From IMG/VR virus record IMGVR_UViG_3300023184_000026, positions 62,001-126,000 of that record: a stretch of 64,000 nt of DNA. One strand, given 5' to 3'. The stretch is from a virus. The position numbers and the translations under genes are program-made. The notes beneath the pieces were generated by a model. The model worked only from the letters and a program-made list of their open reading frames with translations. It was not told where the DNA came from and did no database searches. Of this stretch, positions 1 through 64,000 are shown one piece after another (position 1 is the stretch's first letter; each line of letters begins with the position of its first letter).

Positions 1-198
1 CCTACGCACACGCCTACCAGGACAATGACGGCAACCCCGACGACAACTTCGACTCAACTAAATCTATACACCGCCACTCCCACTCCAACCGCATTTCCTA
101 CCAGAACTCCGACTCAAACAATTACAAAAACGCCAACAATAACCCCAACCAAATCCATCACGCCAACAGTCACGCCGACAATCACGGGGTCTGTATAA
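1..198 (+). CDS. C-terminal end of a Thr/Pro-rich protein (partial)
   Basis: Frame 1 is open from the window edge to TAA at 196-198. The translation is almost entirely T-P-T type repeats (for example [12 protein letters not shown] at the end). Such low-complexity Thr/Pro stretches act as extended linkers or stalks in surface and fibre proteins; here only this tail is visible, so the main domain is unknown. The GC content is much higher than in the next gene because Thr and Pro codons are C-rich. The stop is 11 bases before the glycosyltransferase at 210. Confidence 0.6.
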
Positions 199-209
199 TT
201 TTTAAATAT

Positions 210-974
210 ATGATAAAATGGTTACAACAGATATCTGATGATATATCACATGAAGTTTCTATATTGATTCCAACATATAATAATGTGCAATTTTTGGAAG
301 AGTGCATACATTCAATAGTTTCATCATCAAACAAATGTTGCAAATATGAAATATTACTTGGTATAGACAACTGCTACAAAACTCTTCAGCTAATTGATGC
401 AAACACATTGTTTAAAAATAAGAATATAAAAATATATTATTTTCCAAAGAATGTTGGACCTTATATAATTCGTAATTCTCTTGCCAACAAAGCAAAACAT
501 GATAATCTTCTATTTTTCGATTCTGATGATATCATGATGGCCAATACAATACAAACATTGATGGAAAATTTTGAGGGCAAAGAATTGCTTAAATTCAAAT
601 TTTATAATTTTGAAAATAAGAATGGATATAAAACTCAAGATAAACTATCATTATCCGAGATATATGCCCACGCATCATTCTTGATAAAAAAGAATAAGTT
701 TTACAAAATGAATGGATTTTTTGGATGGAAATGTGGAGCAGATGCCGAGTTTGCAGAAAGATACGAAGGGCAAGGCAATAATATCCAACATATGGATGTT
801 CCACTCTTTTATAGAAGATATCATAATAATAATATTACAAGACTGCCAGAAACAGGACTAAATTCCAAGTTGAGAAGCAGATATGGAAAAATCATAATTG
901 AAAACCGAATAAACCAGAAATGGAAAAACCCAAACAAACCAGAATTATTTGCTTCAAATTTAATAATTGTATGA
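210..974 (+). CDS. Family 2 (GT-A fold) glycosyltransferase
   Basis: This 254-residue protein starts VSILIPTYNN at residues 16-25, the nucleotide-binding strand typical of GT2 enzymes. FFDSDD near residue 101 is the DxD-like metal and nucleotide-sugar site. Family knowledge says it moves a sugar from a nucleotide donor to an acceptor in the cytoplasm; the acceptor cannot be read from sequence. It opens an operon of sugar genes running to 6982 in which almost every start overlaps the previous stop by ATGA. The likely role is synthesis of a phage or host surface glycan, which is inference. Confidence 0.85.
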   Translation: MIKWLQQISDDISHEVSILIPTYNNVQFLEECIHSIVSSSNKCCKYEILLGIDNCYKTLQLIDANTLFKNKNIKIYYFPKNVGPYIIRNSLANKAKHDNLLFFDSDDIMMANTIQTLMENFEGKELLKFKFYNFENKNGYKTQDKLSLSEIYAHASFLIKKNKFYKMNGFFGWKCGADAEFAERYEGQGNNIQHMDVPLFYRRYHNNNITRLPETGLNSKLRSRYGKIIIENRINQKWKNPNKPELFASNLIIV

Positions 975-2071
975 ATGATTACGAATTGAATGAAGATATG
1001 CATCAATATCCTATTCGACCAAATTTGGAATTGGATTTGTGCAGTCAAATCTCTGAAGAGGATATCACTGTAATTTTACCAACAATGAACCCACCGACGG
1101 ATAATATTCACAGTTTTAGTAAAGAAAAAGATATGGCGATCATTACATGTTATTTTAATTGGTGTGGATTTATGAATCCAACGAGAAATTTTCACCGATT
1201 TTTGCGAGAAATGAAAAAGAATGATATACCAGTGTTTGGAGTGGAATTGTCAATAACAGACAATTTTGAAACAACCGGAATGTGCGGATGGTCACAACTC
1301 AAAGTTAAGAGAGAGAATGTGTGTTTTCAAAAAGAAGCATGTCTAAATTTGGTTGAAAAGAAAGTACCTGAACAATATACAAAAATTGCTTGGATTGATT
1401 GCGACTTGATATTCTTGAATGACAATTGGTATCACCAAGCATCCAAAAAATTGGATAAACACAAGCTAATACAATTATATACCCATGGATATAATACAGA
1501 CAAGTATGGTAGAACAGTGTTAGAATTTCCAAGTATCATGTATATGCGTGATAGAGTTCCGCACAGCGAGTGGGTAAAACATTCTGGTTATCCCGGTGGT
1601 GCATGGGCAGCAAGAAGAGAGTTGTGGAAACATGGTGGGTTATATCCATACGCTGTTATGGGAGGAGGAGACACTGTGTTTATATACTCAATGTATGATC
1701 ACAGTTTTGAAAAAAGTGCACATGAAAACATCGGAATAAAAAAGAACGCGGAGTCCAGTATCTATACGAGTTGGAAGAAGTCGGTTAATTCTTACGTTGG
1801 GAGAGATATTTCTTACATAGAAAACAAGTTTTTGCACGAATGGCACGGTGACAAGAAAAATCGTAATTATATAGATCGACACACAATTCTAAAGAATATT
1901 GATATAAAAAAGCAAGTTAAACTCAATGCTCGTGGTATAATAGAATTTTATAACATTACCGATTCCACTATTTACGATGAAATTTATAATTATTTTCTGG
2001 AACGAGACGAAGATGGTTTGTCAGATACTTTTAAAGATATGTTAACTATAAAATATAATAAAATTGCATGA
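971..2071 (+). CDS. Glycosyltransferase-like protein
   Basis: I chose the ATG at 971 because it overlaps the previous stop as ATGA, as elsewhere in this operon; an ATG at 920 would add 17 residues and a 55-base overlap. The 366-residue product has IAWIDCDLIF, a strand followed by a DxD motif as in GT-A enzymes, then a conserved-looking GGAWAARRELW and GGGDTVF typical of the acceptor half of such transferases. The family is not identified precisely; the donor and acceptor are unknown. Its neighbours on both sides are sugar enzymes. Confidence 0.7.
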   Translation: MNDYELNEDMHQYPIRPNLELDLCSQISEEDITVILPTMNPPTDNIHSFSKEKDMAIITCYFNWCGFMNPTRNFHRFLREMKKNDIPVFGVELSITDNFETTGMCGWSQLKVKRENVCFQKEACLNLVEKKVPEQYTKIAWIDCDLIFLNDNWYHQASKKLDKHKLIQLYTHGYNTDKYGRTVLEFPSIMYMRDRVPHSEWVKHSGYPGGAWAARRELWKHGGLYPYAVMGGGDTVFIYSMYDHSFEKSAHENIGIKKNAESSIYTSWKKSVNSYVGRDISYIENKFLHEWHGDKKNRNYIDRHTILKNIDIKKQVKLNARGIIEFYNITDSTIYDEIYNYFLERDEDGLSDTFKDMLTIKYNKIA

Positions 2072-2769
2072 AACATAAAACTTTGATAATTGGTTATGGT
2101 GAAATTGGACTGGCACTAAAAACGGTGTTGACCAAGGTTTATGATATTCATATAAGAGATATAAAATTAATACCAAAAATCAATTCGGCACATGTTATGC
2201 ACATATGTTTTCCATACAACAATAAGTTTATTCGAGAGGTAAAGAAGTATCAAAAATGGTATAAGCCAAAATACACCATCATTCATAGTACTGTTCCTAT
2301 GGGGACTTCTAATAAATGCGGTGCCTATTATTCTCCGGTAAGAGGCATACATCCACACTTGGAAGAAAGTCTAAAGACCTTTGTAAAATACTTTGCGCCA
2401 AAAAATAGATATCTCAAAAAATATTTTACTGATGCTGGTATACCTATTGAAGAGGTTGATAAACGTGAAACACTTGAGGTTATGAAGCTATATTGCACAA
2501 CGTTGTATGGTTTAAATATCATTGCCGAAAAAGAGATATGGAAATATTGCAAGAAGCACAATTTGGATTTTGATGTGGTATATACCAAGTGTAATCAAAC
2601 TTACAATGAAGGATACAAGAAGTTGGGATTTCCCCAATTTAACAAATATATTCTTGAGCATCGAGACGGTAATATAGGTGGACATTGTATTATACCAAAT
2701 TGCCAATTATTGAACACCGATGTTGCCAAGTTTATTTTGGAGAAAAACAAAAATATTAATATCATATGA
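2068..2769 (+). CDS. Compact UDP-sugar dehydrogenase-like NAD-binding protein
   Basis: The 233-residue product begins LIIGYGEIGLAL, a Rossmann dinucleotide-binding motif of GxGxxG type. HSTVPMGTS (about residues 73-81) and GGHCIIPN near the end match segments of the UDP-glucose/UDP-ManNAc dehydrogenase family, including the cysteine that forms the thioester in those enzymes. Normal family members are about 400-450 residues, so this protein is roughly half size and may lack the second nucleotide-binding domain. It probably oxidises a nucleotide sugar or is a reduced relative with a changed job. It is coupled by ATGA overlaps on both sides. Confidence 0.65.
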   Translation: MKHKTLIIGYGEIGLALKTVLTKVYDIHIRDIKLIPKINSAHVMHICFPYNNKFIREVKKYQKWYKPKYTIIHSTVPMGTSNKCGAYYSPVRGIHPHLEESLKTFVKYFAPKNRYLKKYFTDAGIPIEEVDKRETLEVMKLYCTTLYGLNIIAEKEIWKYCKKHNLDFDVVYTKCNQTYNEGYKKLGFPQFNKYILEHRDGNIGGHCIIPNCQLLNTDVAKFILEKNKNINII

Positions 2770-3374
2770 GCTATTTTAAAATGAGTTGGGTTGATGAATA
2801 CATCAAATTTAAAAAAGACAAAATATTTTTTGACGTTGGAAGCTATAATGGAAACGATGGAATCGGGTTCAAAACGGCATACCCAGAATCCAGAGTTGTT
2901 TCCATCGAAGCTGATAAAATATTGTTCAACAAAATGAAAGACAATAAAAAACTTGAAGGTATAGAAGTTATTCACGCGGCGGCGTGTGATATGGACGGAC
3001 GCGTTCAGTTTTATTCTCCGGTTGGGTTTAGAAGAGGAATTGGATCAATAAACAAGCCAACAATTCACATGAATAAAATTCATGGAGCCGAATTTCGGGG
3101 CTCTGTGGAAGTTGATGGAATGAGAATTGATACAATATGCAGTAAATTGGGAATCTCCGACATTTCTGTATTGCACATGGACATTCAAACAGGAGAATAT
3201 CTTGCCCTGTCTGGACTGGGAAAAATGAGGCCGGAGATTATTTTCTTGGAAGACGGTGGACACAGATTGTATGAGAATTCCAAGAATACATCACCTCTTT
3301 TAATTGAAATGGGATATAAAAATATTCCAATAACGGAGATTACACTTGGGGACAAACTTTGGATAAAAATATGA
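2766..3374 (+). CDS. FkbM-family SAM-dependent methyltransferase
   Basis: The 202-residue product carries FFDVGSYNGNDG near residue 21, the SAM-binding glycine loop, then VVSIEAD and IDTICSKLGISDISVLHMDIQTGE, the pattern of FkbM (Methyltransf_21) enzymes, which O-methylate sugars and other small acceptors. The start overlaps the previous stop by ATGA; an ATG at 2781 is also possible. In this operon it may cap a glycan by methylation, which is inference from context. Confidence 0.8.
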   Translation: MSYFKMSWVDEYIKFKKDKIFFDVGSYNGNDGIGFKTAYPESRVVSIEADKILFNKMKDNKKLEGIEVIHAAACDMDGRVQFYSPVGFRRGIGSINKPTIHMNKIHGAEFRGSVEVDGMRIDTICSKLGISDISVLHMDIQTGEYLALSGLGKMRPEIIFLEDGGHRLYENSKNTSPLLIEMGYKNIPITEITLGDKLWIKI

Positions 3375-5227
3375 GCACTCCGTTGAAAATCCATGTATCG
3401 GAACGAGCGAATTTAAACATGTCCATGTTTAACCAAAAATATGGAGTGAAATTGGTGAAAAACCCAACAGAAGCAGACTTCATCATTTCTCAATCAACCA
3501 TAAAGTATCCAGACTTGATGCACAAAACGGTGTATATTGCAGCCGAACCTCCTCGCACAAAACACAGACAATGGTGTTATAATAATTTTGACAACATGAT
3601 GTTAGTCGTGGTCTATAATCCAGACCCAACAAAGCCAAATCAAATTTCATTTCAACCAAATGATGAAGCTCAATGGTATCCTACCAGAGCCGATCCATAT
3701 CCATATACGACGAGAACAAATACTAAGATGACTACTCGTGGAGTGTTTTTTGCCGGTACAATAAGTGAAACTAAATCATTGAGAGGAGCGAAGCTGCCGG
3801 ATAACGCAAAAAGCATCACTCATTTGCGCAAAACGATGGGAGAATATTTTCTAAAACATCATGAAGGAAGCGTTGCAATGGGAATTGGTTGGAATAGCCA
3901 GTCGGATAAAGTTTCCGATTGGAGAGCGGAAAAGTGGAAGTTGATAAAAAATCCAAACATAGATTTTGTACTGGCACTTGAAAACACAATACAATCAAAC
4001 TATTTGTCGGAGAAGTTGTGGGATGGAATTGCGTGTGACAAAGTTACATTGTATTTGGGCGATCCGAGAATAGAACATCACATTCCTACAAACTGTTTTA
4101 TAGATTTGCGAGACTACTATAATTCAGAAACTGACGAAATTGATATGGAATCTGTAAGTCACAGACTAAAAACAATATCACAAGCTGAGTACAATATTAT
4201 TATTGCCAATGCAAGAAAGATCAGAAAAATTGCAAGTGGAAAATATCAAGAATATTGTATTCTGATGACGGCGAAAATTTTTGACATTCTGAAAAGTAAA
4301 AAAGCCAAGAGCGAAAGCACTTCGCAAATCACGGATGAATACTTGCGGGGAGTAAGAGACTGTAAGAGAATATATTCTATCATGAGTCCGGTGTTGTTTG
4401 ACATATCTCCGGAAGTAAACAGATTGGTCGTGAAATGCTTAAAGGGTGACGGAGAATTTTATAGCTTGCTTGGACAGCAAGTTCAACATTTGATACGCAT
4501 TCAAAATGCAAGTCATCCGCTTGATCAACTTGATATAAAAATTGACGGTTCTTCCACGTGGTCCTTTTACAAGGATGATGTTTCTGCCGATTTGTACGAA
4601 TTACTGTTTTGTCCAGATTATTCTGTGAAAGTGGAGTTTCCATATACCGGACAAGGAGTGAATAGCAAAGGTTTGGTGTTCAAGCAAGTAAAATTGAACC
4701 CACTCAATTTGATGCTGAATCGGTATTTTTCCATGTCCGATGTTCAAAAGAGGCACTATGATTACATCATAAGCAAATATAGCATTGATGTGAACAATAC
4801 AATAGGCGTGTGCTACACGGGAACAGATAAGTTCAAAGAAGTTATTTTGGCGGAACCAACAAAATACATAGAAGTTGTTCAGAAAATACTCAACGCCAAT
4901 CCAAACATGAAAGTGCTTATCCAAACCGACTGGACTCAAGTAAAACAATTGTTTATTTCGATGTTCAAAGAACGATGCTTTTTCATTTCGGAAATTCCAA
5001 CCACAGAAACAGATGGTGAAATTCATAAAATATTACCAACTGAATGCAGATTAGAGTTTGTCAAGACACTCGATGTATCAGTGAGAATATTGTCGCGGTG
5101 TAAGTATATAGTAAATTGCAGCAGTGATGTTGCGTGGACCATAGCAGGATACAGAGGAAATTCGCATGGAATGTGGCAATTTGATTATGAAGGAACTTTG
5201 TTTGAACCAGACAATTGCAATATATGA
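3371..5227 (+). CDS. GT10-type fucosyltransferase with an extra C-terminal domain
   Basis: The start at 3371 overlaps the preceding stop as ATGA, giving 618 residues. Around residues 195-245 it has FVLALENTIQSNYLSEKLWDG and a nearby YLGDP, the signature of alpha-1,3-fucosyltransferases (GT10), where the Asn/Glu and SEKLWD residues bind the GDP-fucose donor. GT10 enzymes are usually 300-400 residues. The last 300 residues here have no GT10 match that I recognise; a segment with IGVCYTGTDKFKE and VLIQTDW looks like another alpha/beta nucleotide-binding domain, perhaps a second transferase. It could therefore add two sugars in turn. Confidence 0.75.
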   Translation: MSTPLKIHVSERANLNMSMFNQKYGVKLVKNPTEADFIISQSTIKYPDLMHKTVYIAAEPPRTKHRQWCYNNFDNMMLVVVYNPDPTKPNQISFQPNDEAQWYPTRADPYPYTTRTNTKMTTRGVFFAGTISETKSLRGAKLPDNAKSITHLRKTMGEYFLKHHEGSVAMGIGWNSQSDKVSDWRAEKWKLIKNPNIDFVLALENTIQSNYLSEKLWDGIACDKVTLYLGDPRIEHHIPTNCFIDLRDYYNSETDEIDMESVSHRLKTISQAEYNIIIANARKIRKIASGKYQEYCILMTAKIFDILKSKKAKSESTSQITDEYLRGVRDCKRIYSIMSPVLFDISPEVNRLVVKCLKGDGEFYSLLGQQVQHLIRIQNASHPLDQLDIKIDGSSTWSFYKDDVSADLYELLFCPDYSVKVEFPYTGQGVNSKGLVFKQVKLNPLNLMLNRYFSMSDVQKRHYDYIISKYSIDVNNTIGVCYTGTDKFKEVILAEPTKYIEVVQKILNANPNMKVLIQTDWTQVKQLFISMFKERCFFISEIPTTETDGEIHKILPTECRLEFVKTLDVSVRILSRCKYIVNCSSDVAWTIAGYRGNSHGMWQFDYEGTLFEPDNCNI

Positions 5228-5937
5228 AAACTACCAATTACTTAGCAAAATTCAAGAAAAACAATACATCTCAATGTGGAGAAGATGGTGTTATTGAAGA
5301 GATACTGCGAATGTTGAACATAAACGGTGGAGCGGTTATTGATATTGGAGCATCTGATGGAAAGTGGTATAGTAATACGTTTTCATTATTGCAAAGAGGA
5401 TTTGATGTTTATGCAATAGAGGCGAGCAACAATGCAAAAAAGATGATCGTTTTACAAAAAGAATATCCCAATCTTCATCCGATACAAGCAAGAGTGTGTG
5501 TTGACAAAAATTCTCCAAACCATATCAACAACATACTAAACACGTTGCAGGTTCCAATGGAAGTTGAGTTTATGAGTTTAGATATCGATTCCATCGACCC
5601 GTGGGTGTTGCAAGACATAAACAGAAGTCCGAAGTTTTTTGTGACCGAAATTGAGCCTCGATACTATCCATTGGATGATATATGGCACAATATAGATGGA
5701 AATCGAATAACAAATCCTCCACAAAACTTGACCGGATTTGGACCAATGTACAAAGTGGCAAAAGCCAAAGGATATATTTTGGTCGGTCAAACTTCACAAA
5801 ACTTGTTCTTCTTACGAAATGACCTTATCGAAAAACTAAATTGTCCAGAAATAACTTCTGTACACGAGTTGGCTAATTTCGATCCAAGTTACTTGAAAAA
5901 AGAAGACAAGAAACACTGGGCAGAATATACACCATAA
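5224..5937 (+). CDS. FkbM-like methyltransferase
   Basis: The start at 5224 gives an ATGA overlap and 237 residues. GGAVIDIGASDGKWYSNT (about residues 36-53) is a SAM-binding motif I, followed by VYAIEAS (motif II) and FMSLDIDSIDPWVLQ, where an acidic strand end normally contacts SAM or the substrate. The C-terminal half is unlike classical FkbM. It is probably a second methyltransferase of the same surface-sugar pathway, with lower certainty than the one at 2766. Confidence 0.65.
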   Translation: MKTTNYLAKFKKNNTSQCGEDGVIEEILRMLNINGGAVIDIGASDGKWYSNTFSLLQRGFDVYAIEASNNAKKMIVLQKEYPNLHPIQARVCVDKNSPNHINNILNTLQVPMEVEFMSLDIDSIDPWVLQDINRSPKFFVTEIEPRYYPLDDIWHNIDGNRITNPPQNLTGFGPMYKVAKAKGYILVGQTSQNLFFLRNDLIEKLNCPEITSVHELANFDPSYLKKEDKKHWAEYTP

Positions 5938-5947
5938 AAACAACTAT

Positions 5948-6982
5948 ATGATCTGGAAACAAAACAAAAATCGAATAACAGTAACATCAGAAGAAGGAAT
6001 CTTCTATTTCAACATGCCAGTATACTTCAAGCTGAATGAAGTACACCCAGACTTGTTTAGATTGGCCGAATTGGTATTGTTCAATCCTTGGTATAAGGAC
6101 TTGAAGCAACATAAATTTACCAGAACAAAAGGAAAAAAGATTGGACTGGCTTTCAGTGGAGGTGCCGATTCAATGGCCGCTCAATGTTTGCTGCCAAAAG
6201 ATGACACAATATTGTTTTATCACAAACGAGTTGGTAATCTTGGAAAACTTGCAACTCAAGATAATCCGTTGTATGTGTTTGATATAAACAAACTAGATGT
6301 AAACATATTTGAATCTAATCACGAACAAATTCGTACACATCATGGAAAGAATATAGGATTTAGTACGGATTTGGCGTTGGCGGCAGCGGGCATATTGATG
6401 GCAGACTATTGGAATCTTGGTTATATTGCAACAGGAACAATGCTTGAGTCCACGTTCTTGTATAGAGGCTATAAATATAGAGATTTTTCTCAAGTAGAAT
6501 TTTGGAGATTCTGGTTCAATACTTTTCAGCAAGCTGGACTAGAATTGTTTTGGCCGGTCATGCCATGTTCAGAATTTTTGACTCAGAAAATTTTGACAGC
6601 AAATGGTAGAACTTCTATTTCGTGTCTAAGAGGTAGACAAGAACCCTGCGGTAAGTGTTATAAATGCTTTCGTAAATTATCAATTGCCGGAATACAACCC
6701 GAACTTCATCCAGAAAGCTATAAAGTTCTGAATGGAAGACCGTTGAAACAAGCCGCCAGCCTTATTTACGCGATGAACAAATACAACTTGAATATACCGC
6801 CGATTGCGGAATATAAGGATATGAACCTAAGTTGGCTAGAAAACTATTATAAACCTGCCATAGATATGATTCCGGTTGAATACAGAGACTATCTAACAGC
6901 CGAGTTGGACAAGTACACAACCCCAATAACGGGAAATGAAATTGAAAAATTCAATATAGAAGGCGTACCTACGGTAAAATAA
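5948..6982 (+). CDS. QueC-like PP-loop ATP-pyrophosphatase
   Basis: The 344-residue protein has LAFSGGADSMAAQ near residue 68, the PP-loop (SGGxDS) that binds ATP and activates a substrate by adenylation. Near residue 226 it carries CLRGRQEPCGKCYKCFRK, a four-cysteine zinc site spaced as in QueC (7-cyano-7-deazaguanine synthase). It is longer than QueC (about 220-240 residues) and lies in a glycan operon with no other queuosine genes visible. It may activate a carboxylate on a sugar or make a modified base; both are inference. It starts 10 bases after the upstream stop. Confidence 0.7.
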   Translation: MIWKQNKNRITVTSEEGIFYFNMPVYFKLNEVHPDLFRLAELVLFNPWYKDLKQHKFTRTKGKKIGLAFSGGADSMAAQCLLPKDDTILFYHKRVGNLGKLATQDNPLYVFDINKLDVNIFESNHEQIRTHHGKNIGFSTDLALAAAGILMADYWNLGYIATGTMLESTFLYRGYKYRDFSQVEFWRFWFNTFQQAGLELFWPVMPCSEFLTQKILTANGRTSISCLRGRQEPCGKCYKCFRKLSIAGIQPELHPESYKVLNGRPLKQAASLIYAMNKYNLNIPPIAEYKDMNLSWLENYYKPAIDMIPVEYRDYLTAELDKYTTPITGNEIEKFNIEGVPTVK

Positions 6983-6985
6983 CTA

Positions 6986-7014
6986 TTGACACAATATAAT
7001 GGTTATAAGAATAT
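6986..7014 (+). promoter_or_regulatory. Possible promoter for the kinase gene
   Basis: TTGACA at 6986-6991 is followed after 17 bases by GAATAT (7009-7014), eight bases before the ATG at 7022. A CAATATAAT string lies between them. The -10 is weak, so this is a tentative member of the TTGAC promoter family of this window. Confidence 0.4.
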
Positions 7015-7021
7015 TTTTTGT

Positions 7022-7468
7022 ATGAAACCCATCCTCGCAGTCATGGTTGGTATTAGCGGCTCGGGCAAGAGCACATATGCAACTGGCTTAAAAACATCAC
7101 TTAAAGCAGAGTTGGTGGAAACTGATGCAGTTCGTGTGGAACTAACTGGAAACGCCGAAGATCAAAGTCAAAATGGACGAGTATTTGAAGTTGCAAGAAA
7201 GCGTGTAAGTGATTATCTATCACAAGGTAAGAATACTATTATTGATGCCACAAGTCTTAATATCAAAGAACGCAAAGATTGGATTGATATTGGCAAAGCA
7301 AACAATGCTGAAGTGCGAGCATATTTTGTTGATACTCCTGTAAGTGATTGTAAAGCACAGAATAGCAAACGTGAACGCAAAGTACCAGAGTGGGTTATTG
7401 ACAAACAAGCCAGCAAGTTGTTTGGTCCAACAAAGTCAGAAGGTTTTGATAGTGTTGTTACGATTTGA
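7022..7468 (+). CDS. Polynucleotide-kinase-type P-loop kinase
   Basis: The first ATG at 7022 gives 148 residues starting MKPILAVMVGISGSGKS. GISGSGKST is a Walker A motif, ETDAVR is the acceptor-side acidic/arginine segment, and NTIIDATSLNIKERK matches the DATN-type motif of the T4 Pnk kinase domain and related zeta-toxin-like kinases. It would phosphorylate 5' ends of RNA or DNA, or a small molecule. The 3'-phosphatase domain of T4 Pnk is absent. An in-frame TTG at 6986 sits inside a promoter-like sequence and is less likely. It directly precedes the polymerase gene. Confidence 0.75.
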   Translation: MKPILAVMVGISGSGKSTYATGLKTSLKAELVETDAVRVELTGNAEDQSQNGRVFEVARKRVSDYLSQGKNTIIDATSLNIKERKDWIDIGKANNAEVRAYFVDTPVSDCKAQNSKRERKVPEWVIDKQASKLFGPTKSEGFDSVVTI

Positions 7469-7471
7469 TTG

Positions 7472-7503
7472 TTGACAATATTTGATGGTTCGACCAATAT
7501 AAT
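7472..7503 (+). promoter_or_regulatory. Promoter-like sequence before the DNA polymerase gene
   Basis: TTGACA (7472-7477) is followed by CAATATAAT (7495-7503). The TATAAT spacing is 20 bases, or 17 if CAATAT is the -10. The ATG at 7508 is four bases after TATAAT, so the transcript would be almost leaderless. Confidence 0.5.
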
Positions 7504-7507
7504 TGGT

Positions 7508-10018
7508 ATGTATCATGCAATTTATGCAGACCGTAAGACATCAACCATCCATCTATGGGATGACATTCATGGTTATACATCGTTCAAAGATGAACCATAT
7601 GCTTATAGAAAATCTAGGAATGGAAAATATAAATCAATTTTTGGTGATAGTCTTGAAAGAATTACAAAATTTAATTTTCGCGATCCTAGTTTATTTTCGT
7701 CTGATATACCAGTAGATACCAGAGTTCTTATTGATGCATATGCTGATAGTGATGAAGTTAGTATAAATCATCGCAGAGCATATATTGACATCGAAGTTGA
7801 TTCAGTTGGTGGCTATCCAAACATCGAAGACCCAATCAAAGAAGTAACTGCTATTGCTTTGCTTGATGAATCTAAAGACACATATTATTGTTTTATATTG
7901 GACAAAGATGGTGTGGTACAAAACGAAAATAAAGACAACACCATCATTTTGCCATATCTAAATGAAGAAGATTTGCTTGTTGCATTCTTAAAAAAGTGGG
8001 ATGAAGTTAAGCCAACTATTGTAAGTGGCTGGAACATTGATGGATTTGACTTTCCATATCTACATGCTCGTTTGGTTAGAGTATTGGGTGAAGAAGCAGC
8101 AAATGCTTTGAGTCCAATCAATATTTGTTATTTCAATAAATATAAAAACAAGATGACGATTGCTGGTGTTAATGCACTAGATTATCTTGTATTATATAAG
8201 AAATATAGCGGCAAGAATTTAACCAATTATCGACTAGATACAGTTGCTAAAGAAGAACTAAAAATTGGTAAGATTGAATATGAAGGTTCATTGAACGACC
8301 TCATGAAGAGTGATATAAAGAAGTTCATCGAATATAATCTTCATGATATTATTCTGGTCAAGAAAATGAATGACCAACTTCAATTTATTGAGTTGGCAAT
8401 GAGCATATGTCACGTTTGTCATGTGGGCTATGAAGAGTTTGGTATGTCTTCCAAGTTTCTTGAAGGTGCTTTGCTCACATATCTGCGTCGCAAGAAGTTG
8501 ATTGCTCCAAACAAAAAATTGAAATTAGACGTTGTGGATAGAGATGATGATTTGGCTGACGATGTTGGGTTTGAGGGTGCGTATGTAAAAGATCCTGTGC
8601 CTGGTCGTTATGATTGGGTATGTTCGGCTGACATCAACTCTCTGTATCCATCTGTGATCATGAGTCTCAACATTAGTCCAGAAACTAAAGTGGGCATAAT
8701 CAAAGATTGGGATAGTGAAAAGTTGGTCAAAAAATCCAGTGATAAAATCGCATTTGATAATGAAGTTTATACATATGAAGATTTTGGTAAAATCATTGTA
8801 GATAATAATCTATCAGTTAGTGCAAATGGAATTGTATATGACCAAAGTAAACTTGGTTGTATTCCAGACATTCTCAAGACATGGTTTGCCGAGCGTGTAG
8901 AATATAAAACCAAGATGAAAGATGCCAGCACGCGCAAAGACAAAGAACAATATGTTTTTTGGAAGCGTCGTCAACATGTACAAAAGATTTTGCTCAACTC
9001 TTTGTATGGTGTGCTGGGTTTGAGCATATTTCGTTTTTACGACTTGGACAATGCTGCTGCGGTGACATTGACTGGTCAAGAAATCATCAAGACCAGTGCC
9101 AAGTATGTGAATGGTAAGTTCAACAAGCGTTGCAGCACCAAAGATAAAGATTATGTTATTTACATAGACACTGACTCTTTATATTTGGACATAAAGTCCT
9201 TGGCTGATCATGAAAAGATTGAAGATATAAAACCATTTGCAATCAAGATGATTGGAACCGTGTCAGATGAACTTAACGATTTCTATAAAGTTATGATGGT
9301 GCGTATGTTCAACAGCACCGACAATCGCATAAAAATCGCAGCTGATGTTGTAGCACAATCTGCTTTTTGGGTTGTTAAAAAGCGTTATGCTATGCGTAAG
9401 GTATACAACATGGAAGAAAGCAAAGACGTGGATGAAATTGAAATCAAAGGTCTGGATGTTGTTCGTTCATCATATCCAAAGAAGTTTCGTGATTTCATGA
9501 AAGGTATTTTGACAGATATTCTACAAGGTACTCCAAACAAAATAGTCAATGCCAAGATTGTAACTTTCAAAGATACAATGAAAGACTTTGAACTGGAAGA
9601 CATTGCCAAGAACACATCGGTCAAGTTTATATCCAACACAGAAGCCAAAATAAACTTTGATCCAAAAGATCGCCAACCATTCAACTTTGAAGGCGGATCA
9701 ACTGCTCAATGTAAAGCAGCATTGGCATATAATGATATGCTACGCAAATATGAACTAAATGATACAGAACCTATTTTACATGGTGGTAAAATTAAGTGGG
9801 TATATCTCAAAGAAAATCCATTTGGTTTGAGTGGCATAGCATTCAAGGACGATGGCAAAGATCCCAAAGTTATTATGGATTTTATTCATAAATACATTCA
9901 TCGCACCAAGATTTGGGATGCTGAACTTGAAGGCAAACTAACAGATTTTTACACCGCCATGAGATGGGATATGTATAGTGAAAATAATGCAGTGATTGAA
10001 CAGTTTTTTAGTTTCTAA
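7508..10018 (+). CDS. Family B DNA polymerase, replicative, T4 gp43-like
   Basis: From the ATG at 7508 the protein is 836 residues (T4 gp43 is about 900). The 3'-5' exonuclease motifs are AYIDIEVDS (Asp94, Glu96), GWNIDGFDFPYL (about 174-185) and YNLHD (276-280). The polymerase motifs are A: ADINSLYPSV with Asp375; B: KILLNSLYG (493-501); C: YIDTDSLYL with Asp554 and Asp556. All catalytic residues are present, so it should be an active proofreading polymerase. A TTG start at 7469 overlaps the promoter and was rejected. Clamp and clamp-loader genes follow directly, as in T4-type replication modules. Confidence 0.97.
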   Translation: MYHAIYADRKTSTIHLWDDIHGYTSFKDEPYAYRKSRNGKYKSIFGDSLERITKFNFRDPSLFSSDIPVDTRVLIDAYADSDEVSINHRRAYIDIEVDSVGGYPNIEDPIKEVTAIALLDESKDTYYCFILDKDGVVQNENKDNTIILPYLNEEDLLVAFLKKWDEVKPTIVSGWNIDGFDFPYLHARLVRVLGEEAANALSPINICYFNKYKNKMTIAGVNALDYLVLYKKYSGKNLTNYRLDTVAKEELKIGKIEYEGSLNDLMKSDIKKFIEYNLHDIILVKKMNDQLQFIELAMSICHVCHVGYEEFGMSSKFLEGALLTYLRRKKLIAPNKKLKLDVVDRDDDLADDVGFEGAYVKDPVPGRYDWVCSADINSLYPSVIMSLNISPETKVGIIKDWDSEKLVKKSSDKIAFDNEVYTYEDFGKIIVDNNLSVSANGIVYDQSKLGCIPDILKTWFAERVEYKTKMKDASTRKDKEQYVFWKRRQHVQKILLNSLYGVLGLSIFRFYDLDNAAAVTLTGQEIIKTSAKYVNGKFNKRCSTKDKDYVIYIDTDSLYLDIKSLADHEKIEDIKPFAIKMIGTVSDELNDFYKVMMVRMFNSTDNRIKIAADVVAQSAFWVVKKRYAMRKVYNMEESKDVDEIEIKGLDVVRSSYPKKFRDFMKGILTDILQGTPNKIVNAKIVTFKDTMKDFELEDIAKNTSVKFISNTEAKINFDPKDRQPFNFEGGSTAQCKAALAYNDMLRKYELNDTEPILHGGKIKWVYLKENPFGLSGIAFKDDGKDPKVIMDFIHKYIHRTKIWDAELEGKLTDFYTAMRWDMYSENNAVIEQFFSF

Positions 10019-10025
10019 TATGCTA

Positions 10026-10057
10026 TTGACAAATACCAAATAATCGGACAATATAAT
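10026..10057 (+). promoter_or_regulatory. Promoter-like sequence before the sliding clamp gene
   Basis: TTGACA (10026-10031) and TATAAT (10052-10057) have the same 20-base spacing and the same CAATATAAT string as upstream of the polymerase gene. The clamp ATG at 10066 is eight bases further on. Confidence 0.5.
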
Positions 10058-10065
10058 AACCTACA

Positions 10066-10794
10066 ATGAATAAATCAAATCTAATTAAATTTATCGAGCT
10101 TTATAATCTTAACGGTACAGTTGAGCGCGTAAAGCTTGAAGCAGATGGCAAGAACATCAAAACCAATATTGTTACAGAAGATAAAACATTGGCGGGTAAC
10201 ATATCATTCAATGGCATTGCTTTGGAAAAAGGTGAGTATGGTATTCATGATACTGCTCAATTCAAGAAGATGTTGAGTATCTTGGATGAAGAAGTAGAAA
10301 TGTCAGTGAATAAAGTAGATGATCGTGCGGTTAGTTTGACTGTTGCGGATAAAAATACAGAGTCATTGATTATTCTGGCTAATATGTCAGTTATTCCCAA
10401 GACGCCAACTGTGGCAAATCTTGGTGTATTTGATTTGGAGATTGAGTTGGATGATGCTTTTATTGATCGTTTCATCAAAGCCAAAAATGCTTTGCCAGAA
10501 GTTAATACATTTACATTGGGTCTAAACAAGAAAGGCGACAAAGTTGAGTTGATTGTAGGAGACAGCGACAACAACACCAATCGTATCAAACTAGAAGTAA
10601 AGCCAGTGGCGGGCAAAGACAAGCCAGCCAAAGAAATTAGTTTCAATGCCAACTATTTCAAGGAAATTTTGAGCAGAAACCGCGATGTAACTGGTGTAAT
10701 ATATAAGATAAATACAGCGGGCATTAGTCATATCAACTTCAAGACACCAGAATATGAAGCCAATTATTATCTTCTCAAGACCGCAAAATCCTAA
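10066..10794 (+). CDS. DNA sliding clamp, T4 gp45-like
   Basis: The 242-residue protein matches T4 gp45 (228 residues) in size, in its position between polymerase and clamp loader, and in the repeated two-domain beta-rich layout. It begins with a helix (SNLIKFIELYNLN) followed by alternating strands, and ends ISHINFKTPEYEANYYLL, as in processivity clamps. It would form a trimeric ring that holds the polymerase on DNA. Identity rests mainly on context and length because clamps share little sequence. Confidence 0.8.
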   Translation: MNKSNLIKFIELYNLNGTVERVKLEADGKNIKTNIVTEDKTLAGNISFNGIALEKGEYGIHDTAQFKKMLSILDEEVEMSVNKVDDRAVSLTVADKNTESLIILANMSVIPKTPTVANLGVFDLEIELDDAFIDRFIKAKNALPEVNTFTLGLNKKGDKVELIVGDSDNNTNRIKLEVKPVAGKDKPAKEISFNANYFKEILSRNRDVTGVIYKINTAGISHINFKTPEYEANYYLLKTAKS

Positions 10795-10806
10795 AAATAA
10801 ACAATT

Positions 10807-11760
10807 ATGAACTTTTTAGAAGAAGAAAAATCCGAACCAGCTGTCAATAATCATAGTATTTGGGCAGAACGATATAGACCCAATAAACTGGAAGATTATG
10901 TTGGTAATGAAACTCTAAAAGCCAAAGTAAAACAATATATTGAAACCAATGATATTCCTCATTTGCTGTTATATGGTAGCGCGGGCACTGGCAAGACGAC
11001 TCTTGCTAAACTTATTACAAACTCCATAAAGTGTGATATGCTTTATATCAATGCGTCGGATGAAAACGGCATTGATACAATTCGTGTCAAAATCAAGAAC
11101 TTTGCTTGTAATATTGGATTCAATCCGCTCAAGGTTATTGTGCTTGATGAAGCCGATTATTTTACACCAGCTGCTCAAGCAGGATTGAGAAATACAATGG
11201 AAACATTCAGTGAGCATACACGGTTCATTTTAACTTGTAATTATCATGAACGCATCATCGAACCCATTCAATCTCGTTGTCAATCATTTGCTATTCATCC
11301 TCCAACCAAGAAAGATGTTGCTGCCAATCTTGTAAATATTCTCAAGAAAGAAAATGTAAAGATGGACAAAGATGGTGTGATATTGCTTGTGAATACACAC
11401 TATCCAGACATTCGTGCTATTATCAATACTGCACAACGCAATGTAGTTGATGGAGTATTGACATTGGCACGTGAAGATGTATTGGAAGGTGATATAAAAG
11501 CCAAGATAGTTGAAATGCTCAAGAATGATGATAAGAAACAAGCATTTGCAGATATTCGTCAACTATTAGCAGACAACAGCATAAAGAGTTTTTCGGATTT
11601 TTATACTATATTGTTTGAGAAGGTAGAAGAATATGCACCCAATAATATAGCAGATGCTATAATTATTATAGCAGATGGTCAGTTTCAAGATGTTTCTGTG
11701 GTAGATAAAGAAATCTGCTTTATGAGTACAATCATCAAACTGCTACGATCAACTAAATAA
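10807..11760 (+). CDS. Clamp loader large subunit, AAA+ ATPase, T4 gp44-like
   Basis: The 317-residue protein begins with the RFC-box-like segment WAERYRPNKLEDYVG. It has Walker A GSAGTGKTT (57-65), Walker B VIVLDEAD (110-117), sensor 1 ILTCNY and the SRC motif EPIQSRC (152-158), whose Arg is the arginine finger. T4 gp44 is 319 residues. It uses ATP to open the clamp and place it at primer ends. It lies 12 bases after the clamp gene. The partner small subunit is probably the gene at 53089. Confidence 0.95.
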   Translation: MNFLEEEKSEPAVNNHSIWAERYRPNKLEDYVGNETLKAKVKQYIETNDIPHLLLYGSAGTGKTTLAKLITNSIKCDMLYINASDENGIDTIRVKIKNFACNIGFNPLKVIVLDEADYFTPAAQAGLRNTMETFSEHTRFILTCNYHERIIEPIQSRCQSFAIHPPTKKDVAANLVNILKKENVKMDKDGVILLVNTHYPDIRAIINTAQRNVVDGVLTLAREDVLEGDIKAKIVEMLKNDDKKQAFADIRQLLADNSIKSFSDFYTILFEKVEEYAPNNIADAIIIIADGQFQDVSVVDKEICFMSTIIKLLRSTK

Positions 11761-11766
11761 AAACAT

Positions 11767-12165
11767 ATGTATTCCGCAATATTACTGGACGAAAAATCTC
11801 AACTCAAGCTGGAAAAGCTCGCTGAAGATATCAAAGTGAATGGTGTGCGTTTGCCTATACTTGTGAGAGACAATGGATGGAAAATGTATAATCATCATAT
11901 GACAATATCTATGGGTTCATTGCCAGAACATTTGAAACAATATATTGATACTATTCATAAACTGGATGTGACACATATTGGTATCAGTGACAAGGCTGTT
12001 GCTGTTCGCGTTGTTGGATTTGATAGCAAGAATAAAATTCCGCATATCACATTGGCTGTAAATATTAAAGGTGGAGGCAAACCATTTGATAGCAATAAAA
12101 TTGAAAATTGGACAACGATTGATACAATAATAAAGTTGAGCGGAGAAGTAAAAGAATTACAATGA
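11767..12165 (+). CDS. 2H phosphoesterase-like protein
   Basis: The 132-residue protein has two His-x-Thr motifs: NHHMTISM near residue 41 and PHITLAV near residue 97. A pair of HxT/S motifs this far apart is the signature of 2H phosphoesterases, which open 2',3'-cyclic phosphates on RNA or cyclic nucleotides. The start ATG is six bases after the clamp-loader stop. In a phage rich in RNA-repair genes it may heal cleaved tRNA ends, or degrade cyclic-oligonucleotide signals of host defence; the sequence cannot decide. Confidence 0.6.
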   Translation: MYSAILLDEKSQLKLEKLAEDIKVNGVRLPILVRDNGWKMYNHHMTISMGSLPEHLKQYIDTIHKLDVTHIGISDKAVAVRVVGFDSKNKIPHITLAVNIKGGGKPFDSNKIENWTTIDTIIKLSGEVKELQ

Positions 12166-12380
12166 AAATCACAGACGCTGTATTTTACACAGACAACACA
12201 ACTGTCCGACTTGAAGTTGGTGATGAAAGATATTATCTCACAAATGACAAGAAGTTTTATGATATGCATCCAATCAACATAATGGCAGAAGAAATCAAGG
12301 GTGAAAAATTAAAAGAAATCAAAGCTGCTGCCAAAGCCGGTGGATATAAAAACGATATTGAAGTAAAAAAGTGGTTGTGA
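12162..12380 (+). CDS. Small protein of unknown function
   Basis: A 72-residue product starts by ATGA overlap with the 2H phosphoesterase gene, so the two are translated together. It is charged, with beta-strand-like N-terminal half (VRLEVGDERYYL) and a Lys-rich helix at the end. No family recognised. Confidence 0.65.
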   Translation: MKITDAVFYTDNTTVRLEVGDERYYLTNDKKFYDMHPINIMAEEIKGEKLKEIKAAAKAGGYKNDIEVKKWL

Positions 12381-12382
12381 AC

Positions 12383-12410
12383 TTGACAATAACATATATC
12401 AACTTATAGT
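12383..12410 (+). promoter_or_regulatory. Sigma70-like promoter
   Basis: TTGACA (12383-12388), 16-base spacer, TATAGT (12405-12410). The leader to the ATG at 12466 is about 50 bases and holds a small hairpin (CCGCA/TGCGG, about 12424-12437) and AAAGG before the start. Confidence 0.65.
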
Positions 12411-12465
12411 TATAAATTGAAGTCCGCATTGTGCGGCTAGTAACTAAATAACAAAAGGTTGAAAT

Positions 12466-13281
12466 ATGAATATGCATAACGTAAGTATGCACGTCCAAGT
12501 AAATGGTCGTGCTTGTAAAGAATATAACCACAATGGTATGAGCTTCATTGAAGCTCGCAGCGGCACCAATTATACCGTGAAGATTAAAAACGATAATCCA
12601 TACAGAATAATGACTGTTGTATCTGTTGATGGATTGGACGTTATATCAGGCAAGGCAGCGGCAGAAAGTGATACTGGATATATCATTGATGCACATGGTA
12701 CTCTTGATGTAAAAGGTTATAGAATAAGCGATAAAGACTGTGCGTCTTTTATCTTCACTAGTAAAGGAACTAGTTATGTTCAACAAACCAAAGGAGACGC
12801 AACAAACTGCGGTGTCATTGGATTACGAGCATTCGGCGAAAAGACAAACCGAATAACATTGCCATATATTTATCCGACATATGCTGCAACTACATTACCA
12901 CTGACATCAACAAATGATTGGTATGTGCCAAATATAGGAAGCACAACAACAGCTACGGGCAATATATCATCATACAACTGTTTTGTAAATCATAATAATA
13001 TACAAAATTTGTCATTATCTTCACACACAACAGCCAAAACAGGTGGCGTGTTGAGATCAACAAATTTTGACACAGGAACTGGTTGGGGCAATAAAGTTGA
13101 ACAATCCGTGGAAAAAGTTAATTTTGAAAAGTCTGAGATGTTAACAGAAATGACATTGTATTATGCCAGCATTGATGCACTTGAAGATATGGGAGTGGAT
13201 ATAAATCCAAAACCAAAGGTTGGATCTATGCCACAAGCATTTGGAAATTATTGCACTCCACCAAAAGGTTGGAATGGATAA
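12466..13281 (+). CDS. Conserved hypothetical, probably beta-rich structural or secreted protein
   Basis: The 271-residue protein contains YRIMTVVSVDGLDVISGKAA near residue 45, then GYIIDAHGTLDVKGYRIS and a NCGVIGLRAFGEK segment. I recognise this VVSVDGL...GYVI...GVIG layout from unannotated proteins of phages and bacteria, but not a function. The second half is rich in Thr, Ser and Asn. It has its own promoter (12383) and terminator (13286), so it is a single-gene unit, which suits a protein needed in large amount. Confidence 0.6.
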   Translation: MNMHNVSMHVQVNGRACKEYNHNGMSFIEARSGTNYTVKIKNDNPYRIMTVVSVDGLDVISGKAAAESDTGYIIDAHGTLDVKGYRISDKDCASFIFTSKGTSYVQQTKGDATNCGVIGLRAFGEKTNRITLPYIYPTYAATTLPLTSTNDWYVPNIGSTTTATGNISSYNCFVNHNNIQNLSLSSHTTAKTGGVLRSTNFDTGTGWGNKVEQSVEKVNFEKSEMLTEMTLYYASIDALEDMGVDINPKPKVGSMPQAFGNYCTPPKGWNG

Positions 13282-13285
13282 CAAA

Positions 13286-13315
13286 AAACCCACCGAAAGG
13301 TGGGTTTCTTTTTTA
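13286..13315. terminator. Bidirectional rho-independent terminator
   Basis: AAACCCACC / GGTGGGTTT stem with a GAAA loop, T-run on the right and A-run on the left, between convergent genes. The same stem and loop recur at 39806. Confidence 0.85.
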
Positions 13316-14938
13316 TTATGCAGCTGGAGCAGCTTGGGGAGTTGGATTATAACTCAAAATCCACTTCAATGATTGTGACAATGTAGATTTTCTATCAGTT
13401 CCTTGAACAGTGTGTATTGGTTTTTTCTTTGATACACTCAAGTCGTATATATCTGCGCTAGTATCATCTATCAATGCGACCTTCATTTTTTTGTAGTCTA
13501 CCTTACTTTTTGCTGGTTTCTTTATTTTTGGTGGAAGATAATAAACCTTTTCATATTTAGATGCATTTTCAATTGTGTCCACAACGGTTTGTGGATCTTT
13601 GAACTTGAATCGTGGACCAGAAGACAGAATATTGATGGTGTTCATCACGGAGTTTGTATCTGGATTTATACTCATGATATTTTTTGCCGCATCTTGAGCA
13701 TAATCCATAACGTCCTCAAACTTGGCAAACTTGGCGGCTGGTTCTTTATAACGAATGCGAATATTGACCCAAGCCAATGCTTGTAGTTGATATGATGTCA
13801 ATCCAACCTTTTGTGCTTCTTCGTGTAGAATTTTGACCAAGTTCTGACGTATCACATCGCTGCCAAACAGTTTCATCACGATTATATTTACAATACTGTC
13901 TTGCTTCTTCTTTAGTTGAGCGGCTTTTTTGGCAATAGCAGCTTCTGCGGGAGAAAGTTTTGGTTTCTTTGGTTTTCCAGTGGCTTCGTCGATTTCTTTA
14001 CTTGCATTATCTTCGGAACTCAGATATTCAATCCAATTGGATAAATCTTCTTCTACCAGCTTTTTCAACGGCTTGTCGAAAAACACACGTATCATCCAAC
14101 GATCAACGGTTGCTGGATCAATTTTACCTTCCCATTTTTTACCAGGAAATACAAGATTCAGAAAGAAAGAGTTTATTTTTGTTCCGCCAATTTTCAATAC
14201 TCCACCTTGTAAATCTTTGTATAGTTTATCTTTGTTGATACTTGTACCATTGGCCAGATAATATTTCACAAACAGATTAAAGTTTGGAATTTTTGCATTG
14301 GCAACGGTAATTTCACTAAAAATGTCATCTTGACCTTTGCGAGCACCTTGGGTTACTTTACCACCTTTATAATCTTTCTTTGGAGCCAACAGGTCAGCAT
14401 AGTTTGATCCTTTGTTTTGAAACTTCCTGAGATATTCTAAACTCTTAACATCCATATTATTTTTTACGTTGGATGACAGTTGCTTCAGCATATCAATACC
14501 TTCTGGCGTTTTGGAATCTGCGGACACCGCCGTGTATAACTTGGCAGCTTCTAATATATTTTGGTCCAATGCAGTGTTGGCTGAACAATACGCACACGCC
14601 GCAAGAAATAAACAAGCATCTGTTTCTCCCATGTTTTCAAAAATCAACTTATTAAAATTGTCATACCAATATGCATATGTGTCCAACTTTTGTTTTAGTT
14701 CTGGTGGAGCTTTAATATAGTCCGCCACTTCGTTTTGCAGATTGCTCATTTCCAATGTGACTGGAATTTCAACTTCTATGGATTTGTTGTCAACTTTAAA
14801 AGCAACTTTGACTGGAAATGTGTCTTTGGACTTGAATTTTGGAGATACAAGTTGATTATAAAATTCAGGCCCAGTCATGGTTTCAAGCAACTTGGCAATT
14901 TCAAAGTCACTAAGTTCAAGCATTTCGTTTAGATTCAT
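13316..14938 (-). CDS. Large protein of unknown function
   Basis: The 540-residue protein has no signal peptide or membrane segment that I can see. The N-terminus MNLNEMLELSDFEIAKLLE is helical and acidic. The middle has DRWMIRVFF and later GLTSYQLQALAWVNIRIRY, a pair resembling helical segments of an uncharacterised phage/plasmid family (perhaps DUF7178, low certainty). A Lys/Pro/Glu linker lies near residues 330-350 and the C-terminus is Ala/Pro-rich. It is the only minus-strand gene in the first 24 kb and ends at a shared terminator. It may be a virion protein. Confidence 0.6.
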   Translation of the reverse strand: MNLNEMLELSDFEIAKLLETMTGPEFYNQLVSPKFKSKDTFPVKVAFKVDNKSIEVEIPVTLEMSNLQNEVADYIKAPPELKQKLDTYAYWYDNFNKLIFENMGETDACLFLAACAYCSANTALDQNILEAAKLYTAVSADSKTPEGIDMLKQLSSNVKNNMDVKSLEYLRKFQNKGSNYADLLAPKKDYKGGKVTQGARKGQDDIFSEITVANAKIPNFNLFVKYYLANGTSINKDKLYKDLQGGVLKIGGTKINSFFLNLVFPGKKWEGKIDPATVDRWMIRVFFDKPLKKLVEEDLSNWIEYLSSEDNASKEIDEATGKPKKPKLSPAEAAIAKKAAQLKKKQDSIVNIIVMKLFGSDVIRQNLVKILHEEAQKVGLTSYQLQALAWVNIRIRYKEPAAKFAKFEDVMDYAQDAAKNIMSINPDTNSVMNTINILSSGPRFKFKDPQTVVDTIENASKYEKVYYLPPKIKKPAKSKVDYKKMKVALIDDTSADIYDLSVSKKKPIHTVQGTDRKSTLSQSLKWILSYNPTPQAAPAA

Positions 14939-14982
14939 AAGTTTGTGTATAATAAATATATATCAAGAGCCATAAAAAGTCC

Positions 14983-15010
14983 TTGACTTGTTGCTATTTT
15001 TGTTCATAGT
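14983..15010 (+). promoter_or_regulatory. Sigma70-like promoter, near-leaderless
   Basis: TTGACT (14983-14988), 16-base spacer, CATAGT (15005-15010). The RNA ligase ATG is at 15020, so the expected transcript start is within about three bases of the start codon. Confidence 0.65.
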
Positions 15011-15019
15011 ATAGCCATT

Positions 15020-16042
15020 ATGAGTGAACGAAAACTAGCTTCTATACAAACCATACTTTCTTTGAGCCCAATAGTTGGTGCTGATGCAATTTTACTTGCA
15101 AAAGTACTTGGATGGGAACTTGTAGTAAAAAAGACAGAATTTCAAGTCGGGGACCGTTGTGTATATTTTGAAATAGACAGTGTTCTTCCTATCGCACAAT
15201 GGAATGACCATCTAAGAAAAGAGCCAAATAAGCCATTGCGTATAAAAACAATACGTTTGAGAGGCGCATTGAGCCAAGGTTTGGCTATGCCGTTGTCTAT
15301 TATTCCAACTGGGGAATATGAAGTGGGGCAAGATGTAACAACACTTGTTGGTGTCACTAAATACGAACCATTTGTTCCAGCACATCTATCTGGCATGGTC
15401 AAGGGCAATTTTCCCACATTTTTACATAAAACCGATGAACCTCGTTTACAATCTGAACCATACGTTCTTGCTGAAGCCATTGACAAAGGGCTTGTGCTTG
15501 TCGGCACACTCAAAATGGATGGTACAAGCTTTACTGCATACCGACGCGATGATGAGTTTGGTGTTTGTTCTCGCAACCTTGACTTAAAGGAAACAGAAGG
15601 TAATGCTCACTGGAAGATGGCTCGCAAGCTTAAACTTGAAGAAATTCTTCGTAGTGAACCTCGCAATCTTTGCATTCAAGGCGAAATGGTTGGTCCGGGT
15701 ATTCAAGGCAATCGTATGGGATTAAAAGAAGTTGATTTATATCTATTCAACTTATTTGACATTGATACTGGCAAATATGCCGGATACAATGAACTTGTTG
15801 AGTTTGGAAAAAAGCACAATATAAAAGTTGTACCGCTTGTTGCACAGAAAGATTTTGGTTTTGGTGAAACAGCCACCGTAAGTAAAATGCTTGAAGTTGC
15901 TTTGGCTCTAAACTATGACAATGGTACACCCGCCGAAGGCATTGTTTGGCGTTCTGCGTGTGAAACTTACAGCGATGTTCTCAAAGGTAGAATGAGTTTC
16001 AAGACCATCAGCAATCGTTTTCTTGAAAAATATAAAGAATGA
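15020..16042 (+). CDS. DraRnl (Rnl5)-type RNA ligase
   Basis: The 340-residue protein has an N-terminal OB-like domain (about residues 1-120, with the DRCVYFEIDSVLP segment) followed by a nucleotidyltransferase domain. Motif I is TLKMDGTS with the AMP-accepting Lys165; later come motif III-like EMVGPGIQGNR, motif IV EGIVWR and motif V FKTISNRFL. This order (OB domain first) is that of the Deinococcus DraRnl family, which seals RNA nicks. It is distinct from the T4 Rnl1-like ligase at 48641, so the phage has two RNA ligases. Confidence 0.88.
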   Translation: MSERKLASIQTILSLSPIVGADAILLAKVLGWELVVKKTEFQVGDRCVYFEIDSVLPIAQWNDHLRKEPNKPLRIKTIRLRGALSQGLAMPLSIIPTGEYEVGQDVTTLVGVTKYEPFVPAHLSGMVKGNFPTFLHKTDEPRLQSEPYVLAEAIDKGLVLVGTLKMDGTSFTAYRRDDEFGVCSRNLDLKETEGNAHWKMARKLKLEEILRSEPRNLCIQGEMVGPGIQGNRMGLKEVDLYLFNLFDIDTGKYAGYNELVEFGKKHNIKVVPLVAQKDFGFGETATVSKMLEVALALNYDNGTPAEGIVWRSACETYSDVLKGRMSFKTISNRFLEKYKE

Positions 16043-16124
16043 TCTTCAGATAGTATACAAGGCTGTATATACATATATAAAAAGTTTTTTACGATTTGAG
16101 TTGTATATATAATATGTATTTGCG

Positions 16125-16586
16125 ATGAAACTCGCAACATATATTATATTATTATTGGCACCATTCTGTCATGTTTATGGCAGTGATATGGTGCATAGTT
16201 TCAAGAGTTCTTCTTTCAACGGAGCTAACTTTTCTGCATCTGCGATGACAATTGAAAACTTGGCACGCACTCGTAAACAAACAATAAAAGATATTGCAGC
16301 ATCAAAGGCTGAACAAGCAACAGCACAGGCCCAAAACACACCGTTAAACACGTTTATAAACAATTTGCAGGCAAGAATATACTCACAGCTGGCTTCGCAA
16401 GTTACAGACCAGATATTCAATTCTGGTGGAGCAACATTTGGTATAATAAATCTTCAAGGTGGAGCAACTGTTACATGGCAACGCAATGGCGATTTTGCTA
16501 CACTTTTTATAAACGACCCAGCAAGCGGAAGCACAACTCAAATAACCGTTCCAGTCGGTTCATTGACACCGATACCATCAGGATGA
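16125..16586 (+). CDS. csgF: CsgF-like curli assembly factor
   Basis: The 153-residue product has a signal peptide (MKLATYIILLLAPFCHVYGS). The mature N-terminus DMVHSFKSSSFNGANF matches the CsgF start, where an aromatic/Asn-rich peptide plugs into the CsgG pore. Further on, a helix (LNTFINNLQARIYSQLASQV) is followed by strands ending FATLFINDPASGSTTQI, again as in CsgF (138 residues in E. coli). In curli systems CsgF sits at the outer face of the CsgG channel and couples export to fibre nucleation. It overlaps csgG by ATGA. Confidence 0.85.
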   Translation: MKLATYIILLLAPFCHVYGSDMVHSFKSSSFNGANFSASAMTIENLARTRKQTIKDIAASKAEQATAQAQNTPLNTFINNLQARIYSQLASQVTDQIFNSGGATFGIINLQGGATVTWQRNGDFATLFINDPASGSTTQITVPVGSLTPIPSG

Positions 16587-24723: not shown

Positions 24724-24797
24724 GGACGATTGGTGAAAAAGTATCACTGCTGACTGAAGATCAATAATTCCGGTTGCAAGATCCGGGTCGTCCACCA
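24724..24797 (+). tRNA. tRNA-Phe(GAA), atypical
   Basis: Acceptor GGACGAT/GTCGTCC, anticodon loop CTGAAGA with one mismatch in the stem, CCA encoded. The T-loop (TTGCAAGAT) is two bases too long and the D-loop lacks the usual GG, so folding is non-standard. Confidence 0.7.
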
Positions 24798-24798
24798 T

Positions 24799-25128
24799 TT
24801 ATTTAAAATCAAATTCTTTTTTATATTCTAACACTGATGTTATATATGGGACGCTACCATCATCCTCGAATTGTCTGTATGTAAAATCTATTATAAAGTT
24901 TCCAACTTGAACAACTGTGTGTGGTAGTTTGTAAACTATATGTTTAACATCTACGGTCTTTGCTTGTGGAAATCCATTATTATTTAAGAAATCTGCCAGT
25001 GAATCTGATATTTCACAACACATTCCTTTTGACCACGTTGGTGCATGAATAATATTATAATAATCCTCCCCATCGGACTGTAACCAAGAAGTGCAAAGTT
25101 CATTTAAAAGTATTTCTGTTAGTTTCAT
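24799..25128 (-). CDS. Possible cysteine-peptidase/transglutaminase-like protein with packaging-type N-terminus
   Basis: The 109-residue protein begins MKLTEILLNE|L, a short helix ending in L-x-E like the capsid-targeting peptides of T4 internal proteins. The rest has a GMCCEISDSLADFL helix, then HIVYKLPHTVVQVGNFIIDFTYRQF: an ordered Cys...His...Asp set like that of transglutaminase-fold or NlpC-like enzymes, seen also in unannotated phage proteins. The enzymatic call is tentative. It is a lone minus-strand gene inside the tRNA array, its stop two bases from tRNA-Phe. Confidence 0.6.
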   Translation of the reverse strand: MKLTEILLNELCTSWLQSDGEDYYNIIHAPTWSKGMCCEISDSLADFLNNNGFPQAKTVDVKHIVYKLPHTVVQVGNFIIDFTYRQFEDDGSVPYITSVLEYKKEFDFK

Positions 25129-25223
25129 AACATATACATATCCTAAATGTTATTTAATATCAAAAAGAAATATTTGAAAGTATCGGCGGCAATACATTTA
25201 AACTACCCGAAACACCATTTTAT

Positions 25224-25297
25224 TGAGATATATTGTAGTGGCAGCAAAAGAGTCTCTGAAACTCATAGCATTGGTTCGATTCCAATTATCTCATCCA
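25224..25297 (+). tRNA. tRNA-Gln(CUG)
   Basis: Acceptor TGAGATA/TATCTCA, loop CTCTGAA, T-arm ATTGG TTCGATT CCAAT, CCA encoded. Confidence 0.8.
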
Positions 25298-25304
25298 TTT
25301 TATT

Positions 25305-25455
25305 ATACAACAACTGCGGAGATAGTAATTCCAAAAAAGTTGTTACTGTATGAGTAGAAGATATCGTGAGTTAATTACTATGTCACGTGAAGCGAAAAAT
25401 ATAGGATAATATAAAGGTGAAGCCTCATCTTGAATGGGTTAAATTCCCAAAGGCA
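25305..25455 (+). ncRNA. Structured non-tRNA segment of the array
   Basis: At 25305-25351, ATAC/GTAT encloses AACAACT/AGTTGTT and AGTA/TACT, which are interleaved and could form a compact pseudoknot. The rest (to a TGGG TTAAATT CCCA hairpin near 25435) shows no protein gene. It fills a tRNA-sized gap and may be a small RNA or tRNA remnant. Confidence 0.35.
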
Positions 25456-25462
25456 TTTTTAC

Positions 25463-25538
25463 TGTCCCATAGCTCAGTTGGCAGAGCAAGAAACTGTTAA
25501 TTTCAAGGTCGCACGTTCGAGCCGTGCTGGGACAGCCA
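25463..25538 (+). tRNA. tRNA-Asn(GUU)
   Basis: Acceptor TGTCCCA/TGGGACA, loop CTGTTAA, T-arm GCACG TTCGAGC CGTGC, CCA encoded. Confidence 0.88.
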
Positions 25539-25544
25539 ATTTAT

Positions 25545-25617
25545 TGTGATGTAGTGTCAAAGTAGCACGGGCTCTGTTAAAGCTCTTGTCGTGGTGCGAG
25601 TCCACGCTTCACAGCCA
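25545..25617 (+). tRNA. tRNA-Asn(GUU), second copy
   Basis: Acceptor TGTGATG/CTTCACA with one mismatch, stem GGGCT/AGCTC around CTGTTAA, T-loop TGCGAGT, CCA encoded. It is clearly different in sequence from the copy at 25463. Confidence 0.8.
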
Positions 25618-25623
25618 TTTTAC

Positions 25624-25698
25624 GGATCGCAAGCATATAAAGTGATGCTCTAGGCTCTTAACCTTGAGAACACGGGGCAGTACCGTGGCGGTCCACCA
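25624..25698 (+). tRNA. tRNA-Lys(CUU), atypical T-loop
   Basis: Acceptor GGATCGC/GCGGTCC, loop CTCTTAA, CCA encoded. The T-loop is GGCAGTA in place of TTCGANT. Confidence 0.72.
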
Positions 25699-25702
25699 AT
25701 TT

Positions 25703-25781
25703 CAAGCAAGAAGAGGCTGTTAAAGTCAGCATGGACATTACAAGATGCTAAATGGTGATAAGTGAATTCACATCTTACTTG
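25703..25781 (+). ncRNA. tRNA-sized structured element
   Basis: CAAGCAAG pairs with CTTACTTG (one mismatch) around about 63 bases that include a GTGAATTCAC palindrome. It has tRNA length and spacing, but I could not fit a proper anticodon arm or T-loop, and no CCA is encoded. Confidence 0.35.
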
Positions 25782-25791
25782 AAAAATTTAT

Positions 25792-25870
25792 GGAACTAAA
25801 GCCACAGTGGACGGGCAGCGGTCTTTTAAACCGTTAATTCGTGTGGGTTCAACTCCCACTGGTTCCACCA
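25792..25870 (+). tRNA. tRNA-Lys(UUU)
   Basis: Acceptor GGAACTA/TGGTTCC, stem GCGGT/ACCGT with loop CTTTTAA, T-loop TTCAACT, CCA encoded. Confidence 0.88.
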
Positions 25871-25876
25871 TTTTAT

Positions 25877-25959
25877 AGCAGAGACAAGCCAAGGGACGCT
25901 AACTGCGCTCATAACGCAGCCGAAAGGTATGATGTGTTCGATTCACATCTCTGCTTCCA
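25877..25959 (+). tRNA. tRNA with CAU anticodon (Met or Ile2)
   Basis: Acceptor AGCAGAG/CTCTGCT, stem CTGCG/CGCAG with loop CTCATAA, fairly long variable loop, CCA encoded. Another CAU tRNA is at 34297; one could be the lysidine-modified Ile type. Confidence 0.82.
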
Positions 25960-25966
25960 TTTTTAT

Positions 25967-26042
25967 CAGTGTGTGGTGCCAAAGGTTGGCGATTCCGCTT
26001 GGAACGGAAATTATGTAGGTTCGAGTCCTATCACACTGACCA
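25967..26042 (+). tRNA. tRNA-Pro(UGG)
   Basis: Acceptor CAGTGTG/CACACTG, stem TTCCG/CGGAA with loop CTTGGAA, CCA encoded. Confidence 0.88.
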
Positions 26043-26047
26043 TTTAT

Positions 26048-26124
26048 GCTTGTGTAGCTCAACTGGATAGAGCAACAGATTACGAATCTGTAGGTTGAAG
26101 GCTCGAATCCTTCCACATGCACCA
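26048..26124 (+). tRNA. tRNA-Arg(ACG)
   Basis: Acceptor GCTTGTG/CACATGC with one mismatch, loop TTACGAA (A34 would become inosine), CCA encoded. Confidence 0.88.
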
Positions 26125-26128
26125 TTTT

Positions 26129-26224
26129 GAACAGAAGCCTAGTTGTTCGTAAAACAGGAGTCGGTGTAATCATATTGATGTTTTTCAACAGGTAACCGTG
26201 CGCGGAATAATCGGGTGCTGTTCA
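26129..26224 (+). repeat. 96-base structured repeat, copy 1
   Basis: GAACAG...CTGTTC closes the element. The sequence matches 27080-27175 at 93 of 96 bases by eye. Inside, CCTAGTTG can pair with CAACAGG (one bulge) and CGGT with ACCG in interleaved order. It sits between tRNA genes and is followed by a T-rich linker like theirs. Confidence 0.8.
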
Positions 26225-26230
26225 TTTTTT

Positions 26231-26305
26231 GGCCCTATAGAATAGAAGTTAGTTCGCCTGACTTTCAATCAGGAGATGTGGGAGCGTTACCCACTGGGGC
26301 TACCA
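26231..26305 (+). tRNA. tRNA-Glu(UUC)
   Basis: Acceptor GGCCCTA/TGGGGCT, stem CCTGA/TCAGG with loop CTTTCAA, CCA encoded. The T-loop is AGCGTTA, not TTCGANT. Confidence 0.82.
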
Positions 26306-26307
26306 TT

Positions 26308-26465
26308 TTTGAGCGGCAGCGTGGAAGGACATGCAGCCTTGAGAAGTTCTATTACGCGCAGTATAGTGTACATAAAGCTGTGCCTCTGAAACGAAGCGAT
26401 GACTACCTAATAGATCGGGTCAGATTCAATGTCATCAATAGGTATCAATTCCTATCCGACTCAAA
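26308..26465 (+). ncRNA. tRNA-like domain enclosing a pseudoknot-capable insert
   Basis: TTTGAGCGG pairs with CCGACTCAAA (one bulged A). Immediately 5' of the 3' strand is a T-arm-like hairpin ATAGG/CCTAT, placed as in a tRNA. In place of D and anticodon arms are about 120 bases in which CTATTA/TAATAG (26349, 26408) and GATGAC/GTCATC (26398, 26431) interleave. The layout recalls a miniature tmRNA without an obvious tag frame. Function unknown. Confidence 0.5.
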
Positions 26466-26731
26466 TTAATTTTGAATAGCAGCTCGGAGTGTAGGAAAGT
26501 TTTTTCCTTTCCGGTACGAGCATGGGGTCTAACCATCAGCGGAAAAATAAGCAACGAAAAGCCTCTGGGTTCATAACAATATGTTAAATGGAAAAATAAT
26601 AACATGTTGGAATTTATGCGTAAATAAGAAACTCGCTATAGTGTAGCTATATAAAGCAAAACTACACCTATTCAATTAATTTTATGAGTTATAATAAAGT
26701 TTTGATATAATATATATAGTATATATTATAT
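26466..26731. other. Non-coding stretch with one clear hairpin
   Basis: GCTCG/CGAGC (26482, 26517) closes over an AGGAAAG...CTTTCC hairpin with a T-rich loop. The remainder to 26731 is AT-rich with no gene that I can support; the last 40 bases are TATA-rich and precede the ORF at 26732. Confidence 0.4.
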
Positions 26732-26974
26732 ATGAACATATCACCAATACAATCATCGGCTGAAACAAATAGTTCACCAGTAAACATTCAAGCTGCGGCT
26801 AAAATATATAGTAAAAATAGTCCAGTATCACTTAGTACAAATGCATCTGGATTTTTTGCAAATGCTGAAGCTGATGTTGTGCATGATCTTAAAAAAGCTT
26901 TGATGGCTGCAATAAATTGTGGAGATTTTGACAAAGCTATACATATTTTAAAATGTTTAAAAGAACTGGGATAA
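26732..26974 (+). CDS. Small hypothetical protein
   Basis: The 80-residue product has a Ser/Asn-rich, probably unfolded first half and a helical second half (DVVHDLKKALMAAINCGDF, then IHILKCLKEL) like a single helix-turn-helix repeat. It lies in a gap in the tRNA array. No family recognised. Confidence 0.55.
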   Translation: MNISPIQSSAETNSSPVNIQAAAKIYSKNSPVSLSTNASGFFANAEADVVHDLKKALMAAINCGDFDKAIHILKCLKELG

Positions 26975-26993
26975 TAATATATAAACAATTTAC

Positions 26994-27072
26994 AGAGAGT
27001 TAAGGGCACTGCTACCAGAATATCGTGGTAGGTTCACGTAGCGTAATAACCACACATGGCTAAACACTCTCT
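26994..27072 (+). ncRNA. tRNA-sized structured RNA
   Basis: AGAGAGT pairs with ACTCTCT over a 79-base element. Inside, either a simple CTACCA/TGGTAG hairpin or an interleaved pair GCTAC/GTAGC plus GTGGT/ACCAC can form. GGTTCAC is the only T-loop-like string. No anticodon can be assigned and no CCA is encoded. Confidence 0.45.
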
Positions 27073-27079
27073 AATATTT

Positions 27080-27175
27080 GAACAGAAGTCTAGTTGTTTG
27101 TAAAACAGGAGTCGGTGTAATCATATTGATGTTTTTCAACAGGCAACCGTGCGCGGAATAATCGGGTGCTGTTCA
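27080..27175 (+). repeat. 96-base structured repeat, copy 2
   Basis: Near-identical to 26129-26224; the differences are C to T in GCCT, C to T in TTCG and T to C in GGTAAC. The first turns a C-G pair of the proposed stem into T-G, which keeps pairing. A tRNA-Gln starts five bases later. Confidence 0.8.
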
Positions 27176-27179
27176 TTTT

Positions 27180-27253
27180 TGGGATATGGTGTAATGGTAA
27201 CACAGACGACTTTGACTCGTCTATTCATGGTTCGAGTCCATGTATCCCAGCCA
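27180..27253 (+). tRNA. tRNA-Gln(UUG)
   Basis: Acceptor TGGGATA/TATCCCA, stem GACGA/TCGTC with loop CTTTGAC, CCA encoded. Confidence 0.9.
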
Positions 27254-27314
27254 TTATATAGTTGATGGGTTATATATACTCTTCATTTTTGTGTATTAGT
27301 ATATTTATAAAAGT

Positions 27315-27515
27315 ATGAGCGACATGACATCAAATAATTTGATTATACGCAGAATGATTGATAAGAAAACATCTTATACAGCAATCTTTTTGAAAGGAGA
27401 ACGACCAAGAATTTTTCCTACAGATGATTATGAACATGCTCGTATTTTACAAATATACAAGCAAGATAGAAAATATGAAGGTATAATAAACGATTTTAAT
27501 GATTTTGATTTGTAA
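27315..27515 (+). CDS. Small hypothetical protein
   Basis: The 66-residue product (SDMTSNNLIIRRMIDKKTSY...) is charged, has a beta-hairpin-like middle (YTAIFLKGERPRIF) and ends acidic. It fits between two tRNA genes, ending four bases before tRNA-Ile. No family recognised. Confidence 0.5.
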   Translation: MSDMTSNNLIIRRMIDKKTSYTAIFLKGERPRIFPTDDYEHARILQIYKQDRKYEGIINDFNDFDL

Positions 27516-27518
27516 TAT

Positions 27519-27596
27519 GGTAGAGAAGCACAAGTAGTTATATGCTCTCGTTTGATAGACGAAGGATAGTGAGTGCAAGTCTCACCTCTACCACCA
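27519..27596 (+). tRNA. tRNA-Ile(GAU)
   Basis: Acceptor GGTAGAG/CTCTACC, loop TTGATAG, T-arm GTGAG/CTCAC, CCA encoded. Confidence 0.88.
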
Positions 27597-27600
27597 TATA

Positions 27601-27690
27601 GCCCGAATCATCCCTCTCTTATGTAAAAATAATGATGGACTCAATCTGAAACTACAGATGATGACACATGACGATGTGTCTAGGGCAATC
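27601..27690 (+). ncRNA. Multi-hairpin RNA
   Basis: GCCC (27601) pairs with GGGC (27683) around hairpins ATCTG/CAGAT and GACACAT-GACG-ATGTGTC (27663-27680, perfect 7 bp). It has tRNA-like size but no T-loop or CCA. A further AT-rich hairpin (TTTAATTA/TAATTAAA) follows at about 27706-27736. Confidence 0.45.
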
Positions 27691-27762
27691 TTTTATATAT
27701 GCGAATTTTAATTACGGCGAATCTGCCATAATTAAACAAAGGAAAAAAAGAATCAATAACAC

Positions 27763-27790
27763 TTGACATTTTGTTAGAAAATATTAGAGT
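27763..27790 (+). promoter_or_regulatory. Possible promoter inside the tRNA array
   Basis: TTGACA, 16-base spacer, TAGAGT (one change from TATAGT), about 22 bases before tRNA-Ala. Confidence 0.45.
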
Positions 27791-27811
27791 TTTGATAGAT
27801 AGATATTTTAT

Positions 27812-27887
27812 GGGCTAGTATCTCAGTTGGTAGAGAAGCTGCTTTGCAAGCAGAAGGTCGCAGGTTCGATCCCTGTCTGGTCCACCA
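27812..27887 (+). tRNA. tRNA-Ala(UGC)
   Basis: Acceptor GGGCTAG/CTGGTCC, loop TTTGCAA, T-arm GCAGG TTCGATC CCTGT, CCA encoded. Its D and T arms resemble tRNA-Gly(UCC) at 23822. Confidence 0.88.
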
Positions 27888-27893
27888 TTTTAT

Positions 27894-27969
27894 ACCGAGT
27901 TAGCACAGTGGCTAATGCACTTCGTTTACATCGAAGCTATCAGGGGTTCGAGTCCCTTACTCGGTACCA
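27894..27969 (+). tRNA. tRNA-Val(UAC)
   Basis: Acceptor ACCGAGT/ACTCGGT, stem CTTCG/CGAAG with loop TTTACAT, T-loop TTCGAGT, CCA encoded. Confidence 0.92.
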
Positions 27970-27997
27970 TTTCAATTGTTCTATATACTTATAGTAT

Positions 27998-28390
27998 ATG
28001 ATTAAATTAAAAGATTTATTGCCAGAATCACCATTTGCAGTGTTTGTTTTAGCCAAAGCAAATGATGGATATGCAGCCACAACTCGTGCAGCAGACCGAA
28101 ATGAACAAGGAAAAATTGGATTGCCCGGCGGAAAAGTTGATATTGGTGAATCACCAGTTCAAGCAGCAACAAGAGAATCTAATGAAGAAGGATGGCAAGT
28201 TGATATAACAAATACAACACCTATTCATAAACAATTAGTTGATGGAAAAATGGTATATTGGTATGCAGGAGAAAATGCAGTAAAGTTAAATAATTTTAAA
28301 GAAAAAGGTAGAATAACTCCCATAGTTGCAACTATTGAACAAATTTTATCTTCTGGTTACGGAAATGAAAATCTAAAACACTTAGTATAA
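27998..28390 (+). CDS. Nudix hydrolase with packaging-type N-terminus
   Basis: The 130-residue protein contains the Nudix box GGKVDIGESPVQAATRESNE plus EGW (G-x5-E-x7-RE-x2-EE-x-G), with all metal-binding Glu residues, around residues 45-67. Such enzymes hydrolyse nucleoside diphosphates linked to another group (oxidised dNTPs, NADH, ADP-ribose, capped RNA). The start MIKLKDLLPE|S is nearly the same as that of the exonuclease at 38571 and ends in L-x-E, the T4 prohead protease consensus. TATAGT lies a few bases before the ATG. Confidence 0.88.
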   Translation: MIKLKDLLPESPFAVFVLAKANDGYAATTRAADRNEQGKIGLPGGKVDIGESPVQAATRESNEEGWQVDITNTTPIHKQLVDGKMVYWYAGENAVKLNNFKEKGRITPIVATIEQILSSGYGNENLKHLV

Positions 28391-28560
28391 CAAGTGCTTG
28401 AAACGTGTTCGTTCATATGCTTTCGTGAAAGTATATCAACAGAAGCAGTGTATTGGTTCAATCGTTAGTTCTTTTGCGTAAAAAGACATTTTTAGCATAC
28501 GGAGGGTAGCCCCTTGGTGGTGACGATATACCTTATCACGTCAATTATTTATATGCTTGA
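28391..28560. other. Structured non-coding segment
   Basis: A hairpin ATATGCTTTC / GAAAGTATAT (about 28414-28436) is followed by GGTTCAATCG, a T-loop-like string, and by GACG...CGTC near 28522-28541. No tRNA could be assembled. Confidence 0.35.
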
Positions 28561-28607
28561 CACATAACAAATATTGTTCATTATGACGTGAGAAATGAGA
28601 TGCAATA

Positions 28608-28859
28608 ATGCAAATCATTTCATACACACACAAAATGAAAGATACAAATACACAAAAGACGGGTAAAAATGGTTATGAAATTAGATTGGAAATTCTTGGA
28701 CTAGCAATGGGACAAGCAGACTCAGCTTATTTCAACCAACTTGAGCGACTTCGCCATGTTGCGGGTGATAAAGGAACATGGGAATTGCCAAAAGATAATC
28801 GTGTAGATGAAGCAATGCAAATTGCTGAAAAACTCTACAAGTTTGTTGAGAATAAGTAA
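28608..28859 (+). CDS. Conserved phage hypothetical protein
   Basis: The 83-residue product has YEIRLEILGLAMGQADSAYF in the middle and ends AEKLYKFVENK. I recognise this arrangement from unannotated proteins of T4-like phages, without a known role. TTGACA at about 28554 may belong to its promoter, but no good -10 is visible. Confidence 0.6.
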   Translation: MQIISYTHKMKDTNTQKTGKNGYEIRLEILGLAMGQADSAYFNQLERLRHVAGDKGTWELPKDNRVDEAMQIAEKLYKFVENK

Positions 28860-28913
28860 CAGTTATATCTTGGTGTAACAGATATAAACTAGTGTATTTG
28901 ATTACACCATTAT

Positions 28914-28991
28914 ACAGGTGTAGCGTAACTTGGTTATCGCGTCTGGTTTGGGACCAGAAGACTGTGGGCTCAAATCCCACCACCTGTACCA
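28914..28991 (+). tRNA. tRNA-Pro(UGG), second copy
   Basis: Acceptor ACAGGTG/CACCTGT, stem TCTGG/CCAGA with loop TTTGGGA, T-loop CTCAAAT, CCA encoded. Distinct in sequence from the copy at 25967. Confidence 0.85.
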
Positions 28992-28999
28992 ATTTTTAT

Positions 29000-29075
29000 G
29001 GCGTTTATAGTGTAGTGGTTCGCACACAAGTTTGTGAAACTTGAAGGACGATTTAGAATATCGTTAGACGCCCCA
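29000..29075 (+). tRNA. tRNA-His(GUG)
   Basis: Stem CAAGT/ACTTG with loop TTGTGAA. Acceptor GCGTTTA/TAGACGC is preceded by an encoded G-1 and followed by discriminator C73, the two His identity marks. CCA encoded. Confidence 0.9.
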
Positions 29076-29086
29076 ATTTTATTTAT

Positions 29087-29163
29087 AGGTGGGTCGCATA
29101 ATTGGTATTGCAGCAGTCTCCAAAACTGCCACCATGTGGGTTCGAGTCCCACCCCACCTGCCA
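29087..29163 (+). tRNA. tRNA-Trp(CCA)
   Basis: Acceptor AGGTGGG/CCCACCT, stem GCAGT/ACTGC with loop CTCCAAA, CCA encoded. Confidence 0.92.
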
Positions 29164-29241
29164 TTTATTTCAATATAGTATAAAGAATATACAATAATTT
29201 ATTAACATAATAATCGCAATGATGTGTATATATTTAAAGAT

Positions 29242-29385
29242 ATGTCAAAGAAAAAAACATCTAAGAAAATTAAACGAGTATCAATGAAAGAAATTGTTGA
29301 TGCATTTTATTCAGGAATTTCGCCAACTAAAATAGGTAAAATGGCAAAACAACTTGTAAAACAACAAGATGCCAGAAATTATTGA
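29242..29385 (+). CDS. Small basic protein
   Basis: A 47-codon ORF begins MSKKKTSKKIKRVSMKEIVD, strongly basic, and then has a helix-turn-like GISPTKIGKMAKQL. It overlaps the next tiny ORF by 17 bases. It is plausibly real because it sits between tRNA-Trp and the gene at 29465 with no other coding option. No family recognised. Confidence 0.45.
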   Translation: MSKKKTSKKIKRVSMKEIVDAFYSGISPTKIGKMAKQLVKQQDARNY

Positions 29386-29458
29386 TGTTAGTTTTTATAA
29401 CAACAAAAACAAAGTTTTAGAAGATAGTTATGTTGTGTATATACAACAACCAAAATAA
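29369..29458 (+). CDS. Possible 29-residue peptide
   Basis: ATG-to-TAA ORF starting MPEIIDVSFYNNKNK, ending seven bases before the next gene. Support is only position and spacing. Confidence 0.3.
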   Translation: MPEIIDVSFYNNKNKVLEDSYVVYIQQPK

Positions 29459-29464
29459 AATCAT

Positions 29465-30535
29465 ATGAGCAAAATCACTATTCAAAATCTAGCCGAAAGA
29501 TTGTCGGCAGTTGAAACAAAATTAGCCACGCTTTCTGGCCTACAAGCCAGCGGCGTTGATGCATCAAGCATCCAAGAACTGGATATTCGTTTGTCCATCG
29601 TTGAACGTACCGTAGATGAACTGATATCAAAACCTGCCGCCGACGCAGTTGCTGCATTGGTGGCTGCATCGGCAGACGAAGCACCAACAGCTGTAGCAAG
29701 TGTTGTGGCATTGAGCCCATCAGCCACAGTTCCAGACGCCGCTGCAATTGTATCTGAAGTTATAGCAGCACAAGCTGCTGTTGACGCGCCAGAATCGCAA
29801 GAAGTTAATGATGTTGTTGTCGCTGCAATTACTGCAATTCTCACCGCTCCCGCTGATGTTGTAACAGACACAGAAGCTCTGATTGAAGCCATCACCGAAG
29901 CTGTTGCCGAAGTTGCAACAATTGATGATGCAACAGTAGCACAAGCTGCTGCTGACGCAGTTGCTCAAATCATTGAAACCGCAACAGGTGAAGCACCAAC
30001 AGCAGATGTGATTGAACAAATCACAGATGCTGTAGCATCTTGCCCAGTTGAAGCCGCTGTATCCGAAGTTATTACATCCGAAGCAGCACCAGATGCCGTG
30101 GTGGATACGCTCATTGAAAATATTGTTGCTGACAGCCCAAGTGCTGATGTATCAGCCGCCGCCGAAATCGTGGGTTTGGTCGTTGAATCCGTTGTCACCG
30201 CCGATGCTGAAACACAACCAGACGTTGTTGCCGCAGTTGCCGCAGCCGTCGCCGCAGTTGTTAATGCTGAACCAGAAGTGGTACAAGATGCAGAAGCCAT
30301 CACAGAAGCAATCACAGCAGCCGTTGCTGAATTATCAGCACCAGAATCAGAGGATGTGCAAGCTGACGTAGCAGATGCAGTTGCTCAAATTATTGCTACT
30401 GCAACCAACGTAGAAGAAGTCACAGATGCAGTTCAAATTCAAATTGAAGAAGCTGTTGCTGCTGACCCAGAACTAGAAGTCATCAATAGCCGTTTGACGG
30501 AAGTTGAAGCGAAAGTTGGTCTGCTGGGAAAATAG
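29465..30535 (+). CDS. Ala/Val/Glu-rich acidic repeat protein with coiled-coil ends
   Basis: The 356-residue protein starts and ends with matching heptad-like helices (LAERLSAVETKLATLSGL and INSRLTEVEAKVGLLGK). Between them lie three or so degenerate repeats of about 100 residues built from Ala, Val, Asp, Glu, Ile and Thr (recurring AVAQIIETAT / AVAQIIATAT and EAITEAVAEV / EAITAAVAEL). There is no Lys or Arg for long stretches, so the charge is very negative. No catalytic motif is seen. It may be a fibrous virion protein, a scaffold or a DNA mimic; this is inference. GC is above that of its neighbours because of Ala codons. Confidence 0.7.
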   Translation: MSKITIQNLAERLSAVETKLATLSGLQASGVDASSIQELDIRLSIVERTVDELISKPAADAVAALVAASADEAPTAVASVVALSPSATVPDAAAIVSEVIAAQAAVDAPESQEVNDVVVAAITAILTAPADVVTDTEALIEAITEAVAEVATIDDATVAQAAADAVAQIIETATGEAPTADVIEQITDAVASCPVEAAVSEVITSEAAPDAVVDTLIENIVADSPSADVSAAAEIVGLVVESVVTADAETQPDVVAAVAAAVAAVVNAEPEVVQDAEAITEAITAAVAELSAPESEDVQADVADAVAQIIATATNVEEVTDAVQIQIEEAVAADPELEVINSRLTEVEAKVGLLGK

Positions 30536-30538
30536 GTT

Positions 30539-30588
30539 CCAGCGTAGGACACGTGACAGAGAATATAATGTCCACTGTCAAACGCTGG
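30539..30588 (+). ncRNA. Compact pseudoknot-capable RNA in a 3' untranslated region
   Basis: CCAGCGT/ACGCTGG (7 bp, perfect) encloses two interleaved helices: GGACA (30547) with TGTCC (30569), and TGACAG (30554) with CTGTCA (30575). It starts three bases after the stop of the repeat protein and precedes a terminator. Confidence 0.55.
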
Positions 30589-30618
30589 TTTAAAAACTGG
30601 TCAGTGTAATCAAAACTC

Positions 30619-30646
30619 AAAGGCTCCAGAAATGGAGCCTTTTTTA
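30619..30646 (+). terminator. Rho-independent terminator
   Basis: AAGGCTCCA / TGGAGCCTT stem with GAAA loop and T-run. Confidence 0.9.
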
Positions 30647-30674
30647 TTTATTATATGTATATTTATTAATTTAC

Positions 30675-30766
30675 GGAAAAATGGCTGAGTCCGGTCTAAG
30701 GCGTCCGACTTGAAATCGGAAGTAGGCGCAAGTCTACCGTGGGTTCGAATCCTACTTTTTCCGCCA
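30675..30766 (+). tRNA. tRNA-Ser(UGA)
   Basis: Acceptor GGAAAAA/TTTTTCC, stem TCCGA/TCGGA with loop CTTGAAA, long variable arm, CCA encoded. Confidence 0.92.
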
Positions 30767-30772
30767 ATTTTT

Positions 30773-30847
30773 GCAGCATAAACATAAATGGTGATGTGCA
30801 AGTTTCGTAAACTTGAAAACCGAGTTCGATTCTCGGACGCTGCTCCA
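30773..30847 (+). tRNA. tRNA-Thr(CGU)
   Basis: Acceptor GCAGCAT/ACGCTGC with one mismatch, stem CAAGT/ACTTG with loop TTCGTAA, CCA encoded. D arm like tRNA-Thr(UGU) at 24152. Confidence 0.85.
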
Positions 30848-30893
30848 TAATCTTCATATTATAAGTTCATATATAATATACTTATTGGTAGCT

Positions 30894-31568
30894 ATGGCTA
30901 CTAATAATATAACACTAAACGGTCAGACATTTAATAAGTCTGACTCATTCAATCCAAACACAGAAAATCTACAAACAGATGGTCTTTCTGTGCTTTGTTT
31001 CAGTCAAAATGATGATTCTAAAGTAAATGACTGTATCATAGATGGTCAAGATGCACGTTGGGGAGGCAAAGCCTCATTAACATTTGGTCTTGAATATAAT
31101 AGATGCACATTCAAGAATGGCACTGCACGAGCATTTGATATGGTGCGTGGTGGTAATGTTACATTTACTGAATGTATATTTGAAAATACTGTACGCAAGC
31201 CTGTAGTATCTCAGTTTACAGTTGCTGAACAATGCGACATTGGTATAAAAGGTGGTGTACATGATGTAACATTTCATAGTTGCATATTCAATGATATTTT
31301 AATAGGTGATTATAGCATATATGATCAACAAGATCGTCCAAAAGCTCGCCGCTTTACTTTCATCAATTGTAAAAACAAAGATGGTGGACCAATCATTATT
31401 CGTGGCAAATATGTTGATAAAGATTCTATCAATCTTGTTGGTACACATGCAAAAATGTGGGTTTGGCCGTCATTTTTAACCAAATTATATTGGATGTTTA
31501 ATCGCAAGTTTGGCGACACTCGCAAACCAGATGGTTGGAATGTATATGATCATAGAGAATTGGATTAA
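30894..31568 (+). CDS. Right-handed beta-helix protein
   Basis: The ATG at 30894 (MATNNITLNGQTF) gives 224 residues; the longer ORF runs back into a tRNA. Regular strands of about 22 residues with Cys and Phe ladders (YNRCTFKNGTARAFDM, VTFTECIFENT, VTFHSCIFNDI, FTFINCKNKDG) indicate a pectate-lyase-like beta-helix. Such proteins act in phage as tail-spike depolymerases or adhesins, but no catalytic residues can be named. There is no signal peptide, so it is more likely a virion part than a secreted enzyme. Confidence 0.75.
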   Translation: MATNNITLNGQTFNKSDSFNPNTENLQTDGLSVLCFSQNDDSKVNDCIIDGQDARWGGKASLTFGLEYNRCTFKNGTARAFDMVRGGNVTFTECIFENTVRKPVVSQFTVAEQCDIGIKGGVHDVTFHSCIFNDILIGDYSIYDQQDRPKARRFTFINCKNKDGGPIIIRGKYVDKDSINLVGTHAKMWVWPSFLTKLYWMFNRKFGDTRKPDGWNVYDHRELD

Positions 31569-31678
31569 AAATACAAAAACATCGTAGTTTTTATATAAAA
31601 ATTTATCTTGCCAAATTGGTAAACGTGTATCATATTTATCGGTTCAAACGTCTAAAGACGAAAACTAAATAATAATAT
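31569..31678. other. Possible tRNA remnant
   Basis: CTTGCCAAATTGGTAAACG resembles an acceptor/D-arm region and CGGTTCAAACG a T-arm, followed by a CGTCT/AGACG hairpin,  but no acceptor 3' strand or anticodon arm fits. Confidence 0.3.
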
Positions 31679-33652
31679 ATGAAATATAATAACACACAAA
31701 ATAACTCGCTGCTTGTGAAGCTCTTTGCTTCTATGATGCTGTTTGTGGTCGCTGTGACCAGTGTATTTGCCATTCCCGGCATTACATCCACAAACCTACA
31801 AACAACTGCGGGTGTAACAGTTACAGATGCAGGTACTACTCTTAGTATCGTCGCCCCAAACAAGTCTGTGCTTACATGGCAGAACTTTGGAAGTGGCACG
31901 GATACTATTGCTATTGGAGACGCACTAAACTATACACTTCCTTCCAATAATGCATCTGTATTAAACATTGTTGCTGGTGGAGCATCCTCAACCATCAACG
32001 GTACACTTTCATCTAACGGCAATGTATATGTCCTCAATCCAAACGGCATCTTGGTCGGTGGCAGTGCTCGAATTGATGTCAATCGTTTGGGCTTGAGCAC
32101 ATCCGACAATCCATCATTTGCTAGTTTTTATTTCCAGCAAAATGGATTTCTTCCGTCTCAAGACGGGTTGGCTCCTGTCGCTGGTAATACAACCATCAAT
32201 AATGGTTCAATCATTGCAGTAAGCGAAAACATTACTCTTGTTTCCAAGAATATCACAATCAACGGTGTATTGTCTCAAGGAAATCTTGTGCTCAATGCTG
32301 ATGGTAATGTTACTGTGGGTTCTGCTGGTATGGCTTATATCGCTGGCAATTTGACTATCAACAATCCAACAGGAACAACTACAATTGGTTCTGCTGGCAA
32401 CAACACAATTATCACCAATAACCTAGTGGTCAATGGAAATTCTACAAGCGCGTTTTCTTCGGTTGCCACTGGTACAATACAAGCCAAGACGTTAAATGTA
32501 ACAGCTGGAACAATTCTGGCCGATCGTATCAGCACAAACAGCACAACTGTCAATGGCACAAATGTCACTGTTAATGTTGGTTCTGGTGCTGGCACGCCTT
32601 CTGTTACCGCAGTTGGCAATGGCACAGTACAAATATCCGCACCTGCGTCTCTTACTGTTAATGTCAGCAACTCTGGTGCTGGTGCAACCACCGTATCTGC
32701 TGGTGGTAATTTGACACTGGGTAAGGTACAAGTAGAAGGTTTGGCTGGTGCTTCATTTACTGGTGCATCTGTGACTGACACTTCGTCCAGAATATTTGTT
32801 TATGGCGGTGCTGCGTTCACTGCAACTGCTGGGAATGTTACTATCGACAAAGGACAACACAGTTTTGGTCCAGTTAGCGTATCTGCTACTGGCGAAGCCT
32901 TGATTGTTGAAGACGCAGCCACACAGTTGAACGTTGTCAACACACCAAAGTTGACATTGCGTTCTGTTGATTATATTTTTCAAACTCCAACAACTGGTGT
33001 AGTTAATAGTGCATTGGTTTCTGTTGTGGGTTCTGGAAATATAACACTTGGTGCAGTCACAAACTCCGCTGGAAATTACACAATCACCGGAAACGATGTT
33101 GTGTTTGCCAACAACGGTGCATTGTCTATATCCACGACCGCAACTGGCAACGCTTCTGTTATATCAACGGGCGCAGTGACTCTCGGCTCAATAGCCACGG
33201 GTGGCACACTAACAGTTACTTCTGCTGGAGCAATCACTCAAGCAGTTGATACCAAAGTCAGTTCGTTTGGATCTGTTCGTTTTGTTGGAACTGGATTGAC
33301 ACTATCAAATGCTGGCAACGGCTTTGGTGGCATCACAGTTGATGTTGGTACTGCCGGTACTGCCACACTCACAGAAGAAACAACTCTAAACCTCGTTTCT
33401 CTTCGCGCTGCGAATGCAACATTGAAAAGTACATTCGATGTTATTACAACTGGTGCATTGCCGGTAGTCGCTGATACATTCAATGTTGTTGTTGGTGGGG
33501 ATTTTGTTCCTGCTGCAAACTTCCGCGCCGTCAATGGTATTACAGTATTGTCTGGTGGAAATGTTGACTTGAGCAATTTGAGTTTGATCACAAACTTGAA
33601 TAACAAGAGCCCAAGCATCATTGCCAAAGGATACAAGGCTCCACAGCCATAA
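31679..33652 (+). CDS. Filamentous-haemagglutinin-type (TPS domain) exoprotein
   Basis: The 657-residue protein has a signal peptide (hydrophobic LFASMMLFVVAVTSVFA) and an N-terminal TPS-like domain: VLTWQNFGSGTDTIAIG, ASSTINGTLSSNGNVYVLNP followed by NGILVGG. The NPNGI motif and its surroundings are diagnostic of two-partner secretion exoproteins. The rest is a long beta-helix of Ala/Gly/Thr/Val repeats. Bacterial relatives are exported by a TpsB barrel and act as adhesins; no TpsB gene is visible here. Codons are GC-richer than neighbours. It could be exported by the host or act as a fibre. Confidence 0.85.
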   Translation: MKYNNTQNNSLLVKLFASMMLFVVAVTSVFAIPGITSTNLQTTAGVTVTDAGTTLSIVAPNKSVLTWQNFGSGTDTIAIGDALNYTLPSNNASVLNIVAGGASSTINGTLSSNGNVYVLNPNGILVGGSARIDVNRLGLSTSDNPSFASFYFQQNGFLPSQDGLAPVAGNTTINNGSIIAVSENITLVSKNITINGVLSQGNLVLNADGNVTVGSAGMAYIAGNLTINNPTGTTTIGSAGNNTIITNNLVVNGNSTSAFSSVATGTIQAKTLNVTAGTILADRISTNSTTVNGTNVTVNVGSGAGTPSVTAVGNGTVQISAPASLTVNVSNSGAGATTVSAGGNLTLGKVQVEGLAGASFTGASVTDTSSRIFVYGGAAFTATAGNVTIDKGQHSFGPVSVSATGEALIVEDAATQLNVVNTPKLTLRSVDYIFQTPTTGVVNSALVSVVGSGNITLGAVTNSAGNYTITGNDVVFANNGALSISTTATGNASVISTGAVTLGSIATGGTLTVTSAGAITQAVDTKVSSFGSVRFVGTGLTLSNAGNGFGGITVDVGTAGTATLTEETTLNLVSLRAANATLKSTFDVITTGALPVVADTFNVVVGGDFVPAANFRAVNGITVLSGGNVDLSNLSLITNLNNKSPSIIAKGYKAPQP

Positions 33653-33678
33653 TAGATATTATAAAGTGTATACTTCAA

Positions 33679-33708
33679 AAAACCCAACCATTTACGGTTG
33701 GGTTTTTT
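33679..33708 (+). terminator. Rho-independent terminator
   Basis: AAAACCCAACC / GGTTGGGTTTT stem followed by T-run, just after the exoprotein gene. Confidence 0.88.
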
Positions 33709-33737
33709 GTTATGTTCATATATATTTATAATAACTT

Positions 33738-33989
33738 ATGAAGAAATCTGAACTCAAAAATCTTATCAAAGAAGTAATGGATGAAATAGTTGAACTTAAT
33801 CCAGAAAAGCAAGAACAAATGACAACCACACAGTTGAATGGGTTGAATCAAAAATCTGAAAAAATGCTAGAAATAATGAAATCAAGTGATGTTAAGTTGG
33901 AACCTTGGATGATTGATCTTATCAGCCAAGCATATCATAATATTGATGCTGTTGCCAACAAACTGATGTTTGGTGATAAAAAAGATTAA
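33738..33989 (+). CDS. Small helical protein with packaging-type N-terminus
   Basis: The 83-residue product starts MKKSELKNLIKEVMDEI, a basic amphipathic helix containing I-K-E, then continues as acidic helices (EKMLEIMKSSDVKLEPWMID). Similar short proteins starting MKKSELK-x-LI-x-E are common in T4-like marine phages, from memory. It may be an internal head protein or a scaffold. No enzymatic motif. Confidence 0.6.
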   Translation: MKKSELKNLIKEVMDEIVELNPEKQEQMTTTQLNGLNQKSEKMLEIMKSSDVKLEPWMIDLISQAYHNIDAVANKLMFGDKKD

Positions 33990-34030
33990 GAAAGTTGTTG
34001 ACTTTAGATAAAATTCTGCCACTGTCTTAA

Positions 34031-34116
34031 TCAAGAAAAGGGTGTGATGAATTGATCACACGGAGGTAACGGGTAGGCTTTCCTCCGAAGGACACGAACC
34101 GCAATATGTGCCTTCC
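34031..34116 (+). ncRNA. Three-hairpin RNA ahead of the second tRNA block
   Basis: Perfect stems GTGTGAT/ATCACAC (34042-34061), CGGAGG/CCTCCG (34061-34087) and AAGG-A-CAC/GTGCCTT (34088-34114) follow each other without gaps. TTGACT at 33998 could be a -35, though no good -10 is seen. No ORF. The tRNA-Ile at 34132 follows. Confidence 0.5.
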
Positions 34117-34131
34117 TCGTTCTTTATATTT

Positions 34132-34208
34132 CCTCTTATAGCTCAATTGGTTAGAGCGGGTGCTTTATAGGCGCAGGGTTGTGGGTTCAAATCCTACTAG
34201 GAGGACCA
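34132..34208 (+). tRNA. tRNA-Ile(UAU)
   Basis: Acceptor CCTCTTA/TAGGAGG, loop TTTATAG, T-arm GTGGG TTCAAAT CCTAC, CCA encoded. Confidence 0.85.
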
Positions 34209-34296
34209 ATTTTAGCAAAGAGTAACTAGTATAATATTCAACTTGATTCCAACCCAAGCCAAAATATTGTGTGAACTAGTTTACTCGGCTATTTAT

Positions 34297-34372
34297 GGTA
34301 GTGAGGTCGATTGGTTAAGGCAGCGGTTTCATAAGCCGTTCTATGTGGGTTCAATTCCCACCACTACTTCCA
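34297..34372 (+). tRNA. tRNA-Met(CAU)
   Basis: Acceptor GGTAGTG/CACTACT, loop TTCATAA, T-arm GTGGG TTCAATT CCCAC, CCA encoded. The 88 bases before it contain GAGTAA-CTAGT / ACTAG-TTTACTC, an 11-bp imperfect stem. Confidence 0.85.
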
Positions 34373-34380
34373 TTTTTAAT

Positions 34381-34456
34381 GCCGCCGAAGTTTATATGGG
34401 TGAACAATTCATTATTAATGAATAAGAAGTTGGTCCGATTCCAACCGGTGGCTCCA
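34381..34456 (+). tRNA. tRNA-like gene with apparent AUU anticodon
   Basis: Acceptor GCCGCCG/CGGTGGC, stem ATTCA/TGAAT with loop TTATTAA, T-arm GTTGG TCCGATT CCAAC, CCA encoded. Read strictly, positions 34-36 are AUU (Asn), which is very rare in bacteria and phages; it may be a decayed gene. Confidence 0.55.
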
Positions 34457-34467
34457 TTTATTGTATA

Positions 34468-34498
34468 TTGACAAATATGTATTATTGAGTAATATAAT
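34468..34498 (+). promoter_or_regulatory. Promoter-like sequence
   Basis: TTGACA (34468-34473), 19-base spacer, TATAAT (34493-34498), 14 bases before the ATG at 34512. Confidence 0.55.
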
Positions 34499-34511
34499 AA
34501 CAATATTAAAA

Positions 34512-34676
34512 ATGAGTGAACTAGGTCTATTAAGAATTCTTCCAAAAGAACAATTTACAGAATATAAAGGAAAATGTATACAGGTTCGTGACTTAATAAA
34601 GATACTTGAAAAACAAAATAAAAAAAATACTAATAATGGGCCTGCCCGGCGCAGGAAAAACAACACTGGCAACTGA
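34512..34676 (+). CDS. Short ORF overlapping the APS-kinase-like gene
   Basis: The ORF starts MSELGLLRILPKEQFTEYKG and is open for 54 codons, but its last 18 residues are a frame-shadow of the kinase P-loop. The first 36 residues look like a natural N-terminus for the kinase. The two frames meet in a run of eight A bases at about 34619-34626. It is either a separate small gene or the 5' part of the kinase, joined by +1 frameshifting or separated by an assembly indel. Confidence 0.45.
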   Translation: MSELGLLRILPKEQFTEYKGKCIQVRDLIKILEKQNKKNTNNGPARRRKNNTGN

Positions 34677-35043
34677 ATTAGCCAAGATGTTGAATGCAGT
34701 TCATTTTAACGCTGACGAAATTCGTAAAGAAATCAATAAAGATTTGACGTTTAGTATACAAGATAGAATAGAACAAGCACGTCGTATGAAAGTGTTATGT
34801 GATATAGTTGTTAGGTCTGGAAATTATGCTATAGCAGATTTTGTATGTCCAACAAAACAGGCACAAGATGTATTTATAACAGAAGATACATATGTTGTTT
34901 GGGTTGACAGAACAAAGGTTGGTAGATATGAAGACACCAACAAACTGTTTTATCCTCCAGAGAATTTTGATATGATAGTCAATGAATATGGATCTCCAAA
35001 ATTTTGGTCGCTATTGATTGTTGACGAACTGCAAGCACACTAA
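34606..35043 (+). CDS. APS-kinase-like P-loop kinase
   Basis: The open frame begins at TTG 34606; Walker A GLPGAGKTTLA follows within 12 residues. FNADEIRKEINKDL, QARRMKVLCDIVVRSG and YAIADFVCP match adenylylsulfate kinases and their phage relatives, which phosphorylate a hydroxyl group of a nucleotide or sugar. Protein length from TTG is 145 residues against about 170-200 for APS kinases, so the N-terminus may come from the overlapping frame at 34512. The true substrate is uncertain. Confidence 0.7.
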   Translation: MKNKIKKILIMGLPGAGKTTLATELAKMLNAVHFNADEIRKEINKDLTFSIQDRIEQARRMKVLCDIVVRSGNYAIADFVCPTKQAQDVFITEDTYVVWVDRTKVGRYEDTNKLFYPPENFDMIVNEYGSPKFWSLLIVDELQAH

Positions 35044-35096
35044 TTGATATATTATATCTTTTGGTCATATATATTATATATATTTCTATATAATAT

Positions 35097-35753
35097 ATGG
35101 CAAAAAAGAGCAAAGTTAAACCAACTGATATAATAAATAGTCCTTTGTTTGCTGGAGTGCCGCCAAAATTTGTAAAAAAAGCGGCTACTTTTTGTGAAGT
35201 AAAAGAGTATAGTGCTGGTTCATTTATAATAAATGAAGGTGAAAAAGGAGACTTTATGTTTATTATACTTGATGGTCAAGTGGATGTATTAAAAGGACCA
35301 AAGAAGATGAAATTAGCCACACTTGGCAAAGGTGTATTTTTGGGAGAAGGTGCATTGGTTAGTAGATCACCAAGAAATGCAAGTATTGTCGCAAAGAGTA
35401 GTGTTAAACTTGCTGTATTTGATCAAAATGGATTTGATAAATTATCTGTTATGCATCCATGTATTCCTGTAACAATGATGAATATACACAACGAAAGATG
35501 CAAAGATACAGTGCGTAAACTCAATATATTAAAATCAAAAGAATTTATATTGATGGCAGCAGTTGGATTGGTGTTGCTTGTAAAAAATTCACATAGTATA
35601 CTTCCAATGAATTTACATGATATTGCAGATCAAATTGCAAGCTATATTCCAGATCAAGTTATGGCATTGGGTGGCCCAGCAGCAGCAGCAATTGGATTGA
35701 AATTAAAACAAATGGAAATGGGTGATATAGTTTCTAAATTAGACAAGATTTGA
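35097..35753 (+). CDS. Cyclic-nucleotide-binding domain protein with a membrane helix
   Basis: The 218-residue protein has a cNMP-binding fold at residues 15-130: FAGVPPKFVKKAA, EYSAGSFIINEGEKGDFMFI, LDGQVDVL and the phosphate-binding cassette FLGEGALVSRSPRNASIV, with Glu and Arg that contact the cyclic phosphate and ribose. A hydrophobic helix (FILMAAVGLVLLV) follows and then a Pro/Ala-rich C-terminus. No DNA-binding or kinase domain is present. It could read the product of the CHASE2 cyclase encoded at 19430, which is inference. Confidence 0.8.
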   Translation: MAKKSKVKPTDIINSPLFAGVPPKFVKKAATFCEVKEYSAGSFIINEGEKGDFMFIILDGQVDVLKGPKKMKLATLGKGVFLGEGALVSRSPRNASIVAKSSVKLAVFDQNGFDKLSVMHPCIPVTMMNIHNERCKDTVRKLNILKSKEFILMAAVGLVLLVKNSHSILPMNLHDIADQIASYIPDQVMALGGPAAAAIGLKLKQMEMGDIVSKLDKI

Positions 35754-35763
35754 TAGTTTGTAG

Positions 35764-35791
35764 TTGACCAGAACAATATAATGTGTATAGT
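35764..35791 (+). promoter_or_regulatory. Promoter for a tRNA block
   Basis: TTGACC (35764-35769), 16-base spacer containing CAATATAAT, TATAGT (35786-35791), 20 bases before tRNA-Leu(UAG). Confidence 0.6.
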
Positions 35792-35810
35792 TATGTTTGT
35801 TCTTTGATAC

Positions 35811-35901
35811 GGCTGTGTGGCGGAATTGGCTATACGCACTTCGCTTAGAACGAAGCACCTATAAAAAAGGTATATGGGTTCGACTCCCTTCGCAGCCACC
35901 A
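35811..35901 (+). tRNA. tRNA-Leu(UAG)
   Basis: Acceptor GGCTGTG/CGCAGCC, stem CTTCG/CGAAG with loop CTTAGAA, long variable arm, CCA encoded. Confidence 0.92.
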
Positions 35902-36142
35902 ATTTAAATACTTTTTTCTGGTAGTAAATTCTTTGAGGTTCGTCGCCTCATTTACTGGCTGATATACAATGACAAAATCGTGGTTATTATTGATTGAAAT
36001 GAAACGACTTCCGACACGCGGGTCTGATATAATAGTTAGATTAGAGTCCTTGAGGTAATAACTTGATTGTATATCGAAGGAGAGCATAACTGCGGTGCCA
36101 TAACTTGGGATGACCAACCCAACGCGCAGTCAGAAAAAAAAT
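35902..36142. other. Non-coding or weakly coding stretch
   Basis: A long hairpin AGTAAAT...TGAGG-TTCGTCG-CCTCA...TTTACT lies at about 35923-35956. ACTGCG/CGCAGT (36089-36131) encloses a TTGGG/CCCAA hairpin. A minus-strand ORF (36117-35845) runs into the antisense of tRNA-Leu and was not accepted; its first 60 residues are nevertheless protein-like. Confidence 0.35.
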
Positions 36143-36218
36143 AAGTGCTGACATTGGGGATGACTCACCTGCTGATGAACCAATGGCGCGGAGACGCAGG
36201 TCACTACCGCCAGCACTT
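36143..36218 (+). ncRNA. tRNA-sized pseudoknot-capable RNA
   Basis: AAGTGCTG pairs with CAGCACTT (8 bp, perfect). Inside, CATTGG (36152) with CCAATG (36180) and ACCTGC (36167) with GCAGGT (36196) are interleaved. CTGATGA occurs at 36172 but the rest of a hammerhead core is missing. No anticodon or CCA. Confidence 0.5.
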
Positions 36219-36226
36219 CACTTTAT

Positions 36227-36312
36227 GGCAGCGTAGAAGAATTGGCATATTCAGGGGTCTCAAACACCCCCGCCGCAAGGCACTGTGGGTTCAAGTCCCT
36301 CCGCTGCTACCA
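36227..36312 (+). tRNA. tRNA-Leu(CAA)
   Basis: Acceptor GGCAGCG/CGCTGCT, stem GGGGT/ACCCC with loop CTCAAAC, long variable arm, CCA encoded. Confidence 0.88.
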
Positions 36313-36316
36313 ATTT

Positions 36317-36502
36317 ATGGATATTATGGATACTCAAACTATTACAACAAACTATGATGCTGGAAAAATTGCAAAGCGAGAAGCAATGCGTAAAGAATTA
36401 AAGCGCATGAAGATGCAACATATGCTTGAACTAAATCAAACTATCAGTGAAAACGCTGATGTTGTTGCAAAAAGATGGATTGCTGAGTTGAAACAAAAAT
36501 AA
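36317..36502 (+). CDS. Small helical hypothetical protein
   Basis: The ATG at 36317 follows tRNA-Leu by four bases and gives 61 residues. The middle is a very basic helix (AKREAMRKELKRMKMQHML). It sits between two tRNA genes. No family recognised. Confidence 0.55.
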   Translation: MDIMDTQTITTNYDAGKIAKREAMRKELKRMKMQHMLELNQTISENADVVAKRWIAELKQK

Positions 36503-36508
36503 TTTTAT

Positions 36509-36596
36509 GGCCGTATGATGGAACTGGATATACATTTTGGACTTAAAATCCAACGCCCGTAAGGGATTGAGGGTTCAAATCCCTCTGCGGCTACCA
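36509..36596 (+). tRNA. tRNA-Leu(UAA)
   Basis: Acceptor GGCCGTA/TGCGGCT, stem TTGGA/TCCAA with loop CTTAAAA, long variable arm, CCA encoded. Confidence 0.92.
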
Positions 36597-36605
36597 ATTT
36601 ATAAT

Positions 36606-36770
36606 ATGAAAACATTATGGAGAATATGGGCAAAAGCCCTTGGAGAAAAAGCAAGTGAAAATGACTGCGAAGCAGATCGTGTTGCATTTATTCGCACACT
36701 TATTGTGCTTTGTTATGTTGTAACAAACATATTCATTGTTGCGGGAGTAATAAAGCATTGGCATGACTAA
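36606..36770 (+). CDS. Conserved small membrane protein of T4-like phages
   Basis: The 54-residue product MKTLWRIWAKALGEK... has a polar N-terminal half and one membrane helix (TLIVLCYVVTNIFIVAGVI). I recognise it, from memory, as a recurrent unannotated protein of T4-like cyanophages, which supports the phage origin. It overlaps the next gene by eight bases. Confidence 0.7.
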   Translation: MKTLWRIWAKALGEKASENDCEADRVAFIRTLIVLCYVVTNIFIVAGVIKHWHD

Positions 36771-37215
36771 AGAGCTTTATATTGAAAGCGGCAATCATTG
36801 GATAAATGCTCCATATCCATTGAAACCAAATGATACTGAAGTAAAAATGTATCAACAACATCTATTGACTGGAACTACATTGCTACTTGGTTCTACAGTT
36901 CCTTTATTACCTTTGTGTGATGAAGCAATTGACTTGACTCCAAGAATACAAGATCCAAAAATAATCAAGGGAGATTGGAATAACATAGAAAAATTTTATG
37001 ATAATATTATTGGAGACGGAGTTCTAAATTTAGAAGGAGAAAAGATAATTGAAAATCTTCGTCCCAAGTGCCATAGATTCATAAGCAGAGTATTTTCCAG
37101 AAAATTCTCGTATATGAAATACGCTACATTTTTTTATAAAGATTTTCATAACGCAATCAAAGTGGCAGAAATAAATGAATCATGTCCGATTTTCATCTGG
37201 AAGTTTACAAGTTAG
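36763..37215 (+). CDS. Methyltransferase-like protein
   Basis: The 150-residue protein has TTLLLGSTVPLLPLC near residue 38, a glycine-containing strand-loop like SAM-binding motif I, then AIDLTPRI and NNIIGDGVLNLEG, which resemble motifs II and IV of class I methyltransferases. It is short (usual size 200 or more) and the C-terminus changes to a Lys-rich helix. It overlaps the CapK-like gene by 34 bases, so the two probably act together. Confidence 0.55.
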   Translation: MTKELYIESGNHWINAPYPLKPNDTEVKMYQQHLLTGTTLLLGSTVPLLPLCDEAIDLTPRIQDPKIIKGDWNNIEKFYDNIIGDGVLNLEGEKIIENLRPKCHRFISRVFSRKFSYMKYATFFYKDFHNAIKVAEINESCPIFIWKFTS

Positions 37216-38201
37216 TAACTGCATTGGAAGAAAACCAATACAAAGAGCGTGATGTATCGTTATTGATACCAAAACTTAATATATTGACAAGAGAAGAGTT
37301 GCAGAAAATACCTATAGACCAATCCAAACCATTTTCATCCACCAGTGGAGCAACCGGTCAACCAGTATTTGTTCAAAAGTATATGGCACAGCATATATGG
37401 TATTGGGCAACCAATATGCGTGAACTAATTTGGAGAAAATGGGATACATCATTAAATTTGGCTGTAATCAATGCGACTGTAACAGAAGAAAAGATTACAC
37501 CTTGGCCGACAAATCCATATCTATTTACAAAAGGAGTTGGAAAGTGTTATATGCATCCAACGCGCGGAGACTTGCAAGGTTGGCTATATAGAATACAGCC
37601 AGATTATTTGCATACATATCCATCTATTATAGCCACACTTGATACATCTAAACTAAAAGATGTAAAATCAACAAGTGAAAGAGGCGGAACCAATTATAGT
37701 TCAGAAGAAGTTGGTACAATTGGATTAGAATGCCCAGACAATCCGGATGTATATCATATCATGGAGAACATTGTTATAGAAATCGTAGATGACAATGATA
37801 TCCTCGTCACAGACCTCACACATCCATATATAAAGAGATACAAAATTGGAGATAAAGGAGAGTTTGCTACTTGCAGTTGTGGAAGAAAATTACAAACCAT
37901 AAATCGTAATGTTATTGGTAGAATTCGTAATATGATAAAGTATCAAGATGGCACAACTGCGTGGCCATTGTTTGGCAGCAATACCATAAGAAATGCATGT
38001 GATACAATAAAAAGATTTCAATGTGTGCAAGAGTCATACACAGACATCACACTGAAGATTCAAGGAAATGTACCAGAAGATAAAATTGAAGATATAAAGA
38101 AATTGGTATTGAAAAGACTCAATCATCCATTCAATTTAAAAATAGAATTTGTAGAATCTTTTCCAGAAGGAAAATTTGAAGAGTTTGTTTGTAAGATATA
38201 A
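37182..38201 (+). CDS. CapK/PaaK-like adenylate-forming ligase
   Basis: The 339-residue protein has FSSTSGATGQPVFV (about residues 47-60), the P-loop of phenylacetate-CoA-ligase-type AMP-forming enzymes. Further on, GTIGLECP, YHIMENIVIEI, ILVTDLTHPYIKRYKIGDKG and IGRIRNMIKYQDG follow the order of PaaK/CapK motifs. Such enzymes activate a carboxylate as an acyl-AMP and transfer it to CoA or another acceptor. It is shorter than PaaK (about 430). With the methyltransferase-like neighbour it may modify a surface or small molecule. Confidence 0.8.
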   Translation: MSDFHLEVYKLVTALEENQYKERDVSLLIPKLNILTREELQKIPIDQSKPFSSTSGATGQPVFVQKYMAQHIWYWATNMRELIWRKWDTSLNLAVINATVTEEKITPWPTNPYLFTKGVGKCYMHPTRGDLQGWLYRIQPDYLHTYPSIIATLDTSKLKDVKSTSERGGTNYSSEEVGTIGLECPDNPDVYHIMENIVIEIVDDNDILVTDLTHPYIKRYKIGDKGEFATCSCGRKLQTINRNVIGRIRNMIKYQDGTTAWPLFGSNTIRNACDTIKRFQCVQESYTDITLKIQGNVPEDKIEDIKKLVLKRLNHPFNLKIEFVESFPEGKFEEFVCKI

Positions 38202-38203
38202 AT

Positions 38204-38280
38204 GCATCTGTCGGCAATTGGATAGTCAACGTGGTTTCTACCCACATTTAGTGTCAGTTCAAATCTGACCAGATGCACCA
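38204..38280 (+). tRNA. tRNA-Arg(UCU)
   Basis: Acceptor GCATCTG/CAGATGC, loop TTTCTAC, T-arm GTCAG TTCAAAT CTGAC, CCA encoded. Last tRNA gene found in the window. Confidence 0.85.
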
Positions 38281-38329
38281 TTCTTCAACTTTATAAAACA
38301 TTATATAATAAGTATTTACTAACAACCAC

Positions 38330-38358
38330 TTGACTTTTTATAAAAACTGGTTCATAGT
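38330..38358 (+). promoter_or_regulatory. Sigma70-like promoter
   Basis: TTGACT (38330-38335), 17-base spacer, CATAGT (38353-38358). The spacer and -10 are almost identical to those at 50723. Confidence 0.7.
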
Positions 38359-38428
38359 TATGGTTGTTGGGGTTAGAATAGTCATATAACCTACGGGTCT
38401 GTGACTTTTATATGAAAGGATACATACT

Positions 38429-38503
38429 ATGCTCATTGCTATAGCATGTTACGCTGTTCTTGGCTTGATTGTCATTGCGGACGGCGATTATAACAGAAAA
38501 TAA
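38429..38503 (+). CDS. 24-residue hydrophobic micropeptide
   Basis: A short ORF (MLIAIACYAVLGLIVIADGD...) with AAAGGA 11 bases before the ATG forms one membrane-spanning segment and a polar tail. It lies alone between the promoter at 38330 and the terminator at 38516, so the transcript of about 180 bases has no other content, except possible RNA structure in its leader. Confidence 0.5.
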   Translation: MLIAIACYAVLGLIVIADGDYNRK

Positions 38504-38515
38504 ACAGAAAATCAT

Positions 38516-38548
38516 AAGAGGGTGGACGAAAAATCCACCCTCTTTTTT
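38516..38548 (+). terminator. Strong rho-independent terminator
   Basis: AGAGGGTGGA / TCCACCCTCT, 10 bp, with TTTTTT. Confidence 0.92.
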
Positions 38549-38570
38549 GTGCTTGTATATATTTATAAGC

Positions 38571-39425
38571 ATGATAAAATTGAAAGACATATTGGCAGAA
38601 GCCAAACTATACTCTTATTCTATAAAAGAAGTATTAGAGAAGTTTCTACAGTTTGATGGAAAAACAATGATACTGTTTGATACAGAAACAGTTGGTTTGG
38701 AGCCAAACACTTCATATATTCAACTCACACATATTGCTGCAATTGCATATGAAGGTTCTTCACTAAAAGAAATTGGAGAGTTTTCCAAAAAGGTAAATAT
38801 TGGTTCTGCTTTGAACAATGCATTGAATGATCCAAATAGTACAGAAGCAAAGCAGTTGAATAAAGAAATGAATAGAAGATTGAAAAAATATGGCAAGCCA
38901 GACTTGCATCCAAGAGATGCATTAAAAATGACTGGTTATGAAAATCCAAACGCAGAAAAGTTGGATGAAAAAGAAGCATTGATTCAATTTGAAAAATTCT
39001 TGAGTCAATTTGATAATGTTGTGATACTTGCTCACAATGCTACATTTGATATGAAATTCATTGAGGCTCGTAGAAAATTAAATGGATTGCCGCCAACAAA
39101 AAGATATCCAGTATTAGACACAGTAAACATATCACGATTTTTCTTTATACCAGCAATGCAAGCACTTGAAACAATACCAGAAGTTAAAACTATATTGGAT
39201 GGTTTGCTTGCCAAGACAAAATATAAAAGTTATAGTTCAAGTCTTGGAAAACTTGGTGCGGTGTTGGGAGTTAAAGTTGATGGTTGGCATGATGCTAAAG
39301 AAGATGTAAAAATGCTTATGCAAGTGCTTCAAAAAATGATTGAATTTCTGAAAGCAAACTCAACAACAGATATAAAAAAATATATAGCACCAGCAGCAAA
39401 AAGATTTCGGCAATCAAAATTCTAA
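38571..39425 (+). CDS. DnaQ-like 3'-5' exonuclease with packaging-type N-terminus
   Basis: The ATG at 38571 gives 284 residues starting MIKLKDILAE|A. The DEDDh exonuclease sites are LFDTETVGL (about residue 37), LAHNATFDMKF (about 161) and HDAKEDVKML (about 245), so all four acidic residues and the His are present. It should degrade nucleic acid from 3' ends. The polymerase has its own proofreading domain, so this enzyme acts elsewhere. The N-terminus closely matches the Nudix protein at 27998 and ends in L-A-E, a T4-type prohead-protease site. Confidence 0.85.
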   Translation: MIKLKDILAEAKLYSYSIKEVLEKFLQFDGKTMILFDTETVGLEPNTSYIQLTHIAAIAYEGSSLKEIGEFSKKVNIGSALNNALNDPNSTEAKQLNKEMNRRLKKYGKPDLHPRDALKMTGYENPNAEKLDEKEALIQFEKFLSQFDNVVILAHNATFDMKFIEARRKLNGLPPTKRYPVLDTVNISRFFFIPAMQALETIPEVKTILDGLLAKTKYKSYSSSLGKLGAVLGVKVDGWHDAKEDVKMLMQVLQKMIEFLKANSTTDIKKYIAPAAKRFRQSKF

Positions 39426-39442
39426 ATATAAATATAAATATT

Positions 39443-39782
39443 ATGGCTAATAACAATACATACACATGGCAGTTTCCAGCATTGGAAGTAACAAAACAAC
39501 AAGGCGATTATACAGACGTAGTTTATACTATTCACTGGCGTCTAAACGGGGGCAGATCAAACATCATCACATTCTATAGAATTATATGGCGCGCAATCTG
39601 TTGCACCATATAGTCCAGATAGTGGTTCTTTCATACCATATGACCAACTAACCAAAGAAACCGTGACAGAATGGACGATTAGTTCTATGGGAGAAAGATA
39701 TGGACAACTAACATCCAGTATTGATACATCAATATATGCAATGATAAATCCAACGACACAACAACTAGCTCCACCTTGGTAA
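39443..39782 (+). pseudogene. Conserved phage hypothetical gene with a frameshift
   Basis: The first frame reads MANNNTYTWQFPALEV...YTDVVYTIHWRLNG and then stops after 28 unrelated codons. From the GGGGG at about 39549, the next frame continues IELYGAQSVAPYS...FIPYDQLTKETVTEW and ends QQLAPPW at 39780. Together they match, from memory, a widespread T4-like phage family (DUF7936-like). Removing one G restores a 112-residue protein. It is either a sequencing or assembly error, a true mutation, or +1 frameshifting. Confidence 0.75.
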
Positions 39783-39805
39783 TAACAACCAATTGATTTC
39801 AATAA

Positions 39806-39836
39806 AAAACCCACCGAAAGGTGGGTTTTGTTTTTT
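39806..39836. terminator. Bidirectional terminator
   Basis: AAAACCCACC-GAAA-GGTGGGTTTT with T-run, between convergent genes. Same stem and loop as at 13286. Confidence 0.88.
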
Positions 39837-40548
39837 ACATTAGATACGGCAGATATGCTCTGCGAAGAACATCATTTGCATATTTATGATCAAATTCATA
39901 TTTGAATTTACGATCTTCATATGCTTTCTTCAATTCTATTTCATAATTGTCGGCAAGAAAGTTTAGCTGTTCCGCTGTGTATGTTTCTGGTTGAGTTTTT
40001 ACCATCATAAGAAAAGCATGAACATTTGTGTCATATTGCTTTATATTGACAGGAAAATAACCTTTTTCAAACAATGCTTTGCCGCAGCTGGCTAGTCTAA
40101 AAAGCTGTGTGAAGTTCTTTGGACTAAAACCATACTTATCAAGGTGAGCCTTGCGTTTGCTGCCAAGTTGACCTGTGCGTTCACCGTTGGCAAGACGCCG
40201 TTCACCCTGCATATAACCAAGCAGGCATCTAAACATCTTGTCTGTGTCAACAAACTTTAACTTGTTTGTTTGTATTTCTTCAAATATATCACTTGTTTCA
40301 AGCAAGTTGTCGGAGAAAAGTATTTCAAGTGCACCTGTATTACCATTACGAAGAAGCTCAAAAAACTTACGAACTTCATAATAAACTATGTCATCTGTTT
40401 CTTGCTTTTGTATATGATCCATACGCTCCAAACCAAGTATTTTGGATGGATCTGTATTTATGAACACACCTCTATAATCAAGATCAGACTCAGGAGTGTT
40501 GAGTCCATATGCTGTGCTGCCTCCCAAAGCTTTTACTAGCATTTTCAT
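39835..40548 (-). CDS. RlaP-like nucleotidyltransferase
   Basis: The 237-residue protein begins LVKALGGSTAYGLNTPESDL followed by DYRGVF: the GS...D-x-D site of the DNA polymerase beta superfamily. This form (GSxAxGxxxxxSDxDxRGV) is that of the RlaP family of phage and bacterial RNA-repair nucleotidyltransferases. It would add a nucleotide to an RNA end or another molecule. TTGACA-N16-TAAATA on the minus strand (40583 back to 40556) could drive it. Confidence 0.8.
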   Translation of the reverse strand: MKMLVKALGGSTAYGLNTPESDLDYRGVFINTDPSKILGLERMDHIQKQETDDIVYYEVRKFFELLRNGNTGALEILFSDNLLETSDIFEEIQTNKLKFVDTDKMFRCLLGYMQGERRLANGERTGQLGSKRKAHLDKYGFSPKNFTQLFRLASCGKALFEKGYFPVNIKQYDTNVHAFLMMVKTQPETYTAEQLNFLADNYEIELKKAYEDRKFKYEFDHKYANDVLRRAYLPYLM

Positions 40549-40624
40549 AATTATATATTTAACAAAAAGTAGTGTTTTGTCAATATTATTCTATATTTAT
40601 AAATGAACTTATTATATAAAAATT

Positions 40625-41308
40625 ATGGCAACAACAACATTCTATAAATCTGGAACATTTTCTGTTACAGGATCAACATCAATCGGTGTTTCTTGCTGGG
40701 GAGCCGGTGGAAATGGAAATTCAAACGGCAAAGGGGGGTCTGGTGGAGCATATGCAGCAAAGACCCTTACAATTCAATCTGGATCATATATAGTAAATGT
40801 TGGGCAAGTAAATACCGATATATTTGGCAACGGTGGAGCATCGAGCTTCACATCCGCAAGCGTAATCGTGGTCAGGGCTGGAGGCGGAAGATCCGACGGA
40901 ACAATAACGGGGCAATCATCATTAAATACCGGTAGCACGAAATATACCGGTGGTATTGGTGGAACATTTGCTGAAAATTATGGAAACTACGGCGGTGCCG
41001 GTGGTGGTTCTGCCGCAGGTGGAATTGGTAATGGAGCTGCCGGTGCAAATGGATCTGATACAGGAGCTTCTTTTCCGCAATTCGGCCATTCATTAACGGG
41101 ATCTCTCGGTGCGTCCGGCGCAGCATCGGGTGGAGGAAATGGTGGAAATGCCGCATATTATTACGCAGGCACCGATTCTAGACTTATTAACGCAACCGAT
41201 GGAGATGTTCCAGGCGGCGGCGGTGGTGGTGGGTATTCTGGAGAAACCAGCGTGTCTGTTAAAACCGAAGGTTTTGGTGGATCAGGCATGGTCACAGTTT
41301 CTTGGTGA
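40625..41308 (+). CDS. Glycine-rich protein, probable tail-fibre tip or adhesin
   Basis: The 227-residue product has a short beta-rich N-terminus (TTTFYKSGTFSVTGSTSIGV) and then long Gly/Ala/Ser/Asn stretches (GGAGGGSAAGGIGNGAAGAN, PGGGGGGGYSGE). It ends GGSGMVTVSW, a terminal pattern common in phage glycine-rich adhesins where Gly-rich strands form polyglycine-II sandwiches. It has no signal peptide. It forms its own unit with a terminator. Confidence 0.7.
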   Translation: MATTTFYKSGTFSVTGSTSIGVSCWGAGGNGNSNGKGGSGGAYAAKTLTIQSGSYIVNVGQVNTDIFGNGGASSFTSASVIVVRAGGGRSDGTITGQSSLNTGSTKYTGGIGGTFAENYGNYGGAGGGSAAGGIGNGAAGANGSDTGASFPQFGHSLTGSLGASGAASGGGNGGNAAYYYAGTDSRLINATDGDVPGGGGGGGYSGETSVSVKTEGFGGSGMVTVSW

Positions 41309-41334
41309 TAATAAAATTATATAACTGTATAAAC

Positions 41335-41363
41335 AAAAAACCCCGCAAATCGCGGGGTTTTTT
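41335..41363 (+). terminator. Rho-independent terminator
   Basis: CCCCGC / GCGGGG stem flanked by A- and T-runs. Confidence 0.88.
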
Positions 41364-41406
41364 ATTATAAATATAGTTATAAATTGAACCAAAGATTATA
41401 TACATT

Positions 41407-42897
41407 ATGAAACAATCAAGAAGAAGCTTTCTAGGCTTAGGAGCAATGGGATTACTTGGATTGAATATGCAAGGGGCTGAAAAAAAGCCTCTTGAATTTT
41501 GCAATCCAAATGACGTGCCACAATTTGTGTTTGGCAATGAACCAATGAGAACTCGCAAGAGTTTTTATGATCTAACCGATGAAGAACTACAGACATTATG
41601 CAAGGCTGTAGATTATATGCGTAACAAGCTTCCACGTGAAGCGCCAACAAGTTGGGAGACATATACTCGCATACACTACAAACACTGCACTGCGTTTGAT
41701 GCTGACCATCCACAAGTTCATTGGGGTGATCATTTTCTTCCTTGGCACCGTGGTTATTTATTTTTCCTCGAACGCTTGTTGGGAAATTCTTTGAATCAAC
41801 TGGGTCTTGATGGTAACAAGTTTGCTTTTCCATATTGGGATTGGATCAACCACAAAGAAATGCCAAATACAAAATTCCGTGAGTTGAAGGGGCTAGGGAG
41901 TCCATTGTTTGGTTATGACCTAATACAACAAAATATGGTGGCTGGCGACAATCTTGGTTTTGATAATCTTGCGTTATACGATGGAAACCGTGGTCCTACA
42001 CTTGAAAAGAGTAAAATAGACCCCGCCAACGAAACGCAGCAAGATTCTAAAGATCACGTCGCCGAATGCCTTGGTTATATGAGCAAAGAGTATGTTGACT
42101 TGATGCTGACTACTCCTTGGGAGCAATTTGGAGGAAAGCCCGGTATTGATCGTAAGACTGGTCAAGGATTGGTTGAAGCCGGTGCCCACAATGACGGTCA
42201 CGACTGGGTTGGAACAAGATATGGATGCAACAGAACAATGGGTACGCTGCGCTATGCCGCAGACGATCCTATTTTCTTTATGCACCACTGCAACTTGGAT
42301 AGAATATTCTCGTTGTATAAGAATCCAATCCCAGATATCAATGGACCATGGGGCCAACAAAGATATGTGTTCCCTGATTTGAATGGTTCGCCCGTAAGCG
42401 TATCGGTCAAAGATATTATGCTATGGACTCAAACGGTATCATATCAAGCACCGCAAACAAGCAAAGCGAAGCTAGGTGCATCTAAAGCATTAAAGAATGC
42501 TGCGTCTGTTACGATTCCTGTAAACAAATCGACGGTATCTAAAGCAGGGTTGAGTGTTTCAATTGAGCCTTCTGTAAGCCTGAAAAACTTGATCAATAAA
42601 GGTCTTGAGTCTGGTACATCAATTCTTGAAATTGAAACCGGACCAATATCTCATGCTGGCCGCGCCACGATCAAAGTTTATATTGGTAAAAAATATATAG
42701 GAAGAATCAAGATAATGGACGGAGATCCAAGCACAACAAATCCAGACGCTTCGCATACATTTGTGATGACACTTGGACAATTGGGTAAGATTTCCGAGGC
42801 AATTCCAGTTGCGTATAAATTCGATGTGAATTTTTATGCGTATGGCATAAGCCAAGATGTGCTAATAAGAAACTTAAAGTTCAGTGTAATGAAATAA
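41407..42897 (+). CDS. Tyrosinase (type 3 copper) with Tat signal peptide
   Basis: The 496-residue protein starts MKQSRRSFLGLGAMGLLGLN, a twin-arginine signal. The CuA site is given by H90-Y-K-H and H105-WGDHF-LPWH114-R; the CuB site by AGAHNDGHDW and DPIFFMHHCNLDRIF, matching the two PROSITE-type tyrosinase patterns. All six expected His are present, so it should bind two coppers and oxidise phenols to quinones. The C-terminal 130 residues form a beta-rich domain. Tat export would deliver folded, copper-loaded enzyme to the periplasm. Confidence 0.92.
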   Translation: MKQSRRSFLGLGAMGLLGLNMQGAEKKPLEFCNPNDVPQFVFGNEPMRTRKSFYDLTDEELQTLCKAVDYMRNKLPREAPTSWETYTRIHYKHCTAFDADHPQVHWGDHFLPWHRGYLFFLERLLGNSLNQLGLDGNKFAFPYWDWINHKEMPNTKFRELKGLGSPLFGYDLIQQNMVAGDNLGFDNLALYDGNRGPTLEKSKIDPANETQQDSKDHVAECLGYMSKEYVDLMLTTPWEQFGGKPGIDRKTGQGLVEAGAHNDGHDWVGTRYGCNRTMGTLRYAADDPIFFMHHCNLDRIFSLYKNPIPDINGPWGQQRYVFPDLNGSPVSVSVKDIMLWTQTVSYQAPQTSKAKLGASKALKNAASVTIPVNKSTVSKAGLSVSIEPSVSLKNLINKGLESGTSILEIETGPISHAGRATIKVYIGKKYIGRIKIMDGDPSTTNPDASHTFVMTLGQLGKISEAIPVAYKFDVNFYAYGISQDVLIRNLKFSVMK

Positions 42898-42904
42898 AAC
42901 AAAA

Positions 42905-42930
42905 AACCCCGCGAATAGCGGGGTTTCTTT
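42905..42930. terminator. Terminator between convergent genes
   Basis: CCCCGC-GAATA-GCGGGG with A-run and T-run. Confidence 0.85.
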
Positions 42931-43431
42931 TTAGTTGGCATCGAGGCGATATACTATTACATCGTTTGGATAGTCATCAAACGCCACTTCAATAAGCCGA
43001 GAAACAATGTCCCAATTTCCACCTCCGCGAAAACTACCCATTTTATAAGGAAATCCAACAGATGGAACGGGCAGGTCCATATCATTTTCTGTCAAATCAT
43101 CCGCCATACCCTCAAGTGCAGAATACAAAGCATCATAATTGGTTTGTCTTGTACCTTTACCATAAAGATTTTGACCATACAAGTTATAGATACGAGAAAT
43201 AGAACTTATATCGTTATTGACCGGAATATAACCTACGGAAAATCTACCCAAAGTGTTTACATTCGCCCTCGCGGCACTGCAATCTGCTTCGTATGCAACT
43301 GGATACATTTCACGAATAGCGCGAGCAATGCCACTGCCAAAAGTATTTTGACAATTGGCTTGATGGGCACAACACCCTATTTCACGCGATGTTAGTAAAT
43401 TACCCTCTCTATAAATTAGATTTTTCATCAC
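42931..43431 (-). CDS. Macro-domain (ADP-ribose-binding) protein
   Basis: The 166-residue protein has GNLLTS near the start and CCAHQANCQNTFGSGIARAI (about residues 20-39), the Asn-containing loop and glycine-rich loop that hold ADP-ribose in macro domains. A second loop, PSVGFPYKMGSFRGG, fits the distal site. Members remove ADP-ribose or 1''-phosphate from ADP-ribose, or reverse ADP-ribosylation of DNA and protein. In a phage this may counter a host ADP-ribosylating or NAD-based defence, or finish RNA repair. Confidence 0.88.
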   Translation of the reverse strand: MMKNLIYREGNLLTSREIGCCAHQANCQNTFGSGIARAIREMYPVAYEADCSAARANVNTLGRFSVGYIPVNNDISSISRIYNLYGQNLYGKGTRQTNYDALYSALEGMADDLTENDMDLPVPSVGFPYKMGSFRGGGNWDIVSRLIEVAFDDYPNDVIVYRLDAN

Positions 43432-43504
43432 AATATTCTTGCTAAAAAAATAAAAAAGTCAAGACTTATTTTATATCACTTTTGTTAGATTTTATAATAT
43501 TTAT

Positions 43505-43957
43505 ATGTATATGACAATGATACCCGGCCCAAACAATGAAATGATAACAGCATCAATTGCACCTGCTTATGGCAGCACTGCAAACTATTATCAAGGTACA
43601 CAAGGTAAAAAAACAATAGCTACCGGAGGCACATTTCCAAAGACTGTTGTAAGTGGTAGCATTACCACATACGGCAATCCTGTATTGATTATGTGCTCTG
43701 GTGATGCAAATCCATCCGCCGGTGGCACTTATGGTGTTATTCAATTATATAGAGGATCAACAGCATTATGCCAAACGATTCAATATGAAAGCTCTGATGC
43801 AAATGAGAATGTTCCATATAACATCAGTTGCATAGATCCTGTTTCAGCGGGTACATATACATATTATATGAAAGTAAATGAAATGGCTGGCGGAAACACC
43901 GATTTCGGAGAATCTTCTAGCCCAAACTTTATCTTGACTGAACTAAGTCGAGTATAA
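43505..43957 (+). CDS. Beta-rich protein, possible virion decoration or fibre
   Basis: The 150-residue protein is rich in Gly, Ser, Thr and Tyr. Strand-turn patterns (GNPVLIMCSGDANPSAGGTY, GVIQLYRGSTALCQTIQYE, AGTYTYYMKVNEM) look like a jelly-roll or Ig-like module of the kind found at the ends of phage fibre proteins. No signal peptide. A second in-frame ATG is at 43511. It ends at a strong terminator. Confidence 0.55.
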   Translation: MYMTMIPGPNNEMITASIAPAYGSTANYYQGTQGKKTIATGGTFPKTVVSGSITTYGNPVLIMCSGDANPSAGGTYGVIQLYRGSTALCQTIQYESSDANENVPYNISCIDPVSAGTYTYYMKVNEMAGGNTDFGESSSPNFILTELSRV

Positions 43958-43959
43958 CA

Positions 43960-43990
43960 AAAAACCCCACTTTTCGGTGGGGTTTTTCTT
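43960..43990. terminator. Terminator between convergent genes
   Basis: AAAACCCCAC / GTGGGGTTTTT stem with T-run; the minus-strand gene ends at 43991. Confidence 0.88.
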
Positions 43991-44638
43991 TTACATATCT
44001 GGACTATGATGGTCTGGCGATTTTGTTTTGCGAGGATTTAGTTCGCGCACAATCTCATTCCATTCCACTGGACGTTTCATCCATTCCCAACCTACATCTA
44101 TTCTATAAAGACTAGTATCTTCTTTTAGATTACGGTGACAATGACCGTGGATATGATAGGCGTCTTTAGATAAATGATTCCAAGATGCGATGGGATAATG
44201 ATCCAAGATAACAGCCCTGCCATCAATAAAGATTTCAGCTCTGTGACCAAGGAATGTAAATGGACTGTTTGGATAATTCAATGGATATATTTCTATATCA
44301 TCAGCAAGCAAACCAACTTCGCCGCGACATTCATCATACATTTGTTGAATACCTGCGTTATGATTACCCCAAATAAAATATTGATGCTTGCAAGGTAGAT
44401 ATACAATTCGTTTAGCATATTCCAATGAGTTTGGTCCGGCACCAATAACAACATCGCCAAGATTGAACACAATATCATTTGGTCCAATCATCTTGAGCAT
44501 TTCATGAGTATGAGAGTATGCTTCATTGACATTTTGATAATTTCGTGGACCAAGAATAAATGGTTTGTCGTGACCCAGATGCAAGTCACTCACAAACCAA
44601 ATCTTTTGGTCAATTGATTTTAGACTAATTTTCTTCAT
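43991..44638 (-). CDS. Calcineurin-like metallophosphoesterase
   Basis: The 215-residue protein has the five metal motifs in order: IWFVSDLHLGH, VFNLGDVV, YFIWGNHN, LDHYPIAS and HIHGHCH. These bind two metal ions and hydrolyse phosphomonoesters or diesters. It overlaps the cyclic-phosphate receiver gene by ATGA, so the two are made together. A plausible job is removal of cyclic or 3' phosphates from RNA ends, which is inference from context. Confidence 0.9.
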   Translation of the reverse strand: MKKISLKSIDQKIWFVSDLHLGHDKPFILGPRNYQNVNEAYSHTHEMLKMIGPNDIVFNLGDVVIGAGPNSLEYAKRIVYLPCKHQYFIWGNHNAGIQQMYDECRGEVGLLADDIEIYPLNYPNSPFTFLGHRAEIFIDGRAVILDHYPIASWNHLSKDAYHIHGHCHRNLKEDTSLYRIDVGWEWMKRPVEWNEIVRELNPRKTKSPDHHSPDM

Positions 44639-44997
44639 TTTCTGCTTTTCTTGTATGATTCAATATAACTACGAATGTTCTCTCTGCCAATAGGATTCAT
44701 ACTGTGAACTTGATAATCAGGAAATTCCAGATTATTGTTCATACAATATTCAACAATCCATTTGCAGCAATCATAGCCAGTTTTTTCTTTGTATTTATCA
44801 TAATTTGGAACACCAACAATATAATGTTCAAGTCCCAAATCGTGATCAAATGAAACAAACGATGGCAAACCATTTTGCATGATATATTTTACAAAATCAT
44901 CATAATTTCTCGCTATAATCCAAGGACCAAGCGGCATTTTTACCCAACTAACATTTTTTGGCAGACGTTCATCGTCAAGAAATAATTTATACATCAT
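44635..44997 (-). CDS. Cyclic-phosphate-processing receiver-domain protein
   Basis: The 120-residue protein starts YKLFLDDERLP, with the acidic pair of a receiver domain, then has FVSFDHDLG, GYDCCKWIVEYC and YQVHSMNPIGRENI. This set is typical of the cyclic-phosphate processing receiver (cPP-receiver) family, proposed from comparative genomics to handle 2',3'-cyclic phosphates in RNA repair. The metallophosphatase follows by ATGA overlap. TTGACA-N16-TATCAT on the minus strand (45028 back to 45001) lies three bases before the start. Confidence 0.75.
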   Translation of the reverse strand: MMYKLFLDDERLPKNVSWVKMPLGPWIIARNYDDFVKYIMQNGLPSFVSFDHDLGLEHYIVGVPNYDKYKEKTGYDCCKWIVEYCMNNNLEFPDYQVHSMNPIGRENIRSYIESYKKSRK

Positions 44998-45032
44998 TTC
45001 ATGATATCTAAATTATATACAATGTCAAGAGT

Positions 45033-45203
45033 TTATATGATTGCATTGTTGTAACTATCCAAGTATTTGTCTATCATCAGATTTGCTACTCTTGTACCAG
45101 CTTTATTATTGGTCTTCTCAAAGTGCTCTTTCTTTTTACTCCAATATTCCAAATCTTTTTTGATTTGTTCTTTGGTATAAGATATAGTGTTATCTGTTTT
45201 CAT
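45033..45203 (-). CDS. Small helical protein
   Basis: A 56-residue product starts by ATGA overlap with the upstream gene and is read MKTDNTISYTKEQIKKDLEY. It is Lys/Glu-rich and helical, ending with VANLMIDKYLDSYNN. Coupling and lack of other coding options support it. No family recognised. Confidence 0.6.
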   Translation of the reverse strand: MKTDNTISYTKEQIKKDLEYWSKKKEHFEKTNNKAGTRVANLMIDKYLDSYNNAII

Positions 45204-45478
45204 TGCAATCTTCCTCCACCAACCAATACATTTCTAAGTGTGCTAGACTGTCCTTTACGACTAGTCTTGGCTTTAAAATCGGCAAATGTGTCTGGCAACA
45301 TAACTTGCAGAAATCCAGCCGTTTTGTGCTCATATACTTGAGCACCCATATATTTTGATTGTGATACACCACGCTTTGCACAACATAGGCAAACACGCAA
45401 ACCAAGTTCGGCTCGTGCGTCTTCAATATACTCAGAGCAGCAACTGCAAGGATTTTTATATAGAGTAAAACCATTCAT
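45200..45478 (-). CDS. Small cysteine-rich, zinc-ribbon-like protein
   Basis: The 92-residue product has PCSCCSEY and VCLCCAKRG, four cysteines in two CxC/CxxC-like pairs spaced as in a zinc ribbon. The second half is basic. It heads a minus-strand unit with the gene at 45033 and has TTGACT-N16-TAATAT just upstream. No function assigned. Confidence 0.6.
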   Translation of the reverse strand: MNGFTLYKNPCSCCSEYIEDARAELGLRVCLCCAKRGVSQSKYMGAQVYEHKTAGFLQVMLPDTFADFKAKTSRKGQSSTLRNVLVGGGRLQ

Positions 45479-45487
45479 ATACCGAAA

Positions 45488-45515
45488 ATATTAGAGTAAG
45501 TATATAAAAAGTCAA
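45488..45515 (-). promoter_or_regulatory. Minus-strand promoter
   Basis: Read on the minus strand: TTGACT (45515-45510), 16-base spacer, TAATAT (45493-45488), nine bases before the ATG at 45478. Confidence 0.6.
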
Positions 45516-45557
45516 GTGAAAAAGACATTTTTTAAAAATTGTTTAAAATAAAAAACA

Positions 45558-45589
45558 TTGACAGCGGCATATAATGTGATACTTATAGT
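45558..45589 (+). promoter_or_regulatory. Possible promoter for the RNA genes
   Basis: TTGACA (45558-45563) and TATAGT (45584-45589) with a long 20-base spacer; the structured RNA begins about 26 bases further. Confidence 0.45.
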
Positions 45590-45615
45590 AGCAGTTCTTT
45601 GATATCAATTTTGAA

Positions 45616-45783
45616 ACATGTAGGGTAGTTTAAAGGACCGCTGTTTAGGAAACTCGCGGTCATTCTTCCAAGACAACATAGTAGGCATCAAGTTTCTTGT
45701 TTAAAAGCCGAAGTCGTGAAGATAGGACGAATTCCCCAAATGGAACTCCGGTATCAGATGCCCGAACTCTGGTCCCTACATGT
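45616..45783 (+). ncRNA. 168-base structured RNA of unknown class
   Basis: ACATGTAGGG and CCCTACATGT form a perfect 10-bp closing stem. Inside are GGACCGC/GCGGTC, GGC-CAAG/CTTG-GCC and several GC-containing pairings; the region has no long ORF. It has a promoter upstream and ends 12 bases before the tmRNA, so both may come from one transcript. Length and closing stem recall 6S RNA, but I see no conserved 6S sequence and do not assign it. Confidence 0.6.
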
Positions 45784-45794
45784 TTTCTTTTCAT

Positions 45795-46185
45795 GGGCGT
45801 GTTATGGATTCTACTTTATAATGTAGGTTTAAGCCGCAAGCACAGAGTCTAATGTCTCTGTATAATACCCGTTGGAAAACATAAATGCTAAGAGAAATCT
45901 TGCAAAGGTGTCTTTTCTTTCTGTTCGCAAGAACAGCGGAGCCGAGACACTTGTCGCAGCCTAATAAAATAGGCTGTCCGTTGTCCTTGTGACACAGATA
46001 ACAAGTCAACAACGTTCATCATCTGGCCGTTTGTGCAAGATAGAAGATGGTAGCACAAATCAAATACTAAACTTCAACTTCAATGTGGTGCTCTACCAAA
46101 CATTGATGTATTATAAGAGATAAGCTTGTATATGTTTAGATGTATGTTATATAGCACGCGGATTCGACTTCCGCCACGTCCACCA
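45795..46185 (+). ncRNA. ssrA: tmRNA (transfer-messenger RNA)
   Basis: The 5' end GGGCGTGTTATGGATTC has the usual tmRNA start and pairs with 3' CACGTCC, followed by A and CCA. The T-arm is GCGGA TTCGACT TCCGC. The tag frame ends ETLVAA with TAATAA at 45962, inside a GCAGCCTAATAAAATAGGCTG hairpin, as in other tmRNAs; the resume codon is probably GCT at 45887 (25-residue tag) or GCA at 45902 (20). It is one-piece, 391 bases. It would free stalled ribosomes and tag their products. Confidence 0.92.
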
Positions 46186-46215
46186 TTTTATTATATATAT
46201 ATGTAGAAAATTTTC

Positions 46216-46243
46216 TTGACTGAAAGGTTTTCTGGTATATAGT
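46216..46243 (+). promoter_or_regulatory. Sigma70-like promoter
   Basis: TTGACT (46216-46221), 16-base spacer, TATAGT (46238-46243), about 50 bases before the outer-membrane protein start. Confidence 0.7.
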
Positions 46244-46294
46244 TATTCATACTTTACAAACTGTGAAGTATTAAAACAATAATATATAATATAT

Positions 46295-47008
46295 ATGACA
46301 AAGAAAATACTATTAATGATTACGGCAGCATGTGCCGCACTCACACTAACTGCATCGCCTGTGACCGTCACAGCAGACGCAACATACTACACCAAGTTTT
46401 TGGACCGTGGTGTTGTTGCATATAATGACGTTGCAGTCGTTGGTGCAAATGTTGAGGTTGCAGGTTTTGTATTGGGTGCAAGCACCTTCAATACTATTCA
46501 AGCAAATGCTGTGGGAAAGAACGTAGTAAGTTCTGGACTACTAAAGCGAATTGATACAACCGTTGGTTATAAGTTTACTGCTCCGCTGGCAAACTTGACC
46601 TTGGGTTCTGTCTATTCCTCTTATAGCAAGAGCATTTCCAACATTGCCAGCACAAACGAACCATTCGTTAAGCTGGATGGCAAGTTATGGAAGAATAGTG
46701 TGTGGGATATCACAGGTCGTTCTGATCTGAAGCTACACACCAATAATGTAGAAACAAATGTTAAACTTCCTTTTGGTTTTCAACACCTAAAGATCGTTCC
46801 TTCCGTTGGATACGGATTCAATGATCCCGGTGCCGCCACAATTGCCGCATTGAAGAATGCAAAGCAATATGCATTGGTTGGAGTTGGTATTGGATATTAC
46901 ACAAAATATGCCACATTGAATGTTGGTATATATCAATCCCGTGACACGCTATTTACTGCTGGAAATACCAGCAGCGGCGTTTCTGGTGGATTGGCCGTAA
47001 AGTTCTAA
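46295..47008 (+). CDS. Outer-membrane beta-barrel protein
   Basis: The 237-residue protein has a signal peptide (KKILLMITAACAALTLTASP). The mature part alternates hydrophobic and polar residues over many strands (VTVTADATYYTKF, TTVGYKFTAPLANLTLGSVY, ATLNVGIYQSRDTLF) and ends with GGLAVKF, a C-terminal Phe as needed for outer-membrane barrel assembly. It could block receptors against other phages or change permeability. It has its own promoter and terminator. Confidence 0.82.
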   Translation: MTKKILLMITAACAALTLTASPVTVTADATYYTKFLDRGVVAYNDVAVVGANVEVAGFVLGASTFNTIQANAVGKNVVSSGLLKRIDTTVGYKFTAPLANLTLGSVYSSYSKSISNIASTNEPFVKLDGKLWKNSVWDITGRSDLKLHTNNVETNVKLPFGFQHLKIVPSVGYGFNDPGAATIAALKNAKQYALVGVGIGYYTKYATLNVGIYQSRDTLFTAGNTSSGVSGGLAVKF

Positions 47009-47025
47009 TAATAAGTTAGTTTCAA

Positions 47026-47059
47026 CAAAAAAGGACACCGTAAATGGTGTCCTTTTTTT
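47026..47059 (+). terminator. Strong rho-independent terminator
   Basis: AAAAAGGACACC / GGTGTCCTTTTTTT stem. Confidence 0.92.
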
Positions 47060-47068
47060 ATTGTATTG

Positions 47069-47096
47069 TTGACAAACATCAACATATGTGTAATAT
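47069..47096 (+). promoter_or_regulatory. Promoter, leaderless
   Basis: TTGACA (47069-47074), 16-base spacer, TAATAT (47091-47096); the favoured ATG at 47104 is seven bases after the -10. Confidence 0.6.
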
Positions 47097-47103
47097 CACT
47101 ATT

Positions 47104-48057
47104 ATGATTCTATCACATAATATAGTTCCTTCACTTTGTTGCATTCACAATGGTCTAAAAGACCAAGGTGTTAAATTCAACACCATGACTTATGCTCAAT
47201 ACAAGAAGTTGGGCAAGGACACAGCAATGAAGGTTCTAGCAGACCGCTCGTTCAATAATATCAAGACCATTCACTCTATTATAAAAGAGTGTGCCAAAAA
47301 CAAATGGAATTATAGAATTGGCAGCAATGTGTTTCCATTGATGACACATCCCGATTTGAAATTTGGCATAGATGATTTTTATAATTTCTCAGATATTATA
47401 TCAGAGTTTAGCGCATGTGCTACTACTATTAAACAAAACAAAGTGCGTTGCAGTATGCACCCAGACCAGTTTGTGGTTCCTGCAAGTCCAAAAAATGGTG
47501 TTGCTGAAAACTCTATTCGCGACCTTGAACAACATGCTATGATTATGGATTTACTTCAACTACCACAATCATATGAAGCACCAATCAATATTCATATGAA
47601 TTGTTATAATGACGGCAATTTTAGTGAAGTTATTGATAGATTGGAAAAAGTTATCAAACGCATGTCAAAATCTGTAACAAGTAGGCTTGTTTTCGAGAAC
47701 GAAGATAAACTAAAAAGTTGGACTGTATATAATCTACACGAACATCTTTATAAACGCACAGGTATTCCAATCACATACGACAATCTTCATAACAAATGTA
47801 ATCCATCCACACTTCTCGATGAACAACAAACATTTGATTTATCTGTATCCACTTGGCCGAATGGTATTATTCCATTGTTTCATTTCAGCGAATCACTTGC
47901 TGGTAAAAATCCACGTGCTCATGCCGACTTTCCTACATTTGTACCTATGGTATATTCTACATATAAAAAAGATTTGCATCTTGATTTTGAGTTCAAGCAT
48001 AAAGAATCTGCTATAAATAAGATTTCTCGCCAAAACTTATTGACATTTGATAAATAA
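47104..48057 (+). CDS. uvsE: UV-damage endonuclease (UvdE/UvsE)
   Basis: I chose the ATG at 47104 because the promoter ends at 47096; upstream ATGs would lie inside it. The 317-residue protein has VRCSMHPDQFVVPAS, INIHMNCYND, RLVFENEDKLKSWT, ITYDNLHNKCN and LFHFSES, matching the metal-binding His, Glu and Asp positions of the UvdE TIM barrel. It nicks DNA 5' to UV photoproducts to begin excision repair, useful for a phage exposed to sunlight. Confidence 0.9.
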   Translation: MILSHNIVPSLCCIHNGLKDQGVKFNTMTYAQYKKLGKDTAMKVLADRSFNNIKTIHSIIKECAKNKWNYRIGSNVFPLMTHPDLKFGIDDFYNFSDIISEFSACATTIKQNKVRCSMHPDQFVVPASPKNGVAENSIRDLEQHAMIMDLLQLPQSYEAPINIHMNCYNDGNFSEVIDRLEKVIKRMSKSVTSRLVFENEDKLKSWTVYNLHEHLYKRTGIPITYDNLHNKCNPSTLLDEQQTFDLSVSTWPNGIIPLFHFSESLAGKNPRAHADFPTFVPMVYSTYKKDLHLDFEFKHKESAINKISRQNLLTFDK

Positions 48058-48118
48058 TTGGCATACTAACTTTGTAATCAACATTACATCAAAAAAATAA
48101 TAACTAAATCATACTAAT

Positions 48119-48334
48119 ATGACTAAAACAAATAAAACAAACAATGGCCGCAAGGTCTCCACACTCGTCAAGGGTTCTACTTATGAACTTTCTTTTTCTC
48201 GCCCTGTCAAGGGTGTCAAGAGCGAAAGCACTCATCTAAATGTTACGGGATTCAATCCTACCACTGGTGAAGTCAACAAGGTTCGCCTTGATGGACGCGC
48301 TGTTGCTGCATTGCGCCGAGTTATTGCCAAGTAA
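48119..48334 (+). CDS. Small basic hypothetical protein
   Basis: The 71-residue product starts with Lys/Asn/Thr repeats and continues as beta-strands (STYELSFSRPVKG, THLNVTGFNP) and a basic C-terminal helix (AVAALRRVIAK). It might bind nucleic acid. A strong terminator follows. Confidence 0.6.
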   Translation: MTKTNKTNNGRKVSTLVKGSTYELSFSRPVKGVKSESTHLNVTGFNPTTGEVNKVRLDGRAVAALRRVIAK

Positions 48335-48360
48335 TATTGGCAATCAAAGGTTATAAATCA

Positions 48361-48392
48361 AAATCCCACGGCAAACACCGTGGGATTTTTTC
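48361..48392 (+). terminator. Rho-independent terminator
   Basis: AAATCCCACGG / CCGTGGGATTT stem with T-run. Confidence 0.9.
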
Positions 48393-48395
48393 TAT

Positions 48396-48599
48396 ATGAA
48401 AAATAAACCTCTTACAAAAAAACAACGCAAAGATTTGATTTCTGCTTGGGCCGGAATGAATTGTTTATGTGCATATCTAAAAGATTATAAGACTATGCCT
48501 AAAAATTTTAAAGACAAATTTGATGCACACTCTTACGCCAGAGACATACACAAACTACTGGATTCGGTTATAAACAATGTTGACGACTCTGATTTGTGA
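48396..48599 (+). CDS. Small hypothetical protein
   Basis: The 67-residue helical product (LTKKQRKDLISAWAGMNCLC...) has no recognised family. It begins directly after the terminator T-run and ends eight bases before the next promoter. Confidence 0.55.
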   Translation: MKNKPLTKKQRKDLISAWAGMNCLCAYLKDYKTMPKNFKDKFDAHSYARDIHKLLDSVINNVDDSDL

Positions 48600-48606
48600 A
48601 TAATCC

Positions 48607-48634
48607 TTGACACTATATAAAAAAGTGTCATAGT
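48607..48634 (+). promoter_or_regulatory. Promoter, leaderless
   Basis: TTGACA (48607-48612), 16-base spacer, CATAGT (48629-48634). The GTG start of the RNA ligase is at 48641, at the expected transcript start. Confidence 0.7.
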
Positions 48635-48640
48635 AAAGTA

Positions 48641-49756
48641 GTGAAAATTGACTTACAATCCATAAACCCCGAATCATTCATGGTTCATCAGCACTTTGTT
48701 GGTGGGCATGAATGTTTTTTGGTTCAGCCCAAAAATATTGGTGCAACTTGGAATAAAGAGAACTTGATTTATCGCTCTTCATTGTGGGATAAAGAAGGAA
48801 ATCCCGTTTCACTTTCGTTCAAAAAGTTCTTCAATTATGATGAAAAGCCCGACATCTTTCCTGCACCTTCTGATCTAAAAAATGCAAAGTTGATGGAAAA
48901 GTTGGACGGTTCTACTTTAATCTTTTCTCGCTACAAGGGTCACACTGTTATTCGCACACGCGGAACTGTTGATGCTCATAAGCAAGCAAATGGACATGAG
49001 ATAGACTATTTGTGTGAAAAGTACAAGAAGTTCATTGCATATCTTGAAATGCTAGAAACTAGCAATGAGTCTTTTGTACTGGAATGGTTGAGTCCAACCA
49101 ATCGCATTGTATTGAACTATGGCGACGAACCTGACATGGTTTTGACTGCTGTAATCAATCACAATGATTATTCCTTGATGTGCCAATCTCAATTGGACTA
49201 TTTTGCATCTGATATTGGGCTGCGCCGTCCCCGCACTTTCTCCTACAACTCCGTTGAAGAAATGAAGTCGGCAGTTGAAGTGTTGAAAGACCAAGAAGGC
49301 TTGTGTGTGTATTATAACAACGAACAACAAATTCGTAAAGTAAAAGCTGCATCATATCTTTTTTTACATCGTGCAAAAAGTGAAATTTCTAGCATAGAAA
49401 AAGTCATTGATGTATATATTGATTGGTTTATGGATCGGCACAATCTTTCTCATGAACCAACTGGTTATGTAGAATTCTTTGAATATCTAACCGAGAAGTT
49501 TGACTTTGAAATTGCTACAATGGCAACTGGACACGCTTCGCGTATCTGTGATGCTATGAAAGAAGTTCACAAGATTATGAATGCATTGTTTGAGTTTGCA
49601 TCTGCTCGTATGAACATTGCTCGTAATATTGCCGCCAAAGAAATCTTACAAGCATACGGCAGCACGGGCAGAAGTGCAATTATATTCAAGATGCTAGATC
49701 GCAAGACCATCGGCACTGATGATTATAAAAAATTGCTATATCAAGTATTGAAGTAA
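48641..49756 (+). CDS. rnlA: T4 Rnl1-like RNA ligase
   Basis: The 371-residue protein (T4 RnlA is 374) has motif I KLMEKLDGSTLIFSRY with the AMP-accepting Lys, RTRGT after it, motif III ESFVLEWLSPTNRIVL, motif IV EGLCVYY and motif V KVKAASYL. The helical C-terminal third corresponds to the tRNA-anticodon-recognising domain of Rnl1. It reseals tRNAs cut by host anticodon nucleases. It begins with GTG directly at the predicted transcript start. Confidence 0.93.
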   Translation: MKIDLQSINPESFMVHQHFVGGHECFLVQPKNIGATWNKENLIYRSSLWDKEGNPVSLSFKKFFNYDEKPDIFPAPSDLKNAKLMEKLDGSTLIFSRYKGHTVIRTRGTVDAHKQANGHEIDYLCEKYKKFIAYLEMLETSNESFVLEWLSPTNRIVLNYGDEPDMVLTAVINHNDYSLMCQSQLDYFASDIGLRRPRTFSYNSVEEMKSAVEVLKDQEGLCVYYNNEQQIRKVKAASYLFLHRAKSEISSIEKVIDVYIDWFMDRHNLSHEPTGYVEFFEYLTEKFDFEIATMATGHASRICDAMKEVHKIMNALFEFASARMNIARNIAAKEILQAYGSTGRSAIIFKMLDRKTIGTDDYKKLLYQVLK

Positions 49757-49760
49757 AAAC

Positions 49761-49796
49761 ATAGGGCTTGACTTTATATAGTTCAAGCCCTATACT
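49761..49796 (+). promoter_or_regulatory. Promoter embedded in a perfect palindrome
   Basis: ATAGGGCTTGA and TCAAGCCCTAT form an 11-bp inverted repeat (49761-49771, 49783-49793). TTGACT (49768-49773) and TATACT (49791-49796), 17 bases apart, lie one in each arm. It may be an operator, or double as a terminator for the ligase gene, although no T-run follows. Confidence 0.6.
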
Positions 49797-49826
49797 ATTG
49801 CATATTAGAAATATACTTATTAATAT

Positions 49827-50336
49827 ATGATTAAACTACTAAGAGAGAAATATGAATTGCTAAGAGAAAGTAAATTGTTTTCTGAATTGAAGGCAGTGGC
49901 TTCACATAAGACAGATCTTCTTACATCCAAAATGTGGATTTTACCAGATGGTAAGCCTGTGTCTTTGGATCAATGGCATTACAGATGGTTGCAAAATAAT
50001 CCAAAAATTGCATTGAAGTATGGATTGGATGTTAAAACTTTGCCAGATGAAGAACAGCCTGTTCGTGTTGCTGCATTGAAGAAGGGATTTTTTCGCGTCA
50101 ATTATGAATACAATAGTGGGACTATTACAATTGAAGGATTGTCCTCAAAGTTTCATAAAAAAATCAAAGATGCTATATTTGTGATTGCGATTGACAATAT
50201 TAGATCAATTGATCGCATGAAATTGACACTAATGAATGAAACACTAACAAAAATTACCAGAGCGGAAGAAGCCATATTGTTCACATACAGAAGTGAAGAA
50301 GAAAAACTCGCCGCAGTTGAAGATATTATCAAATAA
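49827..50336 (+). CDS. Hypothetical protein with packaging-type N-terminus
   Basis: The 169-residue protein begins MIKLLREKYELLRE|S, similar to the Nudix and exonuclease N-termini and again containing L-x-E sites. Then comes ILPDGKPVSLDQWHYRWLQN and a beta-rich middle. I recognise neither a fold nor an enzyme motif. A role as an internal head protein is possible by analogy. Confidence 0.6.
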   Translation: MIKLLREKYELLRESKLFSELKAVASHKTDLLTSKMWILPDGKPVSLDQWHYRWLQNNPKIALKYGLDVKTLPDEEQPVRVAALKKGFFRVNYEYNSGTITIEGLSSKFHKKIKDAIFVIAIDNIRSIDRMKLTLMNETLTKITRAEEAILFTYRSEEEKLAAVEDIIK

Positions 50337-50343
50337 ACAATAT

Positions 50344-50535
50344 ATGACAAAAACAAAAAATTACATTGAAAAAGCGGCAAAGCGTTTGGTGGTTGGTGAC
50401 AAAGTGTTGAGTGCGTCGGGAAAAACACTAACAGTGTCATTGATTATAAATAAAGAAAATAAAACTATTATTCTATTTGACGGCGACATGGAAGTTGATG
50501 TTGATCCACATCTTCAACTCAAAGTTTTACAATGA
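50344..50535 (+). CDS. Small hypothetical protein
   Basis: The 63-residue product has a basic N-terminus and a small beta-barrel-like segment (GDKVLSASGKTLTVSLIIN, KTIILFDGDMEVDV). It is ATGA-coupled to the next gene. Confidence 0.55.
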   Translation: MTKTKNYIEKAAKRLVVGDKVLSASGKTLTVSLIINKENKTIILFDGDMEVDVDPHLQLKVLQ

Positions 50536-50726
50536 CACTGCAAAATGTTATAGATAATCTAAACAATACTATATTGGGCAAACAAGAATTGCTTGATATA
50601 TTGACTAATCATCCAAATAACGCATCTGGTTCTGTTATTACAGAAGTTCTTAGAATCAATGTTGGTGAGTTGAGATGTATCCGAGAAGATTTACTAAAAG
50701 TAAAAATACCACAACAAACATCTTGA
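50532..50726 (+). CDS. Small helical hypothetical protein
   Basis: The 64-residue product (MTLQNVIDNLNNTILGKQEL...) starts by ATGA overlap and is helical. Its stop overlaps the -35 of the promoter at 50723. No family recognised. Confidence 0.55.
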   Translation: MTLQNVIDNLNNTILGKQELLDILTNHPNNASGSVITEVLRINVGELRCIREDLLKVKIPQQTS

Positions 50727-50751
50727 CTTTTTATAAAAATCCTGTCATAGT
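50723..50751 (+). promoter_or_regulatory. Sigma70-like promoter
   Basis: TTGACT (50723-50728), 17-base spacer, CATAGT (50746-50751), 14 bases before the ATG at 50766. Confidence 0.7.
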
Positions 50752-50765
50752 TATGCGTATATAAA

Positions 50766-51422
50766 ATGAATGTTATAAATCAACCGGTTTTGTGTTTAAA
50801 TGGCGTTTGGCAAGCTTTGGGCACCAAAACAGTCAAAGAAGCTCTCATTGCCATGCTAGGAGGCGAAAAGGGAAATTCTCCTGCTGCTATGGCTATTGAC
50901 ATGGTATTTCCAATTGATGCCGACGGCAATGTTGATTGGAACAACCCCGAATATACCCAACCTGTTGGCTGGGACGAATGGCGAAATCTGCCAGTTCGTG
51001 AATATGACTTGGCTATTCACACCTCCAACATGGAGATTCGTGCTCCACGAGTCATTATTCAACCCAACTATAGCAAAATGCCAACTGTACAGCCTCGTCC
51101 AACTAAGGAAGCAATCAGAAAGCGTGATGGTGGTATTTGTCAATATACTGGCGAAGTTCTAACTTGGAAAGACGGCAACATTGATCATGTTACTCCACGT
51201 TCTCAAGGCGGCAGAAACACGTTTGAAAACATGGTATGGTGTCATAAAGATATCAACAGCAAAAAAGCCGACAAGACGCCAAAGCAAGCAGGTTTGACAC
51301 TTATTCGCAAGCCATTTGCTCCCAAATCATTGCCCATCAGTTCCACAATCAATGTGGCACATCATCCAAGTTGGGTTCATTTCTTAGACCATGTTACGCA
51401 TGTGAAAGAAGTTGTAGCATAA
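50766..51422 (+). CDS. HNH endonuclease
   Basis: The 218-residue protein has a C-terminal HNH module: CQYTGEVLTWKDGNIDHVTP, RSQGGRNTFENMVWCHKDIN, and KKADKTP, with the DH, N and H catalytic residues; only one Cys pair (CQY...WC) remains of the usual zinc site. The N-terminal 100 residues are not a known domain to me. HNH enzymes of this type can be homing nucleases or DNA-processing enzymes. It has its own promoter and terminator, so it behaves like a stand-alone gene. Confidence 0.85.
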   Translation: MNVINQPVLCLNGVWQALGTKTVKEALIAMLGGEKGNSPAAMAIDMVFPIDADGNVDWNNPEYTQPVGWDEWRNLPVREYDLAIHTSNMEIRAPRVIIQPNYSKMPTVQPRPTKEAIRKRDGGICQYTGEVLTWKDGNIDHVTPRSQGGRNTFENMVWCHKDINSKKADKTPKQAGLTLIRKPFAPKSLPISSTINVAHHPSWVHFLDHVTHVKEVVA

Positions 51423-51442
51423 AAAAATATTGACAAACATAC

Positions 51443-51473
51443 GGATGTATCATAATCTGATACATCCTTTTTT
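51443..51473 (+). terminator. Rho-independent terminator
   Basis: GGATGTATC / GATACATCC, 9 bp perfect, loop ATAATCT, then TTTTTTA. TTGACA at 51430 just before it is probably coincidental. Confidence 0.85.
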
Positions 51474-51477
51474 ATTC

Positions 51478-51810
51478 ATGGAATATTTCACACTAACATT
51501 ATGCGTTTTACTGCTTGCATATTCTACTCGTTCTTATTATCAAATAAAGAAACTGAATAAGCAACTGCTTGAACAAAATGAAAGTCATAAAAGAGCACTT
51601 GCAACAGCAGGAAATGCAATCGCAGATACACTAAAAGTTGCATTTGAGCAACTAAAGAAAAATAACTCAGACCACAGTAAAATAAACGGTAAATTGACGG
51701 AATATAACTCAAGAATACATCGTTTAGAGCAAAATATGAACCGATCTGTGAAAGACGGTTTAAAACAAAAGATAAATTTACAATCTACGGAAGAAAATGA
51801 AAACAAATAA
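51478..51810 (+). CDS. Membrane-anchored coiled-coil protein
   Basis: From the ATG at 51478, just after the terminator, the protein has 110 residues: one N-terminal membrane helix (FTLTLCVLLLAYS) and a long coiled coil (KKLNKQLLEQNESHKRALAT through RIHRLEQNMNRSVKDGLKQK). This layout is found in inner-membrane spanins and other small phage membrane proteins; no partner was identified. It overlaps the next gene. Confidence 0.6.
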   Translation: MEYFTLTLCVLLLAYSTRSYYQIKKLNKQLLEQNESHKRALATAGNAIADTLKVAFEQLKKNNSDHSKINGKLTEYNSRIHRLEQNMNRSVKDGLKQKINLQSTEENENK

Positions 51811-52012
51811 TGAAGGACCGCGCATGGTAGAATTTGGCAAGTTGGAACTTGGAAACAAGTTTTTTCTTGGAAACCCAGATATACTAACTGAAAACGCTGC
51901 ATACACAAAAATAGTCAGCCAAAAGAACAATGAAGGTAAATGGTCAAATGCAAAGAACGCATTTGGTCTTGTTACATTTGTACAATACGACAAAAGGGTA
52001 TGGAAGAAATAA
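51797..52012 (+). CDS. Small hypothetical protein
   Basis: The 71-residue product has a FGKLELGNKFFLGNPDI start and beta-rich remainder (GLVTFVQYDKRVWKK). It belongs to a string of tightly packed small genes (51478-53044) typical of phage early regions. Confidence 0.55.
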   Translation: MKTNNEGPRMVEFGKLELGNKFFLGNPDILTENAAYTKIVSQKNNEGKWSNAKNAFGLVTFVQYDKRVWKK

Positions 52013-52013
52013 A

Positions 52014-52313
52014 ATGAAAAAGTTTGTGTTGAAGCGTGAATATATTTCTGATGTGACAGACACCAAATACATGACATTGAATATGTATGATGGTTCTACC
52101 ATATCTGGAATGTCACATGGTACAATTGATCACCCAGAGTTCACAAAGTTGCGTGATATGTTGGAACAACAAGACTATATTAGCACAGAAAGAAGTTGGG
52201 TCAATGGCGACAGAGTGCTCAAACCATTTAGCTTAAATGCATTTAAGTTCAAAATTGGGGAACAATTTCCTTGTGCTTCTGCATTGAATGTTCGCTTATC
52301 TATAAAAAAATGA
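52014..52313 (+). CDS. Small hypothetical protein
   Basis: From ATG 52014 the product has 99 residues starting MKKFVLKREYISDVTDTKYM. It is beta-rich and ends basic. It is ATGA-coupled to the next gene. Confidence 0.55.
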   Translation: MKKFVLKREYISDVTDTKYMTLNMYDGSTISGMSHGTIDHPEFTKLRDMLEQQDYISTERSWVNGDRVLKPFSLNAFKFKIGEQFPCASALNVRLSIKK

Positions 52314-52585
52314 AAATTATAATCAATACTTGTTATGGTGGCTTTGGGCTTTCTAAAGAAGCTCTTGCTCTGTTTAATGAACGATCTGGTACAATTATTA
52401 TCTATGAGCATGACATCGAGCGCAACAATCCTATTCTAGTAGAAATTGTAGAGCAATTGGGAGAAGCTGCCGATGGTGGTCATGCTGAACTTAAAGTTGT
52501 AGAGATTCCTGATGATGTTAAATGGCAGATTGAAGAGTATGATGGTAATGAATGGGTGGCCGAAAAACATCGCACTTGGAACTAA
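52310..52585 (+). CDS. Conserved phage hypothetical protein
   Basis: The 91-residue product starts MKIIINTCYGGFGLSKEALA and contains LKVVEIPDDVKWQIEEYDG, ending EKHRTWN. I recognise this from memory as a widespread phage protein family without known function. It begins by ATGA overlap. Confidence 0.7.
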   Translation: MKIIINTCYGGFGLSKEALALFNERSGTIIIYEHDIERNNPILVEIVEQLGEAADGGHAELKVVEIPDDVKWQIEEYDGNEWVAEKHRTWN

Positions 52586-52586
52586 T

Positions 52587-52817
52587 ATGAGCACTACTCA
52601 CAGAAAGACCTATACTATTCAGTATCTAATGAAACAACCCATTAATCGAGAAAACTGGGTTACAATGACTGGCTTTGCATATATGCAAAAGAGCTTTGCC
52701 GAGGGTGCATTCTGTATGCTCAGATCCTTCTATGGTGGCGAAAAACGATACCGTTTAATTGATAGTGAAGGTAAGGTTATTGCCGAATGGAATACTGGTG
52801 CAATTCAGGTGAATTAA
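52587..52817 (+). CDS. Small hypothetical protein
   Basis: From ATG 52587 the product has 76 residues with beta-strands (KTYTIQYLMKQP, YRLIDSEGKVIAEW) of a small compact domain. No family recognised. Confidence 0.55.
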   Translation: MSTTHRKTYTIQYLMKQPINRENWVTMTGFAYMQKSFAEGAFCMLRSFYGGEKRYRLIDSEGKVIAEWNTGAIQVN

Positions 52818-52837
52818 AATCTTAACTAATATAATTT

Positions 52838-53044
52838 ATGAACCAAATAGGTGTAACGCAACTTGATTTAGACAAAGCAACATTTGAGGAAGCACAACAA
52901 GCATATGATCATCATATGATTATGGAATATGCTTCAACTGCTACTGTGGAAGATTACTTGAAAATTAAAGAAGAAGCTTTAGAAAAAGCCGCCAACATTA
53001 TTTTAAAAAATCGTATAAACGACGGGTTTACTAAAATTGTGTGA
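52838..53044 (+). CDS. Small acidic helical protein
   Basis: The 68-residue product (MNQIGVTQLDLDKATFEEAQ...) is helical and acidic. Its stop lies six bases before the next -35. No family recognised. Confidence 0.55.
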   Translation: MNQIGVTQLDLDKATFEEAQQAYDHHMIMEYASTATVEDYLKIKEEALEKAANIILKNRINDGFTKIV

Positions 53045-53049
53045 TGTTG

Positions 53050-53077
53050 TTGACATATATCTGCACTATTGTATAGT
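53050..53077 (+). promoter_or_regulatory. Sigma70-like promoter
   Basis: TTGACA (53050-53055), 16-base spacer, TATAGT (53072-53077), 12 bases before the ATG at 53089. Confidence 0.7.
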
Positions 53078-53088
53078 TGGTAAATAAT

Positions 53089-53562
53089 ATGGCAAAAATA
53101 AAAAACGAAGTTGATAAAAAGCCAAAGAATAAAAGTTTATTTGATCACATCAATGAAGTGCGTGTGGGAAAAAATCCTAAATACTTTGATACATTGTCTG
53201 ATGCGGATAAAAAGACTTGGAGTAATTATATGGTATGCAGATTCTTGAGCATGCAGATGGACTTTGTTGACAGCATCAATGATTTACAATATTATCAAGA
53301 CAAACTAACTCCAGAGCAGTTCTATAGAGTTTGTATTGACATTGTACCAAAAGCAAAAGTATTTGTGCCATATATAAAAAATAGCGGAGAGAAATATAAT
53401 AAAACTTTATTGACTTTGTTGTGTATGCATTTTAAAGACAGTGAACGCAATGTTGTTGAATATATGAGTATCATGACCAACGATGACATTCGCAGTATTG
53501 TGCAAAATTATGGATATGACACAGAGCAAATTGAAGAGTTATTGGAAAAGAGTAAACGATAA
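53089..53562 (+). CDS. Probable clamp-loader small subunit, T4 gp62-like
   Basis: The 157-residue protein is all helical: SLFDHINEVRVGKNPKYFDT, then WSNYMVCRFLSMQMDFVDSI, EQFYRVCIDIVPKAKVFVPY and a C-terminal helix. The NYMVCRFLSM and the I-V-P-K-x-K-x-F segments resemble those of gp62-type proteins in T4-like marine phages, from memory; T4 gp62 has 187 residues. It would complete the loader with the gp44-like ATPase at 10807, although far from it. Confidence is moderate. Confidence 0.55.
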   Translation: MAKIKNEVDKKPKNKSLFDHINEVRVGKNPKYFDTLSDADKKTWSNYMVCRFLSMQMDFVDSINDLQYYQDKLTPEQFYRVCIDIVPKAKVFVPYIKNSGEKYNKTLLTLLCMHFKDSERNVVEYMSIMTNDDIRSIVQNYGYDTEQIEELLEKSKR

Positions 53563-53565
53563 AAT

Positions 53566-54195
53566 ATGCAAACATCAAATAAAAAAGTATTCGGTATTGG
53601 CGGTTGCGCTCGTAGTGGTAAAGATACATTCGCTTCCATTCTTGCATATAAACTTCAACAGGCGGGTAAATCTGTAAAAAGAATTGCACTGGCCGACCCA
53701 CTAAAGTCGGATGTGAATGATTTCTTGATGAAGAATCTTGGCATTTCTGCATTCACAACTATTCCAGAAGAAAAATCACTCATTCGTCCCATGCTTGTGT
53801 GGTATGGTGATGCTCAACGCAAGCGCACAGATGGTAGATATTGGATTGATTTGGCCAAGAAGACCATTGATGAAACCAATTATGATTATTATATCATAAC
53901 AGATGTTCGTTATGATGCATATGAAAAAGACGAGCTATACTTTCTAAAAAATGAAGTAAATGGAGTATTGTGTCATATCAGCAAATATACTTGGGATATT
54001 CAATGGGGACACAAAGTATTTGTTAAACCCGCTAATGATCATGAACAAGAAAATGATCCAAAGATTGAAGCTGCTGCACATCATTCCATTAAATGGGAAC
54101 ATGTAGAATACAAACTACCAGAAGATTTATTGCTTGACACTCAACTAAATGCTCACGTAGACAAGTTTATGAATATTTGGGTTCAGAAGATCTGA
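53566..54195 (+). CDS. Deoxynucleoside monophosphate kinase, T4 gp1-like
   Basis: The 209-residue protein starts with FGIGGCARSGKDTFASILA, a P-loop (GxxxSGKD) as in phage dNMP kinases, then RIALADPLKSDV, RPMLVWYGDAQRK and YIITDVRYDAYEKDE, which match the substrate-binding ADPLK and DVR motifs of that family. It makes dNDPs for phage DNA synthesis. The gene ends by overlapping a convergent gene by 13 bases. Confidence 0.88.
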   Translation: MQTSNKKVFGIGGCARSGKDTFASILAYKLQQAGKSVKRIALADPLKSDVNDFLMKNLGISAFTTIPEEKSLIRPMLVWYGDAQRKRTDGRYWIDLAKKTIDETNYDYYIITDVRYDAYEKDELYFLKNEVNGVLCHISKYTWDIQWGHKVFVKPANDHEQENDPKIEAAAHHSIKWEHVEYKLPEDLLLDTQLNAHVDKFMNIWVQKI

Positions 54196-54644
54196 CTTTC
54201 TTCGTCATCATCTTCGTCATCATCTTCGTCATCATCATCCTGAATCTGACTTTCAAGCTCTTCTTTTAGTTTAACAAAATCTTCTTGTGTCAAACCAAGA
54301 TCGTTTATGATTGCTGATACCAAGAATGCAAGTTCTCGCTTGCTAAATTTTTGAGTTTTTATTCCTTTGCAAAATTTTTTAGTAATGGCAACCAATAATT
54401 TTTTTATGTCATTTTCTGGCGTGGGATAAATGATGCCAGGTATTGGGTTGCGTTTATTGTGCATGTCGGAGATTTTAGACATTTCTTCCTTTAACATTTT
54501 TTTATATTCATTTTCATCCGAAGCCACACTTTTTACCAATGCTTTTAGTTCGTCAATGTCTCGCTTTTTGACTATTTTTGCAACTGTGAATGTTTTTAGC
54601 ACACCCGTTTTTTGTAATATGTGCGTGAAAGATTTATTTTCCAT
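54183..54644 (-). CDS. Hypothetical protein with Asp/Glu-rich tail
   Basis: From ATG 54644 the protein has 153 residues (an upstream ATG at 54674 adds ten). The N-terminal part is a Lys-rich helix region (VAKIVKKRDIDELKALVKSV) and the C-terminus is a run of Asp and Glu (DDDDEDDDEDDDEE), common in DNA-mimic or histone-like-binding proteins. It is a single minus-strand gene; its start region faces the promoter at 54674. Confidence 0.6.
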   Translation of the reverse strand: MENKSFTHILQKTGVLKTFTVAKIVKKRDIDELKALVKSVASDENEYKKMLKEEMSKISDMHNKRNPIPGIIYPTPENDIKKLLVAITKKFCKGIKTQKFSKRELAFLVSAIINDLGLTQEDFVKLKEELESQIQDDDDEDDDEDDDEESQIF

Positions 54645-54673
54645 CGTTCTTAATAAATATACAGTCATTAGCA

Positions 54674-54701
54674 TTGACAGATGATTTTATTGAGATATAG
54701 T
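54674..54701 (+). promoter_or_regulatory. Promoter, leaderless
   Basis: TTGACA (54674-54679), 16-base spacer, TATAGT (54696-54701); the ATG at 54710 is eight bases on. Confidence 0.7.
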
Positions 54702-54709
54702 ATCAGTAT

Positions 54710-55717
54710 ATGTCTAATCAATTTCTTGTAGAAACTCCCGATCCTGTGCCGGTTGTAACCGAACCCACCCAGCCAGTAAAAAAACTCAAGAATGTGAGTT
54801 TCAGTCAATATAGCAAATGGCTAAAATGTCCAATGGATTGGAAACTTTCATATATTGACAAGTTGGCTCCATATGAAGCAAGCATTCATACCACATTTGG
54901 TACAGCTATTCATGCTGCATTACAAGAATATCTTCGTTTGTTATATACAGTAGGAACTGCTGAAGCAGATGCTTTGGATGCATTTGGCTTGTTCAAGAGA
55001 GAATATGAAGAAGGCTTAAAAGACCTCAAGATTGCAACCGAAGAACAATCCAAGTTGACCGAAGATGAAAGAGATATATTGGGCTTGATTACTCAAGATA
55101 CAGTCAAAGAGTTTGAGAACGATGGTAAAGTTATTCTGGATCATACATTAGCATATGCTCAACGCAGCAAGCATTTTCCAAGTAAAAAATATGAACTTGT
55201 TGGTATTGAACTGCCATTGGAAATTCCATTAAAAGGTGGCACAATATTATACAAAGGCTTTCTTGACATTGTGTTAAAAGACAAAATAACCAAGAAGGTG
55301 CTTATTTTAGATTTCAAGACATCAACCAATGGTTGGAATAAATATCAGAAGGCAGACAGAACCAAGACTGATCAACTGTTGTTGTATAAGCGGTTTTACA
55401 ATCAAATGTTCAAGGTTCCGATGACTGACATCGAAATTGAATTCTTTGTTGTAAAACGCAAACTATACGAGGATGTAGCTTTTCCACAACAACGCATTCA
55501 ACGTATTTCTCCACCCGATGGTAAAATTAGCATGAAACAGGTTGAAACTTCATTCTTGGAGTTTATCAATGCTGGATTTGATGCCGCAGGTGAATATAAT
55601 AAAGACGGTGTGTTTCCCAAGCAACCCGGCAAAGCCAAGAAGAATTGCAAATATTGTATCTTTAAAGAGCTGAAGAACGCCGATGGAAAGTTGTATTGTG
55701 ACGGAAAAGAAAATTGA
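54710..55717 (+). CDS. PD-(D/E)XK nuclease, RecB/Cas4-like
   Basis: The 335-residue protein has SFSQYSKWLKCPMDWKLSY, then FGTAIHAALQEY (the conserved His), YELVGIELPLEI, KGFLDIVL (Asp) and KVLILDFKTS (D-x-K), QLLLYKRFY and a C-terminal C-x2-C (KKNCKYCIF) with a further Cys, as in the PDDEXK_1 family where four Cys can hold an iron-sulphur cluster. It would cut or resect DNA in phage recombination or DNA degradation. Confidence 0.88.
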   Translation: MSNQFLVETPDPVPVVTEPTQPVKKLKNVSFSQYSKWLKCPMDWKLSYIDKLAPYEASIHTTFGTAIHAALQEYLRLLYTVGTAEADALDAFGLFKREYEEGLKDLKIATEEQSKLTEDERDILGLITQDTVKEFENDGKVILDHTLAYAQRSKHFPSKKYELVGIELPLEIPLKGGTILYKGFLDIVLKDKITKKVLILDFKTSTNGWNKYQKADRTKTDQLLLYKRFYNQMFKVPMTDIEIEFFVVKRKLYEDVAFPQQRIQRISPPDGKISMKQVETSFLEFINAGFDAAGEYNKDGVFPKQPGKAKKNCKYCIFKELKNADGKLYCDGKEN

Positions 55718-55802
55718 TAAGTAGTTTTTATATATTAATTTGATTTCTTATATATACGGAATGTTATTTTCATATATATGTATATAGGAAAAACAACAAC
55801 AT

Positions 55803-56012
55803 ATGAAACTAAAATCAAATCACGAAACATCTTTTACCAGTATTCACATTTTTAAAGACAAATATACTTCATTCAAAGAAGCTGGTGTAAGTAGCGGCAT
55901 GACACTGCAAAAGTTAGTCAATCGTTGTGTATATCTATACACCAATGATCCAGACTTCAAAAAGAAAATTGACGACACAAATGCTTTACAAATTAGCGGC
56001 AGTGCATTTTAA
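55803..56012 (+). CDS. Small, possibly ribbon-helix-helix protein
   Basis: The 69-residue product has a strand (FTSIHIFKDKY) followed by two helices (MTLQKLVNRCVYLYTND), which suits a ribbon-helix-helix DNA-binding fold. It is short and lies in front of the second sugar cluster, so it might regulate it; this is a guess. Confidence 0.5.
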   Translation: MKLKSNHETSFTSIHIFKDKYTSFKEAGVSSGMTLQKLVNRCVYLYTNDPDFKKKIDDTNALQISGSAF

Positions 56013-56016
56013 TAAT

Positions 56017-56044
56017 TTGACAATAATCAAATTTAAAACATACT
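56017..56044 (+). promoter_or_regulatory. Sigma70-like promoter
   Basis: TTGACA (56017-56022), 16-base spacer, CATACT (56039-56044), 11 bases before the ATG at 56056. Confidence 0.6.
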
Positions 56045-56055
56045 GAATTTTATAT

Positions 56056-57531
56056 ATGAATAATGGTTATATTCCTCAAAAGGACAGAAAGAAAATTATA
56101 CTACTTTGCGATGACTTGAGAATGCATTCTGGTATTGCCACTATGGCAAGAGAGTTTGTAACTGGACTTGCTGGCAAGTATAATTGGGTTCAAATCGCTG
56201 GCTCTGTTCAACATCCTGAAAAGGGAAAGATAATGAATTTGGACAGTGCAGTAAATATCGGCGCGGGTATCAGCGATGCATATGTTCGTTTATATCCAGT
56301 TGATGGCTATGGCAATCCGGAAATTCTAAATGAAATCATCAAGCTTGAAAAGCCGGACGCTTTGATGCATTTCACCGATCCTCGTTTTTGGGGTTGGTTA
56401 TATCAGATGGAACGTGAACTTCGTCAAAAGATGCCAATTGGTTATTATAGTATTTGGGATGATTTACCGTATCCAATGTATAATCGTGCGTTTTATGAAA
56501 GCTGCGATTGGATTGGTTGCATCAGCAAACAAACCAAGAATATTGTTGACGGGGTCTTGGGTTCTGTATTAAACAAGCCAACCACGGTGTCTTATGTGCC
56601 ACATGGCATCAACACCAAGACATTTAGACCATTGACAAGTGAGTCTGAACTAAAAGAACTGAATGTGGTAAAAAAGCAATTATTCAAGAAAGATTATAAC
56701 TATGTTATTTTTTATAACAATCGTAACATTCGTCGCAAGCAAACCAGCACAATCATGCTTGCTTATAGAAACTTCTGTGATAATTTAACCAAAGAAGAAG
56801 CATCCAAATGTGTATTGTTTATGCATACTCCTCCACTGGATGATGCGGGTACCGACTTGTTGGCATGTAAGACCGCTTTCTGTCCCGATTATGATGTCGT
56901 TTTCAGTACTGACAAGATCATGCCAGATCGTCTAAATCAGTACTATAATATTTCCGATGTTACAATCAATCTTTCTGATAATGAGGGATTTGGACTTGGA
57001 ACGGCGGAAAGTATCGCCGCTGGCACACCCATTATCGTAACAGTAACCGGTGGTTTGCAAGATCAATGTGGATTTACAGATGAAAATGGTAATCCTGTGG
57101 GGTTTGATACAAACTGGGGAACCAATGCGGATGGTAGATACAAGAATCACGGTACTTGGGTTACACCAATATTTCCCGGTGCAAGAATGGTACAGGGAAG
57201 TATTCCTACACCATATATTCTCGCAGATTATGCTCGCTGGGAAGATGCTGCTGTAGCAATGATGCACTGGTATGAAGTTGGTCGCGACAATCGCAAAGAT
57301 CGCGGATCAAAGGGACGTGAATGGCTCATGAGTTCAGAAGGATTGAGTTCCGAGAGAATGTGTGAAACTATGGCAGTTGGAATTGACAACATGTTATCAA
57401 ATTGGAAGGGCAGAGAACGCTTCAACATTCATCGTCATGATGAATATGTTGGGCACAACATGCCAAACAAAAGCCTTGGTTTCATTATACCAAAGATTGA
57501 CAGAGCAGAAGCAAAAAACAAATTCAACTAA
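56056..57531 (+). CDS. GT-B (GT4-like) glycosyltransferase
   Basis: The 491-residue protein begins KKIILLCDDLRMHSGIATMA, an N-terminal Rossmann domain with the glycine loop of GT4 enzymes. YVPHGINTKTF is the inter-domain segment and DNEGFGLGTAESIAAGTPII is the E-x7-E donor-binding motif. It would transfer a sugar from a nucleotide donor. It is the first gene of the second surface-sugar cluster and has its own promoter. Confidence 0.88.
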   Translation: MNNGYIPQKDRKKIILLCDDLRMHSGIATMAREFVTGLAGKYNWVQIAGSVQHPEKGKIMNLDSAVNIGAGISDAYVRLYPVDGYGNPEILNEIIKLEKPDALMHFTDPRFWGWLYQMERELRQKMPIGYYSIWDDLPYPMYNRAFYESCDWIGCISKQTKNIVDGVLGSVLNKPTTVSYVPHGINTKTFRPLTSESELKELNVVKKQLFKKDYNYVIFYNNRNIRRKQTSTIMLAYRNFCDNLTKEEASKCVLFMHTPPLDDAGTDLLACKTAFCPDYDVVFSTDKIMPDRLNQYYNISDVTINLSDNEGFGLGTAESIAAGTPIIVTVTGGLQDQCGFTDENGNPVGFDTNWGTNADGRYKNHGTWVTPIFPGARMVQGSIPTPYILADYARWEDAAVAMMHWYEVGRDNRKDRGSKGREWLMSSEGLSSERMCETMAVGIDNMLSNWKGRERFNIHRHDEYVGHNMPNKSLGFIIPKIDRAEAKNKFN

Positions 57532-57544
57532 ACTAAAAAATATT

Positions 57545-57736
57545 ATGGCAAAAGCACTAACAAAAGACGAAGCAAAGACAAAAGTTTACGAGCTAACAAA
57601 ACAGCTCGCTGAAATCCGCAAGGAGAAAAAATCGGCAAATGTTGATTTTAAGGATCGCATCAATGACGTGGAAAATGAAATTGAAGCAATCATTGATGAA
57701 CAAGAAGCCCAGAATACGGCTGGAACAACTCCGTAA
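57545..57736 (+). CDS. Small coiled-coil protein
   Basis: From ATG 57545 the 63-residue product is one charged helix (KVYELTKQLAEIRKEKKSAN...EIEAIIDEQEA) with a short flexible end. It lies between two GT-B genes. No family recognised. Confidence 0.6.
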   Translation: MAKALTKDEAKTKVYELTKQLAEIRKEKKSANVDFKDRINDVENEIEAIIDEQEAQNTAGTTP

Positions 57737-57762
57737 TAATAAAATAAAGGTTATATAAAACT

Positions 57763-59070
57763 ATGAGTAATGAAATAAAACCTGTGTGTGTAATCCAAGG
57801 ACCGGTGGCATCTCGTAGTGGTTACGGAGATCACTGTTTTGCAATTGTGTCCGACATCATCAAGTGGGACAAGTTTGATGTCAAAATTGTACCTATGCGT
57901 TGGGGGGTTTGTCCAAACACAATGCTTGATGACGAAACTCGACCGATGGTTAAAGAAATTAAAAGTAAAATACTCACTACCAACCTTACATCGCAACCGG
58001 AATTATTTATTCAGGTATCAATACCCAACGAATTTCAGCCTCGGGGAAAATATAACATCGGAATTACAGCCGGAATAGAATCGACCGCACCAAGAGCGGA
58101 ATGGATTGAGGGATTAAATAGAATGAATCTTAACATCGTTCCTTCTGTTTTTTCTAAAGAGGTTTTCATTAAAACAATATATGATCGACGAGATGATAAA
58201 ACAGGTATGAACGACAAGCTTCAGTTGAACAAACCAATTGAAGTTGTATTTGAAGGAGTGGATACCAATATTTACAAAAAAACATCAGAGCCATCTAAAG
58301 ATATTGATTTGGCACTTGAGTCAATACCTGAGACATTTTGTTATTTGTTCGTCGGACATTGGTTGCAAGGTGATATTGGCGCGGATAGAAAAGATATTGG
58401 GATGCTTATAAAGATATTTAGCGAGGTGTTTAAAAATAAAAATAATCCACCCGCATTGATACTCAAAACAAGTGGAGCAACATTCTCAAAGGTAGATAAG
58501 ACCGAAATATTAAAGAAAATAAATGATATTAGATCTACATTGTCTGGAAATCTACCAAACATATATTTGATCCATGGTGATCTTACACCGGTCGAATTGA
58601 ATAGACTATATAATCATCCAAAAATAAAAGCGCACGCCAGTCTTACCCATGGTGAAGGATTTGGGCGTCCGTTGTTGGAAGCAACTTTGAGTGGCAAGCC
58701 GCTTCTCACTACAAATTGGAGTGGACACATAGATTTCTTGCCCGAAAATTTGGCAAATCTTCTACCTGGTACACTAGTCAATATTCCTCCAAGTGCATGC
58801 AATGATTGGTTAATCAAAGAATCCCAATGGTTCAACGCCAATTACAGCATTGCTGCTCAAAAGCTGGAAGATATATACGAAAATTATATAAACTATATTC
58901 CAAAGTCAGAAAAGCTGCGTATTCAAAATAATGAGAGATTTAATCTCGAAGAAGCCGGTAAGAAATTGATTGAAGTATTGGAAAAGAATTTGCCAGTGTT
59001 TGAAAAGAAAGTCGCAATCACTCTACCAAAGTTCAAGAAAATAACAGCACCAACACCAGTCGCTGGATGA
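57763..59070 (+). CDS. GT-B (GT4-like) glycosyltransferase
   Basis: The 435-residue protein has an N-terminal domain with GPVASRSGYGDHCFAI, the segment EVVFEGVDTNIY between domains, LFVGHW as the first strand of the second domain, and HGEGFGRPLLEATLSGKPLL, the E-x7-E donor site. It ends with a Lys/Pro-rich tail. It is ATGA-coupled to the GT2 gene that follows, so the two probably build the same glycan. Confidence 0.88.
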   Translation: MSNEIKPVCVIQGPVASRSGYGDHCFAIVSDIIKWDKFDVKIVPMRWGVCPNTMLDDETRPMVKEIKSKILTTNLTSQPELFIQVSIPNEFQPRGKYNIGITAGIESTAPRAEWIEGLNRMNLNIVPSVFSKEVFIKTIYDRRDDKTGMNDKLQLNKPIEVVFEGVDTNIYKKTSEPSKDIDLALESIPETFCYLFVGHWLQGDIGADRKDIGMLIKIFSEVFKNKNNPPALILKTSGATFSKVDKTEILKKINDIRSTLSGNLPNIYLIHGDLTPVELNRLYNHPKIKAHASLTHGEGFGRPLLEATLSGKPLLTTNWSGHIDFLPENLANLLPGTLVNIPPSACNDWLIKESQWFNANYSIAAQKLEDIYENYINYIPKSEKLRIQNNERFNLEEAGKKLIEVLEKNLPVFEKKVAITLPKFKKITAPTPVAG

Positions 59071-59747
59071 AAATAAGTTATTTAGTAACTTGCAAGAATG
59101 AGACACTTGAGCTTCTGCAACTGATTGAGAAGCTCAAGACTCATATAGACTTTGTTGCCCCAAACGATGAAGTTGTTATACTGGATGATTTTTCGGATAA
59201 CGAAGATACAAAGAAAATTCTTGCCAAAGCAAAAAGTTATGGGTTCACTGTTGTTCAACATGCACTAAACAAAAATTTTGCTGAACATAAAAATTATGGT
59301 AGTAAGCGTTGTGTGGGCGACTTCGTGTGTCAAATCGACGCCGATGAATATTTGTTTCCAAATCTGTTGAATAATATGCACGAAATCATTGATTCAAATC
59401 CAACGGTTGAATTGTATAGAGTTCCGCGCGTCAATATTGTACGAGGTGCCACAGACAGTGATGCCAGAAACTGGGGATGGCGTGTATCAAAATTATTGGA
59501 GTTTGGTGACTTGCCTATTATAAATTGGGGCAATGGAGATTATCAATCTCGTATTTATAAAAATAGTTTAAGAATACAATGGCACAAGCCATTGCACGAA
59601 ACAATTACGGGAGCATCTATTGTGGCAGATCTTCCAAAAGAAATTGATTATGCTATTATTCATTACAAGACAATAGATAGACAAAGATCACAAAACGAAT
59701 TTTACAATAAGAACTGGTCAGTAAAAGCCAACATGGGACAAGGATAA
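59067..59747 (+). CDS. Family 2 glycosyltransferase
   Basis: The 226-residue protein has the GT-A pattern: ISYLVTCKNE, VVILDDFSDNEDT and CQIDADEYLFP (the D-x-D site), followed by ETITGASI and an acidic helix. The C-terminus is short. Both ends are coupled to neighbours: ATGA at the start, and TAATG at 59745-59749 at the end. Confidence 0.85.
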   Translation: MKISYLVTCKNETLELLQLIEKLKTHIDFVAPNDEVVILDDFSDNEDTKKILAKAKSYGFTVVQHALNKNFAEHKNYGSKRCVGDFVCQIDADEYLFPNLLNNMHEIIDSNPTVELYRVPRVNIVRGATDSDARNWGWRVSKLLEFGDLPIINWGNGDYQSRIYKNSLRIQWHKPLHETITGASIVADLPKEIDYAIIHYKTIDRQRSQNEFYNKNWSVKANMGQG

Positions 59748-60688
59748 TGAAAATTGGACTGCACGCACCAGCAATAGATGACCGTGGAAATGGTACTGTA
59801 ATGTATGATTATGCTCATGCACTGAGAAATGTGTTGGGGTACGAACCGGTGATAATAAGTTCGGCGGCAAAATCCACACACGTAGAATCTAGATTTTCCG
59901 AATTTAAATGTTGTCTATATGAAAATATGTCGGAGGAAATACCGAACATAGTAGACAAAGAAAATATTGATGTACTTTACATGACTCGTGCCGGTGGAAA
60001 TGAATTTTTTCCCACTAACTGTAAAACCGCAATACATTGTGTGTTTAGTATGCAGGAACCGCATGGAACAGTGTATGCAGGAGTGAGCGAATGGTTGGCT
60101 AAATATTTCAAAAAGGAACTGTGGGTTCCTCATATCATAAATCTACCAAAAACAAATGAAACTCTACATGATGATTTAGGTGTACCTAAAAGTGCCTTTG
60201 TGATTGGTAGAGTGGGTGGTTATAATCAATTCGACATAAAAGATGCACAGGTGGCGGTTCAGCAAGCACTCGTCTCCAGAAATGATTTGTGGGCAATTTT
60301 CTTAAATACCAAGCCATTTGTGGAACATCCACGCGCATTATTCATACCATTCAATCCAAGTAATTTATACAAAAGCAAGTTTATCAACACGTGCGATGCT
60401 ATGATACACGCACGTTCGGACGGAGAAACTTTTGGATTGGCGATTGGAGAATTTTCATCATTCAACAAGCCTGTATTCACATATGACGCACCATATTGGT
60501 GGTATATGCGAGCACACATTGATATGCTTGGTGACAAGGCTTTGAAATATAAAAATAAAGAAGAACTACTTTCTTATTTATTACAAATTGACAAACCGTA
60601 TGTAAAGGATGTAGAATGGGATTGTTATTCAATCAAATTCTCACCAAAAAACGTAATAGAACGATTCAACAAAATATTCATCACATGA
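59747..60688 (+). CDS. GT-B-like glycosyltransferase
   Basis: The 313-residue protein begins MKIGLHAPAIDDRGNGTVMY with a glycine loop, has FVIGRVGGYNQFDIKDAQVA at the start of the second domain and ARSDGETFGLAIGEFSSF as the donor-binding acidic motif. It is shorter than most GT4 enzymes. It overlaps the FkbM gene by ATGA. Confidence 0.75.
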   Translation: MKIGLHAPAIDDRGNGTVMYDYAHALRNVLGYEPVIISSAAKSTHVESRFSEFKCCLYENMSEEIPNIVDKENIDVLYMTRAGGNEFFPTNCKTAIHCVFSMQEPHGTVYAGVSEWLAKYFKKELWVPHIINLPKTNETLHDDLGVPKSAFVIGRVGGYNQFDIKDAQVAVQQALVSRNDLWAIFLNTKPFVEHPRALFIPFNPSNLYKSKFINTCDAMIHARSDGETFGLAIGEFSSFNKPVFTYDAPYWWYMRAHIDMLGDKALKYKNKEELLSYLLQIDKPYVKDVEWDCYSIKFSPKNVIERFNKIFIT

Positions 60689-61260
60689 CAAATCACTTTT
60701 TAGACATAGGGGCAAATTCAGGAAACACCTTCGACTTGTTTCTGAATCAACACGAAGAATATTACGGATGGAATGTGTGGTGCTTCGAGCCGTCGCCAAA
60801 ACACATGAACTCATTGTTAGATAAGGCCAGACAAGTTTCTGGCAGATTTAACGTTGTGGTGTGTCCATTCGGTTTATCGGGAACAACGACGGTCGTTCCG
60901 TTCTATGAAATGGTAAATAACACGGTGTCGGATTCGTTTATTAAAACCGGATTATATGCTACATTAGACCCCGCGCCAAAGTATAATGTTATAGGTTCGT
61001 GCGTGTCGATAGTAGAATTTATGGACATTTACACGTTCGACGGAGATTCAGTAGTTCTAAAAGTCGATTGCGAAGGTTCGGAATATGATTTGTATGAAAA
61101 TTTACTAACGCGACCGGACCTTTTATCAAGAATAAAATTGATATACAATGAGTGGCATCCGGCGTGGAATGATATGGATGTGGGGAGAAGAATTAGAGCT
61201 GAGAAAATTATCAATCGTTTCAATGCATATCCGATAAAATTTACAGATTGGGCTTTTTAA
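60685..61260 (+). CDS. FkbM-family methyltransferase
   Basis: From ATG 60685 the protein has 191 residues: HFLDIGANSGNTFDLF is SAM motif I, VWCFEPSPKH motif II and VVLKVDCEGSEYDLYENL the FkbM acidic motif. It is the third FkbM-type enzyme of the window. It probably O-methylates a sugar of the glycan made here. Confidence 0.87.
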   Translation: MTNHFLDIGANSGNTFDLFLNQHEEYYGWNVWCFEPSPKHMNSLLDKARQVSGRFNVVVCPFGLSGTTTVVPFYEMVNNTVSDSFIKTGLYATLDPAPKYNVIGSCVSIVEFMDIYTFDGDSVVLKVDCEGSEYDLYENLLTRPDLLSRIKLIYNEWHPAWNDMDVGRRIRAEKIINRFNAYPIKFTDWAF

Positions 61261-61262
61261 TT

Positions 61263-61907
61263 ATGAACAAACAAAATTTATTATTGATAACATCGCACAG
61301 ACAAATGGAAGAATTGGATCTTTTAGGAAAATTCTTGAATAGAACATCTGTGATTAAAAATTTCGATTTGATACTCCACGTAAATAAATCTGATGTGGAT
61401 TTGGGGTATATACAAAGATGTTTTATTAAATATCCAAATGTACATAAACATCTTATTTTTACCACCAAAAATGCCGGATACGCTTTGGGCACTCATGAGA
61501 CCATTGCTAATTTATATCATCATTTTTCTAAATATGAAAATGTGTTGCATGTCCACCCCGACGTTTTCATATTGGATGAAAATAAGTTATTGAATATTAT
61601 CAATAATGATACGGAATATGCATTGATATTGTCTCAGTGTAATTTACCAAAACTTCAAATGCTTAGCACGGATATGTTTATTATACGTCCAAAGTTATTA
61701 CCGTTTAATATATTCTCAAATTTTGTCTTGGAAGAGTATAAAAACGTAATCTGCGAAACGTTTCTGGAAATGGAAATCAATAAGCACAATATTTCTCATA
61801 AGTTTGTCAAAAGATATGACAACGATTATTGGCAACTAAGGCGTCCGTGCCTGTGGGGTGGTTGGCATGAACATAATTTACAACCTATAAGAGAATTTTT
61901 AAGATGA
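61263..61907 (+). CDS. Glycosyltransferase-like protein
   Basis: The 214-residue protein has LLLITSHRQMEELDLLGKFL, DLILHVNKSD and VLHVHPDVFILDE, where the D-x-F/acidic pair stands in the D-x-D position of a GT-A fold. It ends with LWGGWHEHNLQP. The family is not certain. It lies between sugar genes and starts two bases after the FkbM stop. Confidence 0.6.
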   Translation: MNKQNLLLITSHRQMEELDLLGKFLNRTSVIKNFDLILHVNKSDVDLGYIQRCFIKYPNVHKHLIFTTKNAGYALGTHETIANLYHHFSKYENVLHVHPDVFILDENKLLNIINNDTEYALILSQCNLPKLQMLSTDMFIIRPKLLPFNIFSNFVLEEYKNVICETFLEMEINKHNISHKFVKRYDNDYWQLRRPCLWGGWHEHNLQPIREFLR

Positions 61908-61954
61908 ATATTGGAATGCACATCCGAGATTATTCAATTTAAATTCGAGAGAAA

Positions 61955-62713
61955 ATGAAAATTACTACTATCATAAACTATTGCACAAATGACTATATGT
62001 TTCTTAAGCCATGCATTGATGCTGCGTTGAAAGTTTCACACAAATTAATTGTACCATTTTGCACACATTTTCACGATGGAACTGAACAAGATCAAGAGTT
62101 ATTAATGAAGTCCGCTAGTGAAAATCCAAAAGCCGAGTTTGTTGAATTTGAATATAATAAAAATGAATCATCCAGATGGCATTGCAATATTTCAAGAAAG
62201 ATTGGCACAATGCTTGCACCAGAAGAGACCGATTATTTTATGTTCTTGGATACTGATGAAATCATCGTTCCGGAAATTTTTAATGAATGGTGGAAAGAAC
62301 AACAAATCAATCCATTGGTGAGCTATAAGCTGTCAAATTACTTTTATTTCAGGGATTTCAAATATCAATGCAATGAATGGCAGGATTCAATTGCGCTAGT
62401 ACAAAAAGGAACATTCACTGAAGACCAATTCATAATGCATCCACACGAACGTTCTGGTGTGTTTGATTATGTGCCATCCCATCTTCGTGCCAGAAATGTT
62501 ACATATAACGGTAAGCCATTCATACATCATTATTCTTGGGTTCGTTCCAAAGAAGCTATGTTGAAGAAAGTAAGCTGCTGGAGTCACAACAAGGATCAGG
62601 ATTGGTCTTCACTGGTTGAAAAAGAGTTTAGTGAACCATTTCGTGGCAAGGATATGATATTTAAATTTGAATACAAAACCGTATATCCATATTTGAATAT
62701 TAAAATAGAATGA
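61955..62713 (+). CDS. Family 2-like glycosyltransferase
   Basis: The 252-residue protein starts ITTIINYCTNDYMFLKPCID and has YFMFLDTDEIIVPEIFNEWW, a D-x-D site in a GT-A fold. IHHYSWVRSKEAMLKKV near the end is typical of the acceptor-side segment in some GT2 relatives. It is ATGA-coupled to the next gene. Confidence 0.75.
   Translation: MKITTIINYCTNDYMFLKPCIDAALKVSHKLIVPFCTHFHDGTEQDQELLMKSASENPKAEFVEFEYNKNESSRWHCNISRKIGTMLAPEETDYFMFLDTDEIIVPEIFNEWWKEQQINPLVSYKLSNYFYFRDFKYQCNEWQDSIALVQKGTFTEDQFIMHPHERSGVFDYVPSHLRARNVTYNGKPFIHHYSWVRSKEAMLKKVSCWSHNKDQDWSSLVEKEFSEPFRGKDMIFKFEYKTVYPYLNIKIE

Positions 62714-64000: not shown

Follow-up and report, generated by a model that had tools for sequence, protein, structure and literature searches.

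The window, a 64,000-nucleotide stretch covering positions 62,001 to 126,000 of the IMG/VR virus record IMGVR_UViG_3300023184_000026, carries on its plus strand a gene for a tyrosinase/polyphenol oxidase of 496 residues (41407..42897), recognized by its open reading frame, its Pfam domain and its fold match. Copper enzymes of this sort are responsible for the browning of apples and for melanin formation. The frame runs for 496 codons from a start codon with zero internal stops, compared with a longest stop-free run of 163 codons in 200 shuffles of the surrounding 9 kb, and the Pfam domain Tyrosinase (PF00264) covers residues 81-305 (E=1.8e-33; 117.1 bits against a cut-off of 22.6). The original prediction, made from the letters of the window, had placed a tyrosinase at exactly this position; its coordinates and motifs are correct, and the domain match and the six copper-binding histidines agree with it. 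We consider it highly probable that the gene is an intact tyrosinase of a phage lineage.

Expression signals around the gene

Upstream of the gene, on the same strand, direct reading reveals a G+C-rich hairpin (CCCCGC-AAATC-GCGGGG; 41341..41357) flanked by runs of A and T, which would serve as the terminator of the preceding gene. The hairpin is missing from the consensus terminator scan, and two relatives (L002 and L004) have a hairpin at the matching place with compensating changes (cccctcg/cgagggg). Between this hairpin and the gene lies the conserved motif TATAAATA (41366..41373, plus strand), a candidate T4-type late promoter 41 bases 5' of the start codon, identical to the late promoter sequence of T4; it is conserved upstream of the tyrosinase in the same two relatives, and the window contains 16 copies where 6.7 would be expected. 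Two further copies lie on the minus strand, one at 40594-40601, 53 bases before the minus-strand gene at 40548, and one at 43498-43505, 74 bases before the minus-strand gene at 43431, a placement that would be fitting for a late promoter. On the 3' side, the terminator scan places an intrinsic terminator at 42904..42926 (plus strand). With these signals on either side, the tyrosinase is probably a single late transcription unit.

Copper sites and predicted substrates

All of the copper-binding histidines that had been predicted are present. The CuA site (41674..41748, plus strand) contains the invariant residues H90, H105 and H114 together with C94, a candidate thioether partner, and the CuB site (42175..42288, plus strand), read from the alignment, contains E257, H261-N262, H265-D266 and H294. 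The six ligands H90/H105/H114 and H261/H265/H294 are invariant in all viral and bacterial relatives covering the sites, and C94 likewise does not vary, either among the viral rows or among the bacterial rows used for comparison. By the residue roles described for this enzyme class (PMC8049008, PMC10526336), E257 is the waterkeeper, N262 the first activity controller and D266 the second. All viral rows covering the sites have the Glu waterkeeper, Asn at HisB1+1 and Asp at HisB2+1, whereas HisB2+1 is Asn in every bacterial row of the set. Asn is frequent at HisB1+1 in tyrosinases, and a catechol oxidase can gain monophenolase activity through Asp at HisB2+1 (PMC8049008). From E257, N262 and D266, monophenol (tyrosine) hydroxylation by the phage enzyme is predicted.

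An alternative interpretation is that the protein is a type-3 copper protein other than a tyrosinase, either a diphenolase-only catechol oxidase or a hemocyanin-like oxygen carrier or scavenger, since the fold is common to catechol oxidases and hemocyanins, but we consider this rather improbable given the Asn at HisB1+1, the Glu waterkeeper and the Asp at HisB2+1, the last being the very residue that can turn a catechol oxidase towards monophenols.

Leader, fold and latency

The protein begins with a twin-arginine (Tat) leader, MKQSRRSFLGLGAMGLLGLNMQGA, spanning approximately residues 1-24 to a candidate cleavage end (41407..41478, plus strand). Its N-terminus, MKQSRRSFLG, contains the canonical twin-arginine motif, as had been predicted from the letters RRSFLG, with a hydrophobic stretch after SRRSFLG, and the RR motif stands at the start of all viral homologues whose N-terminus is complete.

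Two structure models were built. The first, from 13 viral sequences alone, was poor (pLDDT 48.7) and supports no claim; the second, from an alignment to which bacterial relatives were added, was of mid confidence (pLDDT 77.2, pTM 0.83). The C-terminal extension noted in the original prediction forms a beta-sandwich in this second model (residues ~363-496; 42493..42894, plus strand), with pLDDT values of 65-90 per 10-residue block. The top fold matches were latent two-domain polyphenol oxidases from apple, tomato, Coreopsis and Ralstonia (overall Z 24-26.5), and the alignments to all of these included the C-terminal domain, on which the beta-sandwich superposes; apple tyrosinase aligned over 384 residues (Z 26.5, model residues 36-496) and the Ralstonia enzyme over model residues 44-496 (Z 25.1), while the Streptomyces and Bacillus enzymes scored lower (Z about 18). 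Because the match extends over both domains, the beta-sandwich would correspond to the domain that shields the latent enzymes, and as modelled it is a candidate inhibitory shield of the kind found in vsTyr-type latent enzymes. At the level of profiles, the leader and catalytic part aligned with bacterial homologues and the C-terminal domain lay outside the alignment; the plant C-terminal families PPO1_DWL and PPO1_KFDV of Pfam gave zero matches up to E=10, and a viral structure library returned no full-length match and at most weak matches to the beta-sandwich.

The closest architectural parallel described is vsTyr of Verrucomicrobium spinosum, which combines a Tat leader, a plant-like core and an inhibitory C-terminal extension and needs no caddie protein (PMC10526336). 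The phage protein resembles vsTyr (PDB 8BBQ) in its Tat leader, plant-like core, putatively inhibitory C-terminal extension, probable independence of a caddie protein, Glu waterkeeper and Asn first controller, and the vsTyr core matches the phage model with Z 21.9 and 24% identity over the aligned core; vsTyr differs in having Asn at both controllers, compared with Asn and Asp in the phage clade, and in being a cellular rather than a viral protein. Latent plant enzymes (apple MdPPO1, 6ELS; tomato, 6HQJ; Coreopsis aurone synthase, 4Z11) have the same two-domain fold (model residues 27-496, Z 25-26.5, about 21-23% identity), but they are targeted to plastids, whereas the phage protein bears a bacterial Tat leader. 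The Ralstonia tyrosinase (7XIO) and a set of rhizobial and rhodobacterial tyrosinase family proteins (L031-L046) also have the core plus C-terminal domain, with Tat-like RR leaders in several; they share 19-24% identity with the phage protein when the whole alignment is counted, fall on a separate branch and have Asn at HisB2+1. The MelC2-type tyrosinases of Streptomyces and Bacillus share the catalytic core and copper ligands with the phage protein but, unlike it, have no C-terminal domain. Membership in MelC2 itself was rejected, the score against the equivalog NF047834 (caddie-dependent Streptomyces tyrosinase) being 42.4 bits, far under the cut-off of 450. We regard Tat export and latency of the phage enzyme, claimed jointly from leader and model, as very likely; taken whole, enzyme and export mechanism together, the assignment to a Tat-exported, latent type-3 copper polyphenol oxidase is likely.

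Phage setting and integrity of the assembly

The source record comprises 297,258 bases and includes a terminase large subunit, and the window encodes a T4-type DNA polymerase and RNA ligase. Thirty tRNA genes over 14 kb and a tmRNA gene lie on the plus strand (23822-38280 and 45795-46185); the tmRNA tag has 25 residues and one tRNA-Asn was read with the anticodon ATT. The DNA polymerase shares no more than 42.5% identity with those of reference phages, a Microcystis phage being nearest, and megablast of window positions 40000-64000 found zero DNA-level relatives among reference phages, which marks the source, as far as its sequence tells, as a large, poorly known member of the T4 superfamily.

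The original prediction had named a bacterial insertion artefact as what would undo it, and the reference phages, which have no tyrosinases, together with a local G+C of ~0.41-0.44 above the window mean of 0.37, could be read as signs of a bacterial gene in a chimeric assembly or of a recent, functionless chance pick-up. We consider this extremely improbable because the gene turns up repeatedly in the same phage surroundings and its divergent relatives are under purifying selection. Three more contigs have the gene at 98% protein identity in surroundings of 93-96% DNA identity, and in six others (L005, L014, L016-L019) it occurs at 63-68% identity with its neighbours unchanged; dN/dS is about 0.10 against both one near and one distant relative; and the gene also occurs in several other phage lineages, the viral sequences forming a single clade far removed from the bacterial set. 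An insertion artefact is thus ruled out by recurrence in other assemblies, the relatives at 63-68% identity and the low dN/dS. The gene has the genomic features of a phage auxiliary gene, being part of a viral genome, with viral genes on either side, and maintained by selection.

Within the home lineage, the neighbour throughout is a macro-domain-like gene (42931..43431, minus strand; Pfam Macro E=0.0021, below the cut-off), which adjoins the tyrosinase in the same six contigs at 63-68% identity, a conserved synteny. The tyrosinase follows an RNase_T exonuclease gene in the window and precedes it in L016-L019 (5001-7623); since it lies on the opposite side of RNase_T there, it moves inside the locus.

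Other genes of the window were recorded alongside. An RNA-repair-like set surrounds the tyrosinase and comprises an RlaP nucleotidyltransferase, the macro-like domain, a cyclic-phosphate receiver domain and two RNA ligases (39835-40548, 42931-43431 and 44635-44997 on the minus strand; 15020-16042 and 48641-49756 on the plus strand). On the plus strand, 31679-33652 encodes a haemagglutinin-like exported protein of 657 residues, which has DUF5649 repeats and whose two-partner-secretion (TPS) domain matches at E=3.7e-14, and 35097-35753 encodes a cyclic-nucleotide-binding domain (E=1.2e-16), which is unusual for a phage. A small protein resembling an outer-membrane beta-barrel, which begins with a signal peptide (MTKKILLMITAACAALTLTAS...) and ends in F, is encoded at 46295-47008 (plus strand); it is 58% identical in L005 and had zero matches in reference phages and in Pfam.

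A separate viral clade in unrelated phages

The original prediction had held that tyrosinases are not standard phage genes and had proposed a search for homologues in phage contigs. On the first point, a translated search of 50,697 reference phage records with phage and bacterial tyrosinase queries gave zero matches, PHROGs contained no tyrosinase match, and a literature search found no earlier report of a phage tyrosinase. On the second, about 20 IMG/VR contigs with a tyrosinase were found, and searches with a single protein, with an alignment mixed with bacterial rows and with a viral profile converged on them; a DNA pattern for the CuB site matched 18 of 2.9 million viral contigs, all already in the set, and a bacterial-profile scan returned three contigs, again all within the set.

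Full-length viral sequences share 43-98% identity with the window protein, against 19-29% for the bacterial tyrosinases in the comparison. In a tree, 15 viral sequences were split by one branch with support of 100/100 from 11 bacterial sequences, the latter a small set drawn from few phyla. A donor search with the viral profile in 741 Planctomycetota and Pseudomonadota genomes found nothing at E<=1e-15; the scan of bacterial-genome contigs, which looked for exact matches to 8-residue pieces of the phage protein, may miss relatives at intermediate distance.

The viral clade spans at least six unrelated phage contexts. Neighbours of the tyrosinase include a tape measure protein and a DNA-polymerase-like protein (L061), a ribonucleotide reductase in two contigs (L060 and L030), with a terminase in the same record, a nicotinamide phosphoribosyltransferase (L059), a phage exonuclease (L063), PhoH in three contigs (L055, L057 and L058) and a clamp loader (L056), and no gene besides the tyrosinase was common to the differing contexts. 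By sequence comparison, this is a known kind of enzyme in a new place, phages, and on a new, separate viral branch.

Proposed function and alternatives

We propose that, late in infection, transcription of the gene would be driven by its own promoter, as TATAAATA and the flanking terminators suggest. The product would fold in the host cytoplasm, where it may load two copper ions without a caddie protein, and would be exported in folded form by the host Tat system, a step we infer because of the RR leader and the vsTyr-like architecture. By homology of fold, the beta-sandwich would keep the active site covered, and its removal or displacement would free the active enzyme, whose catalytic residues are observed, to hydroxylate monophenols and convert diphenols to o-quinones. 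The quinones, in the least certain step, may then yield a melanin-like polymer or protein cross-links in the envelope, and the infected cell and the progeny could thereby be protected from light, oxidants or further adsorption. Envelope quinone or melanin formation as the selected function is the reading we favour, tentatively. The original prediction had offered cross-linking of surface proteins or curli-like fibres, melanin as a UV screen, or the consumption of oxygen or phenols as possible roles; it is confirmed for the enzyme, the leader, the extension and the phage setting, while these roles keep the standing of proposals. The broader proposition, that an exported latent phenol oxidase coats or cross-links the infected-cell envelope with quinone or melanin products as a shield for the cell and its progeny and is traded between unrelated phages as a new class of phage gene, the shield being directed as a whole at UV (together with UvdE), oxidants or competing phages, is a serious possibility that stops short of being probable.

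The UV component draws on a UV-damage endonuclease gene, UvdE (47044..48057, plus strand; Pfam E=7.7e-40), which the home lineage carries within a few kb of the tyrosinase and which recurs in an unrelated Lake Tanganyika phage that also has a tyrosinase. Of 17 tyrosinase records, 9 contain UvdE, and one of these is a phage with a different context; the co-occurrence partly reflects one lineage, and the records are fragments. Of the 50,697 reference phages, only 101 have a match to this UvdE. We caution that this co-occurrence is weak circumstantial support for a role in UV protection.

Another interpretation is that the gene serves detoxification or metabolism, the exported enzyme clearing the surroundings of the infected cell of inhibitory phenolics from algae, humic matter or plants, which would let the host grow on until it is lysed; melanin would be a by-product. 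The one habitat identified, that of the single sample number out of six searched that was found in papers, is freshwater (Lake Tanganyika), the enzyme class accepts many phenols, and unrelated phages exchange the family without fixed partners, as they do generic metabolic genes; however, no phenol-degradation genes were seen beside the tyrosinase, quinones are themselves toxic, and D266, the sole invariant substrate-guiding residue, is specific for no substrate. We consider this reading, taken as a whole, somewhat unlikely. The enzyme might instead exclude superinfection or harden the envelope, hydroxylating and cross-linking tyrosines of surface proteins so as to block receptors or delay lysis. 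Such a role would suit the predicted export to the envelope, would need no companion genes and would sit well with the outer-membrane-like barrel protein encoded close by (46295-47008), but a late promoter implies late timing for exclusion, and we regard it as unlikely.

Returning to the favoured formation of quinones or melanin in the envelope, a tyrosinase is a surprising gene for phage biology, and its presence suggests that the infected cell may be reprogrammed by pigment or quinone chemistry in its envelope. Since a separate viral clade occurs in several unrelated phage lineages, a repeated advantage from an exported, oxygen-dependent copper enzyme is implied. The viral clade also offers tyrosinases whose active-site pair, Asn and Asp, is unusual, and it may connect phage infection with the turnover of phenolic carbon in water.

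Follow-up and report, generated by a model that had tools for sequence, protein, structure and literature searches.

The window analyzed here, a stretch of 64,000 nucleotides, spans positions 62001-126000 of a linear record, 297,258 bases long, that belongs to a giant freshwater bacterial virus. The record encodes a T4-type DNA polymerase and clamp loader, and the window carries 30 tRNA genes (ARAGORN). At 45795-46185, on the plus strand, lies the gene for a one-piece tmRNA (ssrA), preceded by a promoter-like stretch, a boxA-like element and a structured leader RNA, and flanked by genes of RNA repair.

A one-piece tmRNA had been proposed at this position in a preliminary description, together with the searches by which it could be checked, and both searches bear it out. 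ARAGORN returns exactly 45795-46185, in agreement with Rfam, where the match to RF00023 covers model positions 1-374 (the full length) and scores 94.2 bits (E 2e-35), well over the gathering score of 47 bits; it is the only sequence above that cut-off in the whole 297,258-base record. The fold has a z-score of −5.3 against dinucleotide shuffles. The 5′ strand of the acceptor stem (GGGCGTG, 45795-45801, plus strand) pairs with CACGTCC at 46175-46181 and includes G3:U70, while the T-arm (GCGGA-TTCGACT-TCCGC), acceptor 3′ strand and encoded ACCA (46158-46185, plus strand) are intact. The remaining elements – resume codon, tag frame, a tail of the hydrophobic-Ala-Ala type and stop codons that sit within the tag-end hairpin – are likewise in place, and the ends, T-arm and tag-end hairpin are as the preliminary description had expected. 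By all sequence tests this is a one-piece tmRNA; its anatomy leads us to infer that it would be aminoacylated, bind SmpB and tag stalled products.

Related loci were sought among viral contigs via the two genes downstream of the tmRNA and via sequence patterns. Dozens were found, all on IMG/VR contigs, giving 21 distinct tmRNA sequences with the window copy included, most with the UvdE gene downstream (blastn, MAFFT). The tmRNAs of the closest relatives escape ARAGORN: that of L064 has a bulged T-stem, and those of L059, L063 and L101 have TGCAACT, not TTCRACT, as T-loop and TAGATTC, not TGGATTC, in the D-loop region. The two swaps possibly mark a compensated 18-55 tertiary contact. A scan of viral contigs for the exact tmRNA 5′-end returned a single contig (L009), which is unrelated, and no DNA-level match was present in 50,697 phage records. 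The closest DNA polymerase is that of Microcystis phage Mel-JY01 (42.5%). A cyanophage reading was nonetheless rejected: a psbA-family gene is absent from 13 records and Mel-JY01 lacks a full tmRNA, its weak R1 match being a terminator-like hairpin.

The stems of the tmRNA carry compensatory changes across the 21 distinct sequences. Acceptor strands read GGGCGTG, GGGCTCG, GGGCATG, GGGCGCG or GTGGCCG, and all pair and all have G3:U70; the more distant L165 (GGGCCGT) is also paired and also keeps it, so that the alanine signal shows no variation among the 21 clade sequences, L165 and L173. T-stems occur as about nine sequences, all paired but for the one-base bulge in L064. The acceptor of L166 and L170 (GGGCCTG/CAGGTCC) was read by eye because neither encodes CCA and the script offsets do not apply. 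T-arms are the fastest-varying part of the tmRNA across the clade; the window tmRNA and that of L064 are about 98% identical (blastn) and differ mostly within this arm. These comparisons, with those of the tag below, show from sequence that fold and peptide are selected across the whole lineage. Since tmRNA genes often serve as integration sites (PMC12595487), the gene might be supposed to be a functionless remnant of a host ssrA acquired through integration. Its full length, its constant location in the 21 distinct sequences, the compensatory stem changes and the in-frame tags already contradict this, and we give it practically no credence.

The tag reading frame (45887-45967, plus strand) consists of 25 codons at 45887-45961, specifying AKRNLAKVSFLSVRKNSGAETLVAA, and two stops, TAA TAA, at 45962-45967. 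The preliminary description had offered a long tag of either 20 or 25 residues ending LVAA. The longer version stands; the shorter does not, because ARAGORN gives a 25-residue tag. A start at GCA 45902, as the 20-residue tag would need, is unsupported: structure alignment to the Rfam model, together with conservation in the 21 distinct sequences, fixes the resume codon as GCT at 45887 and provides a proper reading frame. A GNRA hairpin inside the tag was discarded as a feature, being unconserved in relatives.

Variation among relatives is that of a coding sequence. The first seven residues, AKRNLAK, are unchanging among the 21 distinct sequences though their codons differ, with 0, 0 and 4 variable columns at codon positions one, two and three; over the whole tag, single-base codon differences comprise 38 synonymous and 26 amino-acid-changing; and every indel is a multiple of three. 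The tag is thus under coding constraint, which matches what a translated, functional tag predicts. AKRNLAK tags are found also in the more distant phages L165, L166 and L170. The tmRNA shares with bacterial one-piece tmRNA (ssrA, RF00023) the acceptor, T-arm, PK1-like region, resume codon, tag frame, tag-end hairpin and encoded CCA; it differs in its 25-residue tag (22-28 residues in close relatives of the clade, 42 in L173) and in the start that is invariant in the clade. Comparison with bacterial tags, which had been suggested as a way to the host, yielded none: when 84,980 species were scanned with a pattern made of the tag start and its flank, 8 matches came back, 0 of them a tmRNA, in a search that is not exhaustive because the pattern demands ATAA before the resume codon. 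A different one-piece tmRNA (136.5 bits, not called by ARAGORN) is present in the related phage contig L173 at 1501-1942; its 42-residue tag reads AENNVVKMAKDLVASAKRGFATSKVVKFPAKEEVVESFALAA.

The tag bears on two other accounts of what the RNA does. It may chiefly mark stalled host and phage proteins for degradation and so recycle amino acids, with rescue incidental, a role that has been proposed for phage Melnitz (PMC9004378). In keeping with this account, tails such as LVAA and LAAA resemble degrons and selection acts on the peptide, but the strongest constraint falls on the N-terminal AKRNLAK rather than on the tail, and the tmRNA is placed among RNA-repair genes; we regard it as unlikely. 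Less likely by far is a role as competitor or sensor, in which the RNA would tag nothing productively and would instead titrate host SmpB or change stalling in the host. The TLD-only phage tmRNA of DS6A has been likened to a tmRNA inhibitor, perhaps one titrating SmpB (PMC4131195); here, however, conservation extends to the mRNA-like domain as well as to tag frame, resume codon and stops, and the peptide is selected.

Upstream of the tmRNA, features on which the text of the preliminary description is silent form the head of what appears to be a stable-RNA unit. A promoter-like stretch, TTGACA ... GATACTTATAGT, occupies 45558-45589 (plus strand); TTGACA and GATACT stand an unusual 14 bases apart, and upstream conservation in relatives suggests that it would serve as a promoter. 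It is followed, at 45594-45602 on the same strand, by the boxA-like element GTTCTTTGA, which comes after the promoter-like stretch in the relatives read and is conserved even in L097, which has no leader RNA. At a promoter-like head the element occurs only before tmRNA/leader units and before one tRNA-Leu: the one other plus-strand copy in the window lies directly 5′ of tRNA-Leu, after a TTGACC...TATAGT promoter. As in the rrn operons, a boxA-like sequence follows a promoter close to the start of transcripts that are structured and not translated. The difference is that here it heads a phage tmRNA unit and matches the gammaproteobacterial consensus, GYTCTTTAANA (PMC5725501), in part. By analogy GTTCTTTGA may act as a boxA, binding NusB/NusE and promoting antitermination. 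A further boxA-like stretch, GGTTCTTTTAACA, lies at 23137 of the window, in noncoding DNA ahead of the tRNA array.

Between this element and the tmRNA lies a conserved structured RNA of ∼175 nt (45614-45786, plus strand), whose closing stem (45614-45625 / 45774-45785) ends 9 nt 5′ of the tmRNA. Compensatory changes are found in 23 of 34 predicted pairs (RNAalifold); 98.6% of cells are paired compared to 87.8% in shuffled alignments, a value reached by 0 of 500 shuffles (a count that is not a strict probability because the sequences are related) and far from the 32-45% of slid controls. An extra helix (GACCGC/GCGGUC in the window), checked separately, persists through base changes in the clade. 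Because the window copy folded alone is unremarkable (z −0.5), the evidence for structure is that of covariation. With L101 and L165 left out of its construction, a covariance model recovers both of these divergent versions (E 2e-9 and 3e-6), and every true match adjoins a tmRNA; contigs with the leader pattern and no tmRNA (L117, L120, L123, L131, L136, L142, L145 and L150) are chance occurrences by the same model. Rfam 15 gave no credible match, and thus no known riboswitch or sRNA family, for window 44990-46400 (E up to 5) or for the L166 homologue (E up to 10).

The position of the leader, always directly 5′ of the tmRNA and between promoter/boxA and tmRNA, would suit a leader through which the tmRNA is controlled, by ligand sensing or processing, as opposed to a small RNA independent of it, and phage Melnitz provides a precedent in which a glutamine riboswitch is said to control tmRNA (PMC9004378). 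Against this, neither a terminator nor a ligand pocket was identified in the leader, and its long closing stem, ending just before the tmRNA, suits a separate stable RNA too. Furthermore, L097 retains tmRNA and promoter yet has no leader, which is accordingly dispensable. We place the chances of control by the leader at about even.

The neighborhood of the tmRNA is rich in RNA-repair genes. On one side, all on the minus strand, are genes for RlaP, of the RNA-repair nucleotidyltransferase family (39835-40548; Pfam PF10127, E 1.6e-16), a Macro-domain-like phosphatase (42931-43431; phrog_335, E 3.7e-38, with PF01661 below its cut-off), a phosphoesterase (43991-44638; phrog_547, E 2.4e-31) and cREC, a cyclic-phosphate-processing receiver domain (44635-44997; PF20274, E 3.7e-23). 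On the other, all on the plus strand, the next gene downstream encodes a 237-aa protein with a signal-peptide-like start (46295-47008; no Pfam or PHROG match), which may, at a guess, be an outer-membrane barrel, followed by a UvdE/UvsE UV-damage endonuclease (47044-48057; PF03851, E 7.7e-40) and a T4-type RNA ligase (48641-49756; PF09511, E 2.3e-15). In relatives, RlaP, Macro, phosphoesterase, cREC and RNA ligase are found again near the tmRNA, most relatives retaining most of them where locus length permits, and by their predicted functions these genes form an RNA-repair island. The cREC, Macro and RNA ligase genes have been described as RNA-repair or conflict genes of jumbo phages (PMC7824862), where tmRNA is unmentioned; the genes around the tmRNA match that RNA-repair/ribosome-rescue theme. 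Ribosome rescue under phage control, as the preliminary description suggested, finds its setting here, in the 30 tRNAs of the window and the conserved RNA-repair genes on both sides. No mRNA-cleaving enzyme was identified; the RegB model gave no match, but neither did its controls.

SmpB (PF01668), the search for which had also been proposed, was found neither in the record nor in 23 related records, all incomplete (bacterial controls were positive), so that these records hold no complete phage tmRNA-SmpB pair. Host SmpB is therefore presumably used, and function of the tmRNA would depend on the host.

That tmRNA genes are rare in phages, as first supposed, holds in the sense of uncommon, not of extraordinary: they occur in 402 of 18,146 phage genomes, about 2.3% (PMC9004378), and in huge phages too (PMC7162821). 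Because phage tmRNAs are already known, the gene is by itself no new kind. Like those of phage G, mycobacteriophages, Melnitz, AP-J-162 and huge phages (PMC4131195, PMC9004378, PMC11242549, PMC7162821), it is a tailed-phage tmRNA, often accompanied by many tRNAs; what sets it apart is the conserved boxA-leader-tmRNA unit within an RNA-repair island. Melnitz resembles it in having a structured RNA directly 5′ of the tmRNA, but that tmRNA is two-piece whereas this one is one-piece, and the leader here is not a glutamine riboswitch.

We consider it probable that the tmRNA is the phage's own product, made from a unit of promoter, boxA-like element, leader and tmRNA, and serves ribosome rescue that operates with RNA repair against RNA cutting by host defences or infection. 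To the demonstrated tmRNA anatomy, lineage-wide selection, conserved leader with boxA-like element and conserved RNA-repair neighbors, this reading adds charging, SmpB use, proteolysis, antitermination and defence as inferred steps. Transcription would run from the promoter through the boxA-like antitermination element and leader into the tmRNA which, once processed, would be charged by host alanyl-tRNA synthetase via G3:U70 and carried by host SmpB to ribosomes that have stalled on broken mRNA. These would switch onto the 25-codon tag frame, and the LVAA tail would be expected to route the tagged product to a host protease such as ClpXP. Together, tmRNA, 30 tRNAs and repair enzymes would sustain translation while RNA is being cut by host defences or by the infection itself. 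A bolder view is tentative: that the leader represents a new class of structured phage RNA controlling or cooperating with ribosome rescue, that the boxA-headed RNA-tmRNA unit responds to RNA damage in host defence, and that the AKRNLAK start of the phage-specific tag functions beyond a degron.

It is easy to mistake a phage tmRNA for a gene strayed from the host; in this case selection is clear, and the gene is retained throughout a group of phages. The locus offers a concrete test of whether phages survive RNA-cutting defences by ribosome rescue, and the leader, without a match among described families, is well supported as a new structured RNA.

Elsewhere in the window, an HDV-like ribozyme candidate lies 5′ of the tRNA array at 23378-23452 (P1 GTTCTGC/GCAGAAC; RF02682, 33.4 bits, E 3.6e-4, under the gathering score of 44) and resembles the theta ribozymes associated with tRNAs (PMC10879173). 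A second candidate, seen by eye at about 22920-22965 (CTTTATT...CAACCTACACGTGG...AATAAAG), is without Rfam match. The phage also encodes a tyrosinase-domain protein (PF00264, 41407-42897) and a TPS secretion-domain protein (PF05860, 31679-33652).
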